From positions 124,001 to 188,000 of the forward strand of contig VIIQ02000577.1 in assembly GCA_007449985.2 (NCBI GenBank): a stretch of 64,000 bases of DNA, in the 5' to 3' direction. A program made the position numbers and the translations under genes. This document shows, piece after piece, positions 1 to 64,000 of the stretch. The first letter of the stretch is position 1, and every line of letters starts with the position of its first letter. The notes beneath the pieces are model-generated. The model was not told the DNA's origin, ran no database searches, and saw nothing but the letters and a program-made list of their open reading frames with translations. Origin of the DNA: Desmodesmus armatus (Eukaryota; Chlorophyta; Chlorophyceae; Sphaeropleales; Scenedesmaceae).

Positions 1-231
1 CCTACGCCCAAGGCACCCATGGAGAGAAAAATAAAAAACAGCTCATGGGGAAGGAGACCCACCGTACACGGAAGCCTAGGCCTTTTGCTTCTTACCCACC
101 TTGCTCTTGCGCACCACACAGACACAGGGTTGCACATGTGCTCCTCCTGCACCCGTGCCACCAGGGGCCTAAACACCGGACTGCAGCACTGCTCACAGCA
201 CTGCACAGCACAGCCCCTTTCCTGGCCTTGG
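1..231 (-). repeat. Dispersed repeat, copy 1 (truncated by window edge)
   Basis: This stretch is about 80-85% identical by eye to the reverse complement of 23664-23940. Shared blocks include the segment with CCCATGGAGAGAAAAA, the one with CACCGTACACGGAAGCCTAGG, and the CCCCTTTCCTGGCC end. Small indels differ between copies, including in the A-run. It lies in the intron before the exon at 308. The left end is outside the window. Confidence 0.7.
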
Positions 232-307
232 AGCCTGATGGTGGCCGCCGGACAGCAAATGTGGAGGTTGTCAATAATGCCTTGTTTTTGGCTGCTGTTA
301 TGTGCAG

Positions 308-1608
308 GTGCTGAGTGTGAATGTGGATGCGTCCAACCTGCCGCGCCGGTACACCCGTGTGGTGTATGACCAGTGCTTTGGGTTCCCACGCATCCTGGTG
401 TTTTTCCTGCTGGGCACATTCCAGGTGAGCTGCTGATCCTGCTGCTGCTGCTGGCAGTGGTGGGGGGTGCAGGCATGCGCGACTATAGGGCGGTGGCCCT
501 GCTGCTGCTGGTGCTGCTGGTGCTGGCAGCGGTGGTGGGTGGGAAAGCTTCAAGCTGGGGTGCCATGCGTGGGCGGGGGGGAGCAGGCATGCATGCAGTT
601 GGTGGTGATACAGGTCATTGAGCATGGCAATGCGTGGACTGTGGCAGCAGAGGTAATCTACGCAACCTGCCAATGTGACGATGCATCACCTGTGCCCCAC
701 TCTGTGATCAATGGCTGTGACAAAGCAGGGCTCCAAGTTGAGTGGGGTTTGGGGCTTGCAGGGTTGTTATGAGCTCTCGCTCTGTTTGTGAGGCGGTTAC
801 ACAGTGTCAAGCCTGTTTGATTGATTTACTGCTGTTGTTTTCGCTGCACGCACCTGCTGGGACCTTGCAGACCAGCTACCTGGGTTACAAGACTGGTGAG
901 TTTGGCATGGAGGATCCACGTGTAGCTAGCATGCTGTCAACACGCAAGTCACATGCAAGCATCCTACGAGGCACACCAACATAGTCCGACAAGGATAGCA
1001 AAGCCTGCATGCAGGCTGGCGGATGTTGCTGTGCAGTGGAGCTTGCGGCACTTGCCTTCTACTGCAGCAAATGCGCACATGCTTCTGTGAGCAGTTTTGT
1101 CTCACAAGCTGTCGGCATTCAGGCCAAGTCCAGTGGTGAAGCCGCACTGTCCAACACCTGGTCCAGCAGCTGACACACCCACCCTGGCATTGTCTTACCT
1201 CACATGTGTTTGCTGTGCACTTGGTTGCGTCTCTTTGCTGCAGATTTGCCGAGTGTGGACACGTACTTCTTATTGGATTGCTCAGGAGCCCAGGACTTGG
1301 ATGCAGCAAATGGGAGCAGCAGCAGCAGCAGCAGCAGCAGCACTGCCAGCAAGCAGCTGTCTCGCATACCACATCAAGTCAAGCATGAGCTACTGCAGCG
1401 GCATCTACAGCAGTGGCCGCAGGAGCAGCAGCAGCAGCCGCCAGTAGCGCAAGGCTTGTTAGATGGGCAGGCTGCAGGGTATGGCAGCGAACAAGGGGTG
1501 CAGCAACCAACACACCGGCCTTTTCTAGGGCTGCAACAAGCTGACCAGCAGCATACAGCGCAGCAATTGCTGCAGCAGTTGCCGCAGCATCGCCGCAAGG
1601 TGCAGTAG
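308..1608 (+). CDS. 3' end of an unrecognised gene (last four exons)
   Basis: Four exons join with matching phase: 308-424, 614-652, 871-895 and 1244-1608, the last ending in TAG. All introns have GT donors (gtgagc, gtaatc, gtgagt) and GCAG acceptors. The joined C-terminal part is about 183 residues. It has a conserved-looking start containing a hydrophobic stretch (ILVFFLLGTF), then VIEHGNAWTV and SVDTYFLLDC, then a poly-Ser run encoded by AGC repeats (about 1315-1342) and a Gln-rich tail. I do not recognise the family. The gene must begin before the window or in unseen upstream exons. Confidence rests on phase agreement and the quality of the splice sites, not on homology. Confidence 0.55.
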
Positions 1609-2333
1609 CAGGGACAGTAGCCAGCCTGGCAGGGGTGGTCCTGGTGATGCCATTGTGCTCAAGGGACCAATAGCTTTGTCAGCTGTAGTTGCAGCTTTGC
1701 TTGCTATTGTTTAGTTGTGTTTGCTGTTGACCCCTGTTGCTTGTACAGTACGTCATGTTGTACACTGCCTGGCCTTCTGCTTGCCAAGTTGGGGGTCTTT
1801 GTGCTGTTGCGTATTGTCGGCTTGCACATTCTGCCCGTACATACCAGACTCTGAGAGGTTTTTTTGTCTAACATGCTGTGGCTGCACACCCAGCCTGCAT
1901 GCAGCAGCATACCCGCCATTTTGATGTGCGCCCTCATGGCCGGCCTGCTTTGCAATGCCAGTGCAGCTGGATGATGTCAGGTCGGAGACATAGTCGTATG
2001 ATTCTGCTGCAGCGCAGTCTTGCTTGTGAGGGATTGTGCGCTTACATTGAGTGATCACTGTTTCCTGCTGAGACACACTGGATTGTGCTACGGCTGCGGT
2101 TTTGCACCTGCTCTTGGGTTTGAAATTGCAGACTGTAAACGCAAATCCCTGCAGATTTGCCGAACTGCCAGTTTTGTCATGGAGTTGTCTTTCGCTTTCA
2201 AGATGGATTGCACGCATCAGCAGCAGCCAGTAGTACGTCAATGCAGAAAGCAAGTGTGATCAGCTGATCAGCAGGCCAGCCTGGCAATGACTTCTGTCGT
2301 TTCTTTGGCTTGTCCACTGCACCGTCTTATGTC
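1609..2333. other. Intergenic region between unrecognised gene and FAN1
   Basis: About 720 bases follow the TAG at 1608. No frame in it looks coding. It should hold the 3' untranslated region of the upstream gene and the promoter of FAN1. An extra 5' FAN1 exon here cannot be excluded, since the frame upstream of the chosen ATG stays open only to a TGA near 2260. No convincing TATA element was seen. Confidence 0.4.
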
Positions 2334-5300
2334 ATGCGTGGATCCGGCACTCTTCGCACCATCATCGGCCGGCCCCTGTATGGCAAGCAAAAGAAGGCTG
2401 CAGCAGTAGATGAAGATGACCTTGTGGCCCCAGCCAAGAGGCAGAAGCTGCGCAAGTCCACAAGTATGTAGCATTGTAGTCGGTTGTTGAATTGTTTTGC
2501 GGTACATGTTCTAATCCTCAGGCATCCTCTCGCTTCTGTACAGGTGGAGGCGGCGTTGGAGCAGGGCAGAAGTCCATCTTCAACTTCTTTGCCGTGGCAG
2601 CTCCAGTAGCAAAGTCAGGCCTGCCACAAAACAGCCACACAGACACAGCAGCAGACCACGACCCTCTGTCCAGCTGCCACCCAGTGCCCCATGCAAACTC
2701 AGCCCCACTGCCGACAGGAGCCAAAACCAGCAGCAAGAGCCCAGACCCGGCCAGTAGCAGCGTGACTGATGATCAGGAGTTGTCAGCATCACAATCTGTC
2801 CAGTCACAAAGCCGCCAGGGGTCGCCAGAAGCATCATGGGTGCCTCATACACCCTCTGCTGGCCCCCTACTTGTCACCAGCAGGGTGGTGGGCCGTCAGC
2901 ATCAGGCTGCAGGGTGGCCCCCTGCTGCTGGGGCGGAGCTGCTGCTGACACGTGAAGCACACAACCCTGTGGACCCCTGTGCTATACTGGTGCGAAAGGG
3001 TGTAGGGTCAGGGCCTTCATGGCTTCTTGCGCATCAGCTGCTTTCTTGCTGCATGTGCTAGCCGGAGGTGTCGACATTGGCGGTGATTTACGGACAGTTG
3101 CTGGGGCCAGCTTGTGGCACTGCATAGAGGCCTTGCTGTAACCCAAAACAGAGGAATCAAACAGGGTTGTGAGGGTTGTGACAGACAATAAAGAGGGGGT
3201 CAATTATGTTTGGTACACCATGTGCTGCAAAGGTGCTGATGTGCAGCATGACAGAATGCGCAATGTTGCTGCAGCTCACCTGCCTTGTTGTCAGGTCTGG
3301 TCGCAGGTGTGCAGCATAGATCCCTGCGGCATCCGGCGCGCACATGGGCACCTGCCTGCAGCTGTAGCCTGCCACTTGGCGCCCCTGATGGACAAAGGGG
3401 AGGTGCTCATCGAGGTTCAGCTGCTGCAGCAAGCAGCACTCACCTCAGCACCAGGAGCACAGCCTGACAAGAGCAGCAGGCGGTCCAGCACACCACAGTG
3501 GCCTGACGGTGCAGCAGCCATCTGTGCTGGAGACAGTACTGAGCAGCCGCTTGCTGCAGCAGTCAGAGGGAGCTCTTCCGGCGACCCCACAGCCCAGCAG
3601 CAGCAGCAGCTGCTGCAGCAGCAGGGGTCGCTGCCCCAGCTGCAGCTGCAGGTGACACTTTGTGAGGCTGTGCAGGCTGAGCAAGCAGCAGCTACGCTGT
3701 CTGCAGTGGACAGGGCAGCATCTGCTGGGCTGGAGTCCCTGCAGCCAGGTCGCAGCAGCGGGGCGATGTTGGCAGCAGCCTTTGAGCACATCCTGAGTGA
3801 AACAAGGTAAGGTGGTGATACCAGCAGTGAACGTGGGTGCTGGCGGATGTGATCGGTGGTGTGGACTCGGTGTTTTGTTGTTCAGCAAGGTGGGATGGCA
3901 CCATCAGTGACTTTGCAGCAAGAGTGTGGTTTTCAGTATTGGCCTCGCTCATGTCTGGATGGTTGGTGCCTGTTCAGGTGTGTCAATATCACAGGCGCGG
4001 CTGCTTTGTTTTGCAGGAAGCATGACTTCCACTTGCTGTCACATCAGGAGCAGACGGTGCTGCAGAACATGCAGGTAGGCAGGCAGGGAACCACCGTCCT
4101 TTGTGTGCTGTGCTGTGCTGTGCTGTGCTGAAAATCGCGTACTTGTCGAGCTGCGCGCTCAGCTTTTTGTGTCATTGATATGCATCCAACCCGGGCGAGT
4201 CAGAATGCATGCAGACTGAACCTGCACAAGCGGTGCTGTCTTGCTGTTATGCTGGTGTGCCTATGCAGTCCCTACCGGCCACGGCAAAGGCTCTGCTGCT
4301 GCGTCTGCTGCTGCGGAAGCGCACCTGGTTCCAGCTGGGCAGCCTGGCATATGCTGATGTGCCACAGCCAGAGGCAGCAGCCAGGCGGCTGGCAGCCGTC
4401 AGTCTACTGCAGGTTAGTGGAGGGCACCAGCAGTGGTACACACCTGACCGACTGCAAGCTCGAATTGGCACTTGGGGGTCTGTGTGGTGTGCATGGAAGT
4501 AACCCTTGCATATTCTTTGCCGTCTCAGACAATTCTGTAAGGCTTGCATACTCAATCGCCTCACAAAGGATGCGTCCATCAATGCAAATGCACGCTCGAC
4601 AGCCACCGTTGCGTCTTATGTCATGTGCCTGATATGGTGTGTGATGACATTGTCTCCTGCATGCAGTGGGACAGTGACCCCGGTGTTGACCTGGATAGCC
4701 TCCTGCAGGAGCTGCCTGTAGTGGTGCTCAAGCAGGTGCTGGCAGGGCTGCTGCCCAAGGGCCACCCTGCAGTGGCTGCAGCGGCAGCCGCAGCAGCTGC
4801 AGCTGCGGGCGCTAATGGTGGTGCCCCAAATAAAGCAGCCATCGTCAGCAGCATCAAGGTAACCACCAGGCTGCTTTTCATTCACCTGCAGGAGTGCATG
4901 GCTGATCTCCATGGTAATCAGTGCGCCTTGCTTGGCGCTTGAATGACAGTGGCATATGTTGGGACAAAGGCTGTGATGGCAACAGAACACGGTCTATGCT
5001 TGTGTTGCATACGGCACTGGCTGCTGCTGAGCCTGCCACCGCGTGCTTGCTGCTGCAGGCCAATGCCAGCCGCAGTCGCCTACAGGCTGCCATCGCCGCT
5101 GCGGCCGGGCCTTGTGTGGCAGTTACGGCTGCAGCCACCACCACGTTTGCGCGGCTGCAGCTGCTGTACTTTGCCTCACCTGGACACGACCTCAGCATGT
5201 GGGTGTTGAGGGTGGACTATATGCCAGTATTGTTATTGAATGCTGGTTTGGCATACATGCTGAGGTCAACATACTAAGGTCAAGGTTCTGCTGCATGGTT

Positions 5301-8300
5301 GTACAGGCAGCTGCACTGTGGTTGGGAGTAGGGTTGAGCAATCTAGAGACACATATACGCCCTTTTGGCCACTGCTGGTAATGCTCAGCCAGCATCTGCT
5401 AGCTGTGTATTACCAGGAGTGACCAAAAGGGTGTGCAGGTGACTCCAGACTGCTCAATCTCAGCCTTCCAAGGTGCAGGGTTTCTGGTCTATTCAATGTG
5501 GCCCGCCACCGTGCTACCATGTGCGGCACCCATGCAAGCAGCACGTATCAGGCCCGCCTTCCCCCCATCCACTGTGCCTGCTTGCGCAGGTTTGTTGCTG
5601 TGGAGCGTGGTGCAGTTAGCTACCCCAGCTACCCCATCCAACGCACGCGCCCGGTCTTCAGCAGCCGTCAGCAAGTGCTGGACTATGAGCAGGCCATCTG
5701 CCTAGCAGCACAAGTGGACGCTGCTTTGGAGGTGTGTGCATGCATACTTATCTGCCACAGTGACTTGGGTTGCGTTGTGTGCATGTGCAGGCAGCAAGTA
5801 GGGTATCGCGGGGCAGGGGCTGGGAAGCCTCCAGTGACACGTGTGTAGCAGCTCCATCAGGCACGCCTTGCACTGCCCAGCTACCTTGCACACTGCTTGC
5901 CACTGACTGAGATGCATGCACAGCAATTGTCGGGCTGTTGAAAGCCTACATCTGATGAATGAAGGACTTCCCGCAGCAGCACCTTCTGCTGCTGCAGAGC
6001 ACACAGCACTGCACACACAGCAGCAGGAAGCACCCCAGCACACTGGTGCGCTGGTTGTTGCTGCTGCTGCTGTTACCTCTACCTCGTTATACTGTCGGTT
6101 TGTTGTGCTGGTGCAGGAGGGGGACAATGATGCCGCATGGCAGCTGCTGCAGCCAGCATTGGCAGCTCTACACGCCGGAGTGCACAAGAACATAGTGTGG
6201 GATGAAGCCTGCGCACCCATGCCCAACCCACCGCCACGCCAGCAGTCAGCGCCTGCAGGGACACCAGCAGCAGGAGCAGCAGCAGCAGCAGCTTGTATCA
6301 ACACTGTACATGACACTGTATTCGGCCTTAATCAGTCAGCACTGAAACACGTGCAATCCGCACCTGCATCTCTAGGGGCACAAGCACTGGCCGGCCCCAC
6401 TGCTGGCTCTGTTCTTGAGGCGGCAACTGCATCAGCAGCTGCTGGAACTTTGCCAGATCAAACGCGGCAGCAGCCAGCAGACGATGCTGGTTCAGCATCC
6501 CCCATGCAGCAGCAGCCGGATGACGGTCCTTCTGCTGCTGATGGCGAGCGCCGCCTTGCAGCTGTAAACGCAGCTGTGGCAGACGGGCATGGGCGCAGCC
6601 GCCCTAGCGGGGACAGGTCACTTAGTGCTAAAGCAGGTGTCAGCAGCAGTTGGAGCAGTGCAGAACCAGAGGTGCTTGACCTCACCCAGGCCAGCAGCAG
6701 CGATGTCAGCTGGGACACGTCAGACACAGAGGCCGATGAGGTCTCACAAGCAGCAGCAGCTGCAGGTGACGATGGTGCTGGGACATCAGCTGTTGAGGAG
6801 GCCGAGCCGGCAGGCCAGCACTCAGTCGTGCAACAGCAGCAGCAGCTTGACCACAGCACTGCTGTGCAGCAGGCCTCCCCGCCCCTGCTGCAGGAACAGC
6901 TGCAGGCAGCAGCAGCCGACCAAACCCCTGCATCACAGCCGCGGGCAGCACATACTGCAGCAGAAGGCAGCCCAGGGCCCACAGCAGGCGAAGCAGCAGC
7001 GCCAGAAGGCCCCGGCCCTCCCCTGTTCTTTGCCCGGTTCTGTGCCGGCTGGGTGTATGCTAGCCTCGGCACTGTGGCAGCGTCTCTGTTGGAGAAGCGG
7101 AAGGCTTGGGGGGATGCTGTCGAGCTGTTGAGGCTGCTGCTTGGTGGCAATGCGTGTGTGGGGCGGCGGGGTGACTGGTGGACACGCCTCGCTATCAACC
7201 TGGAGCACCTGGGCAGGACAGAGGATGCACTCGAGGTGGGTGGAGGAGAGGCGGGGTGTGGACTCCTTGCTGTGTGGTTTTGGTTAGGTGAGCACAATGC
7301 AATGATCAGGTGAGTACAATGCAAGTGTTGTCAGGAAGTACAGCAGTGTGTGGACGTGGTTGTCATGGGTTGCTTCTGAGTCACGATGGTGTCAGGGTTT
7401 CGTGTCAACCACTGCGGAGAACAGATAGCACCCTTCCCCTGGTGCTTCTGCGGCTCTTCCCCAAACCACCACTGTGTATCCGCAACCGCCGAGCAGTCAC
7501 TGTTGCTCCACCCCAGACCATGCAACCGTTTGCATCATTGCATGGTCAAGTTAACCTTACCCCTCCCCCTGCTGCCCCAACCCCACAGGCTGTTGAGGCT
7601 GCCCTTGCGGATGCATGGGTGCGTGGAGGTGACCTGCTGGGCCTACAGCGCCGCTACCTGAGGCTGGGTAAGCCACCGCGCAGGTGGAGGCGGCCCCCCT
7701 GGGCCACAGCAGCAGCATGGGAGCCACCAGAGGTGGTCATCACTGCACGGCCCCTCAACAACAACATAGGCACCAAGAGCAGGTGGGTATGATGTGTGCC
7801 TGACACTGCAATTGGTGGCGTCAGTTTGGCTGGCGGTGTAAGCAGATTTTTTTGAAGGTTTGGACCCTTGGTGATAGTTGGCGAAAAAATCCTAGGGGCG
7901 ACATGCAAGGTAGAAAGCCGGCCATCCCAGGGAGGCGGTTGGTAACAGTACAGCACGTCCAGCCCCTCATGTGTCAGAGAGGCATGCGGCCCAGAAAGCT
8001 TGCCTGTGTTGCCAGATCCGACAAGTTCACCATGCCTTCACATGGTTGTGCGCTTGTGGCAGCCAGCAAGCAACCAAGCAGCCAACGATGCATATGACCA
8101 GCAATGCTGTCACACAGCAGCCATATGAAGTAGGACCACTGTCTGTGCTGTGGTGTCTTGGCTGCTGTTCACTATGCTGCATGCTGACACTTGCTTGCCA
8201 GTGATTCCATCCACTGTGGTCCGTAATCGTCCGCCATGTGCTGTGTCATGCCGTCATCCCCAGGTTCTATGCCCCTGACAACAGCCAGGTGACTGTGGAG

Positions 8301-10227
8301 CAGCTGGCCCTGCAGCACTACGCCTCACAGGAGGGGGGCACCTGGCAGGGCCTGCACTGCGAGGGGGGAGTGTGGGCCACACTCTTCACACTGCTGCTGT
8401 GGGATGTCATATACAAGGGTAGGTGGTAGCCATGGCAGTTGGTCTTGCAACCCGCCCATCTTGCCCGCACTTGCTTCGGAGTCACACTACCACAGCGGCA
8501 GCCCCCACCATGGCTACAATGTGCATGAAGCCATCAAAAACTGCCACCATAGGTGGCAGCACTGCCCTATGCACACAGCCTGTACAGCAGACGTCGAGAT
8601 GTGTTGAATAGGCCTTTGTTGTGTAGAGCTATGGTGACACTCACATGCTGTACACACACCTTTTGCTGCAGGTGTCCCTGATGTGTTCCGCAGCCCCTTC
8701 CAGACGAGCCCCCTGGACCTTGACACAGACGCATTCTACCCCGCACGCAGGACACACCTGGACACACAGCTGGCACGCATAGCGGACGGGCATGCAGGTC
8801 AGATGAGCTGCCAGGGGTGCGCCTCGCTACGAGTGCGTGAATTGCTTGCTGCCACACAGTGTGTCATGGCAGTGCACCATGCACCTCTACGCACGAAAAG
8901 AAGACCGTTTTCTTTGCCGCACCAGGCTGCCAAGGGGCAAGATGAAGGACCGAACTGCTCTGATGCAACAGAAGCCGTGTGGTTGTTGCCCAGTGAAAGA
9001 ACCATGCTCTGCCATCTGTCTGTCACCACCCTGTTGTCCAAGTGTGATGCACTCAAGGCTGTACCGCCATTGCCAATGCATTGCAGGCGAAATGCTGACG
9101 GCCGTGTGGTCTGCCAATGCTGGCGTGATGGCTCGTGGCGTCAACTGGCAGCGCTTCACCCAGCAGCAGCTGCTGGAGATCTGCGAGTGTGTGGGCGGGC
9201 TGGGCCTGGCTGCTGTGCTGAGGCTCATGGCTGAAGACCATGCAGGCGCGGCAGGTGAGCAGGGGCTGTGAAGGCTAAGGGTTGCAAGTCCTTTGTTTTT
9301 GACATTGGCAGCGATTTATGCATGTGGTTGCATAGGTGTGGAGGCTCTTGACTGCGCACGGGCGCGCACCAATTCGTCTTGCAATATGAGCGGGCACACA
9401 GGGTGTAGCATGTCTGAACTGCTCACACCCTCCAGCCGATGGTCAACGGGCAGAGGTTGCGCTCATGTCATATGCATTGTCCTGTCCGTACGTGCCTGCC
9501 AGTCGTCTTGGAAAACAAGCCGCACAAGCAGTGGCTTTCAGCTGATGGCTCATTGAGAGGTGTGAGTCAGCTTGATCACGTATGGGCCAAAAGTTATGGC
9601 TCCACTGTGCTGTGGCGTGCTGTGGTGTGGTGTGTCGCAGGTGGTCTGCCAGACCTGCTGCTGTGGCGGCCGTCAGACAAGGCAGCCAAGCTTGTGGAGG
9701 TGAAGGGGCCAAGGGACAGGCTGTCTGCGCAGCAGCGCTTCTGGCTGGCACACATGGCCCACAACACAATGCAGGTGGGCTGCAGCAGGGGGAGCGGCTG
9801 GAATTTCTGTTGGGAATATCCAAGGGATATGCATTGCTACCTGGGGATGACAGGTAGCTGGCCATGCTGTGTGTTGACACTTGCCCTGTGCCACATTGTG
9901 GAGGTATTCAAATTTTGGATCTGTAACCAGTTGCAGCGGTTATGTCTGATGCAGAGCAGGGGGTCTTGTGTTGCAGATTTTGGTGGGCAGGCATTGTGCA
10001 TCATGCAGCAGCAGAGAGCCAAGGGGCTTCGTATGTGGCTAGGGCACTTGTGCCGCTGCATGTACTTGTGTAAAGTTTGGATTGGGGTTTCAGCACAATC
10101 ACTCAGTTGAGGGGCAAGGACCAGTCCAACCTTGACAGTATCCCCGTATGCTATGTTGTTGCAGGTTGAGGTGTTGAAGGTCAAGGAGCCACAGCAGCAA
10201 ACCAGCAAGGGCACCAAGAGGCGATGA
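2334..10227 (+). CDS. FAN1: FAN1-type structure-specific nuclease (VRR-NUC), 15 exons
   Basis: FAN1 is a nuclear 5' flap endonuclease/exonuclease for interstrand-crosslink repair. Exons: 2334-2463, 2544-2989, 3307-3806, 4017-4074, 4269-4412, 4667-4858, 5059-5198, 5590-5731, 6117-7235, 7589-7782, 8264-8418, 8672-8797, 9087-9254, 9641-9774, 10165-10227. They sum to 3711 nt (1236 residues) with every phase matching. Visible parts in order are a basic PAKRQKLRK nuclear-localisation-like motif, a PIP-box-like QKSIFNFF (residues 52-59), a HIRAN domain across exons 2-3 (HNPVDPCAI), a SAP-like segment in exons 5-6, the helical region, and a C-terminal VRR-NUC domain. Catalytic candidates are Glu in LHCEGG (8361), Asp in GLPDLLLW (9652), and Glu/Lys in LVEVKGP (9697, 9703). 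No CxxC ubiquitin-binding zinc finger is visible. Exon 9 carries a roughly 265-residue low-complexity insertion. The ATG choice is the weakest point; exon 3 could start 12 bases earlier in frame. Confidence 0.93.
4103..4130. repeat. (TGTGC)n microsatellite in FAN1 intron 4
   Basis: Five tandem TGTGC-type pentamers lie just after the donor at 4075. Simple repeat; no coding role. Confidence 0.85.
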
Positions 10228-11390
10228 TTGCATCACAACAATGTTGACACTACAGCTGTGTAGCAGCTTTTGCGCCCATTCTTCAGTGGTTTCAAGCTGT
10301 GTTGAGTGAGGCAGCACCTGGGGTCCCTGCAGTAGAAGGGTTGGCCCAGCCAGTGATAGTTTTGCACGGTTGCAAGTATGGGCATTATCATTGCCAATCG
10401 TCGATGCACGGGCTGGTGAGACAAGTCCATAAGACAAACTAACTCACAGTGGTACGTCACTAACCCAACCGCTCACATGTGACGCGCTACAGCAGTACAT
10501 CACCCTGCTGTAGACTCCCAAACAACCAAATGTTCGTGTTGCAGCCTGTTACACTCAACAATGCCCAGCAGTAACGAGCAACACTGCTGGAAAACACAGC
10601 AGGCCTAACATCTTCAAGCACACATGCTCATGTAGGATCCCAATGGGCGCGCACTGGCACAACAGCGAGGTCAAAGGACCAGTGTGCACCCAGTGTTGAC
10701 TCAGGTCAACTTCACTCAACCCCACTCTAGCCCCGTCCAACAGCCCGCCGCCACTGCCATACGGGGGCCACAGCACCCTGTGCAGCTGTCACGGTAACAG
10801 TGTCATATTGGCATGTGACGGGCTGTATGCACACACTATATGCAGTGTGTGCATTGGATTGCATTGGGAGCCCCAACAATTATATTCTGCGAGTCCTGCA
10901 GCTGCCTGCTGTACCACTGCCGGGTCACTGTGGCTGGAGTGGTGCCACGCAATCTGCTTCCACACAGGATCGAAACTGGGAGCCTGCACAAAACAAACAC
11001 AGCAGGGGGTTCAGCAGCTGCAGGAGTTGTGATTTGCAATACCATACCACAGCCCAACATGCCCGACTCTGGTGCACAGTGGTGCATGTTGTTCCACCTG
11101 GTAAGGTACTGCCCTAACTTATTTTTTCGTGTGTGTTTTTCTCACTACTTTGTTACTGCCTATGTACTGCTCTAAAATGAAGGCAGGGGCTTCTGAGCTG
11201 AAATGGCATGCTTGTATAAACTCAAGGTGTTGAGCAGGTGTGTTTGCATGCATTCCTGCGTCCGGCGCATGATGCTTGATACAGAACGATCGCCCGGCCG
11301 CGTCTTGGCTGAGTCAACAGGCAATAAAAGCACGCATGCATGCTGTTGCATTGCAATGCCGCCACACCTCACTACGGCGGATCAACTCAC
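10228..11390. other. Intergenic region between FAN1 and the LRR gene (convergent)
   Basis: This 1.16-kb stretch separates two convergent genes, so it holds both 3' untranslated regions. No frame shows recognisable protein similarity. If the LRR gene is spliced at 11391 its last exon(s) must lie here on the minus strand; none could be identified with confidence. Confidence 0.45.
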
Positions 11391-12851
11391 CTCACAGCTG
11401 AGCTTCACGTCAACATCCACCCCGTCCAAACGTCCGTCATAGCGCAGGTGTATCAGCTGCTTCAGCTTTGTCAGCTGCAGGAGCAGCCCTTGCTCCTCAC
11501 TTGGGGCCCATAGACACAAGCATCTCAGCCCTGTCAGCTGACGCACCACCTCCAACCCTGCACCTGACGCGCCAGCAGGTTTCAGGGCAAGCATTGTTAA
11601 GCCGGCAAGCCCCGTCAGTGGGGCCAGCAGTTCTGTGCTGCACTGAAAACCCAACAGACCAAGCTCCCGCAGCCCAGGGCAGCAGCCAACAACGCGGCTG
11701 CCTTCAGGGGCGTCCACTGCACCAGCAGGGGCAACAATGTTGCTCACAAACAGCTTCCACAGGTGCGGCAGTTGTCTGCCGGCAGGAAAAACATGTTGCC
11801 ACACTCCTGCCGGCAGCGTGCTTCCGATGATATGTAGGTACTGCAGCTTGCTGCTGGCTGTCAATGCTGAGTAGGCTGCAGCTGGGGGGGGTGGCCACAC
11901 ATGCCATGGCTCCTCAATGCGCAGGGTTTGCCTCAAGTCTAGGTGTGTCAGCTGCTGCAGGTGCTGCAGGTGGGACAGCAGCTCTGTAATTCCTGCTGAA
12001 CCACCAGCTACTTTGAAGTCCCAGACCTCAAGGTGCTGCAGCTTGGTCTTGCCTGCCAAGGCACCTGGCTCAACCTGGCTCTGGGCCGACAATTCTTGAG
12101 GGCCTTTGATCATCAAGTGTGTGAGATGCCCCAAACCTGACATCATACCGGCCTGTATGCTGATAACATTGACCGACTCCACCCTCAAGTCCTGCAGGCC
12201 CGTCATCCCCTGCAGGTGCTGAAGGTTTAGGTAATCTATCTGTGTGATAGAGAACATAGGCCTTTCCAGCTGTAGGTGTGTCAGGTGCTGCAGCCCCTGC
12301 AGGACACTGCTTTGGAACCAAAACCCTTTCATACCGGTCAAGCTCAGGTGCCGCAGCTCAGGCAGCTGCGACAGGGCTGCTGCCAGTTGCCTCTCCCCAA
12401 AAGGAAACGACACCTGACTTGTCCTGAGCAGTTTGCAATCGTGGATCTGCAGCTGTTTGAGGGGCACCCCATTGCCAATCACCCCCTGAGACCCATCCGC
12501 TGGCTCAAGCTGCAAGCTCATTCCACTGATGAACAGGCTGGACAGCCCTTGCAGCTTGTAATGGGGCAGCTCGCGAAGGCTGAGTGCAGGAGACTTGCTT
12601 TCAAGGTTGATGCTTCCAACATGCTGCCCATGGTCCGCCAGGTACTGCAACACACTGTCCACCTGCTCCTGCCGGGACAGCACAGCCTTGAGGCTGTTGC
12701 AAGCCTGCAATGCATCATTTTTCAGCCTGCTGTGGGCGCGGGCAGCGCTGAACAGGCTGCGAGGGTCGTCAGCACAGCAGCACAGCACTGCCAGCAGACA
12801 AGGGTCTGGCAGGTTCAGCAGCCGGGAGTCCTGCTGGTCCCCTCCGGACAT
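11391..12851 (-). CDS. Leucine-rich-repeat protein, possibly F-box type
   Basis: A single long exon codes about 487 residues from ATG 12851. The N-terminus (LLNLPDPCLLAVLCCCADDP) resembles the degenerate F-box segment that often precedes LRR arrays in green-algal proteins. It is followed by about a dozen LRRs with the LxxLxxLxL pattern, for example LRHLSLTGM, LTHLQLERP, LQDLRVESV, LTHLMIKG and LQHLEVWDF. LRR/F-box proteins act as substrate-recruiting parts of SCF ubiquitin ligases, but the F-box call here is inference. A longer in-frame start exists at 12992, but the extension is Cys/Arg-rich and unlike the rest. At 11391 the frame meets a perfect GTGAGT donor whose next codon is a stop (TGA at 11382-11384). 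The protein either ends as LSCEVS or continues into unseen downstream exons. Confidence 0.75.
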
Positions 12852-14110
12852 CCTGCGTGATCCATAACATTCAGGTATGTATCTCCATAATTTGTTCACT
12901 GTGAGCGAGCAAGCAGGGCAGGTTGGAGCTGCGCAACGACCTCTGCGGTCCTTCACTCTGGCAACTGAGCAGCTGGTGATGAAGAGTAGCATCGCTGCTC
13001 CTTACCTGAGTCAGCTTTACGGATTCTCAGTAGGTCAGGGCGGCAAAGCAGCTGTCAGCAATCTCAGCACTACAGATAGTACAGACGACGAGAATGCACT
13101 TTGGCCACAGTCGACAATGTTTGAATACTTGATACCATGTGAAAAAAAGTGGGCATCCGGGTTGTGGACTAAAGTTGTTACACCGACATGCTAGTAACCA
13201 CCTGCGGCCGCGGTTCACTGCCGTGAACCCTGCGAGAATGCCCTTGACGTGCACCCATTTCATCTGTTGTTATTCACTCATTTACCCACACATAATTACA
13301 TGCAAACCAGCGGCTCCATCAGTGGTACCCCACATTGCCATGCACTTTTGAGTTTGCAACTTGCACAGCACACCCACAGACTCTGAGAGGTGCCTATGTG
13401 GGTGTACATGTACTTTAAAAACCCTTCCCAAACCCCCTCCCTACTGCCTTCCATCTCACCACCCGTTTTACTGACACGTTTGGTGACCTGGTCTACTGCA
13501 ACAACTCTGTCCAATCACGATGATCGCTGCCCACCATCAATGCAGTTGCTGAGGACCAGAGGTAGTAACGGTACCACCCCTGGTAGTAAGGGTACTACCC
13601 TCACTACCCCTGTTGAGCACCAGCAATTCATTGTCAGCAGTGTTGACGAGCGGCTGCTTGCCACGACAAACTGGCAGGTCAGGCTGTACCTGCATATTGA
13701 CGTGCTGCTTGATTATGGGTGGAGAGTGTTGCTGACACCCTTTGAGTTTGCACTGACACCAGCAGCAGCAGCAGCAACATCAGACCCCCGCACGGCTTTC
13801 GGCGATATGGTGCCCCTGTGCCCTGGATAAGTCTTCACATGCATGTGAGTGGGGCTATGCACAGCAGCAGCCACAGAGCAGTCGATTGCAGTGTGCGGCA
13901 CCGAGGGCAGACGATTTCAAGCAGACGCAAAGCACTCCAAATGCATCCCATCACCACGTACATGCTGCGTCATTGCGTCCAAAACTGTGCCAGTCAACAT
14001 GGGAAGCAGCACAATTGTGTTTACCAAGTCTGTCAAGCATGGCGGCCAAGCACCAAAAGTCCTGGGAGCAAATCCGGCGAGCTCAACTGCTGCTAGGCTT
14101 GAGCCTGAGC
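12852..14110. other. Region between the LRR gene and the 5-oxoprolinase 3' end
   Basis: It holds the LRR gene promoter on its left side and the downstream region of the oxoprolinase gene on its right. An open plus frame at 13390-13830 ends in a stretch that looks mildly protein-like (VDERLLATTNWQVRLYLHID), but no splice partners were found. A local repeat of GGTAGTAA/GGTACCACC units lies near 13560-13610. Nothing else recognisable. Confidence 0.35.
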
Positions 14111-17100
14111 TCAGGCTGTTTCCTGCAGCCTGCGGTATGTGTCGACACTGCCAACAACATCATACGTTGGCGGCGACGTCCCCCGGGGCTTCGCCTGTGC
14201 TGTCCCGTTGGGTATACTTGCTGCATCAACTGCTGCCGCCGCTGCCCCAAAACCGCCCGCGCCCGGGGTGCATAACCGCAAGACGTCACCAGCCTGCAGC
14301 TGCACTGTGGCTTTCCCGCCAAGGTTCACGACCCTGCCACTGCTGCGTATGAGCAAGTTGAGGCCCTTCTCCCCAGAGCCGCCGCCAAACAGGCCGAATG
14401 GCGGCACTGTACGGCGCTCTGAGAGGATACCTGCTGTCATGGGACGCAGGAACTCCACCTGTGGGCCAGGCACACATGAACACAGCAGGCATGTTCATGG
14501 CATGAACATCTGTAAATGGCATCCTTTGCTGCAGCAGAGCTGCACTGTCAGGCCGCCCAAGGGCGCAAGCGTGGTTCGACCAGCATCCAGCCACAGCAGC
14601 TAGTTGGACATGAGCACGGGCGGGTATCAACATCACCTGAGCCACTAGCAGAGTCGCTCGTACGAACAAGCCAACACTGTGTTGACAGCATCTATGAAGT
14701 CGGCCTTTTCCAATAGCAACCAGAAGGAGCATATCTGTAACGAGATGGGGTTTGCACTGTGCAGTGTAGTGCAGTCTGACCTTGCTGAAGACACAACCAC
14801 AGAGCTCTCCCACCTCACGGATAACACCATCGCCACCCTTGTACTGCCCTGCACCGCCGCTGCCTTCACGCAAGCAGAAGCGCCGCAGCACCACAGGGTA
14901 CCGCCGCTCCAGGATTTCAGGGTCTGCAGGCGCAACACACAACACATGCGCCCTTGCATGTCGGGGCTGTGCATCCACAACAGTTTGGTCGACAACTACC
15001 CGGTGCAGATGAGCTGCAGCTTGGCTATAGGACTAAGCTGGCTCAGTGAGTGGGTGTTGTGCCCTTAGGTAGGACATCAGGAGGCATGCATGTTGTTGGT
15101 GTGCTGTGTTACAGTGTTGTGCGTTGTCAGGATCAGGCGTAAGCATCGTGTGCAGGCATGCTGATCGTGTGGGGTACAGACGGCTGTGCAGTGTGATGTC
15201 GAAGGCGGGCCGCCCTTGTGGTTGAAAGTGCTACCCGGTCCCTGCAGCTTGGTCTGTCACTGCGACATGTGACGTGTTGATGTACAAAGTTGGGGTTCAA
15301 CAATGGTAACATACTGTGCTGCTACATGGATGGCTTTGCAGCTGTGCAGTACACTCTGAATGTGAGGGCCACACACCTGTGATGCGGGTGTTGGTCATGT
15401 GGGTGTGTACACCACTGCGGCCGTGCCAGCTGGGCCCAGCACCAGCACCACCAGCAATGGTCTCGTAGTACCCCATGCCTGAGTCTCCAAAGGTGAAGTT
15501 GTTCATGCAGCCCTGCAAGACAACAACAGCAACAGCAGTCACCAGGCTGATTCCTGCGTCTGCAAACACACCTTGTGCCAAATGCCTGCACCGTCCTGTT
15601 GGCACTGCAAAATGGGGGAGTATGTTACATGGACATTTTCGCCAAACAACAATGGCATTGCCCACCAGGATCGAGCCAGGTGAACCTCATAAGTTGTCTC
15701 CCCTGCGGTGGTTTGCACCACCTACACCGGGTTGACCAAAAAGGGTGAACAAAGGTGGGGGTGGGAAAAGTGCGGCGACGCAGAGCCGCGCCGCGGCGCG
15801 TGCTGCATCGGCGTGCCGCAGGCACGCCGATGCCCCCCTCATCAATTCACCCCGATGCGGTGTGCTGCTGCTGGGGGCTGGTCAAACTGTACCGCCTGCC
15901 CGTGCATGCTGTGGTGGCGCCGAGGCGAAGCCGAGGCGCCACCAACGGGTGCATATGTATGTGAGAATCGCAGCATGCTGGGTTGGGCGGGATGATGCGC
16001 GGTGTGCGATGGAGGAAAAATCACTTTCGGTCTAAGGGCCGGAAAATGTCGTACATGCAGAACGCAATTCAGTGATATATCCACAATACCAGCAAGGCCA
16101 GCGGCTTCGCTTGCTGAACATCGGACGTCGACAGTTACAGCAACCGCTCGGTCAACGCTACATGCTCCGGCTGACTGTGTCGTGTCGGAACTGGTGTGGT
16201 ATTTGTCTAGACTTCCCACATCGGCAAACACAACTTCGTTGTACAGTTGTTGCATATATTACTGTCAGCATTCGCATGGTGCGCACACGAGCTGCCTGTG
16301 CCGGTTCAGAGTCGGATGGCACCTCCGACACGGGTAGCAGCCAGGCAGAGGCCGGGCAGTCTGATTCTGTATACAGCGACCCCAATGTTCACGAAGCTGA
16401 GCTCAAAGCCGAGCAGAATCGCGGTATCAGAGGGCGTCCTCGCAAGGTGTGTTGGGCTGCTTGCAGTGTTCCGCATGGCCTGCTCCGATACGGACCAAGC
16501 ATCTAAGCGATGCGATTGACTGTGCAGGCTGCTGGCAGACCATTTGCCAAGCCGCGCAAGCAACAGGCTGCAAAGAAGAAGAAGCAACAGGCAACAGCAG
16601 CACAGCGCAAACAACGTGCTGCCCCACGCACGCGTCAACAGAAGCGCAGGTGTGTTATCTACAACCCATGTACACGTTGTTTGTCACCAGTATACGTGCA
16701 CTGGCCAAACGGAACCGCATCTCAGCCACTACTGTGCTGCCTAGCAGCAGGTGCTCAGCAGCACAGCCTGAACGGTTTGGTGCAGCACCCATGATATGCT
16801 CTGCTGCATCTGGTACACTGACTGATTCCACGCACTGCTGCATGCACTGTTGCTGTGCAGGTCTGCAGGTGCGGAGTTCCTCAAAGCAGAGCTGCGGCGA
16901 CAGCGCCGTCCGCCAGACCGTGATGCACCACCTTCAGACAGTGAGGACAGCGATGTGTGCAGAGGCAAGGACCGTGTGCTGACTTGCAGCGTCACCATTG
17001 TGGTGCCAGGGGGCGACATCCCCTGGGAAGTGTATGATGCTGCAGCGTCCTTTGTGCGTGAGCGGTGCAAGGCTGGGTGTATGTGCACTGAGCGCGGCGA

Positions 17101-20100
17101 TGCGTTCAAGCACCTGCATGTGCAGGGTGTGCTGAAAAAGCGCAGCAGCAGCAGCGTCAAAATCAAGCATGAGCTGATGGCTTGGCTGGCAGAGCATGTG
17201 GCTGGCTATGCTGACCTGCACTGCAGTGTGTGCATGAAGAAGGCCGCCAACAAGGGGCTGCACACATGGGAGGGTTTGATAGGGTATGCACGCAAGTGCA
17301 AGGGCCGGCAGGAGTATCGAGAGATGCTGCACAATGTCACGCCGCTTGAGTTGGAAGAGGGAGAGCACTTGATGCGGCTGCATGGCTCTGCCCTCAAGCA
17401 CAGGGTGGCTCTCACACAGCACAACATCATGGAGCGTGCTGTTACATATCGTGAGTTTGAGCTGCGTGCTAGGCTGAAGGTGTCCCTGGCAGCTATCGGC
17501 TATGCCATGATCGCTTCTGGCCAGTACTACTTTGATGCTGGCTGGGCGGTGCCATACATGGGGCAGGGCATGGACAGCACACGCTCAGAGGTGGTGTGGA
17601 TGTCTGCATGCATGCCTTTCAATGTGACACCAGCGGGTGTGGCAGCTGTGTTGTTCAAGGATGGTGCTGTTGCAGCATCCAGGCTGTCGTTTGCGGGTGT
17701 GCCTTCTGCTGAGGTTGATCGTGATGATGAGGTGCTGCTGCAGCTTGTTGATGATGCGCGTGAACGTGGTGTCACTGTTGGGTCGTTAGTGGACAACAGG
17801 CCTGCTGTGCGCGAGTTGGCGTATGAGCGCAACACGCAGATCCGTCGTCCCTGGCGTCCCGTTCAGCAGACTGAGCCTGCTGCTGATTTGCAGGTGATGA
17901 CTGATGCTGCTGCGCGCGAGCTGCGTGCAGGTGAGCAGCTGCGCTGGCATGGTGATCTCCTGCACCATGACCAGCACCTGTCTTGTGGTCTGGATAGTGA
18001 TTCCGATGACGCGTGACTGGTCGGCGGTTGCTAGGATTTGACTTGGTGACAGTTGGGCGCTGGTGGTTGTGCATGACGCCAGTGTGTGGGACGATTGTTT
18101 GTGTGTGCATTTGTCTTGTGGGCACATGTGCAGCAAATGTGCAAAGTTGTGGCTCATTCTGTAACGTGACTTTTTTTGGTGTTCGGCGGTGAGGATCAAA
18201 AGGGCAGAACCACCAGAATGCCATTATTTCACACTGACACATCCATGCAAGGTGCTGAATTGGCACAAAGAGCTCTGCATAGCTGCGGAGTTGCACAGTA
18301 CTGGTGGGCCTGCTGAGCCTTACCTGTGAGGCTGCTGCGGCACCAAATGCCTTGAGCACCACATCCGTCACCCTCTGGCTGGTCAACACGTTGCCACCGA
18401 CAACCGCAGCCTCTGGTGAAGGGTTCAGCAGGCACTGATCAGGTATCACCACCTGTGGAACAACACAGCAGCAGCATGCAAAACTTCACCACATGCCATG
18501 TATTGGATACACATGACAGCAGTGAACATGCGCAGCCAGCTCATGTGCAGGGGGAAACCTGCAGTCAATAAGGCATGCCACAAAGCGCACGCGAAACACT
18601 AATGTGTTGGTCAAAACCCAAAACCCTCACAGCCAGCACACCCACCTTGATAGGTGCCAGGCACCCCTGGTTGAGTGGTATGTCCCGTGTGACCAGGCAG
18701 CGCAGGCTGTATATGATGGCACTGTAGGCCACTGCAGGAGGGGCGTTGAGGTTGCCGTACACCTCAGGCCCGGTGCCTGTGAAGTCAAAGGTTGCTGAGC
18801 CATCACGCCTGCACCAAACATCACATTCACGCTCCACAATTAGGGCTGACTGCAGTGGGTGACACGATGCATAGGAGAGCCATTGCCGCCTTCCTGCGCC
18901 CCTTTCACACGGCGGTAGGGCGGCTGTGGTTGTCCTGACACGTTGAATTGTTTGAGCATGCGCTGATACACAGCAGCGCCATCGCAGCCATGCAACTGTT
19001 TGCGATGGAGGCTTGTACTGCTGGGTCAGACTTATGTTAATGCAGCACTGCAGCCCGCATTTGTGCTTACGGCTGGGGCAGCCCCACACATACAACCGCA
19101 ATTTTTGAGCACGCCCATTGCCATGGACTGCAAAACTACTCAAGGCTACAGCGATTAGAGCGGCGCTAGCGCTGAGGTTGCTGGAACACCATTGTTACGG
19201 CCAGCACAAAGAGGCTCTGTCAACTGTTGTGCCATCTTGGCCAGTGTTGAAACCAGGTTGCTGATGGTCAGCCTGTCTGTGCTGATGGAACAGTACTGTG
19301 CTAGGCAGTAGATTACCTGTTGATAGTGATGGCCAGGCATATTTTGCTGCCGTCGTCCAGCTGGTCCTCTGCTATGACTGTGCCAACTTCCGGCAGGCCC
19401 CGAGAAGATGAGAAGTCACACAGCATCTCACGCACAGCATCCTCTGCAGCAGCATGACGGCAACAACAGCAATATGGACAGGGATGAGTGCGACATTTCT
19501 GGATCTGGTGCTGATGGCTCATGTCCGTTGCTGACATGTGGCGGCATGAGGAACATCTGCATGAACTGTGCTCGCACGCCCCATGACAGCCTTGGCAACA
19601 GAGTGTTGCACGCTGCAAGAAGAAACTAACAGAGCATTCCATGCAGACAGTACGGCCTGGTTGTCATGTCGCCCTCCAATGCTGTGCCCACCTGCATTTG
19701 CCTGAATGAAGCCCATGTAAGCCTGCACCACCTGCAGGCTGTGCTCAGCTATCAACTCCCGCACAAGCTGGATGCCCTTCGTGTTGGCAGCCACCTGCAG
19801 GCAAGATGGCGGCAGCAAGACGGGTGGACATCAGCATGGCATCCAGTCACATGGCTACTCGAGAGCACCATGTGCTGGGATACCCCCGCACGTGTGGCCC
19901 TTACTTGTATAATCGCAGCCTCCGCGCACAGCTGTTCTGCTCAAAACCCTACTCCACCCTGACGACATCCACATCAACAACAACCTGACAGGTGCCTGTA
20001 AGAAGCAACGCACACAACAAGCAGCCGTTCCCCAGTTGTACACACCAGCACCACCAGGGTGCCGCCCACCTGTGCCTTGAGATCGCTGAGGTTGTCGCTG

Positions 20101-23100
20101 AGGTTGCGGGTGCCGCTGCAGCCTGGCAGCATGTCACCCAGCTTGCCAGGTGCCATCAGCAGCTCCGTGATGCCAGCCTCCTGCATATTCCCATGCGGTC
20201 AGCACAGCAGCAGCAGCAGCAGCACTTTCTTTGGGCAGCAGCAGCACTTTTGCTTGTTCGCCACATGGTTGAAAAAGTGAGCAAAACTCCGCCGTTGTTC
20301 AGCTGCCTACACGATGAGCCAGGACCATACAAAACAAACAATGTTGGGTGATGCGCACGGTACTGGGTGCCAGTAGCACTCTTGCAAACACCCAACACCA
20401 CCCTTTCCCCCACCAACACCTCAGCACACAATCCAGCCACATCAACAAACCCAACCTTGCACTCCTTTCCATAGTAATAGAGCACATACATACCTGGAAA
20501 GCCCCGTCCCTGACCAGCTTGAAGGACACCACAGCAGCACCTTCCTCTGCCAGTAGCTTGCTATTGGGCGGCATGCTGCCCGGGCTGATGCCTCCAATGT
20601 CAGCGTGGTGTCCCCTGCTTGCCACAAAGAACACCACCTGCCCGCCACTGAACACTGGCGTGATGACTGTTATGTCGGGTAGGTGGCTGCCACCAGCGAG
20701 CTGTGGGTGGTTGGACAGTAGCACGTCACCTTCCTGCACAGGGCAGGCAGAGCGACAATGCAAAAAAAAGCTGGTTGAGTTTGGCTGAATGTGGCATGCC
20801 TTGCTTACTTCTTGGTATTTTGCAAGGACCAACAAGCGAGCACCAGGGTCAGGTAGCCACAAGCCTCACGGCTTCGAATGTCTGCTGATTGGGGTGCAAC
20901 AATTCAAATTCAAAGACTCCAGGCCAGTGCATCAAAGGTAGTAGGATCCTCATGCAGACATACAGAATTCGCCATCCCATCTCTATGCTGCCATCCAGCC
21001 GCACCTGCAGCCCCTCGGCTGCCCCAGGTCCTCCCGGGCCGTAGTAGGCCACCTGGAAGCGCACCGCCTCAGACATGGCTCCCAGGTGAACCGGCAGGTG
21101 GGGCGCATTGGCCACCAACGAACCTGCAGCAAGGGGTACGCGAGTTTGTTCAAGCAGCGCTGAGGGCCTTGCGGGGCATGATAAGACCTCAACTCAGCCC
21201 AAATGCGCTTGTAGGGTCCTTTCGTAAAGCCTATGAGACGTGCTGACTGGTTAAGGCTTGTATGGCAGTGTGTCAATACACAGCAGCATGGCACACCACA
21301 TGGCTCACTGTGCCTGACATGAAGCGAGCTAGCCCAATCTGTGGCATGTGGAGTGTGTCACAACCTGCTACAGACGATAGTGAGGTCTCACCATCTGGCC
21401 CAAAGAGTGCACAGCTGAAGTCCAGTCGCTCCTTGATGTTGACGCTGATGGAGGTGCGCTGCAACACACGACCCATCTGCTCAGCAATGCCCATGAACCT
21501 GCACAAAACAGGACAGGTGTGAGCATGATGGCTTGGTACAGTCACAGTGGTGAGCAACCGGATCAGCAGCTTGCTCTCAAAGCTCAAACACTGCAGAAAC
21601 CCAGCCCTGCGACCAGCCTTACAGAGCCTTTGCATACTATCTCCACTATGTTTGGCTGTTGGGGCTGCAAAGGCGCACATATTCTGCAACAATACGCAAG
21701 GCACAACACGGTGGCGCATGAACAAGGCGTATGGTATGCCTGCCAGGCATGCCCAGTGAGCCCGAAAGGTAGAATCAAACAATGTGCCTTGCACACAAGC
21801 TCTTTCAAACCCCCACCTGTGGGAGAATATTGCCAGTTGGATGGGATCACAGGTGATGTCCCCGCCAGGCTGCTGCACTGTTGCCTCCTGCTGTGCTGGC
21901 TGCGGCGGCTGCTGCTGTTGCTGCTGGTCCAACTGCTGCTGCTGTTGCTGCTGACTGCTGTTGATGCGGACATTGCGCTCAGCAGTGATGGTAGCAGTCC
22001 ACCCTGGCTCTATCAGGATAGTACTGCAGGGGCAGAAACAGCAGCAGAAAACCCAGCGTCAACAAAGCAACCCCTGCAACAAAGCTTCCTCAGGTGTCAC
22101 TGTAAATTCTTGGTGGTGCTCAGCCCCTGTGCAAGCATGCCGATAAAGATCGCTCCCAGTGCAGGTCCATCTTGGTAAATTCCTTTGCTGATTGTGGCTC
22201 AATACACACACTGCTCTTGGCAGAGGGCGCAGCATCTAAGTGCCCCATTGAAACTTCCAACCCTACAGTTTGACCATCCCACTGTGGTCCGGCAGCCGTT
22301 CGATCTTCTAAATAGTAAGGCTTGCGCACCACCTTACATTTGTACATGTGGCCAGCCAATGGCCCCCCCCCCGGTTGCCCCCCCCCCCTCCCGCGGCCGC
22401 ACCAACACACCTTATGTTGTCTATCAGCAGTGCAGGCCCCTGCAGCTGCTGCCCCCCCGGCAGGTCATCCAGCATGTAGACTGGAGTGACCACACGGCCC
22501 AAGCCGTCAAAGTAGGCTTGAGTGGTGGTGGCAGGGTCCGGCAGGGAAGGCAATGAGCTGCTTGACAGAACCTGCAACCAAGACAGAATAGAGAGGGAGA
22601 GAGACACAGGGTGTGTGCGCTTGCACGCAGGGGATGCCAGGCTCTTTGTTGGATTGAACCATTTGTGGCTGCATGCAGACGCCTTGCCTCCGCGGCGCCC
22701 CAGATGCACTGACTATATAGGGGTGCTAAGGAGTGTGACGAATGTGCTTTGAGTCATACAGGCACAGCTCAGCACCATCAGCATGCACTGAGCTCCCAAT
22801 GCCACATGCACAGGGGCGCTCATTCAGACCGAAGCCACAGCTGTGGCAGCACAAATGGTGCATTGAAACGACACATTGTCTGGCCTGGCCTAAGTGGACT
22901 TACACGAGACCGTTCAATGTACAAGAGCAACACGAAAAGTGTCTGCAGCAATTTGCAGCAATGACGCTGCACCAGCTCCGTCAGGACGCGATCAAGCCTG
23001 CAGCGGACGTGTATCTGAAAACAGCAGCCGTGTATCTCTCACCTGTACGTGTGGCAGGTCTGCTGCGCGTCCTGTTGCCCTGACGCGCACATCATCCACC

Positions 23101-26100
23101 ACCACAGGCCTGTCCAGCACAAAGCCAAACTCCCGCTGGTATGCTGCTGCAAAGGCTGCTGAAGGATCGCTGCCCTCCTGCCAACTGGTCATCACGGCAA
23201 CATCTGTGCCAGCATACCTGCACACACACCATTCCCACAATGTTCACAAGTAATTAAAATCTGTGCAAGGTCATATGATTATGCTGCTTTGCATGCATGC
23301 TCTGATTGCATTAGGTGTACATGTATGATGCACAATGGCATGGGTGACCTCTACCACTCCAAGTGTCTTGCGCATCAGCAGGCAGTTCAGCCAGCAACTC
23401 TGTGACGAGTGTGTCCGCAATTGCAAGGGCTGAGTGGTCCACACCGTCCAATAAGGCCACCAGTGCAAAACAAGGCACATGTGTTTGAGTTGGGAGCCAC
23501 CAGCCCGCCTTGCAAGGGGGTTCATGGGCTCAGCAACATGCCAGCACAGCCGCCACGGTGAGTTGCTGCATGCTAGCTGGCTTGATACACAAAAAAAGCA
23601 AGTGCTCAACAGGCCAGTTGCGGCCAATTGCTGTCCATCGCTATTGTTCAGCAGAGCTCATGAGGCCAGGAAAGGGGTAGTGAGGCCTGCTGTCCCTGCA
23701 GTTGTGCTGTGCGGTGTTGTCCTGTGAGCATTGGTGCAGTGAATAGGCCCCTGGTAACACGGGTGCAGGAGCAGCACATGTGCAACCCTGTGCCTGTGTG
23801 GTGCGCAACGGCAAGGTGGGTGAGAAGTCAGCAAAAGGCCTAGGCTTCCGTGTACGGTGGGTCACCTTCCCCATGAGCTGTTTTTTTGTTTTTCTCTCCA
23901 TGGGTGCCTTGGGCGTAGGTTTGGGGTTCCTGCCCATGGACCGGTGCTTACGGTGGCGCTTCCAGGCTCATAATGCGACTGGGGTTGGCACTGCACCCAC
24001 ACCAGCCAACGGTAAAGCTCAGCAGGCCGCTAGGGGGGTTCGAACCCTGCACCAGTACATCACAGACCAACGCTGTTGGTGTACTGTCACTAGCCGCCTC
24101 ACATGCTGTACAATGCAGTTTGGCCCACTGTACATGCGTAGGGTCGGCCAGGGTTTAGCAGTCGCCACAGGTGGTTGGGCTGTCTTGAGTAGGATTGGTG
24201 GCGCCTTGAGTTACAAGGGCGGGACATGGATTGGGTCCCGGGGCTTGCATCGGGTTGGCTGGGTCCTTGAGGCCTCTTTGTAACGAACACTGACTGACTG
24301 ACCGCACACTGACTGACTGACCGCAGAAGTTGGGGAGACGACACCGGTGGCGGCCACAGCACAAGCTTGGTTGAATCCTCGGTAAACATTCGCGCACCCG
24401 CTTCTTACGTGTGCAACATGACTGTAACACAATTCAGCGGAAGCAGCTGGATGGTCGCATACTCATTCTTGCTATAGGAGCAGCTGGATTGTCCGATTAT
24501 AAGAGCTGGCCGGTAGCGACAATGCTGACAGCAAGCTTGCGCGTGGTTTGGTGTGAAATGGTCTTCTTTCTCTTCTCTTTATACTTGCCGTTCAGTTGCT
24601 TTTCACTGCTAGTAGGCCTGCAGCCAGGAGAAAAAGCACGCCGCGTGTACTTTATTCCTCTGCTTATATCATATCGATCTGCGGATGTGTACATGTGTAT
24701 GGCCTGGTAGTGTCATACATAGGCCAAAATATGCAAAGGAGCTGGGCACAAGCTCTCATTCAATGATTGGGAGTCACCACAGGCTTGAGGCCCCTTGACT
24801 CCACACTGGACAGTGCCAGCCGTATAGCTGGACCGGTCCAGCGTATACGCTACACACCACGGGGCAAATCAACACAAAGTAAGATGATGATTTACAGCAT
24901 ACATTCTATAAAGCATGGCCTTTAATTTTTCATTATAAGAAGGCCCGATGTGTACACAAGCCCGACACATGCATGTGCAAGTGCGGGTGCCGTGCACACC
25001 ATATGTTTTTCGAGCATGTTTTCGTCGCAAACCAAATCAGTACAATTGTTCCGGGTGATTGACAACCTGTCCGCGCCTGTGTTGCGGGGGTTTGGATACT
25101 TTGATCGGTTAACAAATGATCTGTAGTTGCTCGCTTTGTGTTGCCAGCAACCAGTTTTCCCGCCATGTCGACACACCTGAGGTTGAGGAAGTTCTCCAAA
25201 GCAATGTGCTGCTCATCAAAACCCTGAGCTTGCAGCTTTTGCATCGCTGTGGCCGCCAGCACCTGCAGCCGGCTGGACAGGTCCGGCAGTGACTCTGCAG
25301 ACAGCTGGGTGGCAGTTGGCTCCTGTGCCTCCTGCACAATGTCGGCCAGGTGGATGCCCACTGCAGAGAGGATGCCGGCGTACCTGCAATCAAGACACCA
25401 CACAGCCAGTTACAGTACGACAACATCCGTGTGCTGCATTCCTTGCTGCATTTCTGGCACAGCCGATACAGTCTGAGCCCTCCATATGAAGCCAGGGATG
25501 CACGCTATCCACATGCACGCGTATGCATATCGTGTCACAAGTGGAAGTAAAGCCTCAAGTTGGGGGCATGGACCTTGAGAGCATGTTGCTTGCGGAGTTG
25601 CAAGCCCTCTTTGGCTGCCGCCTACCTGTGCACAAAAATGGTCTTCATGCCTAGAGCTGTTGCAATGGCGCAGGCGTGCTGACCCCCAGCACCACCAAAG
25701 CATGCCAGCACATGTGCAGCAGCATCATACCCCTTCATCTGCGTCAGCGCCCTGCACAACAACATGACATGCCGCACAGCCGAACACATTGCAGCGGGGT
25801 GGCTCAACCGACAACAGGCGGTTCAAGCAGGTACTTGATGATGGAAGAAGAGATACCACACAAACCTGCAGAAGCCGAGATGCACACTGCAGAAAATCCC
25901 ACATGCTGCACGCCACCTGCTCAGGGAGGGCTCGGCGCAAGGGCTCGACAAGGCTGTTACACACAGGTGCAAAAGTGGACCTGAAGGGGTGCATTGGTAC
26001 CAATGTCACATTGGTGTCCTTCTGTTTTGCAGGGGTGCAGGTTGGCTGCCCAGTTTGCGTTAGCTTCCAGCAGCATGCAATCATGCTGACTCACTCACTC

Positions 26101-29100
26101 CATTATGAGTGCATTCAGGGCGTTGGTTGTCAAGTCATGCCAGCCCTGCTCACCCCTGATGCTATGCATGTGTATGCAAGCCCTCAACAAGCCAGCTAAT
26201 TGCGCAGGACACTCACCTGATAGGTCTGCACATTGCCTCATTGGCGACCCGTATAAAGCCCATGGCCACCTCGTCAGCACTCTTGGGGGCTTGCCTGCAG
26301 ACGCCTCACTCACATTCACCTCCTTGGTAAGGGCCTCAAAGGCGGCTTGTGTCCCAGCAGCATCAAGGGGCTCATCCTGAATAAAAACAACAAAAATGGT
26401 GACATGATGCACACACAGCCAAACCAAATGGCACACTGCGCACAGACTGCAGATCCCAAGGTGTGGGAAGATGACAACTCATCCTGACGTGTTGAAGGGG
26501 GCGTAGAGAGTGTGGGTGACCGTTACTATAGGACCTGCCCCTGCCGCTGCTTGTGCCTCGCAACCTATGCCCACCCCACCATTACCCACCTCGTTGGGCC
26601 CAAAGATCTTTGGGAATGTCTCTGGCAGGATGCGGCCCAGCTGCAGGTTGGCGTCTGTGATAGCCAGGTAGCCGCCCTTCTTGTAGCACACGGGGCCAGG
26701 GTGGGCCCGACATGACTCAGGGCCAACAACAAACAGGCCGTTCCTGTGGCCATACAGTGGGGGTGGCAGGCGAATGCAGTCAGTCTGGAGAGCACAGCGG
26801 GGTTGCTGCAACCTCGCTGTGCTAGTGACACAGTGGTCAATGACAGAAGGGCCAAGGACCAACCACGGAGTGGCCAGAATCAGTCTCTTTACAAAGCACA
26901 CAGTTGCTCAGCATTCACCACCCTGCCACAGCATGCCGTCCCCAAACACGTTGCACAGGCAAGCACAGAGTGACGGCAGCTTCTGTTCGCACCTGTAGAA
27001 GAGCCTGCTGCCCCCTCCTGCTGCCACTGTGTTGATGTCCAGTTGAGGGGCCTGGATGGTGACCCCCGCAGTAGTTGACTCAAACACATGCTCGTAGCTG
27101 CCTGCATATCTGCTCACATCAGTGGAGGTGCCTCCCATGTCAAAGCCAATGACCTGCAGGCAAACAGCAACACACACATGCCATGTGCTGTTGTTGTCTT
27201 GTCTTGACGCTTGTCTTGTTTTCAAGCTCCCACACGCCACAGGGTAACTGTCCGGCTGCGTGTAAGGACAGCCGGCACTGCCAGAACTCAAAATGGCTGA
27301 CATCTTGGTGAAGTGCCGGCGTATACCATATACACACCAGGTAAGGCTGACATGTGAAAATTTGCAGCAGCAAGTCATAGACCAACACAAGCAAGGCCAC
27401 AGACACACTGCCTGGTCTCACCTGCAAGGCCCTGACCTGGCTGCCTCCTGGAGCAGCCTGCTGTGCTGCCACGCTGTGCGGTTTGCTGTCGTCATCGTGG
27501 CAGGGGTCAGCAGGGTCACCCCCCGCTGTGGCTGCTGCTATGCGGCCCTCCCCCTCATCCCATGCTGTGGTCAGAGCGTAACCCACGTAACCACCTGCAA
27601 CAAGCAAGCGGACGGGTGCAGATGCAGGGGCAGCAGGCAAGCCATACACAGAATACGCCTTTTTGGGCGGTTTGAAAGCTGCCCACGACAGCAAGCAGAG
27701 AAGAGCACTTGTAATATTTGAGTTGGCAACGGCAATTTGCAAAGCCAGCCTCCTGCTTCCAGCATCAGTGTTTCAACTTGGCATAGTACTATTTGCCAGT
27801 AGCGCATCATCATTCTGGGCCACCCAGCCGTCTGCACCTCATCCCTACCCAAATTCTTCTACTATCTTACAGCCACACCTGCAGGTCCTGACAAGATGGC
27901 CTTGTGCCCGCTGAAGGCATTGACAGGAGCCAGCCCTCCATCGCTCTGCATGAACAGCAGCTGCACCTGATCCAGGCCAGAGTCAAAGCCAGACTGGAAA
28001 GCAGCAACATACCTGCAGACACAGCAGGGGTGCGCACGTTTTTTACTCAGATGCTTGCGATGCACCTTCTGTCGACCTCATATCGACACCCGTCAAGACA
28101 CACAGGTTGAGGGCTGGCAGAGACGCGCATCATCCCATGGTGGTGTGTGGTATGGGCCATGTGGCCGATCAGTGTGTACAGGCAAGGGGGCGTCTTTACG
28201 TCGGCAGATTGGGACACATAGACTGCACAACTGGTGAATAAAATCTGTGAGCCACCGTGCCGGCAACGCTGCTGCGGCTTGTGCATGCTGAAGGAGCGCG
28301 AAGTTGCGCAGAAGGCGGCTGTGGGGTGCCTACCTCAGTATGTGTGGTGTGAGGTATGCATCTGCTGCTGCAGTGAACCCCCGAGGCACCATCTTCACCA
28401 TTGGCATCACCACATGGGACAGACTGACCTGCATTCAGCAGGATTATGGGGGTTTGATCAGGGTTGGCATCCTGCTTTTGATGATGTAGGCATGTTTGTG
28501 ATTGCTGAAACAAACACAACCATTGCGTGAATGGCTCCTTGACAGTTGCAAGGACAGCCATTATTGCACATGGCCTGCTGATCGGCAGGCAGTACCCCAC
28601 CTGTATATGAGTGCTTTAGATATCGACTAGCCTGTCAATCAGTGGAATCGGACGTCGCATAGGCTGAATTAAACTGCCTTGGCTTGAGCCTATGCACGGG
28701 AATCAACCAAAGCAGGTTCAAGCGCCTTCCTGATGTGACTCAATGGCTATGTTGGGCCATGAGTAGGCTTCTCAGGTCTGCCTCATCACCTGTTTGAAAC
28801 CCATTTCACGGGCCAGCTGCCCCACCAGCTTTTCATGCTCAGGGTAGATGGCGGCATGCTTGAGCACCACTGCTATGCTGCAGATGCCGGCATCAAGCAC
28901 TGCCTGCAAAGCCAGGCAGCACAAAAGAGATATACGATAAGTGCCAACATGATGTGAACACTGCAGCGGCCTGCATCAGTGGCGGCACCATCAGGTTGCT
29001 GGGACACACATGACATGCCTGATGGAGCCATGTGTCAGTCACCAAACTACGTTGCTCCGGCCCTACTGCTGCCACACTGCCTGATACTCCTGGCATAACC

Positions 29101-31705
29101 TGATGATTGAGGCCACCCCTGACCGCCCGTGCAGACGTTCTGTGAAAAAGCAAGGGCACCTCGATGAGGATGCACATGACTGCTGAGCTCCTCTGATAGG
29201 CAGGGGCATCCACATATTGTCCCCATACACACTCTGGATACCGTGCCTAGCTCGTAGAACCACCATCGTAGTAGTGCAAGCACTGCTGCTTTGCACATCG
29301 TTCACCAGCACAGTATGGACCCCACTGACCTGCAGGTCCTTCCTGAGCTTGTTGAGGTCAGGTGTCTGCCGCACCTCCACCTCCTCACCACTGGTACCCA
29401 TGGCACGGGTGCCACCTGCAGGCAGCCTGCAGCACACAGCACACAGCACACAGCACACAGCACACATCACACAGCACATAGCACACAGCACGCCATGAGG
29501 TGCATGGTGTCATTTGTATAGACAGTATGCTGCCTGGCACCAAGAAACTCCTACTCCTAGCATGTGTGACCTTCTCTTCCCTTGACGCGTTTTGCTGTCT
29601 ACTAAAAGCCACCCTTTGCAGCAATGGTTCACTAGAGCTAACCTTTGCCGCGAAGGGTGGCTGTTATTAGAGCAGAAGGCGCCAAGGGACGAAAAGGCTT
29701 CTGAGAAGCCAACTATCTGGCAGGGTTGTGTTCCTGCAATCCCTTTTCCAACAAGAAACAGCACGTTTCAGCAGGTGGGCATCCCTGCCAAGTACAGACA
29801 TCAACAGACCATGTGTGGTCCGCTCGCTGCCTTACTCTGCATTGCGTTCTGGTGTTGGCCCGTTGCGTGCTGAGGGCTCTGTGCTGAGTGGCAGTATGAC
29901 CTGCTCCTGCACCTCCACCACCATCTCATACAGGTTGTCAGGCATGCGGATCTGCAAGAGATACACACGGTACAGCAAGCAGGCAGGGCTCAGTGGCTGT
30001 GGGTTTGTGGCTACTGCTGTGTTATTAGTCTTTTTTCTCCCTCCTGCTGATGCTTTGCTGTCTGCGCACACGCTTCCCTGGACGTGATGCCTCATCGTGC
30101 ATGTGCTGCCATCAACTCTTCTGACCCTGAACCCGCGCCACGCGATGAACCAACTGGTTCAATTGCTTCCGCCCCCTTCCTGACTGACCCCCAAAATGCA
30201 CACGCAAGCATGTTTGACGCATGTTTGACACATTGCTGCCCATGCAAGCACATGCGCAGCACATGCTCAGCCACCTCCACACACTGCAACCCGGCCTGCC
30301 CCATCCAAGGTTGGGCGGCAAACCCCCCCCCCCCCCCCCCTCCCAACCCGCCCCTGCTGCCGTTCACCTCCTTTCAAGATACAGGGCCCAAACCCTGAAC
30401 CCTACCCCTCCCCATCCCCCCCCTCCCCGCTGCCTCCCCTCACCTCCAGGTCAAAGATGTGTGGTCTGCTCTGGTTGCCGATGTGCAGCAGGTCTGGCAG
30501 CCCCTGCGTGACCAGCAGTGCGGTGCGCTCACCAGCACGCTCCAGCAGGGCGTTGGTGGCAACAGTGGTGCCCATGCGGATGGAGGCAATGCGGCTGGTG
30601 TCAAGGGGAGTGTCACTGCAGGACAGGCAGCAGGAGCAGCGGCAGCAGCGGCAGCGCCAGAGCAGGCGGTGATGGGAGGAGGCACGTTGGCTATTGGCTG
30701 TTCCAAGGGGCACAGTAAGAGAGGAAGAGAACATGAGGCGGGGCCGCTCGCTGCTACTGAACGTTCGTGGTGTTGCTGCTTGTGGATAACTCCTGCATGC
30801 AAGCATGGAACACATATCATTGCTGCTTTGATGTTCTCGGATCACCTGCGCCGACCTGCCTTCTGCTGCTTGAGCCTACTGCAAAATGGCCTCACCACCT
30901 CCAACACCACCTGCCGTGCAAATTGCTGTACTGGCTACCGTACCACCAGGCAGACCGTCTGGCTGCGTTGCTGATGTTTGACAGCTGGCATGCTGTGCTG
31001 CAACGTGCTGTGCTGTGCTGGGACCCACCGTGGGTGTGGTGTGCCTGTGACATCCTCAAGCACCCTGCGGATGCCCTCCCTGGGTGCATCAGGGTAGTTG
31101 GCTGGATCCTCACTCAAGAGCTTCAACACACTGCAGCAGCAACAGGTACGCAGTCATGCAGCTGGTGCCTATCATCTCACACTGTTGCTGTGTGCTGCAT
31201 AGTACGTTGACAGAGCTGCTGCTAGTTCTAGCTGTGTGCTGATGCAGTGGTGACCCAGCAAAATCAGCTGGGTGCAGGGGTGCCCTCCGCTCCCCCTCCC
31301 CCCCCCCCCCGCCCCTGCCACTGCTGCTGCAGAGCACATTACAAATGACACACATACACATTCCACTGCGTATGCCTGATTGGTGTGTATATACACCATG
31401 CTGGGCTGCTGGATGCTTCCAAGGGGCCACATGCGAATGTGGCCCTGACGAGGAACTGCCTGAGAAAACCCTACCGGTATATGCTGCCACCTTGACCATC
31501 TGGAACCTGTTGAATGCAAACGCAAGAACCATTCCAGTGCATCAGCAGCAGCAGACTGCAAGCCAGGTCTGGGGAGTGACACACAGTCGTGCTGTACAGC
31601 AGTAGCAGTTGCAACCCAACACCGCAGTCCTCGCACCTGTGCAAAAACATCTGTAAAAGTACCACCGCGATCTATACTGAAATGAAAGTCTCTCTTGACA
31701 CCCAT
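14111..31705 (-). CDS. OPLAH: 5-oxoprolinase (ATP-hydrolysing), 29 exons
   Basis: The enzyme opens 5-oxo-L-proline to L-glutamate with ATP in the cytosolic gamma-glutamyl cycle. Exons (high to low): 31637-31705, 31431-31459, 31029-31130, 30444-30615, 29836-29951, 29330-29426, 28790-28903, 28334-28428, 27879-28012, 27422-27594, 26993-27153, 26590-26743, 26217-26376, 25626-25751, 25177-25383, 23043-23217, 22411-22571, 21817-22023, 21392-21498, 21005-21123, 20494-20733, 20070-20180, 19692-19794, 19317-19443, 18646-18808, 18324-18452, 15377-15512, 14814-14923, 14111-14458. The product is about 1381 residues; plant and animal relatives are about 1270-1290. Hydantoinase A motifs: [12 protein letters not shown] at the start, [51 protein letters not shown]. 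Hydantoinase [66 protein letters not shown]. Exon 18 has a Gln-rich insertion. The frame closes only with one added base in exon 13. Introns 15 and 26 carry repeats. Confidence 0.94.
15707..15944. promoter_or_regulatory. Hairpin cluster upstream of the HUH endonuclease gene
   Basis: Four inverted repeats lie in 240 bases. 15707-15722 is GGTGGT-TTGC-ACCACC. 15787-15800 is the perfect 14-nt palindrome CGCGCCGCGGCGCG. 15805-15833 has a perfect 13-bp stem (GCATCGGCGTGCC) with a 3-nt loop. 15912-15944 has a 10-bp stem (TGGTGGCGCC) around a 13-nt loop. HUH nucleases in general recognise hairpins at origins or element ends, so this is a candidate terminal or origin region. Function is inferred; the structures are seen directly. 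Confidence 0.55.
16276..18016 (+). CDS. HUH endonuclease, Replitron-like Rep/transposase
   Basis: Three exons join in phase: 16276-16446, 16528-16649 and 16861-18016, giving about 482 residues. Exon 1 codes an acidic/Ser-rich N-terminus ending in an AT-hook-like RGRPRK. Exon 2 is very basic (KKKKQQ), with no acidic residue seen. Exon 3 holds the nuclease: a strand [12 protein letters not shown], then the HUH motif in [10 protein letters not shown] (His182 and His184; codons at 17111 and 17117), then a candidate catalytic Tyr in [10 protein letters not shown] (Tyr240; codon 17285) with nearby Lys residues. Such proteins nick single-stranded DNA through a 5'-phosphotyrosine during rolling-circle replication or transposition. 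No helicase domain follows, which argues against Helitrons. The C-terminus ends in an Asp/Ser acidic tail. The gene lies antisense inside the oxoprolinase intron. A longer in-frame start at 16072 exists, but its added sequence looks noncoding. Family assignment is by motif, not by search. Confidence 0.75.
23664..23940 (+). repeat. Dispersed repeat, copy 2, in oxoprolinase intron 15
   Basis: Inverted relative to the copy at 1-231. It lies inside the nearly 2-kb intron 23218-25176, one of the longest of this gene. The similarity ends on the left at GGCCAGGAAAGGGG (about 23664). On the right it runs at least to the TTGGGCGTAGG block near 23917, where the partner reaches the window edge. A B-box-like GGTTCGAACCC lies about 100 bases further right (near 24038) but does not complete a tRNA fold. 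Confidence 0.7.
24287..24324. repeat. Two tandem 19-bp units
   Basis: ACACTGACTGACTGACCGC is repeated twice without a gap, in oxoprolinase intron 15. Confidence 0.85.
29427..29488. repeat. (CACACAG)-type microsatellite
   Basis: Tandem heptamers with a few substitutions, immediately beside the acceptor of oxoprolinase exon 6 (29426), so they form the 3' end of intron 5 in the gene's orientation. Confidence 0.85.
30323..30340. repeat. Poly-C tract
   Basis: A run of about 18 C lies in oxoprolinase intron 4. A homopolymer of this length is prone to sequencing error, so the exact length is unreliable. Confidence 0.8.
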
Positions 31706-33119
31706 TAGATGGGTGGGTGTTTTCCCTACTCGATCCAGCACAGCAATCTGACGAGGCCTTCTGTCCAAGGACCCCAAACAAGAAGGTGACTGTGCATCGC
31801 CACAGCCTCGTTAACCGTTGCAGGTTGCCGGATGCCTTCAACCAGGACAATGCACCAAAACGTGAATGACGTGAAGTACACTGCTGGATTTGAACTCAGC
31901 TGTTGCGGGTAGGGGCCATGGCACAAGAGCTGGCGGTGGATGGAGCAACTTCACGGCATTGAAGACTTCACCAGGTGCACTGCACACTTTGCATGCTGCC
32001 ACACGTGATCAACAATGCCGCAGGTTCCTTCAAGAGGGGGTTTCAAGGCATTGATAACCCCACACAGCACCATGCGCAAGGTACGACCATGCTTGCACGG
32101 AATATTCAATGTGCAGACATTCCCAACCCCTGATCATTGCCCTTGTGCCCTCTCAGCTACAGGGTCAAGTGCGAGCTTGCCACTCGAGGCACCAGCAAAC
32201 ACTGCAGCCAGTCTACTGCAGCCGCTGGTCATTTGCTTGCGCTCTCAGGGACCTCAGGGCCTGCTTCTTACCACTGTTGCTGCAGCACGCCGTGCGCTGT
32301 CAAGGCCTTGCCATGAGTGCACTCCTTGCGGTCACGTCTTGCTCAGTTACTGTGAGCTGCTTGTTGAGTGTCCCACCCTGGGAAAATGCCTGTAAGGACG
32401 CAGGCAGGGTGGAATGGGGCAGCTTAGACACAGCTGCCATGCTGTACAGGCTGGCAGTAAGCTATGCTGCTACAGTTGAGCCGATGCCTGGTCTCACCTT
32501 CAGTACACTGAAATGGCTGTGATGCAACGATGTATCGACTGGTCAGGTTTGCTGTACAGCTGGCTGCACCCTTCTTCTCCCTGCACACCGAACATGCGGC
32601 ATGCGTAGTGGCATTGCGGAGCCCTTTTGCTGGCAAAATACGCAGAAGGACTCCGAGTGCAGGTTGACGCATGCCACCATGGTGAGTGGCTCTTCGTCGT
32701 GGGCGCAACTGCAGGTGCCAGTGGGACGTCCACGACAAGAGCTTGCACCTCTTGGAGACTGCTGGCATGCATAGTGGCACATGCACTGTGCATCATCGAT
32801 CAGCAGCACTATACATCTCTGTCTGTGCAGACTGGCCGAAACCAGTAACCAGGACTCGGCTCTCAAGCAGTTGCGCGGGCCGCCAATCTGCGCCAATTTT
32901 GATTCGGTCATGACGTCAGCGCGACAGAATGGATCAGCAAGGCAAGAGACGAAGAGTAAGACTAGATTCAAGTGGATTTGTTTATATCATCACTTCCGTC
33001 GCCATTGGCTTTGCTCGTGTCCGGTCCGACAGCGGTTACGCAACTTCCACGAGCACCAACCAGCAAGTTTCATACGTTACTCCCAAGTCATGGGCCATCC
33101 CAATCATCCATGATTCGCC
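31706..33119. promoter_or_regulatory. Divergent promoter interval, oxoprolinase (-) and receptor kinase (+)
   Basis: The 1.4-kb interval separates two divergently transcribed genes and must hold both promoters. A TATA-like TTTATATC lies near 32979, about 140 bases before the kinase ATG. No element could be assigned to the oxoprolinase gene. A possible short plus-strand gene also lies here (32015-32456). Confidence 0.4.
32015..32456 (+). CDS. Possible small two-exon gene fragment, unrecognised
   Basis: Two segments, 32015-32080 (ATG start, donor GTACGA) and 32157-32456 (acceptor TCTCAG, donor GTAAGC), join in phase 0 and give 122 codons open to the last donor. An acceptor CTGTGCAG near 32830 followed by TGGCCGAAACCAGTAA would close the frame after five residues. 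The predicted product is Cys/Leu/Ala-rich with no motif I recognise. Other frames are also open here, so this may be chance. Confidence 0.25.
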
Positions 33120-36100
33120 ATGCGCCGGCCTGCGGTTGTCCTCAGTTCGGTTGGGGTGTGGGTTGTTGCTGCTGCTGTTTTGCTGTTTCCTAGAGCAGCT
33201 GATGCTGCCAGCGTGGTGGTGCGTAATGGGTACCAGTTCCATGCAGCCTTGACTTCACCCAGCATAGATCGGATCCTGCTGGACGAGAATGTAAGTTCAC
33301 CCACTACACGGTTTGGTCTTCCACAGCAGTAGGGGCAGCAGCTTGTGCCACAGCATGCAGCATGTCTGGCCACCACATCTGTGCAGATGCAGATGTCACT
33401 GCATGATGTACTAGCCTCAGACACACCTGCATGGCAGTGTTTTTGCTGCAGTTCCTGATCAAGTTGCAGCCCAAGCAGCGCATGCGCAGACGCTGTCTTG
33501 CTCTGCAAACTGCCTGTAGGTGACCTTGAGTCTGGAGACCTCCCCATTCCCGTCCAGCCCAGCCTTCCCAGCGACTATCTTGAACAGAAACGTGACCATC
33601 ACCTCAGCAGCAACAGCACAGGACCCTGCATGGCTGGACTGCGCGTTTCTGGATGCCCGCTTCACCATGACCCCCGGTCATACCCTGCTGTTGGACAGTC
33701 TCGTCCTGCTCAACTGCAGGACAGTCAACACCTTTGGCTTTGTGCGCATGCAGCAGAATACAACCCTCATCCTCAACAACACAGTTGACTTCCAGGGACC
33801 TCCCAGCGTGTGCATACCACTGGAAATCACAGGCTCTCTATTCAACCTCTTCCCCGGCCAGATAGCCTACCCAGTCCTACAGGCAACCGCTCACAGCAGC
33901 TCACAGCATTTGGGCGTGCCGGCAGCAACTGGTGCACAGCTGCAGCAGCCGGCCAGAGCAGCGCCAGCCTGCCACCGCTCACACCGCGCTTCTTGCCGCT
34001 GTTGCTCACCAACAGCAGCACCTCGGCGCTTTGCAAGCAGCCGGCGGGTATTCTGGGTGACTTTGCGAGGACGGAACCCCCAGCCCCATACCAGCTGCCA
34101 GGAGAGGGGCAGGTTGGGCAAGAGGCTCGGGCAACAATCGACATTGTGTGGATGCGCTCTGTGCTGGTGTGCAGGGAGCCGCTGACGGGGCCCTGTGTAG
34201 GGCCGAACGCGACAGGTATGCTTGCACTGCTGACGGTGGGGGCGCTGTGGGGGCCAGGTTCCTGCTGGCGATCAGGATGCAGCCAGGTGTTTGCTGCTGC
34301 ACTACATGCTGCCAGCGCAAATGCTGCTGTTGCCTTCGAGCAGTTGCACGCATGTGCAGTATTTTCCAGTCCAAATAGCGACACCCCAGTATTGATGATG
34401 ATTATGATGGTGTTGCTGCTGCATCCAGTGTAGTAGCATCAGCTTGGGCCACTAAGTCAATAGCTTGCTTGCACCTTTGCTGGTGTTTGCACCTTGGCAT
34501 GCGTCACATACTGGCTGACTGCGGTGCCTACTACTGCTGCTGCCGCTGCCGTGTCTTCCTGCCTGCAGATGCCTGCATTGCACAGGCCTTCAGGGCCGTG
34601 GCCCCAGTCCCAGCATGCCCCGTGTCCGATGCAGCTTCCCTGCGCACTTGCCTCACCACGCCCTCCCACAGCCGCATCCAGCTTATCTCAGATGTGGCCC
34701 TCAACGCCTCCTCAAACGGCTTCCCGCCCTTGATGACTGAGAGCCCACCGGTCATTGCACGCAACATCACAATCGTCAGTGACAGGCGCGGCCCGCGCTT
34801 GGTGCTGGATTGCGCGCTGCTTGCCGACCGTGTTGCGGTAGCGCCTGACGTCACGGTTCGTGTGGAGCACATCGTCCTGTCAAACTGCAGCATTGGTGCT
34901 GAGAAGCCCCTTACCTTCATGCGATTCACAGAGGGCGCCAGGCTTGTGGTGCAGGACAGCTTCCTGATGCAGCCCAACAACCTCTGCCTGCCGCACCGGC
35001 CCCAGCTGATTGCTCTGTTGACAGAACCGCGGCCAGGTGCCTCTCAAGGCGTCGAAGTGGGGCAGCCATCAGCGTGGTGTGCTGCAGGGGCCAATGCATC
35101 AGTGACTGTCAGCGCTGCTGCCAACACCAGCTACAGCAGATTGCCGCAGGCGTATGGCAACTCGACAGGCTCGGGGACCACTTACGCTGCCACACTGGAT
35201 CAGCCTGCACGTGTGCCTTACTACAACCATCCCACGTAAGCCCGTTCAGCTGCACCATTCCCTCATGTCTGCAGACATCAACCGATGACAATGCTGGTGT
35301 CACTGTGCTGGTGTGATCAGCTGTGTGCCTTGTTTGGCGTCCTGACACTCCCCTATAACCGCCAGATCTGCACAGACGACAGCACACAGTATACCTTGCA
35401 TCTATGAACATACAACCATGCGCTGTGCCAGTTCAACTGGTCAGCCCAGGCTGCGCTGACCAGCCGGCTGCTAAGGCTTTGAAGTTCCTTGGCAACAGAC
35501 AAGCGCATTTTGCCGCAAAATTTGCCAGTTCTCCTCAGCAGTGCTGCTTGCTTGCGCGCTGCCGGACACCTGCAGGTGGCCGCGTCATCAGTTCTGTGAC
35601 GAACAGGTCCTGCTGCTGGTGGACTATCTCTATCGGGACCGCTTCGCCTGGAGCCTTGACCCCAACGCAACACTAGCAGCACCCAACAGCCCTGGAGAAC
35701 TGCCAGACAGCGTCAACGGGTCCACGCCGCAGCAGCAGCAAGGGCAGTCAGAGCAGCAGCTTCCCCCAGCACTGCTCCAGCGGCTGGGTGCTGGCTACAA
35801 CAGCACCCAAGGCCTGCTGGTGCAGTACATCAACAGCACTGCTGTGTGTCAGCAGCCCTCCGCAGTATGTGCCAATGCATCCACCAACGGCACGCAGAGT
35901 GCCTGCCTTCTGGCTGAGTACTCCCGGATGGACCCTGATGCCATAGCAGGGGCCGGTACTGAGGCTGAGGCTGGAGCTGTGACAGCAGGGCCTGCGCGTG
36001 ACTATGGGATCTCGGTCGTGCTGCCAGCAGTGTTGGCTTCTGTGGGTGAGTATTTGTCACACACCACCGTAGGCTTTTGTGCTCAGCGGCTGTGGTAGGT

Positions 36101-39100
36101 GATGCAGCAGCCAGCATGCCTCCCTGCGTGCCTCAGGCAGTGCCCCGGGCCTGTGTTTTTTGTTTCATATATACCGTACTACTAAGGCTAAGTTCCTCAT
36201 AGGCTTGAGGCAAGAGTTCGTGGGGTCTGGAGGGAAGCAGTAGCAAACCTGTTCATGCTGCGTTTTGTAATTGCTTGAGGGCTCACGTGCCGCTGTGTGC
36301 TGGCCCTGCAGGAGGGGCCCTGCTGCTGGCTGGTGTGGCATTCTGTGTGGCCGTCGCCAGGAAACGGAAGCGGAGGGCGCATGACGCTGCAGATAAAACG
36401 CCTGGCGCTGCACCCAACCTGATGGGGGTGTTGTTTGGCACCTCTGCAGGTACATCCTCAGGTGTACTGACAGTGTCAGTGCCGTGCATGTGAGCCAATA
36501 ATTTGTTTAGAGCAATTCAATCCAATTGTGTGGCACAGGCAATTGATGGCCGCCATCACAGTGTGATGGCAGCGCTCTGCACTTGCATCTGACATCGACC
36601 AATGCCTCAAGTCTGACTTCAGCATTGAGTACAGCCACTGCAAGCAGGCGTGCCGAAGTAGTCAGCGCTGCCACCACAGCATGTGCTGACTTACCAGCAA
36701 TGCATTGCCTGTGAATGCACAGGCGGTCTGTGACAACTGCTTGGACATGCATGTGCTGTCTTTTTGCAGATCCTGCCAGGAGTCTGTTGCAGGGCTCAGG
36801 CCATGGCGTCAGCCCCGCTGCCACTGTCGTCAGCTCTGCAGGAGCCTGTACCACTGCCGGCACAAGTACAGTAGGCATGAGCCCTCATGGAACTGTGGGC
36901 AGCAGCTACATCAGCACAGCACCACGGTCAAGGAGGTAAGGATGGGATCTGGTGTCATGGGGGTGCCTCTCTTTGTTGGCCGTGGCGCTTGCCCACTGTG
37001 GGATGCACTTCACGACCTTCCCTGAAGCTGAGCTTTCCCGCCTTTTTAGCAACTGTTCCTGATCATGCCCAATAGCAGCACATGGCGTCATGCACAGCGC
37101 TGCTCTCCAAACCTTTGTAACCACTCTGCTCGCCACCCTCCGTATGTCGTTTGTCGTATGTCTTGCCCTTTGGCACTCTGCTTTTATTGTCCAAGTGCAA
37201 GGCAGCTCATCCCCCAAGATGGGCGGCCTGTTATGACCCAGGAGGACATCACACTCAGTGTTATGATTGGTGCTGGTAGCTTTGGCCGGGTGTATTCAGG
37301 TACGGCTGAACCGCCAGGCATCCGTCATGCTGCTTGTTTTTCGAGAAGCTGAGCACAACCCATATTTTGTCGGTCCAGGACAGCCTTTGACAGCACTTTA
37401 CATCTGCGTGTTGGTTCTTGATGGCTTTACAAGTCATGCCAGACCATCTTACAGCAGGTGCATTGCATGCGAGTGAACATTCCCACAGCAGTGATGCATA
37501 CCAGCTGCCAGCAACAGCTGCCGCCTTATCTGCTGTGCAGGCTCCTGGCGGGACCGTCCAGTGGCTGTCAAGGTCATCAGCCACTCCTCAGCTGATGACG
37601 TGGCTATCAGCAGAGAGTTGACCCTCAGGTAGGTGGGTGCCACGGTAGTACAGGGCGGTGACCCCAAAAGAATGTTGGAGGACGGGCTGCCAGTTGAACT
37701 GGTGTACTGCCCTGTGACATGGCAGATGTGCATGAGTTTGTGTGTGCCTCATGTGGCGCGGTGCTCATCCAGGCGGCAAGCAAGGCGGTGCTGCATGTTT
37801 TCGATAAAAGTTCGTGACAGGACTGCAACTTGAGTGGTGTGTGGGCTGCAGCCCAGTCAACGCCTGAGGTATCAAGAGGCTGAGAAACCGCTTTTGCAGG
37901 CCAACAGTAATGCATGGGCTGGTTCATCGCAAGAGCTCAGCTATGGCATACAGTGGGTTCGGAAATGTTTTCCCACCCCCGCACGTACACACAAACTAGA
38001 GACATATGGCTATCAGGAACTGTGCTTAAGTCGTGGCGAAAGTGTTTGTATGACGAGTTATAGCAATTTACGGATGGCCCTCCCCACGCTCTGCGTCCGA
38101 GAGCCTTTTACAGCTTCTGGGGCTCTGGCAGGGCCAGCTGAGCCTCGGAAAATAATTTCTGTTGTTTTTTGGGCTTGCGGCCGTGCCTGCTGAGGGTCTG
38201 ATTGTCTTTTTGATGCTGCTGTGCAGCTTTCTGCTGCTCTGCCTGACTTGCTTTGGCTTCTGTGTGCCACACGATTCCATAGTCTGTTTTCGACAGGGAC
38301 TAAAGTTGAGGACATCGATGCATCTGTTTTTGTAAGGCAGCACCCCTCTGTGCTGCAGTAATTTTGTAAAAGTGTGTGTGTAGTGTGCAGTGCTGCCCAG
38401 TTTCTCCTGCTTAGAATGCCTGATCAGGCACCGGCACTGGTCAAAGTGTGACATTCAAACATCTGTTACTTCAACGGTTTCAACGGCCTGCTCTGTGCTC
38501 AGTGCCAGCTGGCCTGCCAGGCACTACAGGGTGTAGGAGCAGTAGGAAAGAAACAGCTTGCGAGGCTTTGGTCAGCGCAGGACACGCACGGTGAAAATAG
38601 CAGCCCCAGCTGTCTGGAAAAACATTTCCGAACCCACTGATGCGGGACCGGTGACAGCCGGTTTGTGAATTTGTCATGACGTCGTCCTGCACCTGTTTTG
38701 CCGGCTCTGCGGTGCCTCCATCACATAGGAAAGATCAATCATCATCGTTTGAGTGCGATCTGAGGCCTGGGCAGTGCTTCGCGACTATACTGCTCTGCTG
38801 TTTGTGCCAAGATCTGGGCTGCAGCAGAGGGCACTTCTGTATGTTGAACGCAAATGCAGTCTCGTTTGCACACATCTGATACTTATATCAAAGGCAATGT
38901 TTTGCAAGCCCCACAGCCCCAGCACAGCTGCATGCAGCAGGCGAGCATGACAGCTGGCAACAGTGCAAGCAAGATGGCAGCCAAGTGCTATTGCAGCACA
39001 CACAGGAGTTGCTGGAGTCCGTCACCTGTCTGCAACGATATGGAGGAAGTACGGGGTCCCAGAAATGGGCTGATCAGGCGAAGCTGAGTTTCAGTGCAAG

Positions 39101-42100
39101 TGCAGTATCAGCGAGGCCCTTCCAGGCTGTTGGCCAATTGTGTGCCAGCAGGTAAGCAATGGGCATTGAGGAAGCATGCAGGAACGGTATTCACATGCTA
39201 GAAGATACTTGCAAGTTGACTGGTTCGGGATTGCAGCCACACAGCAGCTGTCTTGAAGACTTGTGACTTGCAGCAGGTCCCTAGCCTCTACGTGCCGACA
39301 CATGCAGCATGTGACACCAGCAGCAGCAGCTGCATTGCAGACCCCAGCCCTAGCTAGCACACTATAGAGCCTTCTTGTCACAGAAGCAGCATGCACGGCA
39401 CATTTCAGCAGCAACCAGTACCAATCAGGTGGCTGTGTTTTTCTGCCTGTCTGCAAGGTGGTTGATGCAAGCGCAGCAGCGCCTCACATTTGGGAGGTGT
39501 TGACAAGGCCATGTGCAGGCAACCAGTTGCAATATGGTGTTGCTTTGAACCACAAAGTAAGTCCAGCACAGCTGTCTCTAGCGCGCAGGACAGCATCAGT
39601 CGTTGGGCCACATGCATGTACAACCCCCCTTGCAAGTACAAGTGCTGTGCAACAGCAGAGCATTGCACGAGCTGTGCGGGCCAGCTGCAGCATGGGGTGG
39701 TGGCAATGTGCAGTACTAGATGCCTGCCAGACGCAGCAGATCTCTGCACGCATGCCAAACTGGCAGAGTAAGTGCAGGTGCCACCTCCTCTATGTTGCAA
39801 GTCCGCATGGACTGAGTCCTCAACCATGCAGCAGCCGTCGATGGCGGCATGCCTCACTGTTTGTGTGGCCCTAAGGCTGTCTACACACCCAGTCTTGAGC
39901 AGCCGTTCTAGCCTCCCTTGCTGACTGAGGTCCCGTATGCTGCTGCTACCTGCAGGTGACCTTCCCAAAGGGGGGTCAGAGGTCGCATTGACATCAAGCT
40001 GCGTGCAGCCTTCCGAATCAGGCGCCACCCATTGCAGCTTGTTGGTGTTGTGTGGCTCAGCATCTGCAGCTGTCGGGTTGTTCACGTGCATGCCCCTCCT
40101 TGTCGGAGGGGGTGCAGTGCTGTACAAAATCTGTTGGTGGCTTGGGCAGTGGGCAAGCGGTGAAGCTTGCAGAACGACCCTGATTTTGTTGTTCTAGCAA
40201 AATGCATTGAAGGTTGTCACTGTTGCATGTATACTGCCTTTGGGGCCAGCAAAGCTTGCTGCTGTGTTGTACGCACATTGGTGTCACTGTACCCCATTCT
40301 GGGCAAGGGGCCATTGGAGCCAAAATGGGGCCGTTGGTGCCTACGCGCACAGGCCACAAGTCAGCCTCAATTGTGGTGTGTGGTCTTGCCCTAGTGAGTT
40401 GTGCATGGTGCCAGGGTGGCACGTCCATTTGGCCGGCGGATGGCAACTGCGCCCAGATCAGTGGGTTCGGAAATGTTTTCCCACCCCCGCACGTACACAC
40501 AAACTAGAGACATATGGCTATCAGGAACTGTGCTTAAGTCGTGGCGAAAGTGTTTGTATGACGAGTTATAGCAATTTACGGATGGCCCTCCCCACGCTCT
40601 GCGTCCGAGAGCCTTTTACAGCTTCTGGGGCTCTGGCAGGGCCAGCTGAGCCTCGGAAAATAATTTCTGTTGTTTTTTGGGCTTGCGGCCGTGCCTGCTG
40701 AGGGTCTGATTGTCTTTTTGATGCTGCTGTGCAGCTTTCTGCTGCTCTGCCTGACTTGCTTTGGCTTCTGTGTGCCACACGATTCCATAGTCTGTTTTCG
40801 ACAGGGACTAAAGTTGAGGACATCGATGCATCTGTTTTTGTAAGGCAGCACCCCTCTGTGCTGCAGTAATTTTGTAAAAGTGTGTGTGTAGTGTGCAGTG
40901 CTGCCCAGTTTCTCCTGCTTAGAATGCCTGATCAGGCACCGGCACTGGTCAAAGTGTGACATTCAAACATCTGTTACTTCAACGGTTTCAACGGCCTGCT
41001 CTGTGCTCAGTGCCAGCTGGCCTGCCAGGCACTACAGGGTGTAGGAGCAGTAGGAAAGAAACAGCTTGCGAGGCTTTGGTCAGCGCAGGACACGCACGGT
41101 GAAAATAGCAGCCCCAGCTGTCTGGAAAAACATTTCCGAACCCACTGATGCGGGACCGGTGACAGCCGGTTTGTGAATTTGTCATGACGTCGTCCTGCAC
41201 CTGTTTTGCCGGCTCTGCGGTGCCTCCATCACATAGGAAAGATCAATCATCATCGTTTGAGTGCGATCTGAGGCCTGGGCAGTGCTTCGCGACTATACTG
41301 CTCTGCTGTTTGTGCCAAGATCTGGGCTGCAGCAGAGGGCACTTCTGTATGTTGAACGCAAATGCAGTCTCGTTTGCACACATCTGATACTTATATCAAA
41401 GGCAATGTTTTGCAAGCCCCACAGCCCCAGCACAGCTGCATGCAGCAGGCGAGCATGACAGCTGGCAACAGTGCAAGCAAGATGGCAGCCAAGTGCTATT
41501 GCAGCACACACAGGAGTTGCTGGAGTCCGTCACCTGTCTGCAACGATATGGAGGAAGTACGGGGTCCCAGAAATGGGCTGATCAGGCGAAGCTGAGTTTC
41601 AGTGCAAGTGCAGTATCAGCGAGGCCCTTCCAGGCTGTTGGCCAATTGTGTGCCAGCAGGTAAGCAATGGGCATTGAGGAAGCATGCAGGAACGGTATTC
41701 ACATGCTAGAAGATACTTGCAAGTTGACTGGTTCGGGATTGCAGCCACACAGCAGCTGTCTTGAAGACTTGTGACTTGCAGCAGGTCCCTAGCCTCTACG
41801 TGCCGACACATGCAGCATGTGACACCAGCAGCAGCAGCTGCATTGCAGACCCCAGCCCTAGCTAGCACACTATAGAGCCTTCTTGTCACAGAAGCAGCAT
41901 GCACGGCACATTTCAGCAGCAACCAGTACCAATCAGGTGGCTGTGTTTTTCTGCCTGTCTGCAAGGTGGTTGATGCAAGCGCAGCAGCGCCTCACATTTG
42001 GGAGGTGTTGACAAGGCCATGTGCAGGCAACCAGTTGCAATATGGTGTTGCTTTGAACCACAAAGTAAGTCCAGCACAGCTGTCTCTAGCGCGCAGGACA

Positions 42101-45100
42101 GCATCAGTCGTTGGGCCACATGCATGTACAACCCCCCTTGCAAGTACAAGTGCTGTGCAACAGCAGAGCATTGCACGAGCTGTGCGGGCCAGCTGCAGCA
42201 TGGGGTGGTGGCAATGTGCAGTACTAGATGCCTGCCAGACGCAGCAGATCTCTGCACGCATGCCAAACTGGCAGAGTAAGTGCAGGTGCCACCTCCTCTA
42301 TGTTGCAAGTCCGCATGGACTGAGTCCTCAACCATGCAGCAGCCGTCGATGGCGGCATGCCTCACTGTTTGTGTGGCCCTAAGGCTGTCTACACACCCAG
42401 TCTTGAGCAGCCGTTCTAGCCTCCCTTGCTGACTGAGGTCCCGTATGCTGCTGCTACCTGCAGGTGACCTTCCCAAAGGGGGGTCAGAGGTCGCATTGAC
42501 ATCAAGCTGCGTGCAGCCTTCCGAATCAGGCGCCACCCATTGCAGCTTGTTGGTGTTGTGTGGCTCAGCATCTGCAGCTGTCGGGTTGTTCACGTGCATG
42601 CCCCTCCTTGTCGGAGGGGGTGCAGTGCTGTACAAAATCTGTTGGTGGCTTGGGCAGTGGGCAAGCGGTGAAGCTTGCAGAACGACCCTGATTTTGTTGT
42701 TCTAGCAAAATGCATTGAAGGTTGTCACTGTTGCATGTATACTGCCTTTGGGGCCAGCAAAGCTTGCTGCTGTGTTGTACGCACATTGGTGTCACTGTAC
42801 CCCATTCTGGGCAAGGGGCCATTGGAGCCAAAATGGGGCCGTTGGTGCCTACGCGCACAGGCCACAAGTCAGCCTCAATTGTGGTGTGTGGTCTTGCCCT
42901 AGTGAGTTGTGCATGGTGCCAGGGTGGCACGTCCATTTGGCCGGCGGATGGCAACTGCGCCCAGATCAGTGGGTTCGGAAATGTTTTCCCACCCCCGCAC
43001 GTACACACAAACTAGAGACATATGGCTATCAGGAACTGTGCTTAAGTCGTGGCGAAAGTGTTTGTATGACGAGTTATAGCAATTTACGGATGGCCCTCCC
43101 CACGCTCTGCGTCCGAGAGCCTTTTACAGCTTCTGGGGCTCTGGCAGGGCCAGCTGAGCCTCGGAAAATAATTTCTGTTGTTTTTTGGGCTTGCGGCCGT
43201 GCCTGCTGAGGGTCTGATTGTCTTTTTGATGCTGCTGTGCAGCTTTCTGCTGCTCTGCCTGACTTGCTTTGGCTTCTGTGTGCCACACGATTCCATAGTC
43301 TGTTTTCGACAGGGACTAAAGTTGAGGACATCGATGCATCTGTTTTTGTAAGGCAGCACCCCTCTGTGCTGCAGTAATTTTGTAAAAGTGTGTGTGTAGT
43401 GTGCAGTGCTGCCCAGTTTCTCCTGCTTAGAATGCCTGATCAGGCACCGGCACTGGTCAAAGTGTGACATTCAAACATCTGTTACTTCAACGGTTTCAAC
43501 GGCCTGCTCTGTGCTCAGTGCCAGCTGGCCTGCCAGGCACTACAGGGTGTAGGAGCAGTAGGAAAGAAACAGCTTGCGAGGCTTTGGTCAGCGCAGGACA
43601 CGCACGGTGAAAATAGCAGCCCCAGCTGTCTGGAAAAACATTTCCGAACCCACTGATGCGGGACCGGTGACAGCCGGTTTGTGAATTTGTCATGACGTCG
43701 TCCTGCACCTGTTTTGCCGGCTCTGCGGTGCCTCCATCACATAGGAAAGATCAATCATCATCGTTTGAGTGCGATCTGAGGCCTGGGCAGTGCTTCGCGA
43801 CTATACTGCTCTGCTGTTTGTGCCAAGATCTGGGCTGCAGCAGAGGGCACTTCTGTATGTTGAACGCAAATGCAGTCTCGTTTGCACACATCTGATACTT
43901 ATATCAAAGGCAATGTTTTGCAAGCCCCACAGCCCCAGCACAGCTGCATGCAGCAGGCGAGCATGACAGCTGGCAACAGTGCAAGCAAGATGGCAGCCAA
44001 GTGCTATTGCAGCACACACAGGAGTTGCTGGAGTCCGTCACCTGTCTGCAACGATATGGAGGAAGTACGGGGTCCCAGAAATGGGCTGATCAGGCGAAGC
44101 TGAGTTTCAGTGCAAGTGCAGTATCAGCGAGGCCCTTCCAGGCTGTTGGCCAATTGTGTGCCAGCAGGTAAGCAATGGGCATTGAGGAAGCATGCAGGAA
44201 CGGTATTCACATGCTAGAAGATACTTGCAAGTTGACTGGTTCGGGATTGCAGCCACACAGCAGCTGTCTTGAAGACTTGTGACTTGCAGCAGGTCCCTAG
44301 CCTCTACGTGCCGACACATGCAGCATGTGACACCAGCAGCAGCAGCTGCATTGCAGACCCCAGCCCTAGCTAGCACACTATAGAGCCTTCTTGTCACAGA
44401 AGCAGCATGCACGGCACATTTCAGCAGCAACCAGTACCAATCAGGTGGCTGTGTTTTTCTGCCTGTCTGCAAGGTGGTTGATGCAAGCGCAGCAGCGCCT
44501 CACATTTGGGAGGTGTTGACAAGGCCATGTGCAGGCAACCAGTTGCAATATGGTGTTGCTTTGAACCACAAAGTAAGTCCAGCACAGCTGTCTCTAGCGC
44601 GCAGGACAGCATCAGTCGTTGGGCCACATGCATGTACAACCCCCCTTGCAAGTACAAGTGCTGTGCAACAGCAGAGCATTGCACGAGCTGTGCGGGCCAG
44701 CTGCAGCATGGGGTGGTGGCAATGTGCAGTACTAGATGCCTGCCAGACGCAGCAGATCTCTGCACGCATGCCAAACTGGCAGAGTAAGTGCAGGTGCCAC
44801 CTCCTCTATGTTGCAAGTCCGCATGGACTGAGTCCTCAACCATGCAGCAGCCGTCGATGGCGGCATGCCTCACTGTTTGTGTGGCCCTAAGGCTGTCTAC
44901 ACACCCAGTCTTGAGCAGCCGTTCTAGCCTCCCTTGCTGACTGAGGTCCCGTATGCTGCTGCTACCTGCAGGTGACCTTCCCAAAGGGGGGTCAGAGGTC
45001 GCATTGACATCAAGCTGCGTGCAGCCTTCCGAATCAGGCGCCACCCATTGCAGCTTGTTGGTGTTGTGTGGCTCAGCATCTGCAGCTGTCGGGTTGTTCA

Positions 45101-48100
45101 CGTGCATGCCCCTCCTTGTCGGAGGGGGTGCAGTGCTGTACAAAATCTGTTGGTGGCTTGGGCAGTGGGCAAGCGGTGAAGCTTGCAGAACGACCCTGAT
45201 TTTGTTGTTCTAGCAAAATGCATTGAAGGTTGTCACTGTTGCATGTATACTGCCTTTGGGGCCAGCAAAGCTTGCTGCTGTGTTGTACGCACATTGGTGT
45301 CACTGTACCCCATTCTGGGCAAGGGGCCATTGGAGCCAAAATGGGGCCGTTGGTGCCTACGCGCACAGGCCACAAGTCAGCCTCAATTGTGGTGTGTGGT
45401 CTTGCCCTAGTGAGTTGTGCATGGTGCCAGGGTGGCACGTCCATTTGGCCGGCGGATGGCAACTGCGCCCAGATCAGTGGGTTCGGAAATGTTTTCCCAC
45501 CCCCGCACGTACACACAAACTAGAGACATATGGCTATCAGGAACTGTGCTTAAGTCGTGGCGAAAGTGTTTGTATGACGAGTTATAGCAATTTACGGATG
45601 GCCCTCCCCACGCTCTGCGTCCGAGAGCCTTTTACAGCTTCTGGGGCTCTGGCAGGGCCAGCTGAGCCTCGGAAAATAATTTCTGTTGTTTTTTGGGCTT
45701 GCGGCCGTGCCTGCTGAGGGTCTGATTGTCTTTTTGATGCTGCTGTGCAGCTTTCTGCTGCTCTGCCTGACTTGCTTTGGCTTCTGTGTGCCACACGATT
45801 CCATAGTCTGTTTTCGACAGGGACTAAAGTTGAGGACATCGATGCATCTGTTTTTGTAAGGCAGCACCCCTCTGTGCTGCAGTAATTTTGTAAAAGTGTG
45901 TGTGTAGTGTGCAGTGCTGCCCAGTTTCTCCTGCTTAGAATGCCTGATCAGGCACCGGCACTGGTCAAAGTGTGACATTCAAACATCTGTTACTTCAACG
46001 GTTTCAACGGCCTGCTCTGTGCTCAGTGCCAGCTGGCCTGCCAGGCACTACAGGGTGTAGGAGCAGTAGGAAAGAAACAGCTTGCGAGGCTTTGGTCAGC
46101 GCAGGACACGCACGGTGAAAATAGCAGCCCCAGCTGTCTGGAAAAACATTTCCGAACCCACTGATGCGGGACCGGTGACAGCCGGTTTGTGAATTTGTCA
46201 TGACGTCGTCCTGCACCTGTTTTGCCGGCTCTGCGGTGCCTCCATCACATAGGAAAGATCAATCATCATCGTTTGAGTGCGATCTGAGGCCTGGGCAGTG
46301 CTTCGCGACTATACTGCTCTGCTGTTTGTGCCAAGATCTGGGCTGCAGCAGAGGGCACTTCTGTATGTTGAACGCAAATGCAGTCTCGTTTGCACACATC
46401 TGATACTTATATCAAAGGCAATGTTTTGCAAGCCCCACAGCCCCAGCACAGCTGCATGCAGCAGGCGAGCATGACAGCTGGCAACAGTGCAAGCAAGATG
46501 GCAGCCAAGTGCTATTGCAGCACACACAGGAGTTGCTGGAGTCCGTCACCTGTCTGCAACGATATGGAGGAAGTACGGGGTCCCAGAAATGGGCTGATCA
46601 GGCGAAGCTGAGTTTCAGTGCAAGTGCAGTATCAGCGAGGCCCTTCCAGGCTGTTGGCCAATTGTGTGCCAGCAGGTAAGCAATGGGCATTGAGGAAGCA
46701 TGCAGGAACGGTATTCACATGCTAGAAGATACTTGCAAGTTGACTGGTTCGGGATTGCAGCCACACAGCAGCTGTCTTGAAGACTTGTGACTTGCAGCAG
46801 GTCCCTAGCCTCTACGTGCCGACACATGCAGCATGTGACACCAGCAGCAGCAGCTGCATTGCAGACCCCAGCCCTAGCTAGCACACTATAGAGCCTTCTT
46901 GTCACAGAAGCAGCATGCACGGCACATTTCAGCAGCAACCAGTACCAATCAGGTGGCTGTGTTTTTCTGCCTGTCTGCAAGGTGGTTGATGCAAGCGCAG
47001 CAGCGCCTCACATTTGGGAGGTGTTGACAAGGCCATGTGCAGGCAACCAGTTGCAATATGGTGTTGCTTTGAACCACAAAGTAAGTCCAGCACAGCTGTC
47101 TCTAGCGCGCAGGACAGCATCAGTCGTTGGGCCACATGCATGTACAACCCCCCTTGCAAGTACAAGTGCTGTGCAACAGCAGAGCATTGCACGAGCTGTG
47201 CGGGCCAGCTGCAGCATGGGGTGGTGGCAATGTGCAGTACTAGATGCCTGCCAGACGCAGCAGATCTCTGCACGCATGCCAAACTGGCAGAGTAAGTGCA
47301 GGTGCCACCTCCTCTATGTTGCAAGTCCGCATGGACTGAGTCCTCAACCATGCAGCAGCCGTCGATGGCGGCATGCCTCACTGTTTGTGTGGCCCTAAGG
47401 CTGTCTACACACCCAGTCTTGAGCAGCCGTTCTAGCCTCCCTTGCTGACTGAGGTCCCGTATGCTGCTGCTACCTGCAGGTGACCTTCCCAAAGGGGGGT
47501 CAGAGGTCGCATTGACATCAAGCTGCGTGCAGCCTTCCGAATCAGGCGCCACCCATTGCAGCTTGTTGGTGTTGTGTGGCTCAGCATCTGCAGCTGTCGG
47601 GTTGTTCACGTGCATGCCCCTCCTTGTCGGAGGGGGTGCAGTGCTGTACAAAATCTGTTGGTGGCTTGGGCAGTGGGCAAGCGGTGAAGCTTGCAGAACG
47701 ACCCTGATTTTGTTGTTCTAGCAAAATGCATTGAAGGTTGTCACTGTTGCATGTATACTGCCTTTGGGGCCAGCAAAGCTTGCTGCTGTGTTGTACGCAC
47801 ATTGGTGTCACTGTACCCCATTCTGGGCAAGGGGCCATTGGAGCCAAAATGGGGCCGTTGGTGCCTACGCGCACAGGCCACAAGTCAGCCTCAATTGTGG
47901 TGTGTGGTCTTGCCCTAGTGAGTTGTGCATGGTGCCAGGGTGGCACGTCCATTTGGCCGGCGGATGGCAACTGCGCCCAGATCAGTGGGTTCGGAAATGT
48001 TTTCCCACCCCCGCACGTACACACAAACTAGAGACATATGGCTATCAGGAACTGTGCTTAAGTCGTGGCGAAAGTGTTTGTATGACGAGTTATAGCAATT

Positions 48101-51100
48101 TACGGATGGCCCTCCCCACGCTCTGCGTCCGAGAGCCTTTTACAGCTTCTGGGGCTCTGGCAGGGCCAGCTGAGCCTCGGAAAATAATTTCTGTTGTTTT
48201 TTGGGCTTGCGGCCGTGCCTGCTGAGGGTCTGATTGTCTTTTTGATGCTGCTGTGCAGCTTTCTGCTGCTCTGCCTGACTTGCTTTGGCTTCTGTGTGCC
48301 ACACGATTCCATAGTCTGTTTTCGACAGGGACTAAAGTTGAGGACATCGATGCATCTGTTTTTGTAAGGCAGCACCCCTCTGTGCTGCAGTAATTTTGTA
48401 AAAGTGTGTGTGTAGTGTGCAGTGCTGCCCAGTTTCTCCTGCTTAGAATGCCTGATCAGGCACCGGCACTGGTCAAAGTGTGACATTCAAACATCTGTTA
48501 CTTCAACGGTTTCAACGGCCTGCTCTGTGCTCAGTGCCAGCTGGCCTGCCAGGCACTACAGGGTGTAGGAGCAGTAGGAAAGAAACAGCTTGCGAGGCTT
48601 TGGTCAGCGCAGGACACGCACGGTGAAAATAGCAGCCCCAGCTGTCTGGAAAAACATTTCCGAACCCACTGATGCGGGACCGGTGACAGCCGGTTTGTGA
48701 ATTTGTCATGACGTCGTCCTGCACCTGTTTTGCCGGCTCTGCGGTGCCTCCATCACATAGGAAAGATCAATCATCATCGTTTGAGTGCGATCTGAGGCCT
48801 GGGCAGTGCTTCGCGACTATACTGCTCTGCTGTTTGTGCCAAGATCTGGGCTGCAGCAGAGGGCACTTCTGTATGTTGAACGCAAATGCAGTCTCGTTTG
48901 CACACATCTGATACTTATATCAAAGGCAATGTTTTGCAAGCCCCACAGCCCCAGCACAGCTGCATGCAGCAGGCGAGCATGACAGCTGGCAACAGTGCAA
49001 GCAAGATGGCAGCCAAGTGCTATTGCAGCACACACAGGAGTTGCTGGAGTCCGTCACCTGTCTGCAACGATATGGAGGAAGTACGGGGTCCCAGAAATGG
49101 GCTGATCAGGCGAAGCTGAGTTTCAGTGCAAGTGCAGTATCAGCGAGGCCCTTCCAGGCTGTTGGCCAATTGTGTGCCAGCAGGTAAGCAATGGGCATTG
49201 AGGAAGCATGCAGGAACGGTATTCACATGCTAGAAGATACTTGCAAGTTGACTGGTTCGGGATTGCAGCCACACAGCAGCTGTCTTGAAGACTTGTGACT
49301 TGCAGCAGGTCCCTAGCCTCTACGTGCCGACACATGCAGCATGTGACACCAGCAGCAGCAGCTGCATTGCAGACCCCAGCCCTAGCTAGCACACTATAGA
49401 GCCTTCTTGTCACAGAAGCAGCATGCACGGCACATTTCAGCAGCAACCAGTACCAATCAGGTGGCTGTGTTTTTCTGCCTGTCTGCAAGGTGGTTGATGC
49501 AAGCGCAGCAGCGCCTCACATTTGGGAGGTGTTGACAAGGCCATGTGCAGGCAACCAGTTGCAATATGGTGTTGCTTTGAACCACAAAGTAAGTCCAGCA
49601 CAGCTGTCTCTAGCGCGCAGGACAGCATCAGTCGTTGGGCCACATGCATGTACAACCCCCCTTGCAAGTACAAGTGCTGTGCAACAGCAGAGCATTGCAC
49701 GAGCTGTGCGGGCCAGCTGCAGCATGGGGTGGTGGCAATGTGCAGTACTAGATGCCTGCCAGACGCAGCAGATCTCTGCACGCATGCCAAACTGGCAGAG
49801 TAAGTGCAGGTGCCACCTCCTCTATGTTGCAAGTCCGCATGGACTGAGTCCTCAACCATGCAGCAGCCGTCGATGGCGGCATGCCTCACTGTTTGTGTGG
49901 CCCTAAGGCTGTCTACACACCCAGTCTTGAGCAGCCGTTCTAGCCTCCCTTGCTGACTGAGGTCCCGTATGCTGCTGCTACCTGCAGGTGACCTTCCCAA
50001 AGGGGGGTCAGAGGTCGCATTGACATCAAGCTGCGTGCAGCCTTCCGAATCAGGCGCCACCCATTGCAGCTTGTTGGTGTTGTGTGGCTCAGCATCTGCA
50101 GCTGTCGGGTTGTTCACGTGCATGCCCCTCCTTGTCGGAGGGGGTGCAGTGCTGTACAAAATCTGTTGGTGGCTTGGGCAGTGGGCAAGCGGTGAAGCTT
50201 GCAGAACGACCCTGATTTTGTTGTTCTAGCAAAATGCATTGAAGGTTGTCACTGTTGCATGTATACTGCCTTTGGGGCCAGCAAAGCTTGCTGCTGTGTT
50301 GTACGCACATTGGTGTCACTGTACCCCATTCTGGGCAAGGGGCCATTGGAGCCAAAATGGGGCCGTTGGTGCCTACGCGCACAGGCCACAAGTCAGCCTC
50401 AATTGTGGTGTGTGGTCTTGCCCTAGTGAGTTGTGCATGGTGCCAGGGTGGCACGTCCATTTGGCCGGCGGATGGCAACTGCGCCCAGATCAGTGGGTTC
50501 GGAAATGTTTTCCCACCCCCGCACGTACACACAAACTAGAGACATATGGCTATCAGGAACTGTGCTTAAGTCGTGGCGAAAGTGTTTGTATGACGAGTTA
50601 TAGCAATTTACGGATGGCCCTCCCCACGCTCTGCGTCCGAGAGCCTTTTACAGCTTCTGGGGCTCTGGCAGGGCCAGCTGAGCCTCGGAAAATAATTTCT
50701 GTTGTTTTTTGGGCTTGCGGCCGTGCCTGCTGAGGGTCTGATTGTCTTTTTGATGCTGCTGTGCAGCTTTCTGCTGCTCTGCCTGACTTGCTTTGGCTTC
50801 TGTGTGCCACACGATTCCATAGTCTGTTTTCGACAGGGACTAAAGTTGAGGACATCGATGCATCTGTTTTTGTAAGGCAGCACCCCTCTGTGCTGCAGTA
50901 ATTTTGTAAAAGTGTGTGTGTAGTGTGCAGTGCTGCCCAGTTTCTCCTGCTTAGAATGCCTGATCAGGCACCGGCACTGGTCAAAGTGTGACATTCAAAC
51001 ATCTGTTACTTCAACGGTTTCAACGGCCTGCTCTGTGCTCAGTGCCAGCTGGCCTGCCAGGCACTACAGGGTGTAGGAGCAGTAGGAAAGAAACAGCTTG

Positions 51101-54100
51101 CGAGGCTTTGGTCAGCGCAGGACACGCACGGTGAAAATAGCAGCCCCAGCTGTCTGGAAAAACATTTCCGAACCCACTGCATACCAGCAGGAGATCCGAA
51201 TGGCAGATGATCTACTCTCATGATGTTGCTGTGCAACTGTGCGCTGTGCTGCCGTATACTGCTGCCTGCCCTGTAGTTTGAGCTTTGACAGCCCCAACTT
51301 GGTCAGGACACTGCACTATGCTCGCACCAAGATCAATGCAGACAGTGCAGACCTGGTAAGGACACCTGCATGCTTTGCCATACCTGTCAAAACACACCTT
51401 GATATGCAGCCAAATCAGCTGTTCTGCAAGTGTCAAGTGTCTCTTTTGGTGCTCTGTTTCTAAGGGGCATGCTCAATGTGTGCTGGTCCGCCGTGTGTCA
51501 GAGAAGTTACACAGTGGCAACTTGCATGTGCATGATGGTGTACGGACAGCGTCAGAGACAGACCAGCACTGTTGATGGGCTGGGATGCTGCAACTGTTTT
51601 TCAATGCAGGGTGCCCCAGGCCAACCTGGTGGCAGCAGCCTGTTCATGCCGCAGGGGGCTGTGGGTGTCTTTGAGCTGCCGACAGACTGGGCAGTCGTCC
51701 AGCAGCAAGCACATGTAGAGGAGCCAGTCATTGACAAGTGAGTAGCCCGGCGTGAGTGGCCCACTAGCCTAGTAGGACAGCTTACTGGGTACCACAGGAA
51801 GTGCCAGAGCAGCAAAGAGCTCAGCACTAGCCAAGCGGCTCTGCAGGCGCCCGGCGGGCCAATGCTCTCACATCATCATTACACGTGTTTCCGGCCAGGT
51901 TCATTGCCCAAGCAGCAAGCTGCCAGCAGCAAATCGACCCTGGTGCAAGACAAGCAATACACCACCAGGCGACCAGTGACCTAGGACACTAGAAAGCCTG
52001 TGCCAGTTACGGCCACAACGCAGGCATACAAAGGGCATAAGAAGCAGCAGCGCTGAAACGGGCTGCTGCAGACCACCCCACACATGCTGCTATGTGGTTT
52101 CAAAACCAAATGCTCTCACATGACAGAACTTTTCCACATGACAGCACTTTGGGGGTGGGTCGCTGCGTGGGACAGCTGTCCGAAAGCACTTTGCACCTAA
52201 CAAAGCTGCGCTCATTGTATCATGTGCGCCACATGCTTGCAGGGAGACGTGGATTGTCATGGACTTGATGGACCGTGGCACGTTGGCATCTGCTGTGAGG
52301 CGGGGCGTGTTTGTCGCGGACAACCGCATCAGAGCTGTGAGTCCCAATTGCTGCGCATCAATAGCTCATGGGACCGTTGTTTCAGGCGTTGGACGCGTTG
52401 CCTGGCCCTGCGCAAGCTTGTCAGCGGCTGGCGCGTTGAGCAGAGAGGTGCAGAATACATCACTCCATGCCATTGTGGAAATTCATTCAGCGCACCCAGT
52501 AGAGTGTGGCACAACCTGGCATGTGCACTTGGCGCTCTGCTCACATGCCAAACATCTGCTCATGGCACAGGGGCTGTTGCTGCCAGTGACTCATGCAGCG
52601 GCTGTGTTCCTTTCCTCTTGCTGCTATTTTATTTCCTGTGTGCAGGCCATGTTGCTGCGGCGCCTTGCTGATGTGGCCTCTGGGTTGTGTTACCTGCACT
52701 CTCGCAACGTTTGCCATGGTGACCTCAAGTGCGAGAATGTGCTGCTGCGCACAGGTAGGCGGACCGTGAACCTGGCAAAAGCATCCGGGCATACGGTGGG
52801 TTGCAGTTGTGGCGCAATGACAGGTGACATCATGTGAACATGTGCAGTGCTTGAGCAGCACCACAGCTGCCAGCCGTAGTGTGGGACATGCCTCAATGTT
52901 GACATCGGAACAACTTACTTTTTGCTGTTGCAGAGCTGCAAGACCCGGATGGCATGATGGCAGCAGTGGCGGACTTTGGGCTGAGCAGGGCGCTGGCGCT
53001 GGGGCAGGTGAGCTTTCCTGTCGAGTGGCACCTGACGACTGACCTGCGCCGGCCGTCGGCTTGCTGCAGTGTCCTGGGTGCCAGGCCACTGTGCTGACGA
53101 GCGATAAATTGAGGATTGGCAGCTTGCTAGATTGCACGAACAAGCCTGCACTATAATGCCACACTGTGAGTCATGTACTGCAGCATGCCCCTTCTTGTCA
53201 CAATGCTGCATGCGTGGCCGCGACTGAGCAGCGGCTTTCACTGCTGCAGTGGCTTTTGTTTGATGACCTGCCCTCAGTCTTGTCGATATCTAGTGGTTGA
53301 CTGGGGTTGCTGTTGTTGCTGCTGTGCATGTAGTCTCATTTGAGTACGATGAAGTACGGCACTGTGACCCACCAGCCGCCAGAGCTGTTGGTTGCCGGCA
53401 AGCTCACGCCGCAGGCTGACATCTACTCCTTTGGCATCATGAGTGAGTTGGAAGCTGTAGGGTTGATGACGGCCTAAGAATTGACATGTCTGACTGCACA
53501 GCTGTATACGGTTCTGCAGAGCCTTTCTTGTCAGCAAATGCTTTGTCCTGTGTCTTGCTTCACTATCGTGCTTTGAATCAATTTGAGATTTGACAGGCCC
53601 TTATAGCATGTCTATCAAGTGCCTAACTTTGGCCAAAGAGGCACTGTTTGCTGAGTTACTCAACAGCTGCCGGCAGTAAGCTGCATTGCCGCCTTTGTTC
53701 TGTGCCTGTGCCTGCAGTGTGGGAAGTGGTCTCACAAAAACTGCCTTTTGCTGGCATGCACCATGGTAGGTACCTTGCAGGAACAGCCTATTCAGTGACA
53801 AGGACCACTTCAACACAACATGCATGCATATGTGGGCATGCAAAGCCGCAGGACGCACCGTGGCAAACACAGACACTGCAACCGCCGCAGTGCAAGCGGT
53901 TTGCAAGCAGTACCAACACCCCTGACCTGACAATGACATTCATCAGCAGCACTCAAATGCAACGATCAACAAATGCCATGGCTCCTCCCCTTATATACGG
54001 CTGGCATCTTCAGTGTTGCTCGAGGGCCTGGCTGCCTTGTGCCAGATGCCTCTGCCAGCCTGCGCCCCTCAAACACGCAATTTCGGCTATGTTGCTGCTG

Positions 54101-54723
54101 CAGGTGAAGTCATCCACAAGGTGGTCACTGCAGACCTGCGCCCAGGTGAGACACAACAGCGGCAGCGACAGAGAGTGTGTTCAACTTGTACAGCGGCCAA
54201 AGTGTTTGCCTTCCTGTGTCGACGTGGAGCTGGGCATATATGCTGCCGCAGTGACTGCAGTCACGACCATCCCCATCGTATTCCAAAGGCGCACCCCACA
54301 GTTTGTCGCACGAAAGGCAAGGAAGCTTAGGTCGCAGGCATGGCAAAGCCAACATGCATAATTAAGTCTGCTGGGGTGAACGCGTGCAGCATTCAAAGCA
54401 CATGCGCTGAATGACTACAACGCGGGTTGCACGGCTTTGCCGTGCCAAACACTGCATGCAAACTACTACAGGCAACAGTGACAGTGACTGTCAAAGTCAC
54501 AGTTACAGTTGTTGTCCCGGTCATTGTCCATTGGCATTGTGTTGTGTGCTGTTTGCTTGCAGGTCCTTGGCCGCCCCAGGTCAGCCAGTGCCTGCCCCTT
54601 GGCTATGTGCCCCTGGCTGAGGCCTGCTGGGCACGGCAGCGCACCAGCCGCCCCAGCGCTCAGGACGTGCTGAAGCAGCTGCTGCAGCTGCTGTCACAGG
54701 CAGAAGGCCAGCAGCAGCAGTAA
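33120..54723 (+). CDS. Receptor-like protein kinase with glycosylated ectodomain, 17 exons
   Basis: Exons: 33120-33290, 33520-34215, 34569-35235, 35576-36045, 36312-36449, 36770-36935, 37202-37299, 37541-37628, 51277-51355, 51610-51737, 52243-52336, 52646-52754, 52934-53007, 53334-53442, 53718-53765, 54104-54145, 54563-54723. The product is about 1112 residues. A signal peptide (VVAAAVLLFPRAADA) precedes two related ectodomain modules with many NxT/S sites (NNT, NIT, NCS, NAS), probably beta-helix-like. One membrane span (GALLLAGVAFCVAVA) precedes RKRKRR. Kinase motifs: P-loop GAGSFGRV, VAVKV (Lys), SREL (helix-C Glu), HGDLKCEN catalytic loop, DFGLSR, QPPELL, DIYSFGI. The catalytic loop is HGD rather than HRD, a non-RD form. 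The type looks TKL-like. Exon 2 needs one added base near 33860-33900 for the frame to close. Intron 8 (37629-51276) is 13.6 kb and contains the tandem array. Confidence 0.87.
37951..38639. mobile_element. TIR element copy 1 (MITE-like, 689 bp)
   Basis: The ends are CAGTGGGTTCGGAAATG and its reverse complement; the TIR is perfect for 21 bp. The minus strand holds an exon-like open stretch at 38108-38283 (acceptor AAAACAG, then 57 residues and a stop) with a basic GRKPKKQQKL segment, possibly a remnant of a transposase 3' end. No intact transposase is present, so the element is non-autonomous. The CAGTG end loosely fits hAT-type termini, but the 4-bp outer duplication does not fit the 8 bp usual for hAT, so the superfamily is open. 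Confidence 0.85.
38640..40458. repeat. Array spacer, copy 1 of 5 (1819 bp)
   Basis: Other copies are 41148-42966, 43656-45474, 46164-47982 and 48672-50490. It contains no TIR of its own. It starts ATGCGGGACC after the TIR element and ends GCGCCCAGAT before the next. It carries a gene-like set of exons on the plus strand (separate entry). Confidence 0.9.
38894..39991 (+). pseudogene. Gene-like fragment in the array spacer (three exons), copy 1
   Basis: Three segments with good splice sites agree in phase: 38894-39151 (acceptor CAAAG, donor GTAAGC), 39472-39556 (acceptor GCAAG, donor GTAAGT) and 39956-39991 (acceptor TGCAG, ending in TGA). The joined product reads like real protein (QELLESVTCLQRYG, APHIWEVLTRP, LNHKVTFPKGG), but I do not recognise it. 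No start was found, so it looks like a captured 3' gene fragment. It recurs at +2508, +5016, +7524 and +10032. Confidence is limited because the first acceptor is weak. Confidence 0.35.
40459..41147. mobile_element. TIR element copy 2
   Basis: Same TIRs and length as copy 1. Flanks are ...CAGAT on the left and ATGCG... on the right, that is, spacer ends rather than a target-site duplication. Confidence 0.88.
42967..43655. mobile_element. TIR element copy 3
   Basis: Offset 5016 from copy 1. Same internal flanks as copy 2. Confidence 0.88.
45475..46163. mobile_element. TIR element copy 4
   Basis: Offset 7524 from copy 1. Same internal flanks as copy 2. Confidence 0.88.
47983..48671. mobile_element. 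TIR element copy 5
   Basis: Offset 10032 from copy 1. Same internal flanks as copy 2. Confidence 0.88.
50491..51179. mobile_element. TIR element copy 6 (right end of array)
   Basis: Offset 12540 from copy 1. The left flank is spacer (CAGAT). The right flank is host intron starting CATACC, which matches the CATA left of copy 1. Confidence 0.88.
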
Positions 54724-54955
54724 ATCGGACAGGATTGGACAGCTTGACTGAGGCACTGACTATCATGGATCAACGGGAGCAGTCAGGCGATCGATTGGTG
54801 TTGAGTTCGGGACCGGGTTTTCTTCACCAGCTGATGGGAGCTGTTGGTCATGCCATGCCACACAGTGTGTGCATGATGTGATGCAGAGCACATGCAGGTG
54901 GAACCGTTCCGCCACAGTTGGAACTGCATGATACAGCACTGGCAGGGTGGATCGT

Positions 54956-54973
54956 ATCGATGATATCATCGAT
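54956..54973. repeat. Perfect 18-nt palindrome
   Basis: ATCGATGATATCATCGAT, followed by a further GATATCATGATATC inverted repeat. It lies about 230 bases after the kinase stop codon. Confidence 0.85.
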
Positions 54974-55629
54974 ATCATGATATGGATCCCTTGCTGTGAG
55001 GTAAATAGTGTGCCACACTGAGTGTGCGCCGCCCATTCTTTTCCCTAGGCATGCCTTGCCGGCAAGCTGCCAAGTTGTCAACAAGCCAGCATGTGTACAG
55101 TGTGTGCTATTTATGGTGTGTGCAGCAATGTGGTTACACGAATGAGCCTGGACACGGTGCAGTGCTTTGTCACGTGACTAGCTGTATACAGCCTTTTCTT
55201 GCTGTCAAATCAGTAAAATTTGGCAGAGCGGCTCCGTCGTATTGAGCATGTGACCCTGCCAGGCCACCGGGTGGCCTGTGTCTGATGTACATGCTGACAG
55301 TTTGAATTTGGCGGGGTTGGCATCTGCATCTATATCAAATGCGTGTAGAAGTCCTAGTAGGGCTAGATTGTTTGGTTGGCATGTTATATTCCATGCACAG
55401 CACTGTACATTGTTGCTGGCACTCGCTTTTGCGTGTTTTTGTTGGTATTAGTCCAGCCTGGATGATCGATGATCGGCAAAGTGTAACTTGGGCAATGCTT
55501 GACAAGGTCACTGAGCATGTGCAACATGCTTGAGGTGCAACAGCGATACGCATCTGCAACCTTGTGCCTGACTGGCTCGCTAAGCGGCTCCGCTCCTAGG
55601 CATCAGCACCTTGAGTCCTGCCAGGAGTT

Positions 55630-55821
55630 GAAGGGTAGGATCAATCAACACCCCTGCCATGGCGTGCACTGCTGACGCCACCGGCTGTCACGTTGCTGCT
55701 GCCAGGTGCAGCTCCTGCTGCGCCTACGGGCCTGCACTGATTAGCCAGGTTCGTGAACGTGAAGTGATACAGCAGTGTGGCCAGCACCACTAGCTGCTGG
55801 GGCTGCCCCAGGGTGAAGTCC
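55630..55821 (-). pseudogene. Possible isolated exon, minus strand
   Basis: On the minus strand a CTAG acceptor at 55822 opens a frame beginning DFTLGQPQQLVVLATLLYHF and ending in a stop about 60 codons later. Its composition is protein-like, but no partner exon was found upstream. It could be a gene relic. Not recognised. Confidence 0.2.
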
Positions 55822-56380
55822 TAGCCGGTGCGCACACCATCGTGCACAAGAATGTGCACGCGGCATATGCAGAAGTATCCAATGCTAGGTACACGCCAGG
55901 TACACCATCAGTTGTAGCACAGCGCAGCTGCATCTCCTACATGTTGATGTGTGTTGGGAACATAACAGCTGCCAGTGGAAGTGCAATGCTGGTAAGGCGA
56001 TGGCCAGACATGCATGGCTCACAGCATGAACCCGCCGGCTGCAGCTGCTGGTGACAGATGTTACACGCAAAGACACCCCATGGGCAGCAAGTTTGGTGCA
56101 GAGGTTCTAGTAATTACTTACGTAAGTTCAGCGCTGCCATGCGTGCAAGGGTGGACCAACGTGTTGAAAACTAAGCAAACACAGGGGCAAGTAACAAAAC
56201 ACCACCATATTCAGGTGCGCACACCTGCCGCTTGCTACTCGACCGGCTTCAGTCAGCATGCTGCGCGGCACCTCGCCAGTCCCGGTCATGCCAGAAAGGT
56301 TGTGCTTTTCTACTGCCACGTTTGGGGCCCCTCTGAAGGTATAACCACAGCAGCCGCAGAACCAGCAGCTGCTGCAGCCG

Positions 56381-56433
56381 GTGGTGGTGGTGGTGGTGGT
56401 GGTGGTGGTGGTGGAGGTGGTGGTGGTGGTGCT
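56381..56433. repeat. (GGT)n microsatellite
   Basis: About 17 GGT units with one GGA interruption. It creates spurious poly-Gly, poly-Val and poly-Pro frames. Confidence 0.9.
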
Positions 56434-57111
56434 GCCGCCGCTTGAGTGTGTGCTACCTCCGCAGCAGGCTGCGCAGGCAGCAGGGGACCCTGAAACGGCA
56501 TATCAAGATGAGTACGAGGTGCGCTCTACAAAATTCAACGTGTCTGTGGCCGCGCAAATGTTCCAGCGCTCAGTCAACTGAACCTTGGCGAACCATCGGT
56601 TTCAGTTACACTGGTAACTTGTCACAGCTGAAATTTCGTTGACGTTTTGAATCTTGCTGCAACCTCCTGTACTTGCACGGTCGTGCGTCGATCACGCCGA
56701 GGTACCGTGGTATGCCAAGCTGGGGGCGAGTGACACCTTCGTCAACGCCTTCATCGTAGTTCAGCATGTAGCCGTTTCGTCCCTCGAAGTGCATTAATTC
56801 AACCTTCCTATATTATCGTGGGCCACGCCTCGCCTCGAGAAGGCCTGTGTACAGAAACAACACAGTCTGTCTCACTCATAGCAAGCGGAGGTAGTCATGA
56901 CCTTCCTACAACACAACCGGCAACTCTTCAGAGGAACAAAAAGCCACTCAACAGAGCCAGCTCGTGCGATTAGGCTTGCACTTTGGGTCGAACAACACAC
57001 GCGCTCTCATGAGTGCGTTGATCAACGCATGCGCACTAACAAGTGTGGCAGAGTCGGACGCTCACGAGGTGAGCAAATAAACAGCGGTGGCTTCCAGAAC
57101 GCGTGTGTCAA

Positions 57112-57124
57112 ACCTATATATGAG
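57112..57124 (+). promoter_or_regulatory. TATA-like element upstream of the OleA-like gene
   Basis: CCTATATATGAG lies about 165 bases before the ATG at 57286, on the same strand. Position and sequence fit a core promoter; no other support. Confidence 0.35.
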
Positions 57125-57285
57125 ACCCTTTGGCCGATCGCAGCTCGACGGAATTTTTTTGACGGATAATCGGGCGGTTGCTTTCAGCGCCATCGTGGTC
57201 AGACCTAGCTCGCCACAAGCGTTTACAGCAGCCTGCTCACAATTAGCCTTTGCTGCTATACTGTTGGATGCAGGTGACGTGCAAG

Positions 57286-60243
57286 ATGGGCGCAGTCGAC
57301 GTGATGTCCACCTGCCAGAGGCCTCAGAGCTGGGGTGTTTTGGACATGCTTGCTGGTCTGCATACCAGCTGGTGGTGCACCAAACTGAGCTGGTGGATGT
57401 ACCTGGCGACAGCACCGTCCACGTCTCTCAAGTCAAGCAGCAGCAGTGCTGGTGTGGTTGCAGGTGAGTACCAGTATGTTTTGGGCCGGCTCAATGCAGC
57501 AGCCACCAGTGCTGCTGACCTGCAGGCCCTGCCCCTCATGCAGCAAACCTCTTTTTCCCTGTGATTTCAAGTTGGTGGCCTTGGCAAACCATGTCAGCAG
57601 GCAAGTGATGGAGCAAACCTTCGAGCTGCGGCCAGGCAGCAGCCCAGCTCAACAATTTATCTTATGTGACCTGCCATTGCAACTGCGCATTATACACGCA
57701 CACTATATTATACACGCACAATGATCCCTGCCATGTACCTGCCACGTTGCTGCTCCTACAGCACGCAAGGCTGCCGCCGCAGCAGCAAACGTCAAGGCAG
57801 ATGCAGAGTTTGAGGCCAAGCGGCCCGTTGACCCCGACACACCAGCAGCAAAACCTTGGAAGTTCTCCAATGTGTCCATCCACACCATTGAGCATGTGGT
57901 GCCACCTGTAGGTGAGTCAAACAGGAGGTCATCAAATTCTACACTGGCACAGCACACGCATCAACGCACATACGGTGTGCATAAGCCAGTGCATTGAGGG
58001 GGCCGCCACTCAGGGTGACGAAGGGCCATACTGTGAAGCACCATACTACCGTAGTACGGCATGCGTGTGTGCATTGCCTGTCCGACAAGGTCTGCATGAA
58101 TCACCCTTTGCAGTTGTGATCTGCAATATGACTCGAACCTTTGCTGCCCACCCGATAACCATCGGTGATATCCAGCTGCTGGCACCTGCGGGCCCGGATG
58201 AAGCTCCTACCAACCTGGCTCACTCCAATCACTAGCGGTGTCACGACACAAAGCTGCATGTACAGGCATCAGGTTCACTCTGGTGCTGTCCACCTCATTG
58301 CTTCCACTGCAGTGGTGTCAACTTCTCTGCTCCTCCCTGCTGTGTTCTCTACTTCTTCTTGACTGCAGTGGTGTCCACAAGGGAGACAATGGAGGCCCTG
58401 GGTTGGCGCCTGCGCATGGCAGGGGCTGAGCCAGATATCCTTGAGAAGATGACTGGCATCAAGGAGCGACGCATGTGGGAGAAGGGCACTACTGGTGTGC
58501 AGGTGTGTTGCTGCCACAGCACCAGTGGCACCAGGACAAATGGCGGCGTTGCGATCAGTGCAGTACCAAAAATGCTACATACCATGCATAGTGGTGTGTC
58601 ACAGGGCCAGCTGCATCACTTGCACCTGGCATGTGCGATCGGCCCTGCAAGCTGGGGGCGCTGATGTGGCCAGTGTCCTATGTGCTGACCGATCATATTG
58701 TGCAAGCACACCATAGCAGACCATTCGGCAGCTGTGCTGATGGATGTTAGCTACAGCTGGCTTGCCTCTGTCTTGCTTGCGTGTTCTTGCCCCCTTCTAG
58801 TCCTGCTCGCTGGCTTGCTGGTTTTTCCTGATGATGACGCTCCAAGAATCTTGTACTGCACTTTGAACTGTGCTGTATTCTGCGTCTCCCTCTCTTGCAA
58901 CAGGCCGCCACTTGGGCCTGCCGCAAGGCCATTGAGTCATCTGGTGTTGACCCCAACCGCATCGGCATCATCTGCAACACCTCTGTGTGGAGGGACTACC
59001 TGGAGCCTGGCATGGCAGTGTGCATCCACCACGAGCTGGGCCTGCCTGCCAGTTGCATCAACTTGGACGTCACCAACGCATGTGTGGGCATGGCCAACGG
59101 CATGCTGACCGTTGCGTCCATGATCGAGGCTGGCGTGGTGGACTATGCGCTGGTTGTGGACGCAGAGTGCGCTGAGGTAGGCCGAGTGCACGGATGTGTT
59201 CATTGCATGACATGGCTGGGTTGGTGCGTTGCGTCATTGACAAAGGGGATGCTTGGCGCGGCTGGCTCAACTTGCCACAGGGGTGCTGGATATGCAAACA
59301 CCAACATGGAAGGCACCAGGATGTTGCAAATTTGTTGACATTGCCATACCTAGCTGCAAAGCCTGGCCAGGTTTCCATCATAAGATGCAGTATTGTTGCT
59401 CTCCTCCTGGTGGTGCTGGCGTCAGTCATGAATTTCTCAGGCACTGCGACGGCAGTTACTGTGCATGCCGCTGTCTTCAAACTCCTTCTGGCGCTGTAAG
59501 TGGGTGGCAGCAACAAGCATAGTCAGCCAACGCAGCTGCAGGGTCAGCACGACGCACAGCCGCAGCTCTTGTTCTCCTCACCTCAACCTTTCACTGGATT
59601 CATGACATCACTCCCTGCCATGCCTCATGCGTGTGCGCACCACCAACTTCCCAAATACAATGCCGCACTACCCTACCTACCCCAACAGGAGCTGTATGAG
59701 GTCACCATGAAACGGATGTGCAGCACCCTCAACCTACAGGAGCTCCGTAACCAGCTGGCCACCCTCACCCTTGGCTCTGGCAGCGTGGCCACAATCCTAT
59801 GCCGCAGTGACCTCGCACCTCCTGGCCGCAACCACCGCCTGACGGGCGGCGTCATGCGCTGCGCACCTTACGCGCGCGACCTGTGCACTGCCCGGTATGA
59901 CCGCATGGACACAGACACGACCCTGGTGCTGCACGGTGCTCTGGTTGTGAAGCAGGCCTTTGGAGTAGCAGTGCGGGAGCTGGGCTTGACCCCAGACAAC
60001 ATTGATGTTGTGGTGCCCCACCAGGTCAGTAACAAGGTGCACAGGCTGGCTGCTGCCTACTGTGGAGTGGATATCAACAAGCTGCTGACCATCTACCCCT
60101 ACATGGGCAACAACGGCCCAGCCAGCATTGGCATTGCGATGTCCATAGCTGAGAAGGAGGGTCGCTTCAAAGAGGGTATGCGGGTGGCCATTTGTGCCGT
60201 CGGCAGCGGCATCAACTGCATCTGGGCTGAGGTCATATGGTAG
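57286..60243 (+). CDS. OleA/KAS III-like thiolase-fold condensing enzyme, 5 exons
   Basis: Exons 57286-57463, 57762-57911, 58369-58502, 58904-59176 and 59689-60243 join in phase to 429 residues. The family joins acyl thioesters by Claisen condensation: FabH uses acetyl-CoA plus malonyl-ACP in plastid fatty-acid synthesis, OleA two long acyl-CoAs. Visible motifs are LEKMTGIKERR, NTSVWRDYLEP (Glu188), VTNACVGMANG (catalytic Cys214), VVVPHQVSNK (His356) and YMGNNGPAS (Asn386). The spacings Glu-Cys 26, Cys-His 142 and His-Asn 30 equal those of Xanthomonas OleA (Glu117, Cys143, His285, Asn315), and the Glu is absent from typical FabH. The N-terminal 100 residues are an extension with a Trp/Leu-rich segment and an Ala/Lys-rich linker, perhaps a targeting or membrane signal. 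The start at 57286 could be preceded by another exon. No oleB, oleC or oleD partners are adjacent. Confidence 0.85.
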
Positions 60244-60560
60244 TGTTTTGTCAGTACAGCAGCTGGTATTTGTTCTGCCCTGGGGTTCAGCCCAGCTCAC
60301 TACTGCTGTGTAGTGTATCTTCTCGGCAGTGATATCATCATGTCATGACAGCTGATTGAACGTGACAGCGCGGCTGCATTAGGTGTTGTGTGCCAGCCTG
60401 TTGTGATGCTTGCTGCTGGCTTGTGTGGGCTGAGGTCATATGGTAGTGTGGACGCAGTACTGTCGAGTTGCTAACTCAGCAGATCTGATCTGTTAGAGTG
60501 CGGCTGTGTTGGGGGTTGTGTGCCCAGCCTGGCTGGATGCTTTTTGAGGGCTGTTGTGTG
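60224..60560. repeat. Diverged duplication of the OleA-like gene 3' end
   Basis: TGGGCTGAGGTCATATGGTAGTG, covering the last codons and stop (from 60224), recurs at 60428. It is followed in both places by related GCGGCTG...GTTGTGTGCC(C)AGCCTG segments (about 60372 and 60502). The offset is about 130-205 bases because of indels. Probably an old local tandem duplication in the 3' untranslated region. Confidence 0.6.
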
Positions 60561-61162
60561 CTAGCCAGCCTGTGGGCCGCGCGGATAATGAGACTGCAGC
60601 AGCCCTCACACTCATCATGGAGGCATCCCATGTACAAGTGTTGTAGAAGCTGCCGTGGATGTGTTGCGGGTCATGTCCCAACGGCAGTGATGTGGCTGTA
60701 TGTGTGCCTTGAGAGTTGTATGTGGCACGTTTGCAGGTAGCGGTGCATTAGCCAGCTTGTGAGAGGTGTGCGCTCACAGCAATTGACTGATTACGGCGGA
60801 AGTGGTTCCCCAGCAGGCCACTTGCAAGTGCAAGGCATTTGCCTGTCATGTCGGTTCAAGCAGTGCGGCTGACATCCTGTCGTGCAAGCAGTCGGGTGTA
60901 GTCATAGGACATGGTGCCGCAGATCCTGTGCTGTGCATGTGCTTGCGTGTGCCATACAGAACTGTGCTCTGCGTGCCGGCCGGTCATGCAGCATCACTTT
61001 GAAGAAGTGAGTAGCTTATGGCTTGCCGGCCCAGCCCATATGGTCCCCTGCATTTGTCAACGTCAGTGTGGCTGGTTGCAGTTCCCAGGCTGGCTCAATC
61101 TCATGTCTTGGGCTGCCATCCCGAGTAGTACTCTGCATGCATACATGTGCGGTCTTTGGTTT

Positions 61163-61308
61163 AATTGAGGTTTGATTGAGTTCATTAAGGTGTTGTTTGA
61201 TAGAAGTTTGATTGAGGTTTATTGAGGTTTAAGTAAGGTTTGATTCAGGTATCGTTTGATGGAAGTTTGATTCAGGCTTATTCGAGGTTTCATTGTGGTT
61301 TGATTGTG
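61163..61308. repeat. Degenerate tandem repeats, GAGGTTTGATT type
   Basis: About ten related units of 11-22 bases (GAGGTTTGATT, GAAGTTTGATTGAGG, GAGGTTTATT and variants) follow one another. Confidence 0.75.
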
Positions 61309-61772
61309 CGCACGCACTTGGTGTGCTTGTTGATTTGATTTGGTGGGTATCCATGCTGCTGTGTCTCAGGCAGCACCTGGAGGCACTAAAGCACTGCCTT
61401 TGGGTGCCGCTAGCACCCTGCAGCCATGCTATTGTCCTGCTGACTGTGCACGCATACTGCAGTAGCGCACTGCTTGTTTACGCTTACCGCCAGGGTGCAC
61501 TGCCTGTGCACGCATGAGCTGCAGCTGTGGGGCAATGCACTCAGTGCTAGGTCATTTTGTTCTGCACAGGGACAGACTTTGGGTTGTGCACCTAATTGTA
61601 TTGGTCGCTGTATACTTGCGCCGTACCTGGGTGGCACCCTGCGAAGTCGCCGCAGAGCGCTGTTTGCCGCTGGTTTGAGACATGGACGGCTCACTTTGAT
61701 TGAGGAGTGTTGCCTATTTGCAAAGCCATATCAGTGCATACATGTGAGGATGTTTTGTGTGTGTGTCACACA

Positions 61773-61774
<2 letters not shown>

Positions 61775-61807
<33 letters not shown>
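61775..61807. repeat. (GT)n microsatellite
   Basis: About 16 GT units, followed by GGAGG and a run of about 10 G. Confidence 0.9.
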
Positions 61808-61808
<1 letters not shown>

Positions 61809-62186
61809 AGGGGGGGGGGTGGACGGCAGGCGCGGGGAGGGGAAGGGGGGTGAGTAAGGTGAGGAGGCGTCCAAGTTCACTTGTGCTTTCTTTGGTGAGA
61901 ACCCTGCAGTGGTCTGTCAGTCCTGCTTGCTCAGGTCGTGGTTCAGCACACTGCACCTGTCAACATGTTGGGCATTGCCACCAAGGCATACATGTGCATG
62001 TGCTTTTTGCGTGCTGCATGATGGTTGCTCACTCGCACAGGTCACAACAGCTGTTGGTCATTCTTTGCCGCTCAAGTTGTGGTTGGGTGGCATGCTGTGC
62101 TGGGGCCCCCAGTGGAGTGGTTTCTGTCCTGCACAGCCACATCCATCATGGCGGCATGACACATGTGGCCTGCATGTTGCTGATTA

Positions 62187-62570
62187 GTGGATAGGTATCA
62201 GTGTTTGCATGTGCTGTATCAGGGTAGCACCAGTCAATCCTGCTGGCTTACGTCGCACACTGCACGTTGGACACTGCACGAAGGGAGCATGCTGGTCAAT
62301 CCCGCTCCAATGCGCACAGACATATGGATGCAATTGTGTGCCTGTGCGTATTTTTTGGTGCGTTGATTTTTCCAAGAAACAGGTGCTTTGCCGGTCAGTC
62401 CTGGTGTGGCATTCTGTGCTGGGGGAGTGATGTGCATTTAGGCGCGGCCACAATCATATCATGCATGGATGTGTGCCGTTGTGTGTTTGTGAGCGGGTAT
62501 CAATGTACGGATGTGCTGTGTTAGGGTAGCACACTGCAGCGTTCTGGCAATCCTAGGAAGCCTGCTTGCT
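62187..62570. repeat. Diverged tandem duplication, unit about 300 bp
   Basis: GTATCAGTGTTTGCATGTGCTGTATCAGGGTAGCAC (62195 onward) is matched at about 62496 by a similar block with a few substitutions. Each is followed by CAATCCT and GCACACTGCAC segments. Confidence 0.6.
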
Positions 62571-63119
62571 TGAAGAAATCGCCGCACACTGCACCCTCAC
62601 TGTGTTGGGGAATTTCTGCTGAGTTGTATCTGGCCACTCGTATACGCACACTGCTTTGGGGATGCCTATCGCACTTTGATATGTTGCTGTTTCCAGATGC
62701 GGCAATGTGGCCAACAGTGTTTGATGTCTTGCCACAAGCCTTGGTTGTGGTAAGTGATGTTCAGCACTGTGAGTCACACCGTATATATGGTGTGACACCA
62801 TGATGTGACATCATATCTTGTTTTGTCGACAATTGATGATCTGTCAGCCTGTGCTACAGCTGCTGCATCGGGGTTGGGTGGTGATGCATCCGATGTGTAG
62901 GCCACGTACAGTGTAGGCCCCGCTTGCACTGCAACAGCTTCATCCTTTTGGATCCTTTCCAGGCCCTGAAGCTTCTACTTGCAGTTTGGACATCAACATT
63001 GCTGGGCAAGAGTGTCCATCTGCTGGCCGATTTGAAAGTAGACTTTGTTGCAGGGCTGAGGATACTTGCTGTTCTCCCTTACTTTGAGCCATTACTGATG
63101 GTGGCATCTTTACTTGCAA
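62570..63119 (+). CDS. Possible two-exon coding segment, unrecognised
   Basis: A frame ending at 62749 with a GTAAGT donor (HFDMLLFPDAAMWPTVFDVL) joins in phase 0 to 62963-63119 (acceptor TTTCCAG; ALKLLLAVWTSTLLGK, LRILAVLPYFEPLLMVASLL). The product is Leu-rich and helical in character, possibly membrane-associated or an alpha-solenoid. I do not recognise it. Start and end were not found; it could be a relic. Confidence 0.3.
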
Positions 63120-64000
63120 GTAGCAGCAGCAGCAAATTATCAGCACGCCGCAGCAGCGGCAGTGCCTGCATTGTTGTGCTTACAGCAGCTGAGCTTGTCG
63201 TGCTCACAGCGCCGTCTGAAGGTCGAGACAAAGATTTGCATGTGCTGCTGTGCAGGTGTTGCCATCACCCAGTGGGTGGGTGGTGTGCAGCCAGCCATGC
63301 ATGCATGCATGCTGTTGGGAACATCACTGCTGCTGGTGGTTGCTCCCTGCAGGGTGTTGCAGCACTGCTACAGGCACTCAGTGCAGTGCAGTGCAGTGCA
63401 GTGCAGCTGTTATATTTGAGTGAACGCTTACGAGCAGGGCACGTGAGCTGGAGCTCTTGGCAATTGTTGGGTTGAGTGGTCTTAAGGTTGTACTACAACC
63501 AGTATGCGAGTTGCTTGACGATGTTGGAGTGTAACATCCGCTGAATGCTGACAAGGTAAAATGCTGACAAGGTACAAAAGCAACTAGTGCCATGTAGCAA
63601 GTGACAGCGACGCGTCACAGGTTGGTCACGGCACTGCAACAATCTCATGGTGTGAGGTGGATTAGGCTGGCCCATGGAGCAGACCCGGATGACCTCGGAG
63701 CTACACCCAGTCATGGACACATCCAGGACAATCCCAGTAAAATCAGCCAGAGGCCCTGCATACAGTCACCCAAGCCTTGTCAACACCCTCCTCCCTGCAA
63801 ACAGCATGACTGCCGTGCCGGAATGCATGCAACGAGTGAGGACCAGGACCGACATCTGTCACACATGCCTGTTGAGTGAGGCAAGCCGGCCCCACCATCC
63901 AGCTGACAGCCAGCTGGGCACCATGGCCAACCAACTTAAAAAGCCTCAGGGGGCATCATGCATGCTGGTGCTGGCAGCTCCACACACTGAAAGCAGAGTG
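63120..64000. other. Right end of window, no gene recognised
   Basis: It contains a (GTGCA)n microsatellite near 63376-63407, an ATGC repeat near 63297-63312, and short open frames on both strands, none protein-like enough to call. Confidence 0.4.
63376..63407. repeat. (GTGCA)n microsatellite
   Basis: Five or six tandem pentamers, same class as the TGTGC repeat at 4103. Confidence 0.8.

Follow-up and report, generated by a model that had tools for sequence, protein, structure and literature searches.

A 64,000-nucleotide stretch of the genome of the green alga Desmodesmus armatus (hereafter, the window) contains a perfect tandem array in which a 689-bp element with inverted ends (M) alternates with an 1819-bp segment (S). 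We consider it probable that this array marks one site at which a member of a non-autonomous, composite family of DNA transposons, M(SM)n, inserted, and that in this family blocks jump, arrays grow by exchange, and M copies excise.

Comparison of the window with itself at an offset of 2508 bases yielded a single unbroken match of 10,721 bases, starting at position 37951. An earlier sequence-only reading had described a perfect 2508-bp array of six 689-bp and five 1819-bp segments with a length of 5 x 2508 + 689, and both the structure and the formula hold: the array as assembled measures 13,229 bp and displays 0 mismatches between units. On the forward strand, self-comparison placed the M copies at 37951..38639, 40459..41147, 42967..43655, 45475..46163, 47983..48671, and 50491..51179, and the interleaved S copies at 38640..40458, 41148..42966, 43656..45474, 46164..47982, and 48672..50490. 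Besides the array, the window contained no other exact direct-repeat block of at least 40 bases. The termini of M are 25-bp inverted repeats with 96% complementarity (CAGTGGGTTCGGAAATG...), located at 37951-37975 and 38615-38639 in the first copy. The whole array is flanked by a 4-bp direct repeat, CATA, at 37947..37950 and 51180..51183, which was recognized as a target-site duplication from the flank sequence and from comparison of insertion sites. No second allele of this locus was obtained with the 1200-bp left flank, which matched once. As a side observation, none of 20 shuffled sequences folded as stably as single-stranded M, which is expected because of its inverted ends.

The distribution of this unit across the genome provided insights into what is mobile. 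M ends were matched 258 times, the M+S unit was present at many further sites, and 2508-bp arrays occurred on many contigs. These further copies, like the CATA repeat, lay beyond the sequence-only reading. Separate insertions took the form of M, M-S-M, M-S-M-S-M, and the five-unit array of the window. All 12 insertions for which both ends were fetched displayed a 4-bp target duplication: the window (n=5), two with n=2, seven with n=1, one M-SSSS-M, and one M alone (C71, a member of a diverged group). The target consensus of these 12 sites is symmetric and palindromic, with A or T at position -2 in 24 of 24 strands and G at -1 in 20 of 24. In addition, three pairs of arrays located at contig ends carried complementary 4-mers. 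Since the duplications lie outside M(SM)n in 12 of 12 cases, what moves is M(SM)n, with S as its cargo. The sequence-only reading had labelled S a spacer; it does separate the M copies, but the label undersells a segment that travels with them. Meanwhile, the S-M joints inside arrays (AGAT|M|ATGC) deviate from the consensus seen at insertion sites and lack a 4-bp duplication, and this counts against the composite reading, which offers no account of how the first M-S-M arose. No M-free ancestral satellite was seen among the candidates scored (39 of 129 and 39 of 126).

The joins at which M is missing recorded a further activity. At all 14 scored S-S joins, M was replaced by CAG (eight joins) or CTG (six joins), which are the first or last three bases of M. 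These triplets are the scars of M excision. Three scars were foretold by the length of the M-SSSS-M insertion at C66:122840-131502 (8663 = 2x689 + 4x1819 + 3x3) and were then read in its sequence; here the two outer Ms survive, whereas the three internal ones are gone. Contig C326 begins (1-270) with a degenerate S-S join that has a 5-base gap; it was left out of the 14.

M has the features of a MITE or non-autonomous TIR element, namely inverted ends, no transposase, a 4-bp duplication, and many copies, and those of its frames that were scanned matched no Pfam family. The seven M-S-M insertions with outer 4-bp duplications correspond to composite (compound) transposons, and we infer from their sequences that M-S-M moved jointly as a block. 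At the same time, near-homogeneous 2508-bp tandem arrays at several loci qualify the unit as satellite DNA. Several established groups did not fit. Tc1/mariner elements, which the 3-bp scar calls to mind, were rejected because they duplicate TA and the duplications here are 4 bp in 12 of 12 insertions. TTAA, the piggyBac duplication, occurred at 0 of 12 sites. The hAT superfamily, with duplications of 8 bp, was discarded because none of the 12 sites displayed a duplication longer than 4 bp. Helitrons have neither target duplications nor inverted ends, and M has both. Searches for a transposase or a longer partner with M-type ends, using end patterns that span part of the possible ends, returned 0, 1 (control 3), and 0 hits.

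S is apparently non-coding cargo, judging from the frames scanned. The Pfam cut-off was reached by none of these, which comprised a 262-aa frame and six more frames of S, one that crosses an S-M joint, and two that lie in M; the best match below the cut-off was LEDGF (E 0.081). One protein with 99% identity was located in a 1,686-base ENA contig, which we read as a close relative's copy of this DNA rather than as evidence of a gene. An RNA gene within the unit was rejected, since the best candidate was a sub-threshold snoRNA match (E 2.1), and a tRNA search detected no tRNA. A viral origin was likewise discarded, with 0 exact M-end matches in viral contigs. Among bacterial and archaeal genomes, the M end matched once, in a Lachnospiraceae MAG, which we take as chance.

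Based on these findings, we postulate that a transposase supplied in trans would bring the left end of an M together with the right end of whichever other M lies in the array. Any two Ms of an array could be paired because each has both a left and a right end, and everything between the paired ends would move along, making block length variable. Such free end pairing would therefore allow solo M, M-S-M, and longer arrays each to enter a site in one cut-and-paste event that creates a 4-bp duplication. Identical Ms would also mediate unequal exchange, by which arrays would lengthen and homogenize, and excision of M from arrays would leave the 3-bp CAG or CTG scar. In this scheme we infer that a transposase exists, that it pairs Ms lying far apart, and that unequal exchange takes place; exchange through the 689-bp copies is the likeliest way in which arrays lengthen. 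The five units of the window may have arrived in one event or grown in place from M-S-M. A bolder extension, which we regard as rather unlikely, is that the family represents the eukaryotic equivalent of the mobile arrays of the IS26 type: satellite units with full ends would move in blocks of whatever length, perhaps after amplification by way of a 2508-bp M+S circle, by means of a transposase of an undescribed superfamily with a 4-bp palindromic target and a 3-nt stagger. A translocatable unit of the IS26 kind is a circular intermediate made up of a single end element and its cargo.

Of the three explanations put forward in the sequence-only reading (recent amplification, mobile array, assembly artefact), the mobile array is the best supported, given the 12 insertions with 4-bp duplications. 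Still, a substantial possibility, somewhat short of even, is that growth took place only in situ: M-S-M would have landed at CATA, unequal sister exchange would then have raised the unit number to n=5, and blocks longer than M-S-M would never jump. The predominance of n=1 (seven of the 12 scored insertions) agrees with this, as does the existence of mosaic arrays, and exchange would be eased by long direct repeats while leaving the outer duplication intact. Nothing decisive speaks against it; the survival of the end Ms in M-SSSS-M is expected if the block was cut between them, but may be chance. A different route, which we find unlikely, involves a 2508-bp M+S circle that was excised or popped out, multimerized by replication, and reinserted, so that insertions are clonal and the window units arrived together. 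This would account for the identity of the window units and for shared variants. M T260G and S T612C marked C66a throughout (three Ms, two Ss) and likewise all of C781 (two Ms, one S), the M pair was identical within C403 and within C66:122840-131502, and C80 displayed seven variants common to its two Ms. Such sharing also supports the M(SM)n family itself. However, no circle came to light, a homogenized donor array explains the shared variants equally well, and the duplications and scars require a transposase acting on M ends anyway. Variants were also not uniform in the mosaic arrays of C32, C310, C625, and C628, which fit exchange better than one-step amplification from a circle. In C779, one M carried two changes absent from the other.

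We consider it very unlikely that the assembler multiplied one true unit, or that polishing gave several units a false identity. It is true that 13 kb with 0 differences speaks for such an artefact and that large arrays break contigs. Polishing was also uneven, since many single-base deletions crowd units near some contig ends (C61, C32, C727). Nevertheless, independent loci with n = 0, 1, 2, and 5 each display their own duplications, and C310, C326, C625, and C628 retain base differences between units. The least probable reading, at the level of a few chances in a hundred, is a non-autonomous, TRIM-like LTR retrotransposon with M as the LTR, S as the internal region, and the array as a tandem LTR element. 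Tandem LTR elements from single insertions are described (PMC11899658). Direct end repeats that are identical to each other within several insertions, a 4-bp duplication, and arrays that share end repeats would all suit this reading. LTRs end in TG...CA, whereas M ends in CA...TG with 25-bp inverted repeats. Neither a primer-binding site nor a polypurine tract supports it, as TGG is absent from the first 20 bases of S and purines reach at most 4 in a row within its last 60. CAG/CTG scars at 14 of 14 M-less joins are foreign to LTR biology, and on these grounds we rejected an LTR origin.

The composite family M(SM)n resembles several known systems in part. Coral CMITEs, of about 100 bp and with TTAA duplications, form tandem arrays of full-sized MITEs, some with similar intervening sequence, and replication slippage is the mechanism that the authors infer; the parts of that report consulted do not mention arrays that are flanked, at many loci, by target duplications of their own (PMC2872659). 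In the maize Ac/Ds macrotransposons and composite insertions described, the ends of two elements cooperate and intervening DNA moves or is duplicated (PMC4270019). Elements and segments vary in those cases, whereas here a dispersed family carries one fixed cargo, varies in unit number, duplicates 4 bp, and leaves CAG/CTG scars. Pseudo-compound transposons of the IS26 type share the IS-cargo-IS-cargo-IS arrangement, direct end elements, and tandem amplification, but as described they are bacterial, carry the transposase inside the IS, duplicate 8 bp, and use a cointegrate or circle mechanism (PMC7986276, PMC6350997); M(SM)n is eukaryotic, its M has no transposase, and it leaves excision scars. 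Tandem LTR retrotransposons also share internal end repeats in arrays attributed to single insertions, yet the reported elements are RNA-copied and M(SM)n has no LTR ends or priming sites (PMC11899658). Inverted-repeat elements are likewise tied to variable-copy tandem arrays in Xenopus miDNA4/Xstir and Drosophila Tetris, although in the accounts consulted the tandem repeats are internal to a single element or originate from sequence within it (PMC12628747, PMC9659126, PMC4079207). In M(SM)n the whole element lies within the repeat unit, and therefore every unit has usable ends.

The spread of tandem satellites to further chromosomal sites has long posed a question, and circles or chance recombination are the usual answers. 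In this family, transposon ends form part of the repeat unit itself, and insertions of one, two, and five units are each bordered by clean target duplications. It becomes possible to test directly whether ordinary transposition seeds satellites, with landing, growth, and loss recorded by scars, variants, and insert sizes.

The array of the window lies within a kinase gene, in an intron that we delimited by eye at 37629..51276 on the forward strand (GT at 37629, AG before 51277, frame kept), between an exon ending at 37628 and the following exon starting at 51277. This intron of 13,648 bp, which would shrink to 415 bp if the array and one 4-bp duplication were removed, matches the single kinase intron swollen to 13.6 kb noted from the sequence alone. 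Kinase motifs flank the array on the same strand (GAGSFG at 37269, VAVK at 37561, and DFGL at 52972), and the joined exon pieces matched Pfam PK_Tyr_Ser-Thr (E 9.2e-8) and Pkinase (E 1.1e-7), both over residues 3-66.

In the assembled sequence, the array at 37951-51179 was borne out as described in the sequence-only reading: six 689-bp MITE-like elements (M) alternate with five 1819-bp spacers (S), with no differences between units. Self-comparison revealed no other exact direct repeats of at least 40 bases in the window. The inverted ends of M are 25 bp long and 96% complementary. Directly outside the array, the tetranucleotide CATA occurs on the left (37947-37950) and again on the right (51180-51183). 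The proposed location in a kinase intron also held, as kinase motifs and Pfam kinase matches were obtained from the exons around the array. The exon with VAVK (37561, + strand) precedes it, the next exon of the gene starts at 51277 (+, start set by eye), and the DFGL motif lies downstream at 52972 (+). Joined exon pieces matched Pfam kinase families with E about 1e-7, and the intron minus the insertion would measure 415 bp. The left flank of the array had one match in the assembly, with no second allele found there.

We searched the assembly (115.8 Mb, 831 contigs) for further copies. A probe of the M end, consisting of its first 21 bases, matched 127 + 131 times at up to two mismatches, compared with 0 times for the reversed control. 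The spacer gave at least 49 matches (39 of 129 candidates scored). Contigs C231 and C215 carry a 3197-bp M-S-M whose flanks differ from those of the window. For 12 insertions both ends were fetched; further insertions exist, including ones that run into contig ends. All 12 displayed a 4-bp target duplication and none a longer one. Writing the copies as M(SM)n, the duplication was CATA for the window array (n=5), CTCA and CCGG for the n=2 copies at C66:94602-100306 and C490, and, on the contig strand, TTTG, CCAT, CAAG, TATG, CATT, AGCA and CAAC for the n=1 copies of C80, C143, C403, C779, C781, C231 and C215, respectively. A diverged M standing alone on C71 was flanked by CATT, and the M-SSSS-M copy at C66:122840-131502, in which two end Ms enclose four spacers, by CAAG.

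These sites define a symmetric target consensus, with A/T at -2 in 24/24 and G at -1 in 20/24 positions when both strands are counted. The motif CAWN/NWTG fits 8 of the 12 duplications (p about 4e-7 versus window background, a descriptive value since the motif was picked from the same sites). Among 10 single ends, complementary 4-mers occurred in three pairs (C32/C86, C326/C726 and C315/C627; about 45/256 = 0.18 expected), and M A110T and S C117T are common to the end units of the C32/C86 pair. We interpret the paired ends as large arrays split by assembly. Three array right ends (C232, C592 and C593) have a common outer flank, TAATGCTCCTGG, and C593 and C232 carry Ms in both orientations with about 4.3 kb between; these contigs may represent a single inverted-array locus, either as its alleles or as duplicates in the assembly.

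Some spacers adjoin directly, reading AGAT-CAG-ATGC or AGAT-CTG-ATGC; an older subfamily has CCAT where the others have AGAT. M itself starts with CAG and ends with CTG, and one or the other triplet was present in 14/14 scored joins (8 CAG, 6 CTG): nine from a first batch, three in C66:122840-131502 and two in C310. One further join, in the error-laden start of C326, was left out. The three joins of C66:122840-131502 were foretold from length before their letters were read (8663 = 2x689 + 4x1819 + 3x3). Joins with a complete M numbered at least 38 in the same material under a strict pattern. Alternation of CAG and CTG at one junction is the expected product of repairing a 3-nt staggered cut, suggesting that these triplets are scars of M. 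An ancestral junction free of M is disfavoured, since alternation between the two ends of M is not expected there. At the S-M joins within all arrays, as at window 40455-40462, M of either subfamily is bracketed by AT (AT|M|AT), although the flanking tetranucleotides differ, being AGAT or CCAT on one side versus ATGC on the other.

Units within an array are mostly, not always, alike. M T260G and S T612C occur in all three Ms and both spacers of C66:94602-100306, and also in both Ms and the spacer of C781. The two Ms of C80 have seven changes in common, and in a subfamily diverged by about 5%, both C403 Ms are identical to the single C490 M that was fetched. The end Ms of C66:122840-131502 are mutually identical, but 6 of their 689 sites are unlike C403. 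A single site separates each of its partly fetched end spacers from C403; given equal scores of the four spacers, this suggests unit-specific changes. Five of the six M differences fall within 606-656, while the fetched spacer parts show single-site differences; M may have been partly replaced through conversion from another M lineage. Other arrays are mosaic or otherwise less uniform: in C32, A110T is present in 3/4 Ms and C117T in 2/3 informative spacers (the exceptions are error-laden and sit near the contig start); two changes in one C310 M are absent from the other fetched or listed Ms; C625, C628 and C326 each have one spacer unlike its neighbours; and two changes distinguish the Ms of C779. 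These differences oppose strict clonality and indicate that the assembly does preserve differences between units. Single-base deletions are numerous in units near some contig ends, a pattern typical of long-read consensus before polishing, so that identities there are lower bounds, and the window array may have been over-polished.

We propose that M ends would be recognised by a transposase supplied in trans, and that within an array the ends of any two Ms could pair, moving the intervening block. Exchange via M would let arrays grow, shrink and homogenise, and M excision would leave the scars. Each haplotype with an n=1 copy also has an array as possible donor: the window type, C66:94602-100306 for C781, and C490 for C403. 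A circle might, with lower probability, serve as intermediate. Shared end repeats would equally follow from the logic of LTR elements, yet the M ends and the scars argue against that reading, as does the lack of a primer site and of a purine tract. Trans-mobilisation through M leaves the origin of the first M-S-M unexplained, because within-array joins lack the 4-bp duplication and, unlike the insertions, are off consensus. Genome searches with M-end patterns, which cover part of the possible ends, found no transposase.

Partial parallels have been reported. Coral CMITEs form tandem arrays, some gapped, attributed to slippage (PMC2872659); in maize, the ends of adjacent Ac elements work jointly and can trigger re-replication (PMC4270019); tandem LTR elements of rice are apparently single insertions (PMC11899658); and bacterial IS26-type arrays are laid out as IS-cargo-IS-cargo-IS (PMC7986276, PMC6350997). 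Reviews mention repeats within MITEs and spread via circles (PMC12628747, PMC9659126), and the foldback element Tetris carries tandem repeats in its interior (PMC4079207). Among the titles and abstract openings listed by our literature searches, none described a dispersed eukaryotic family of whole-MITE plus spacer arrays that insert in various unit numbers and duplicate their target.

A Replitron HUH endonuclease domain (PF21859, E 2.9e-14) was recognised in a 396-aa open frame elsewhere in the window (16826-18016, +). Ten relatives of the frame were retrieved, the best 99% identical and located in an ENA contig; it is a second mobile element close to the kinase gene. Together with the style of the genes, the Replitron frame suggests a green alga as the source. 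Two other frames matched the FAN1 nuclease TPR domain (5907-7313, +; PF21170, E 1.2e-9) and, over a short stretch of 40 residues, Hydantoinase B/oxoprolinase (21273-22058, -; PF02538, E 3.6e-14).
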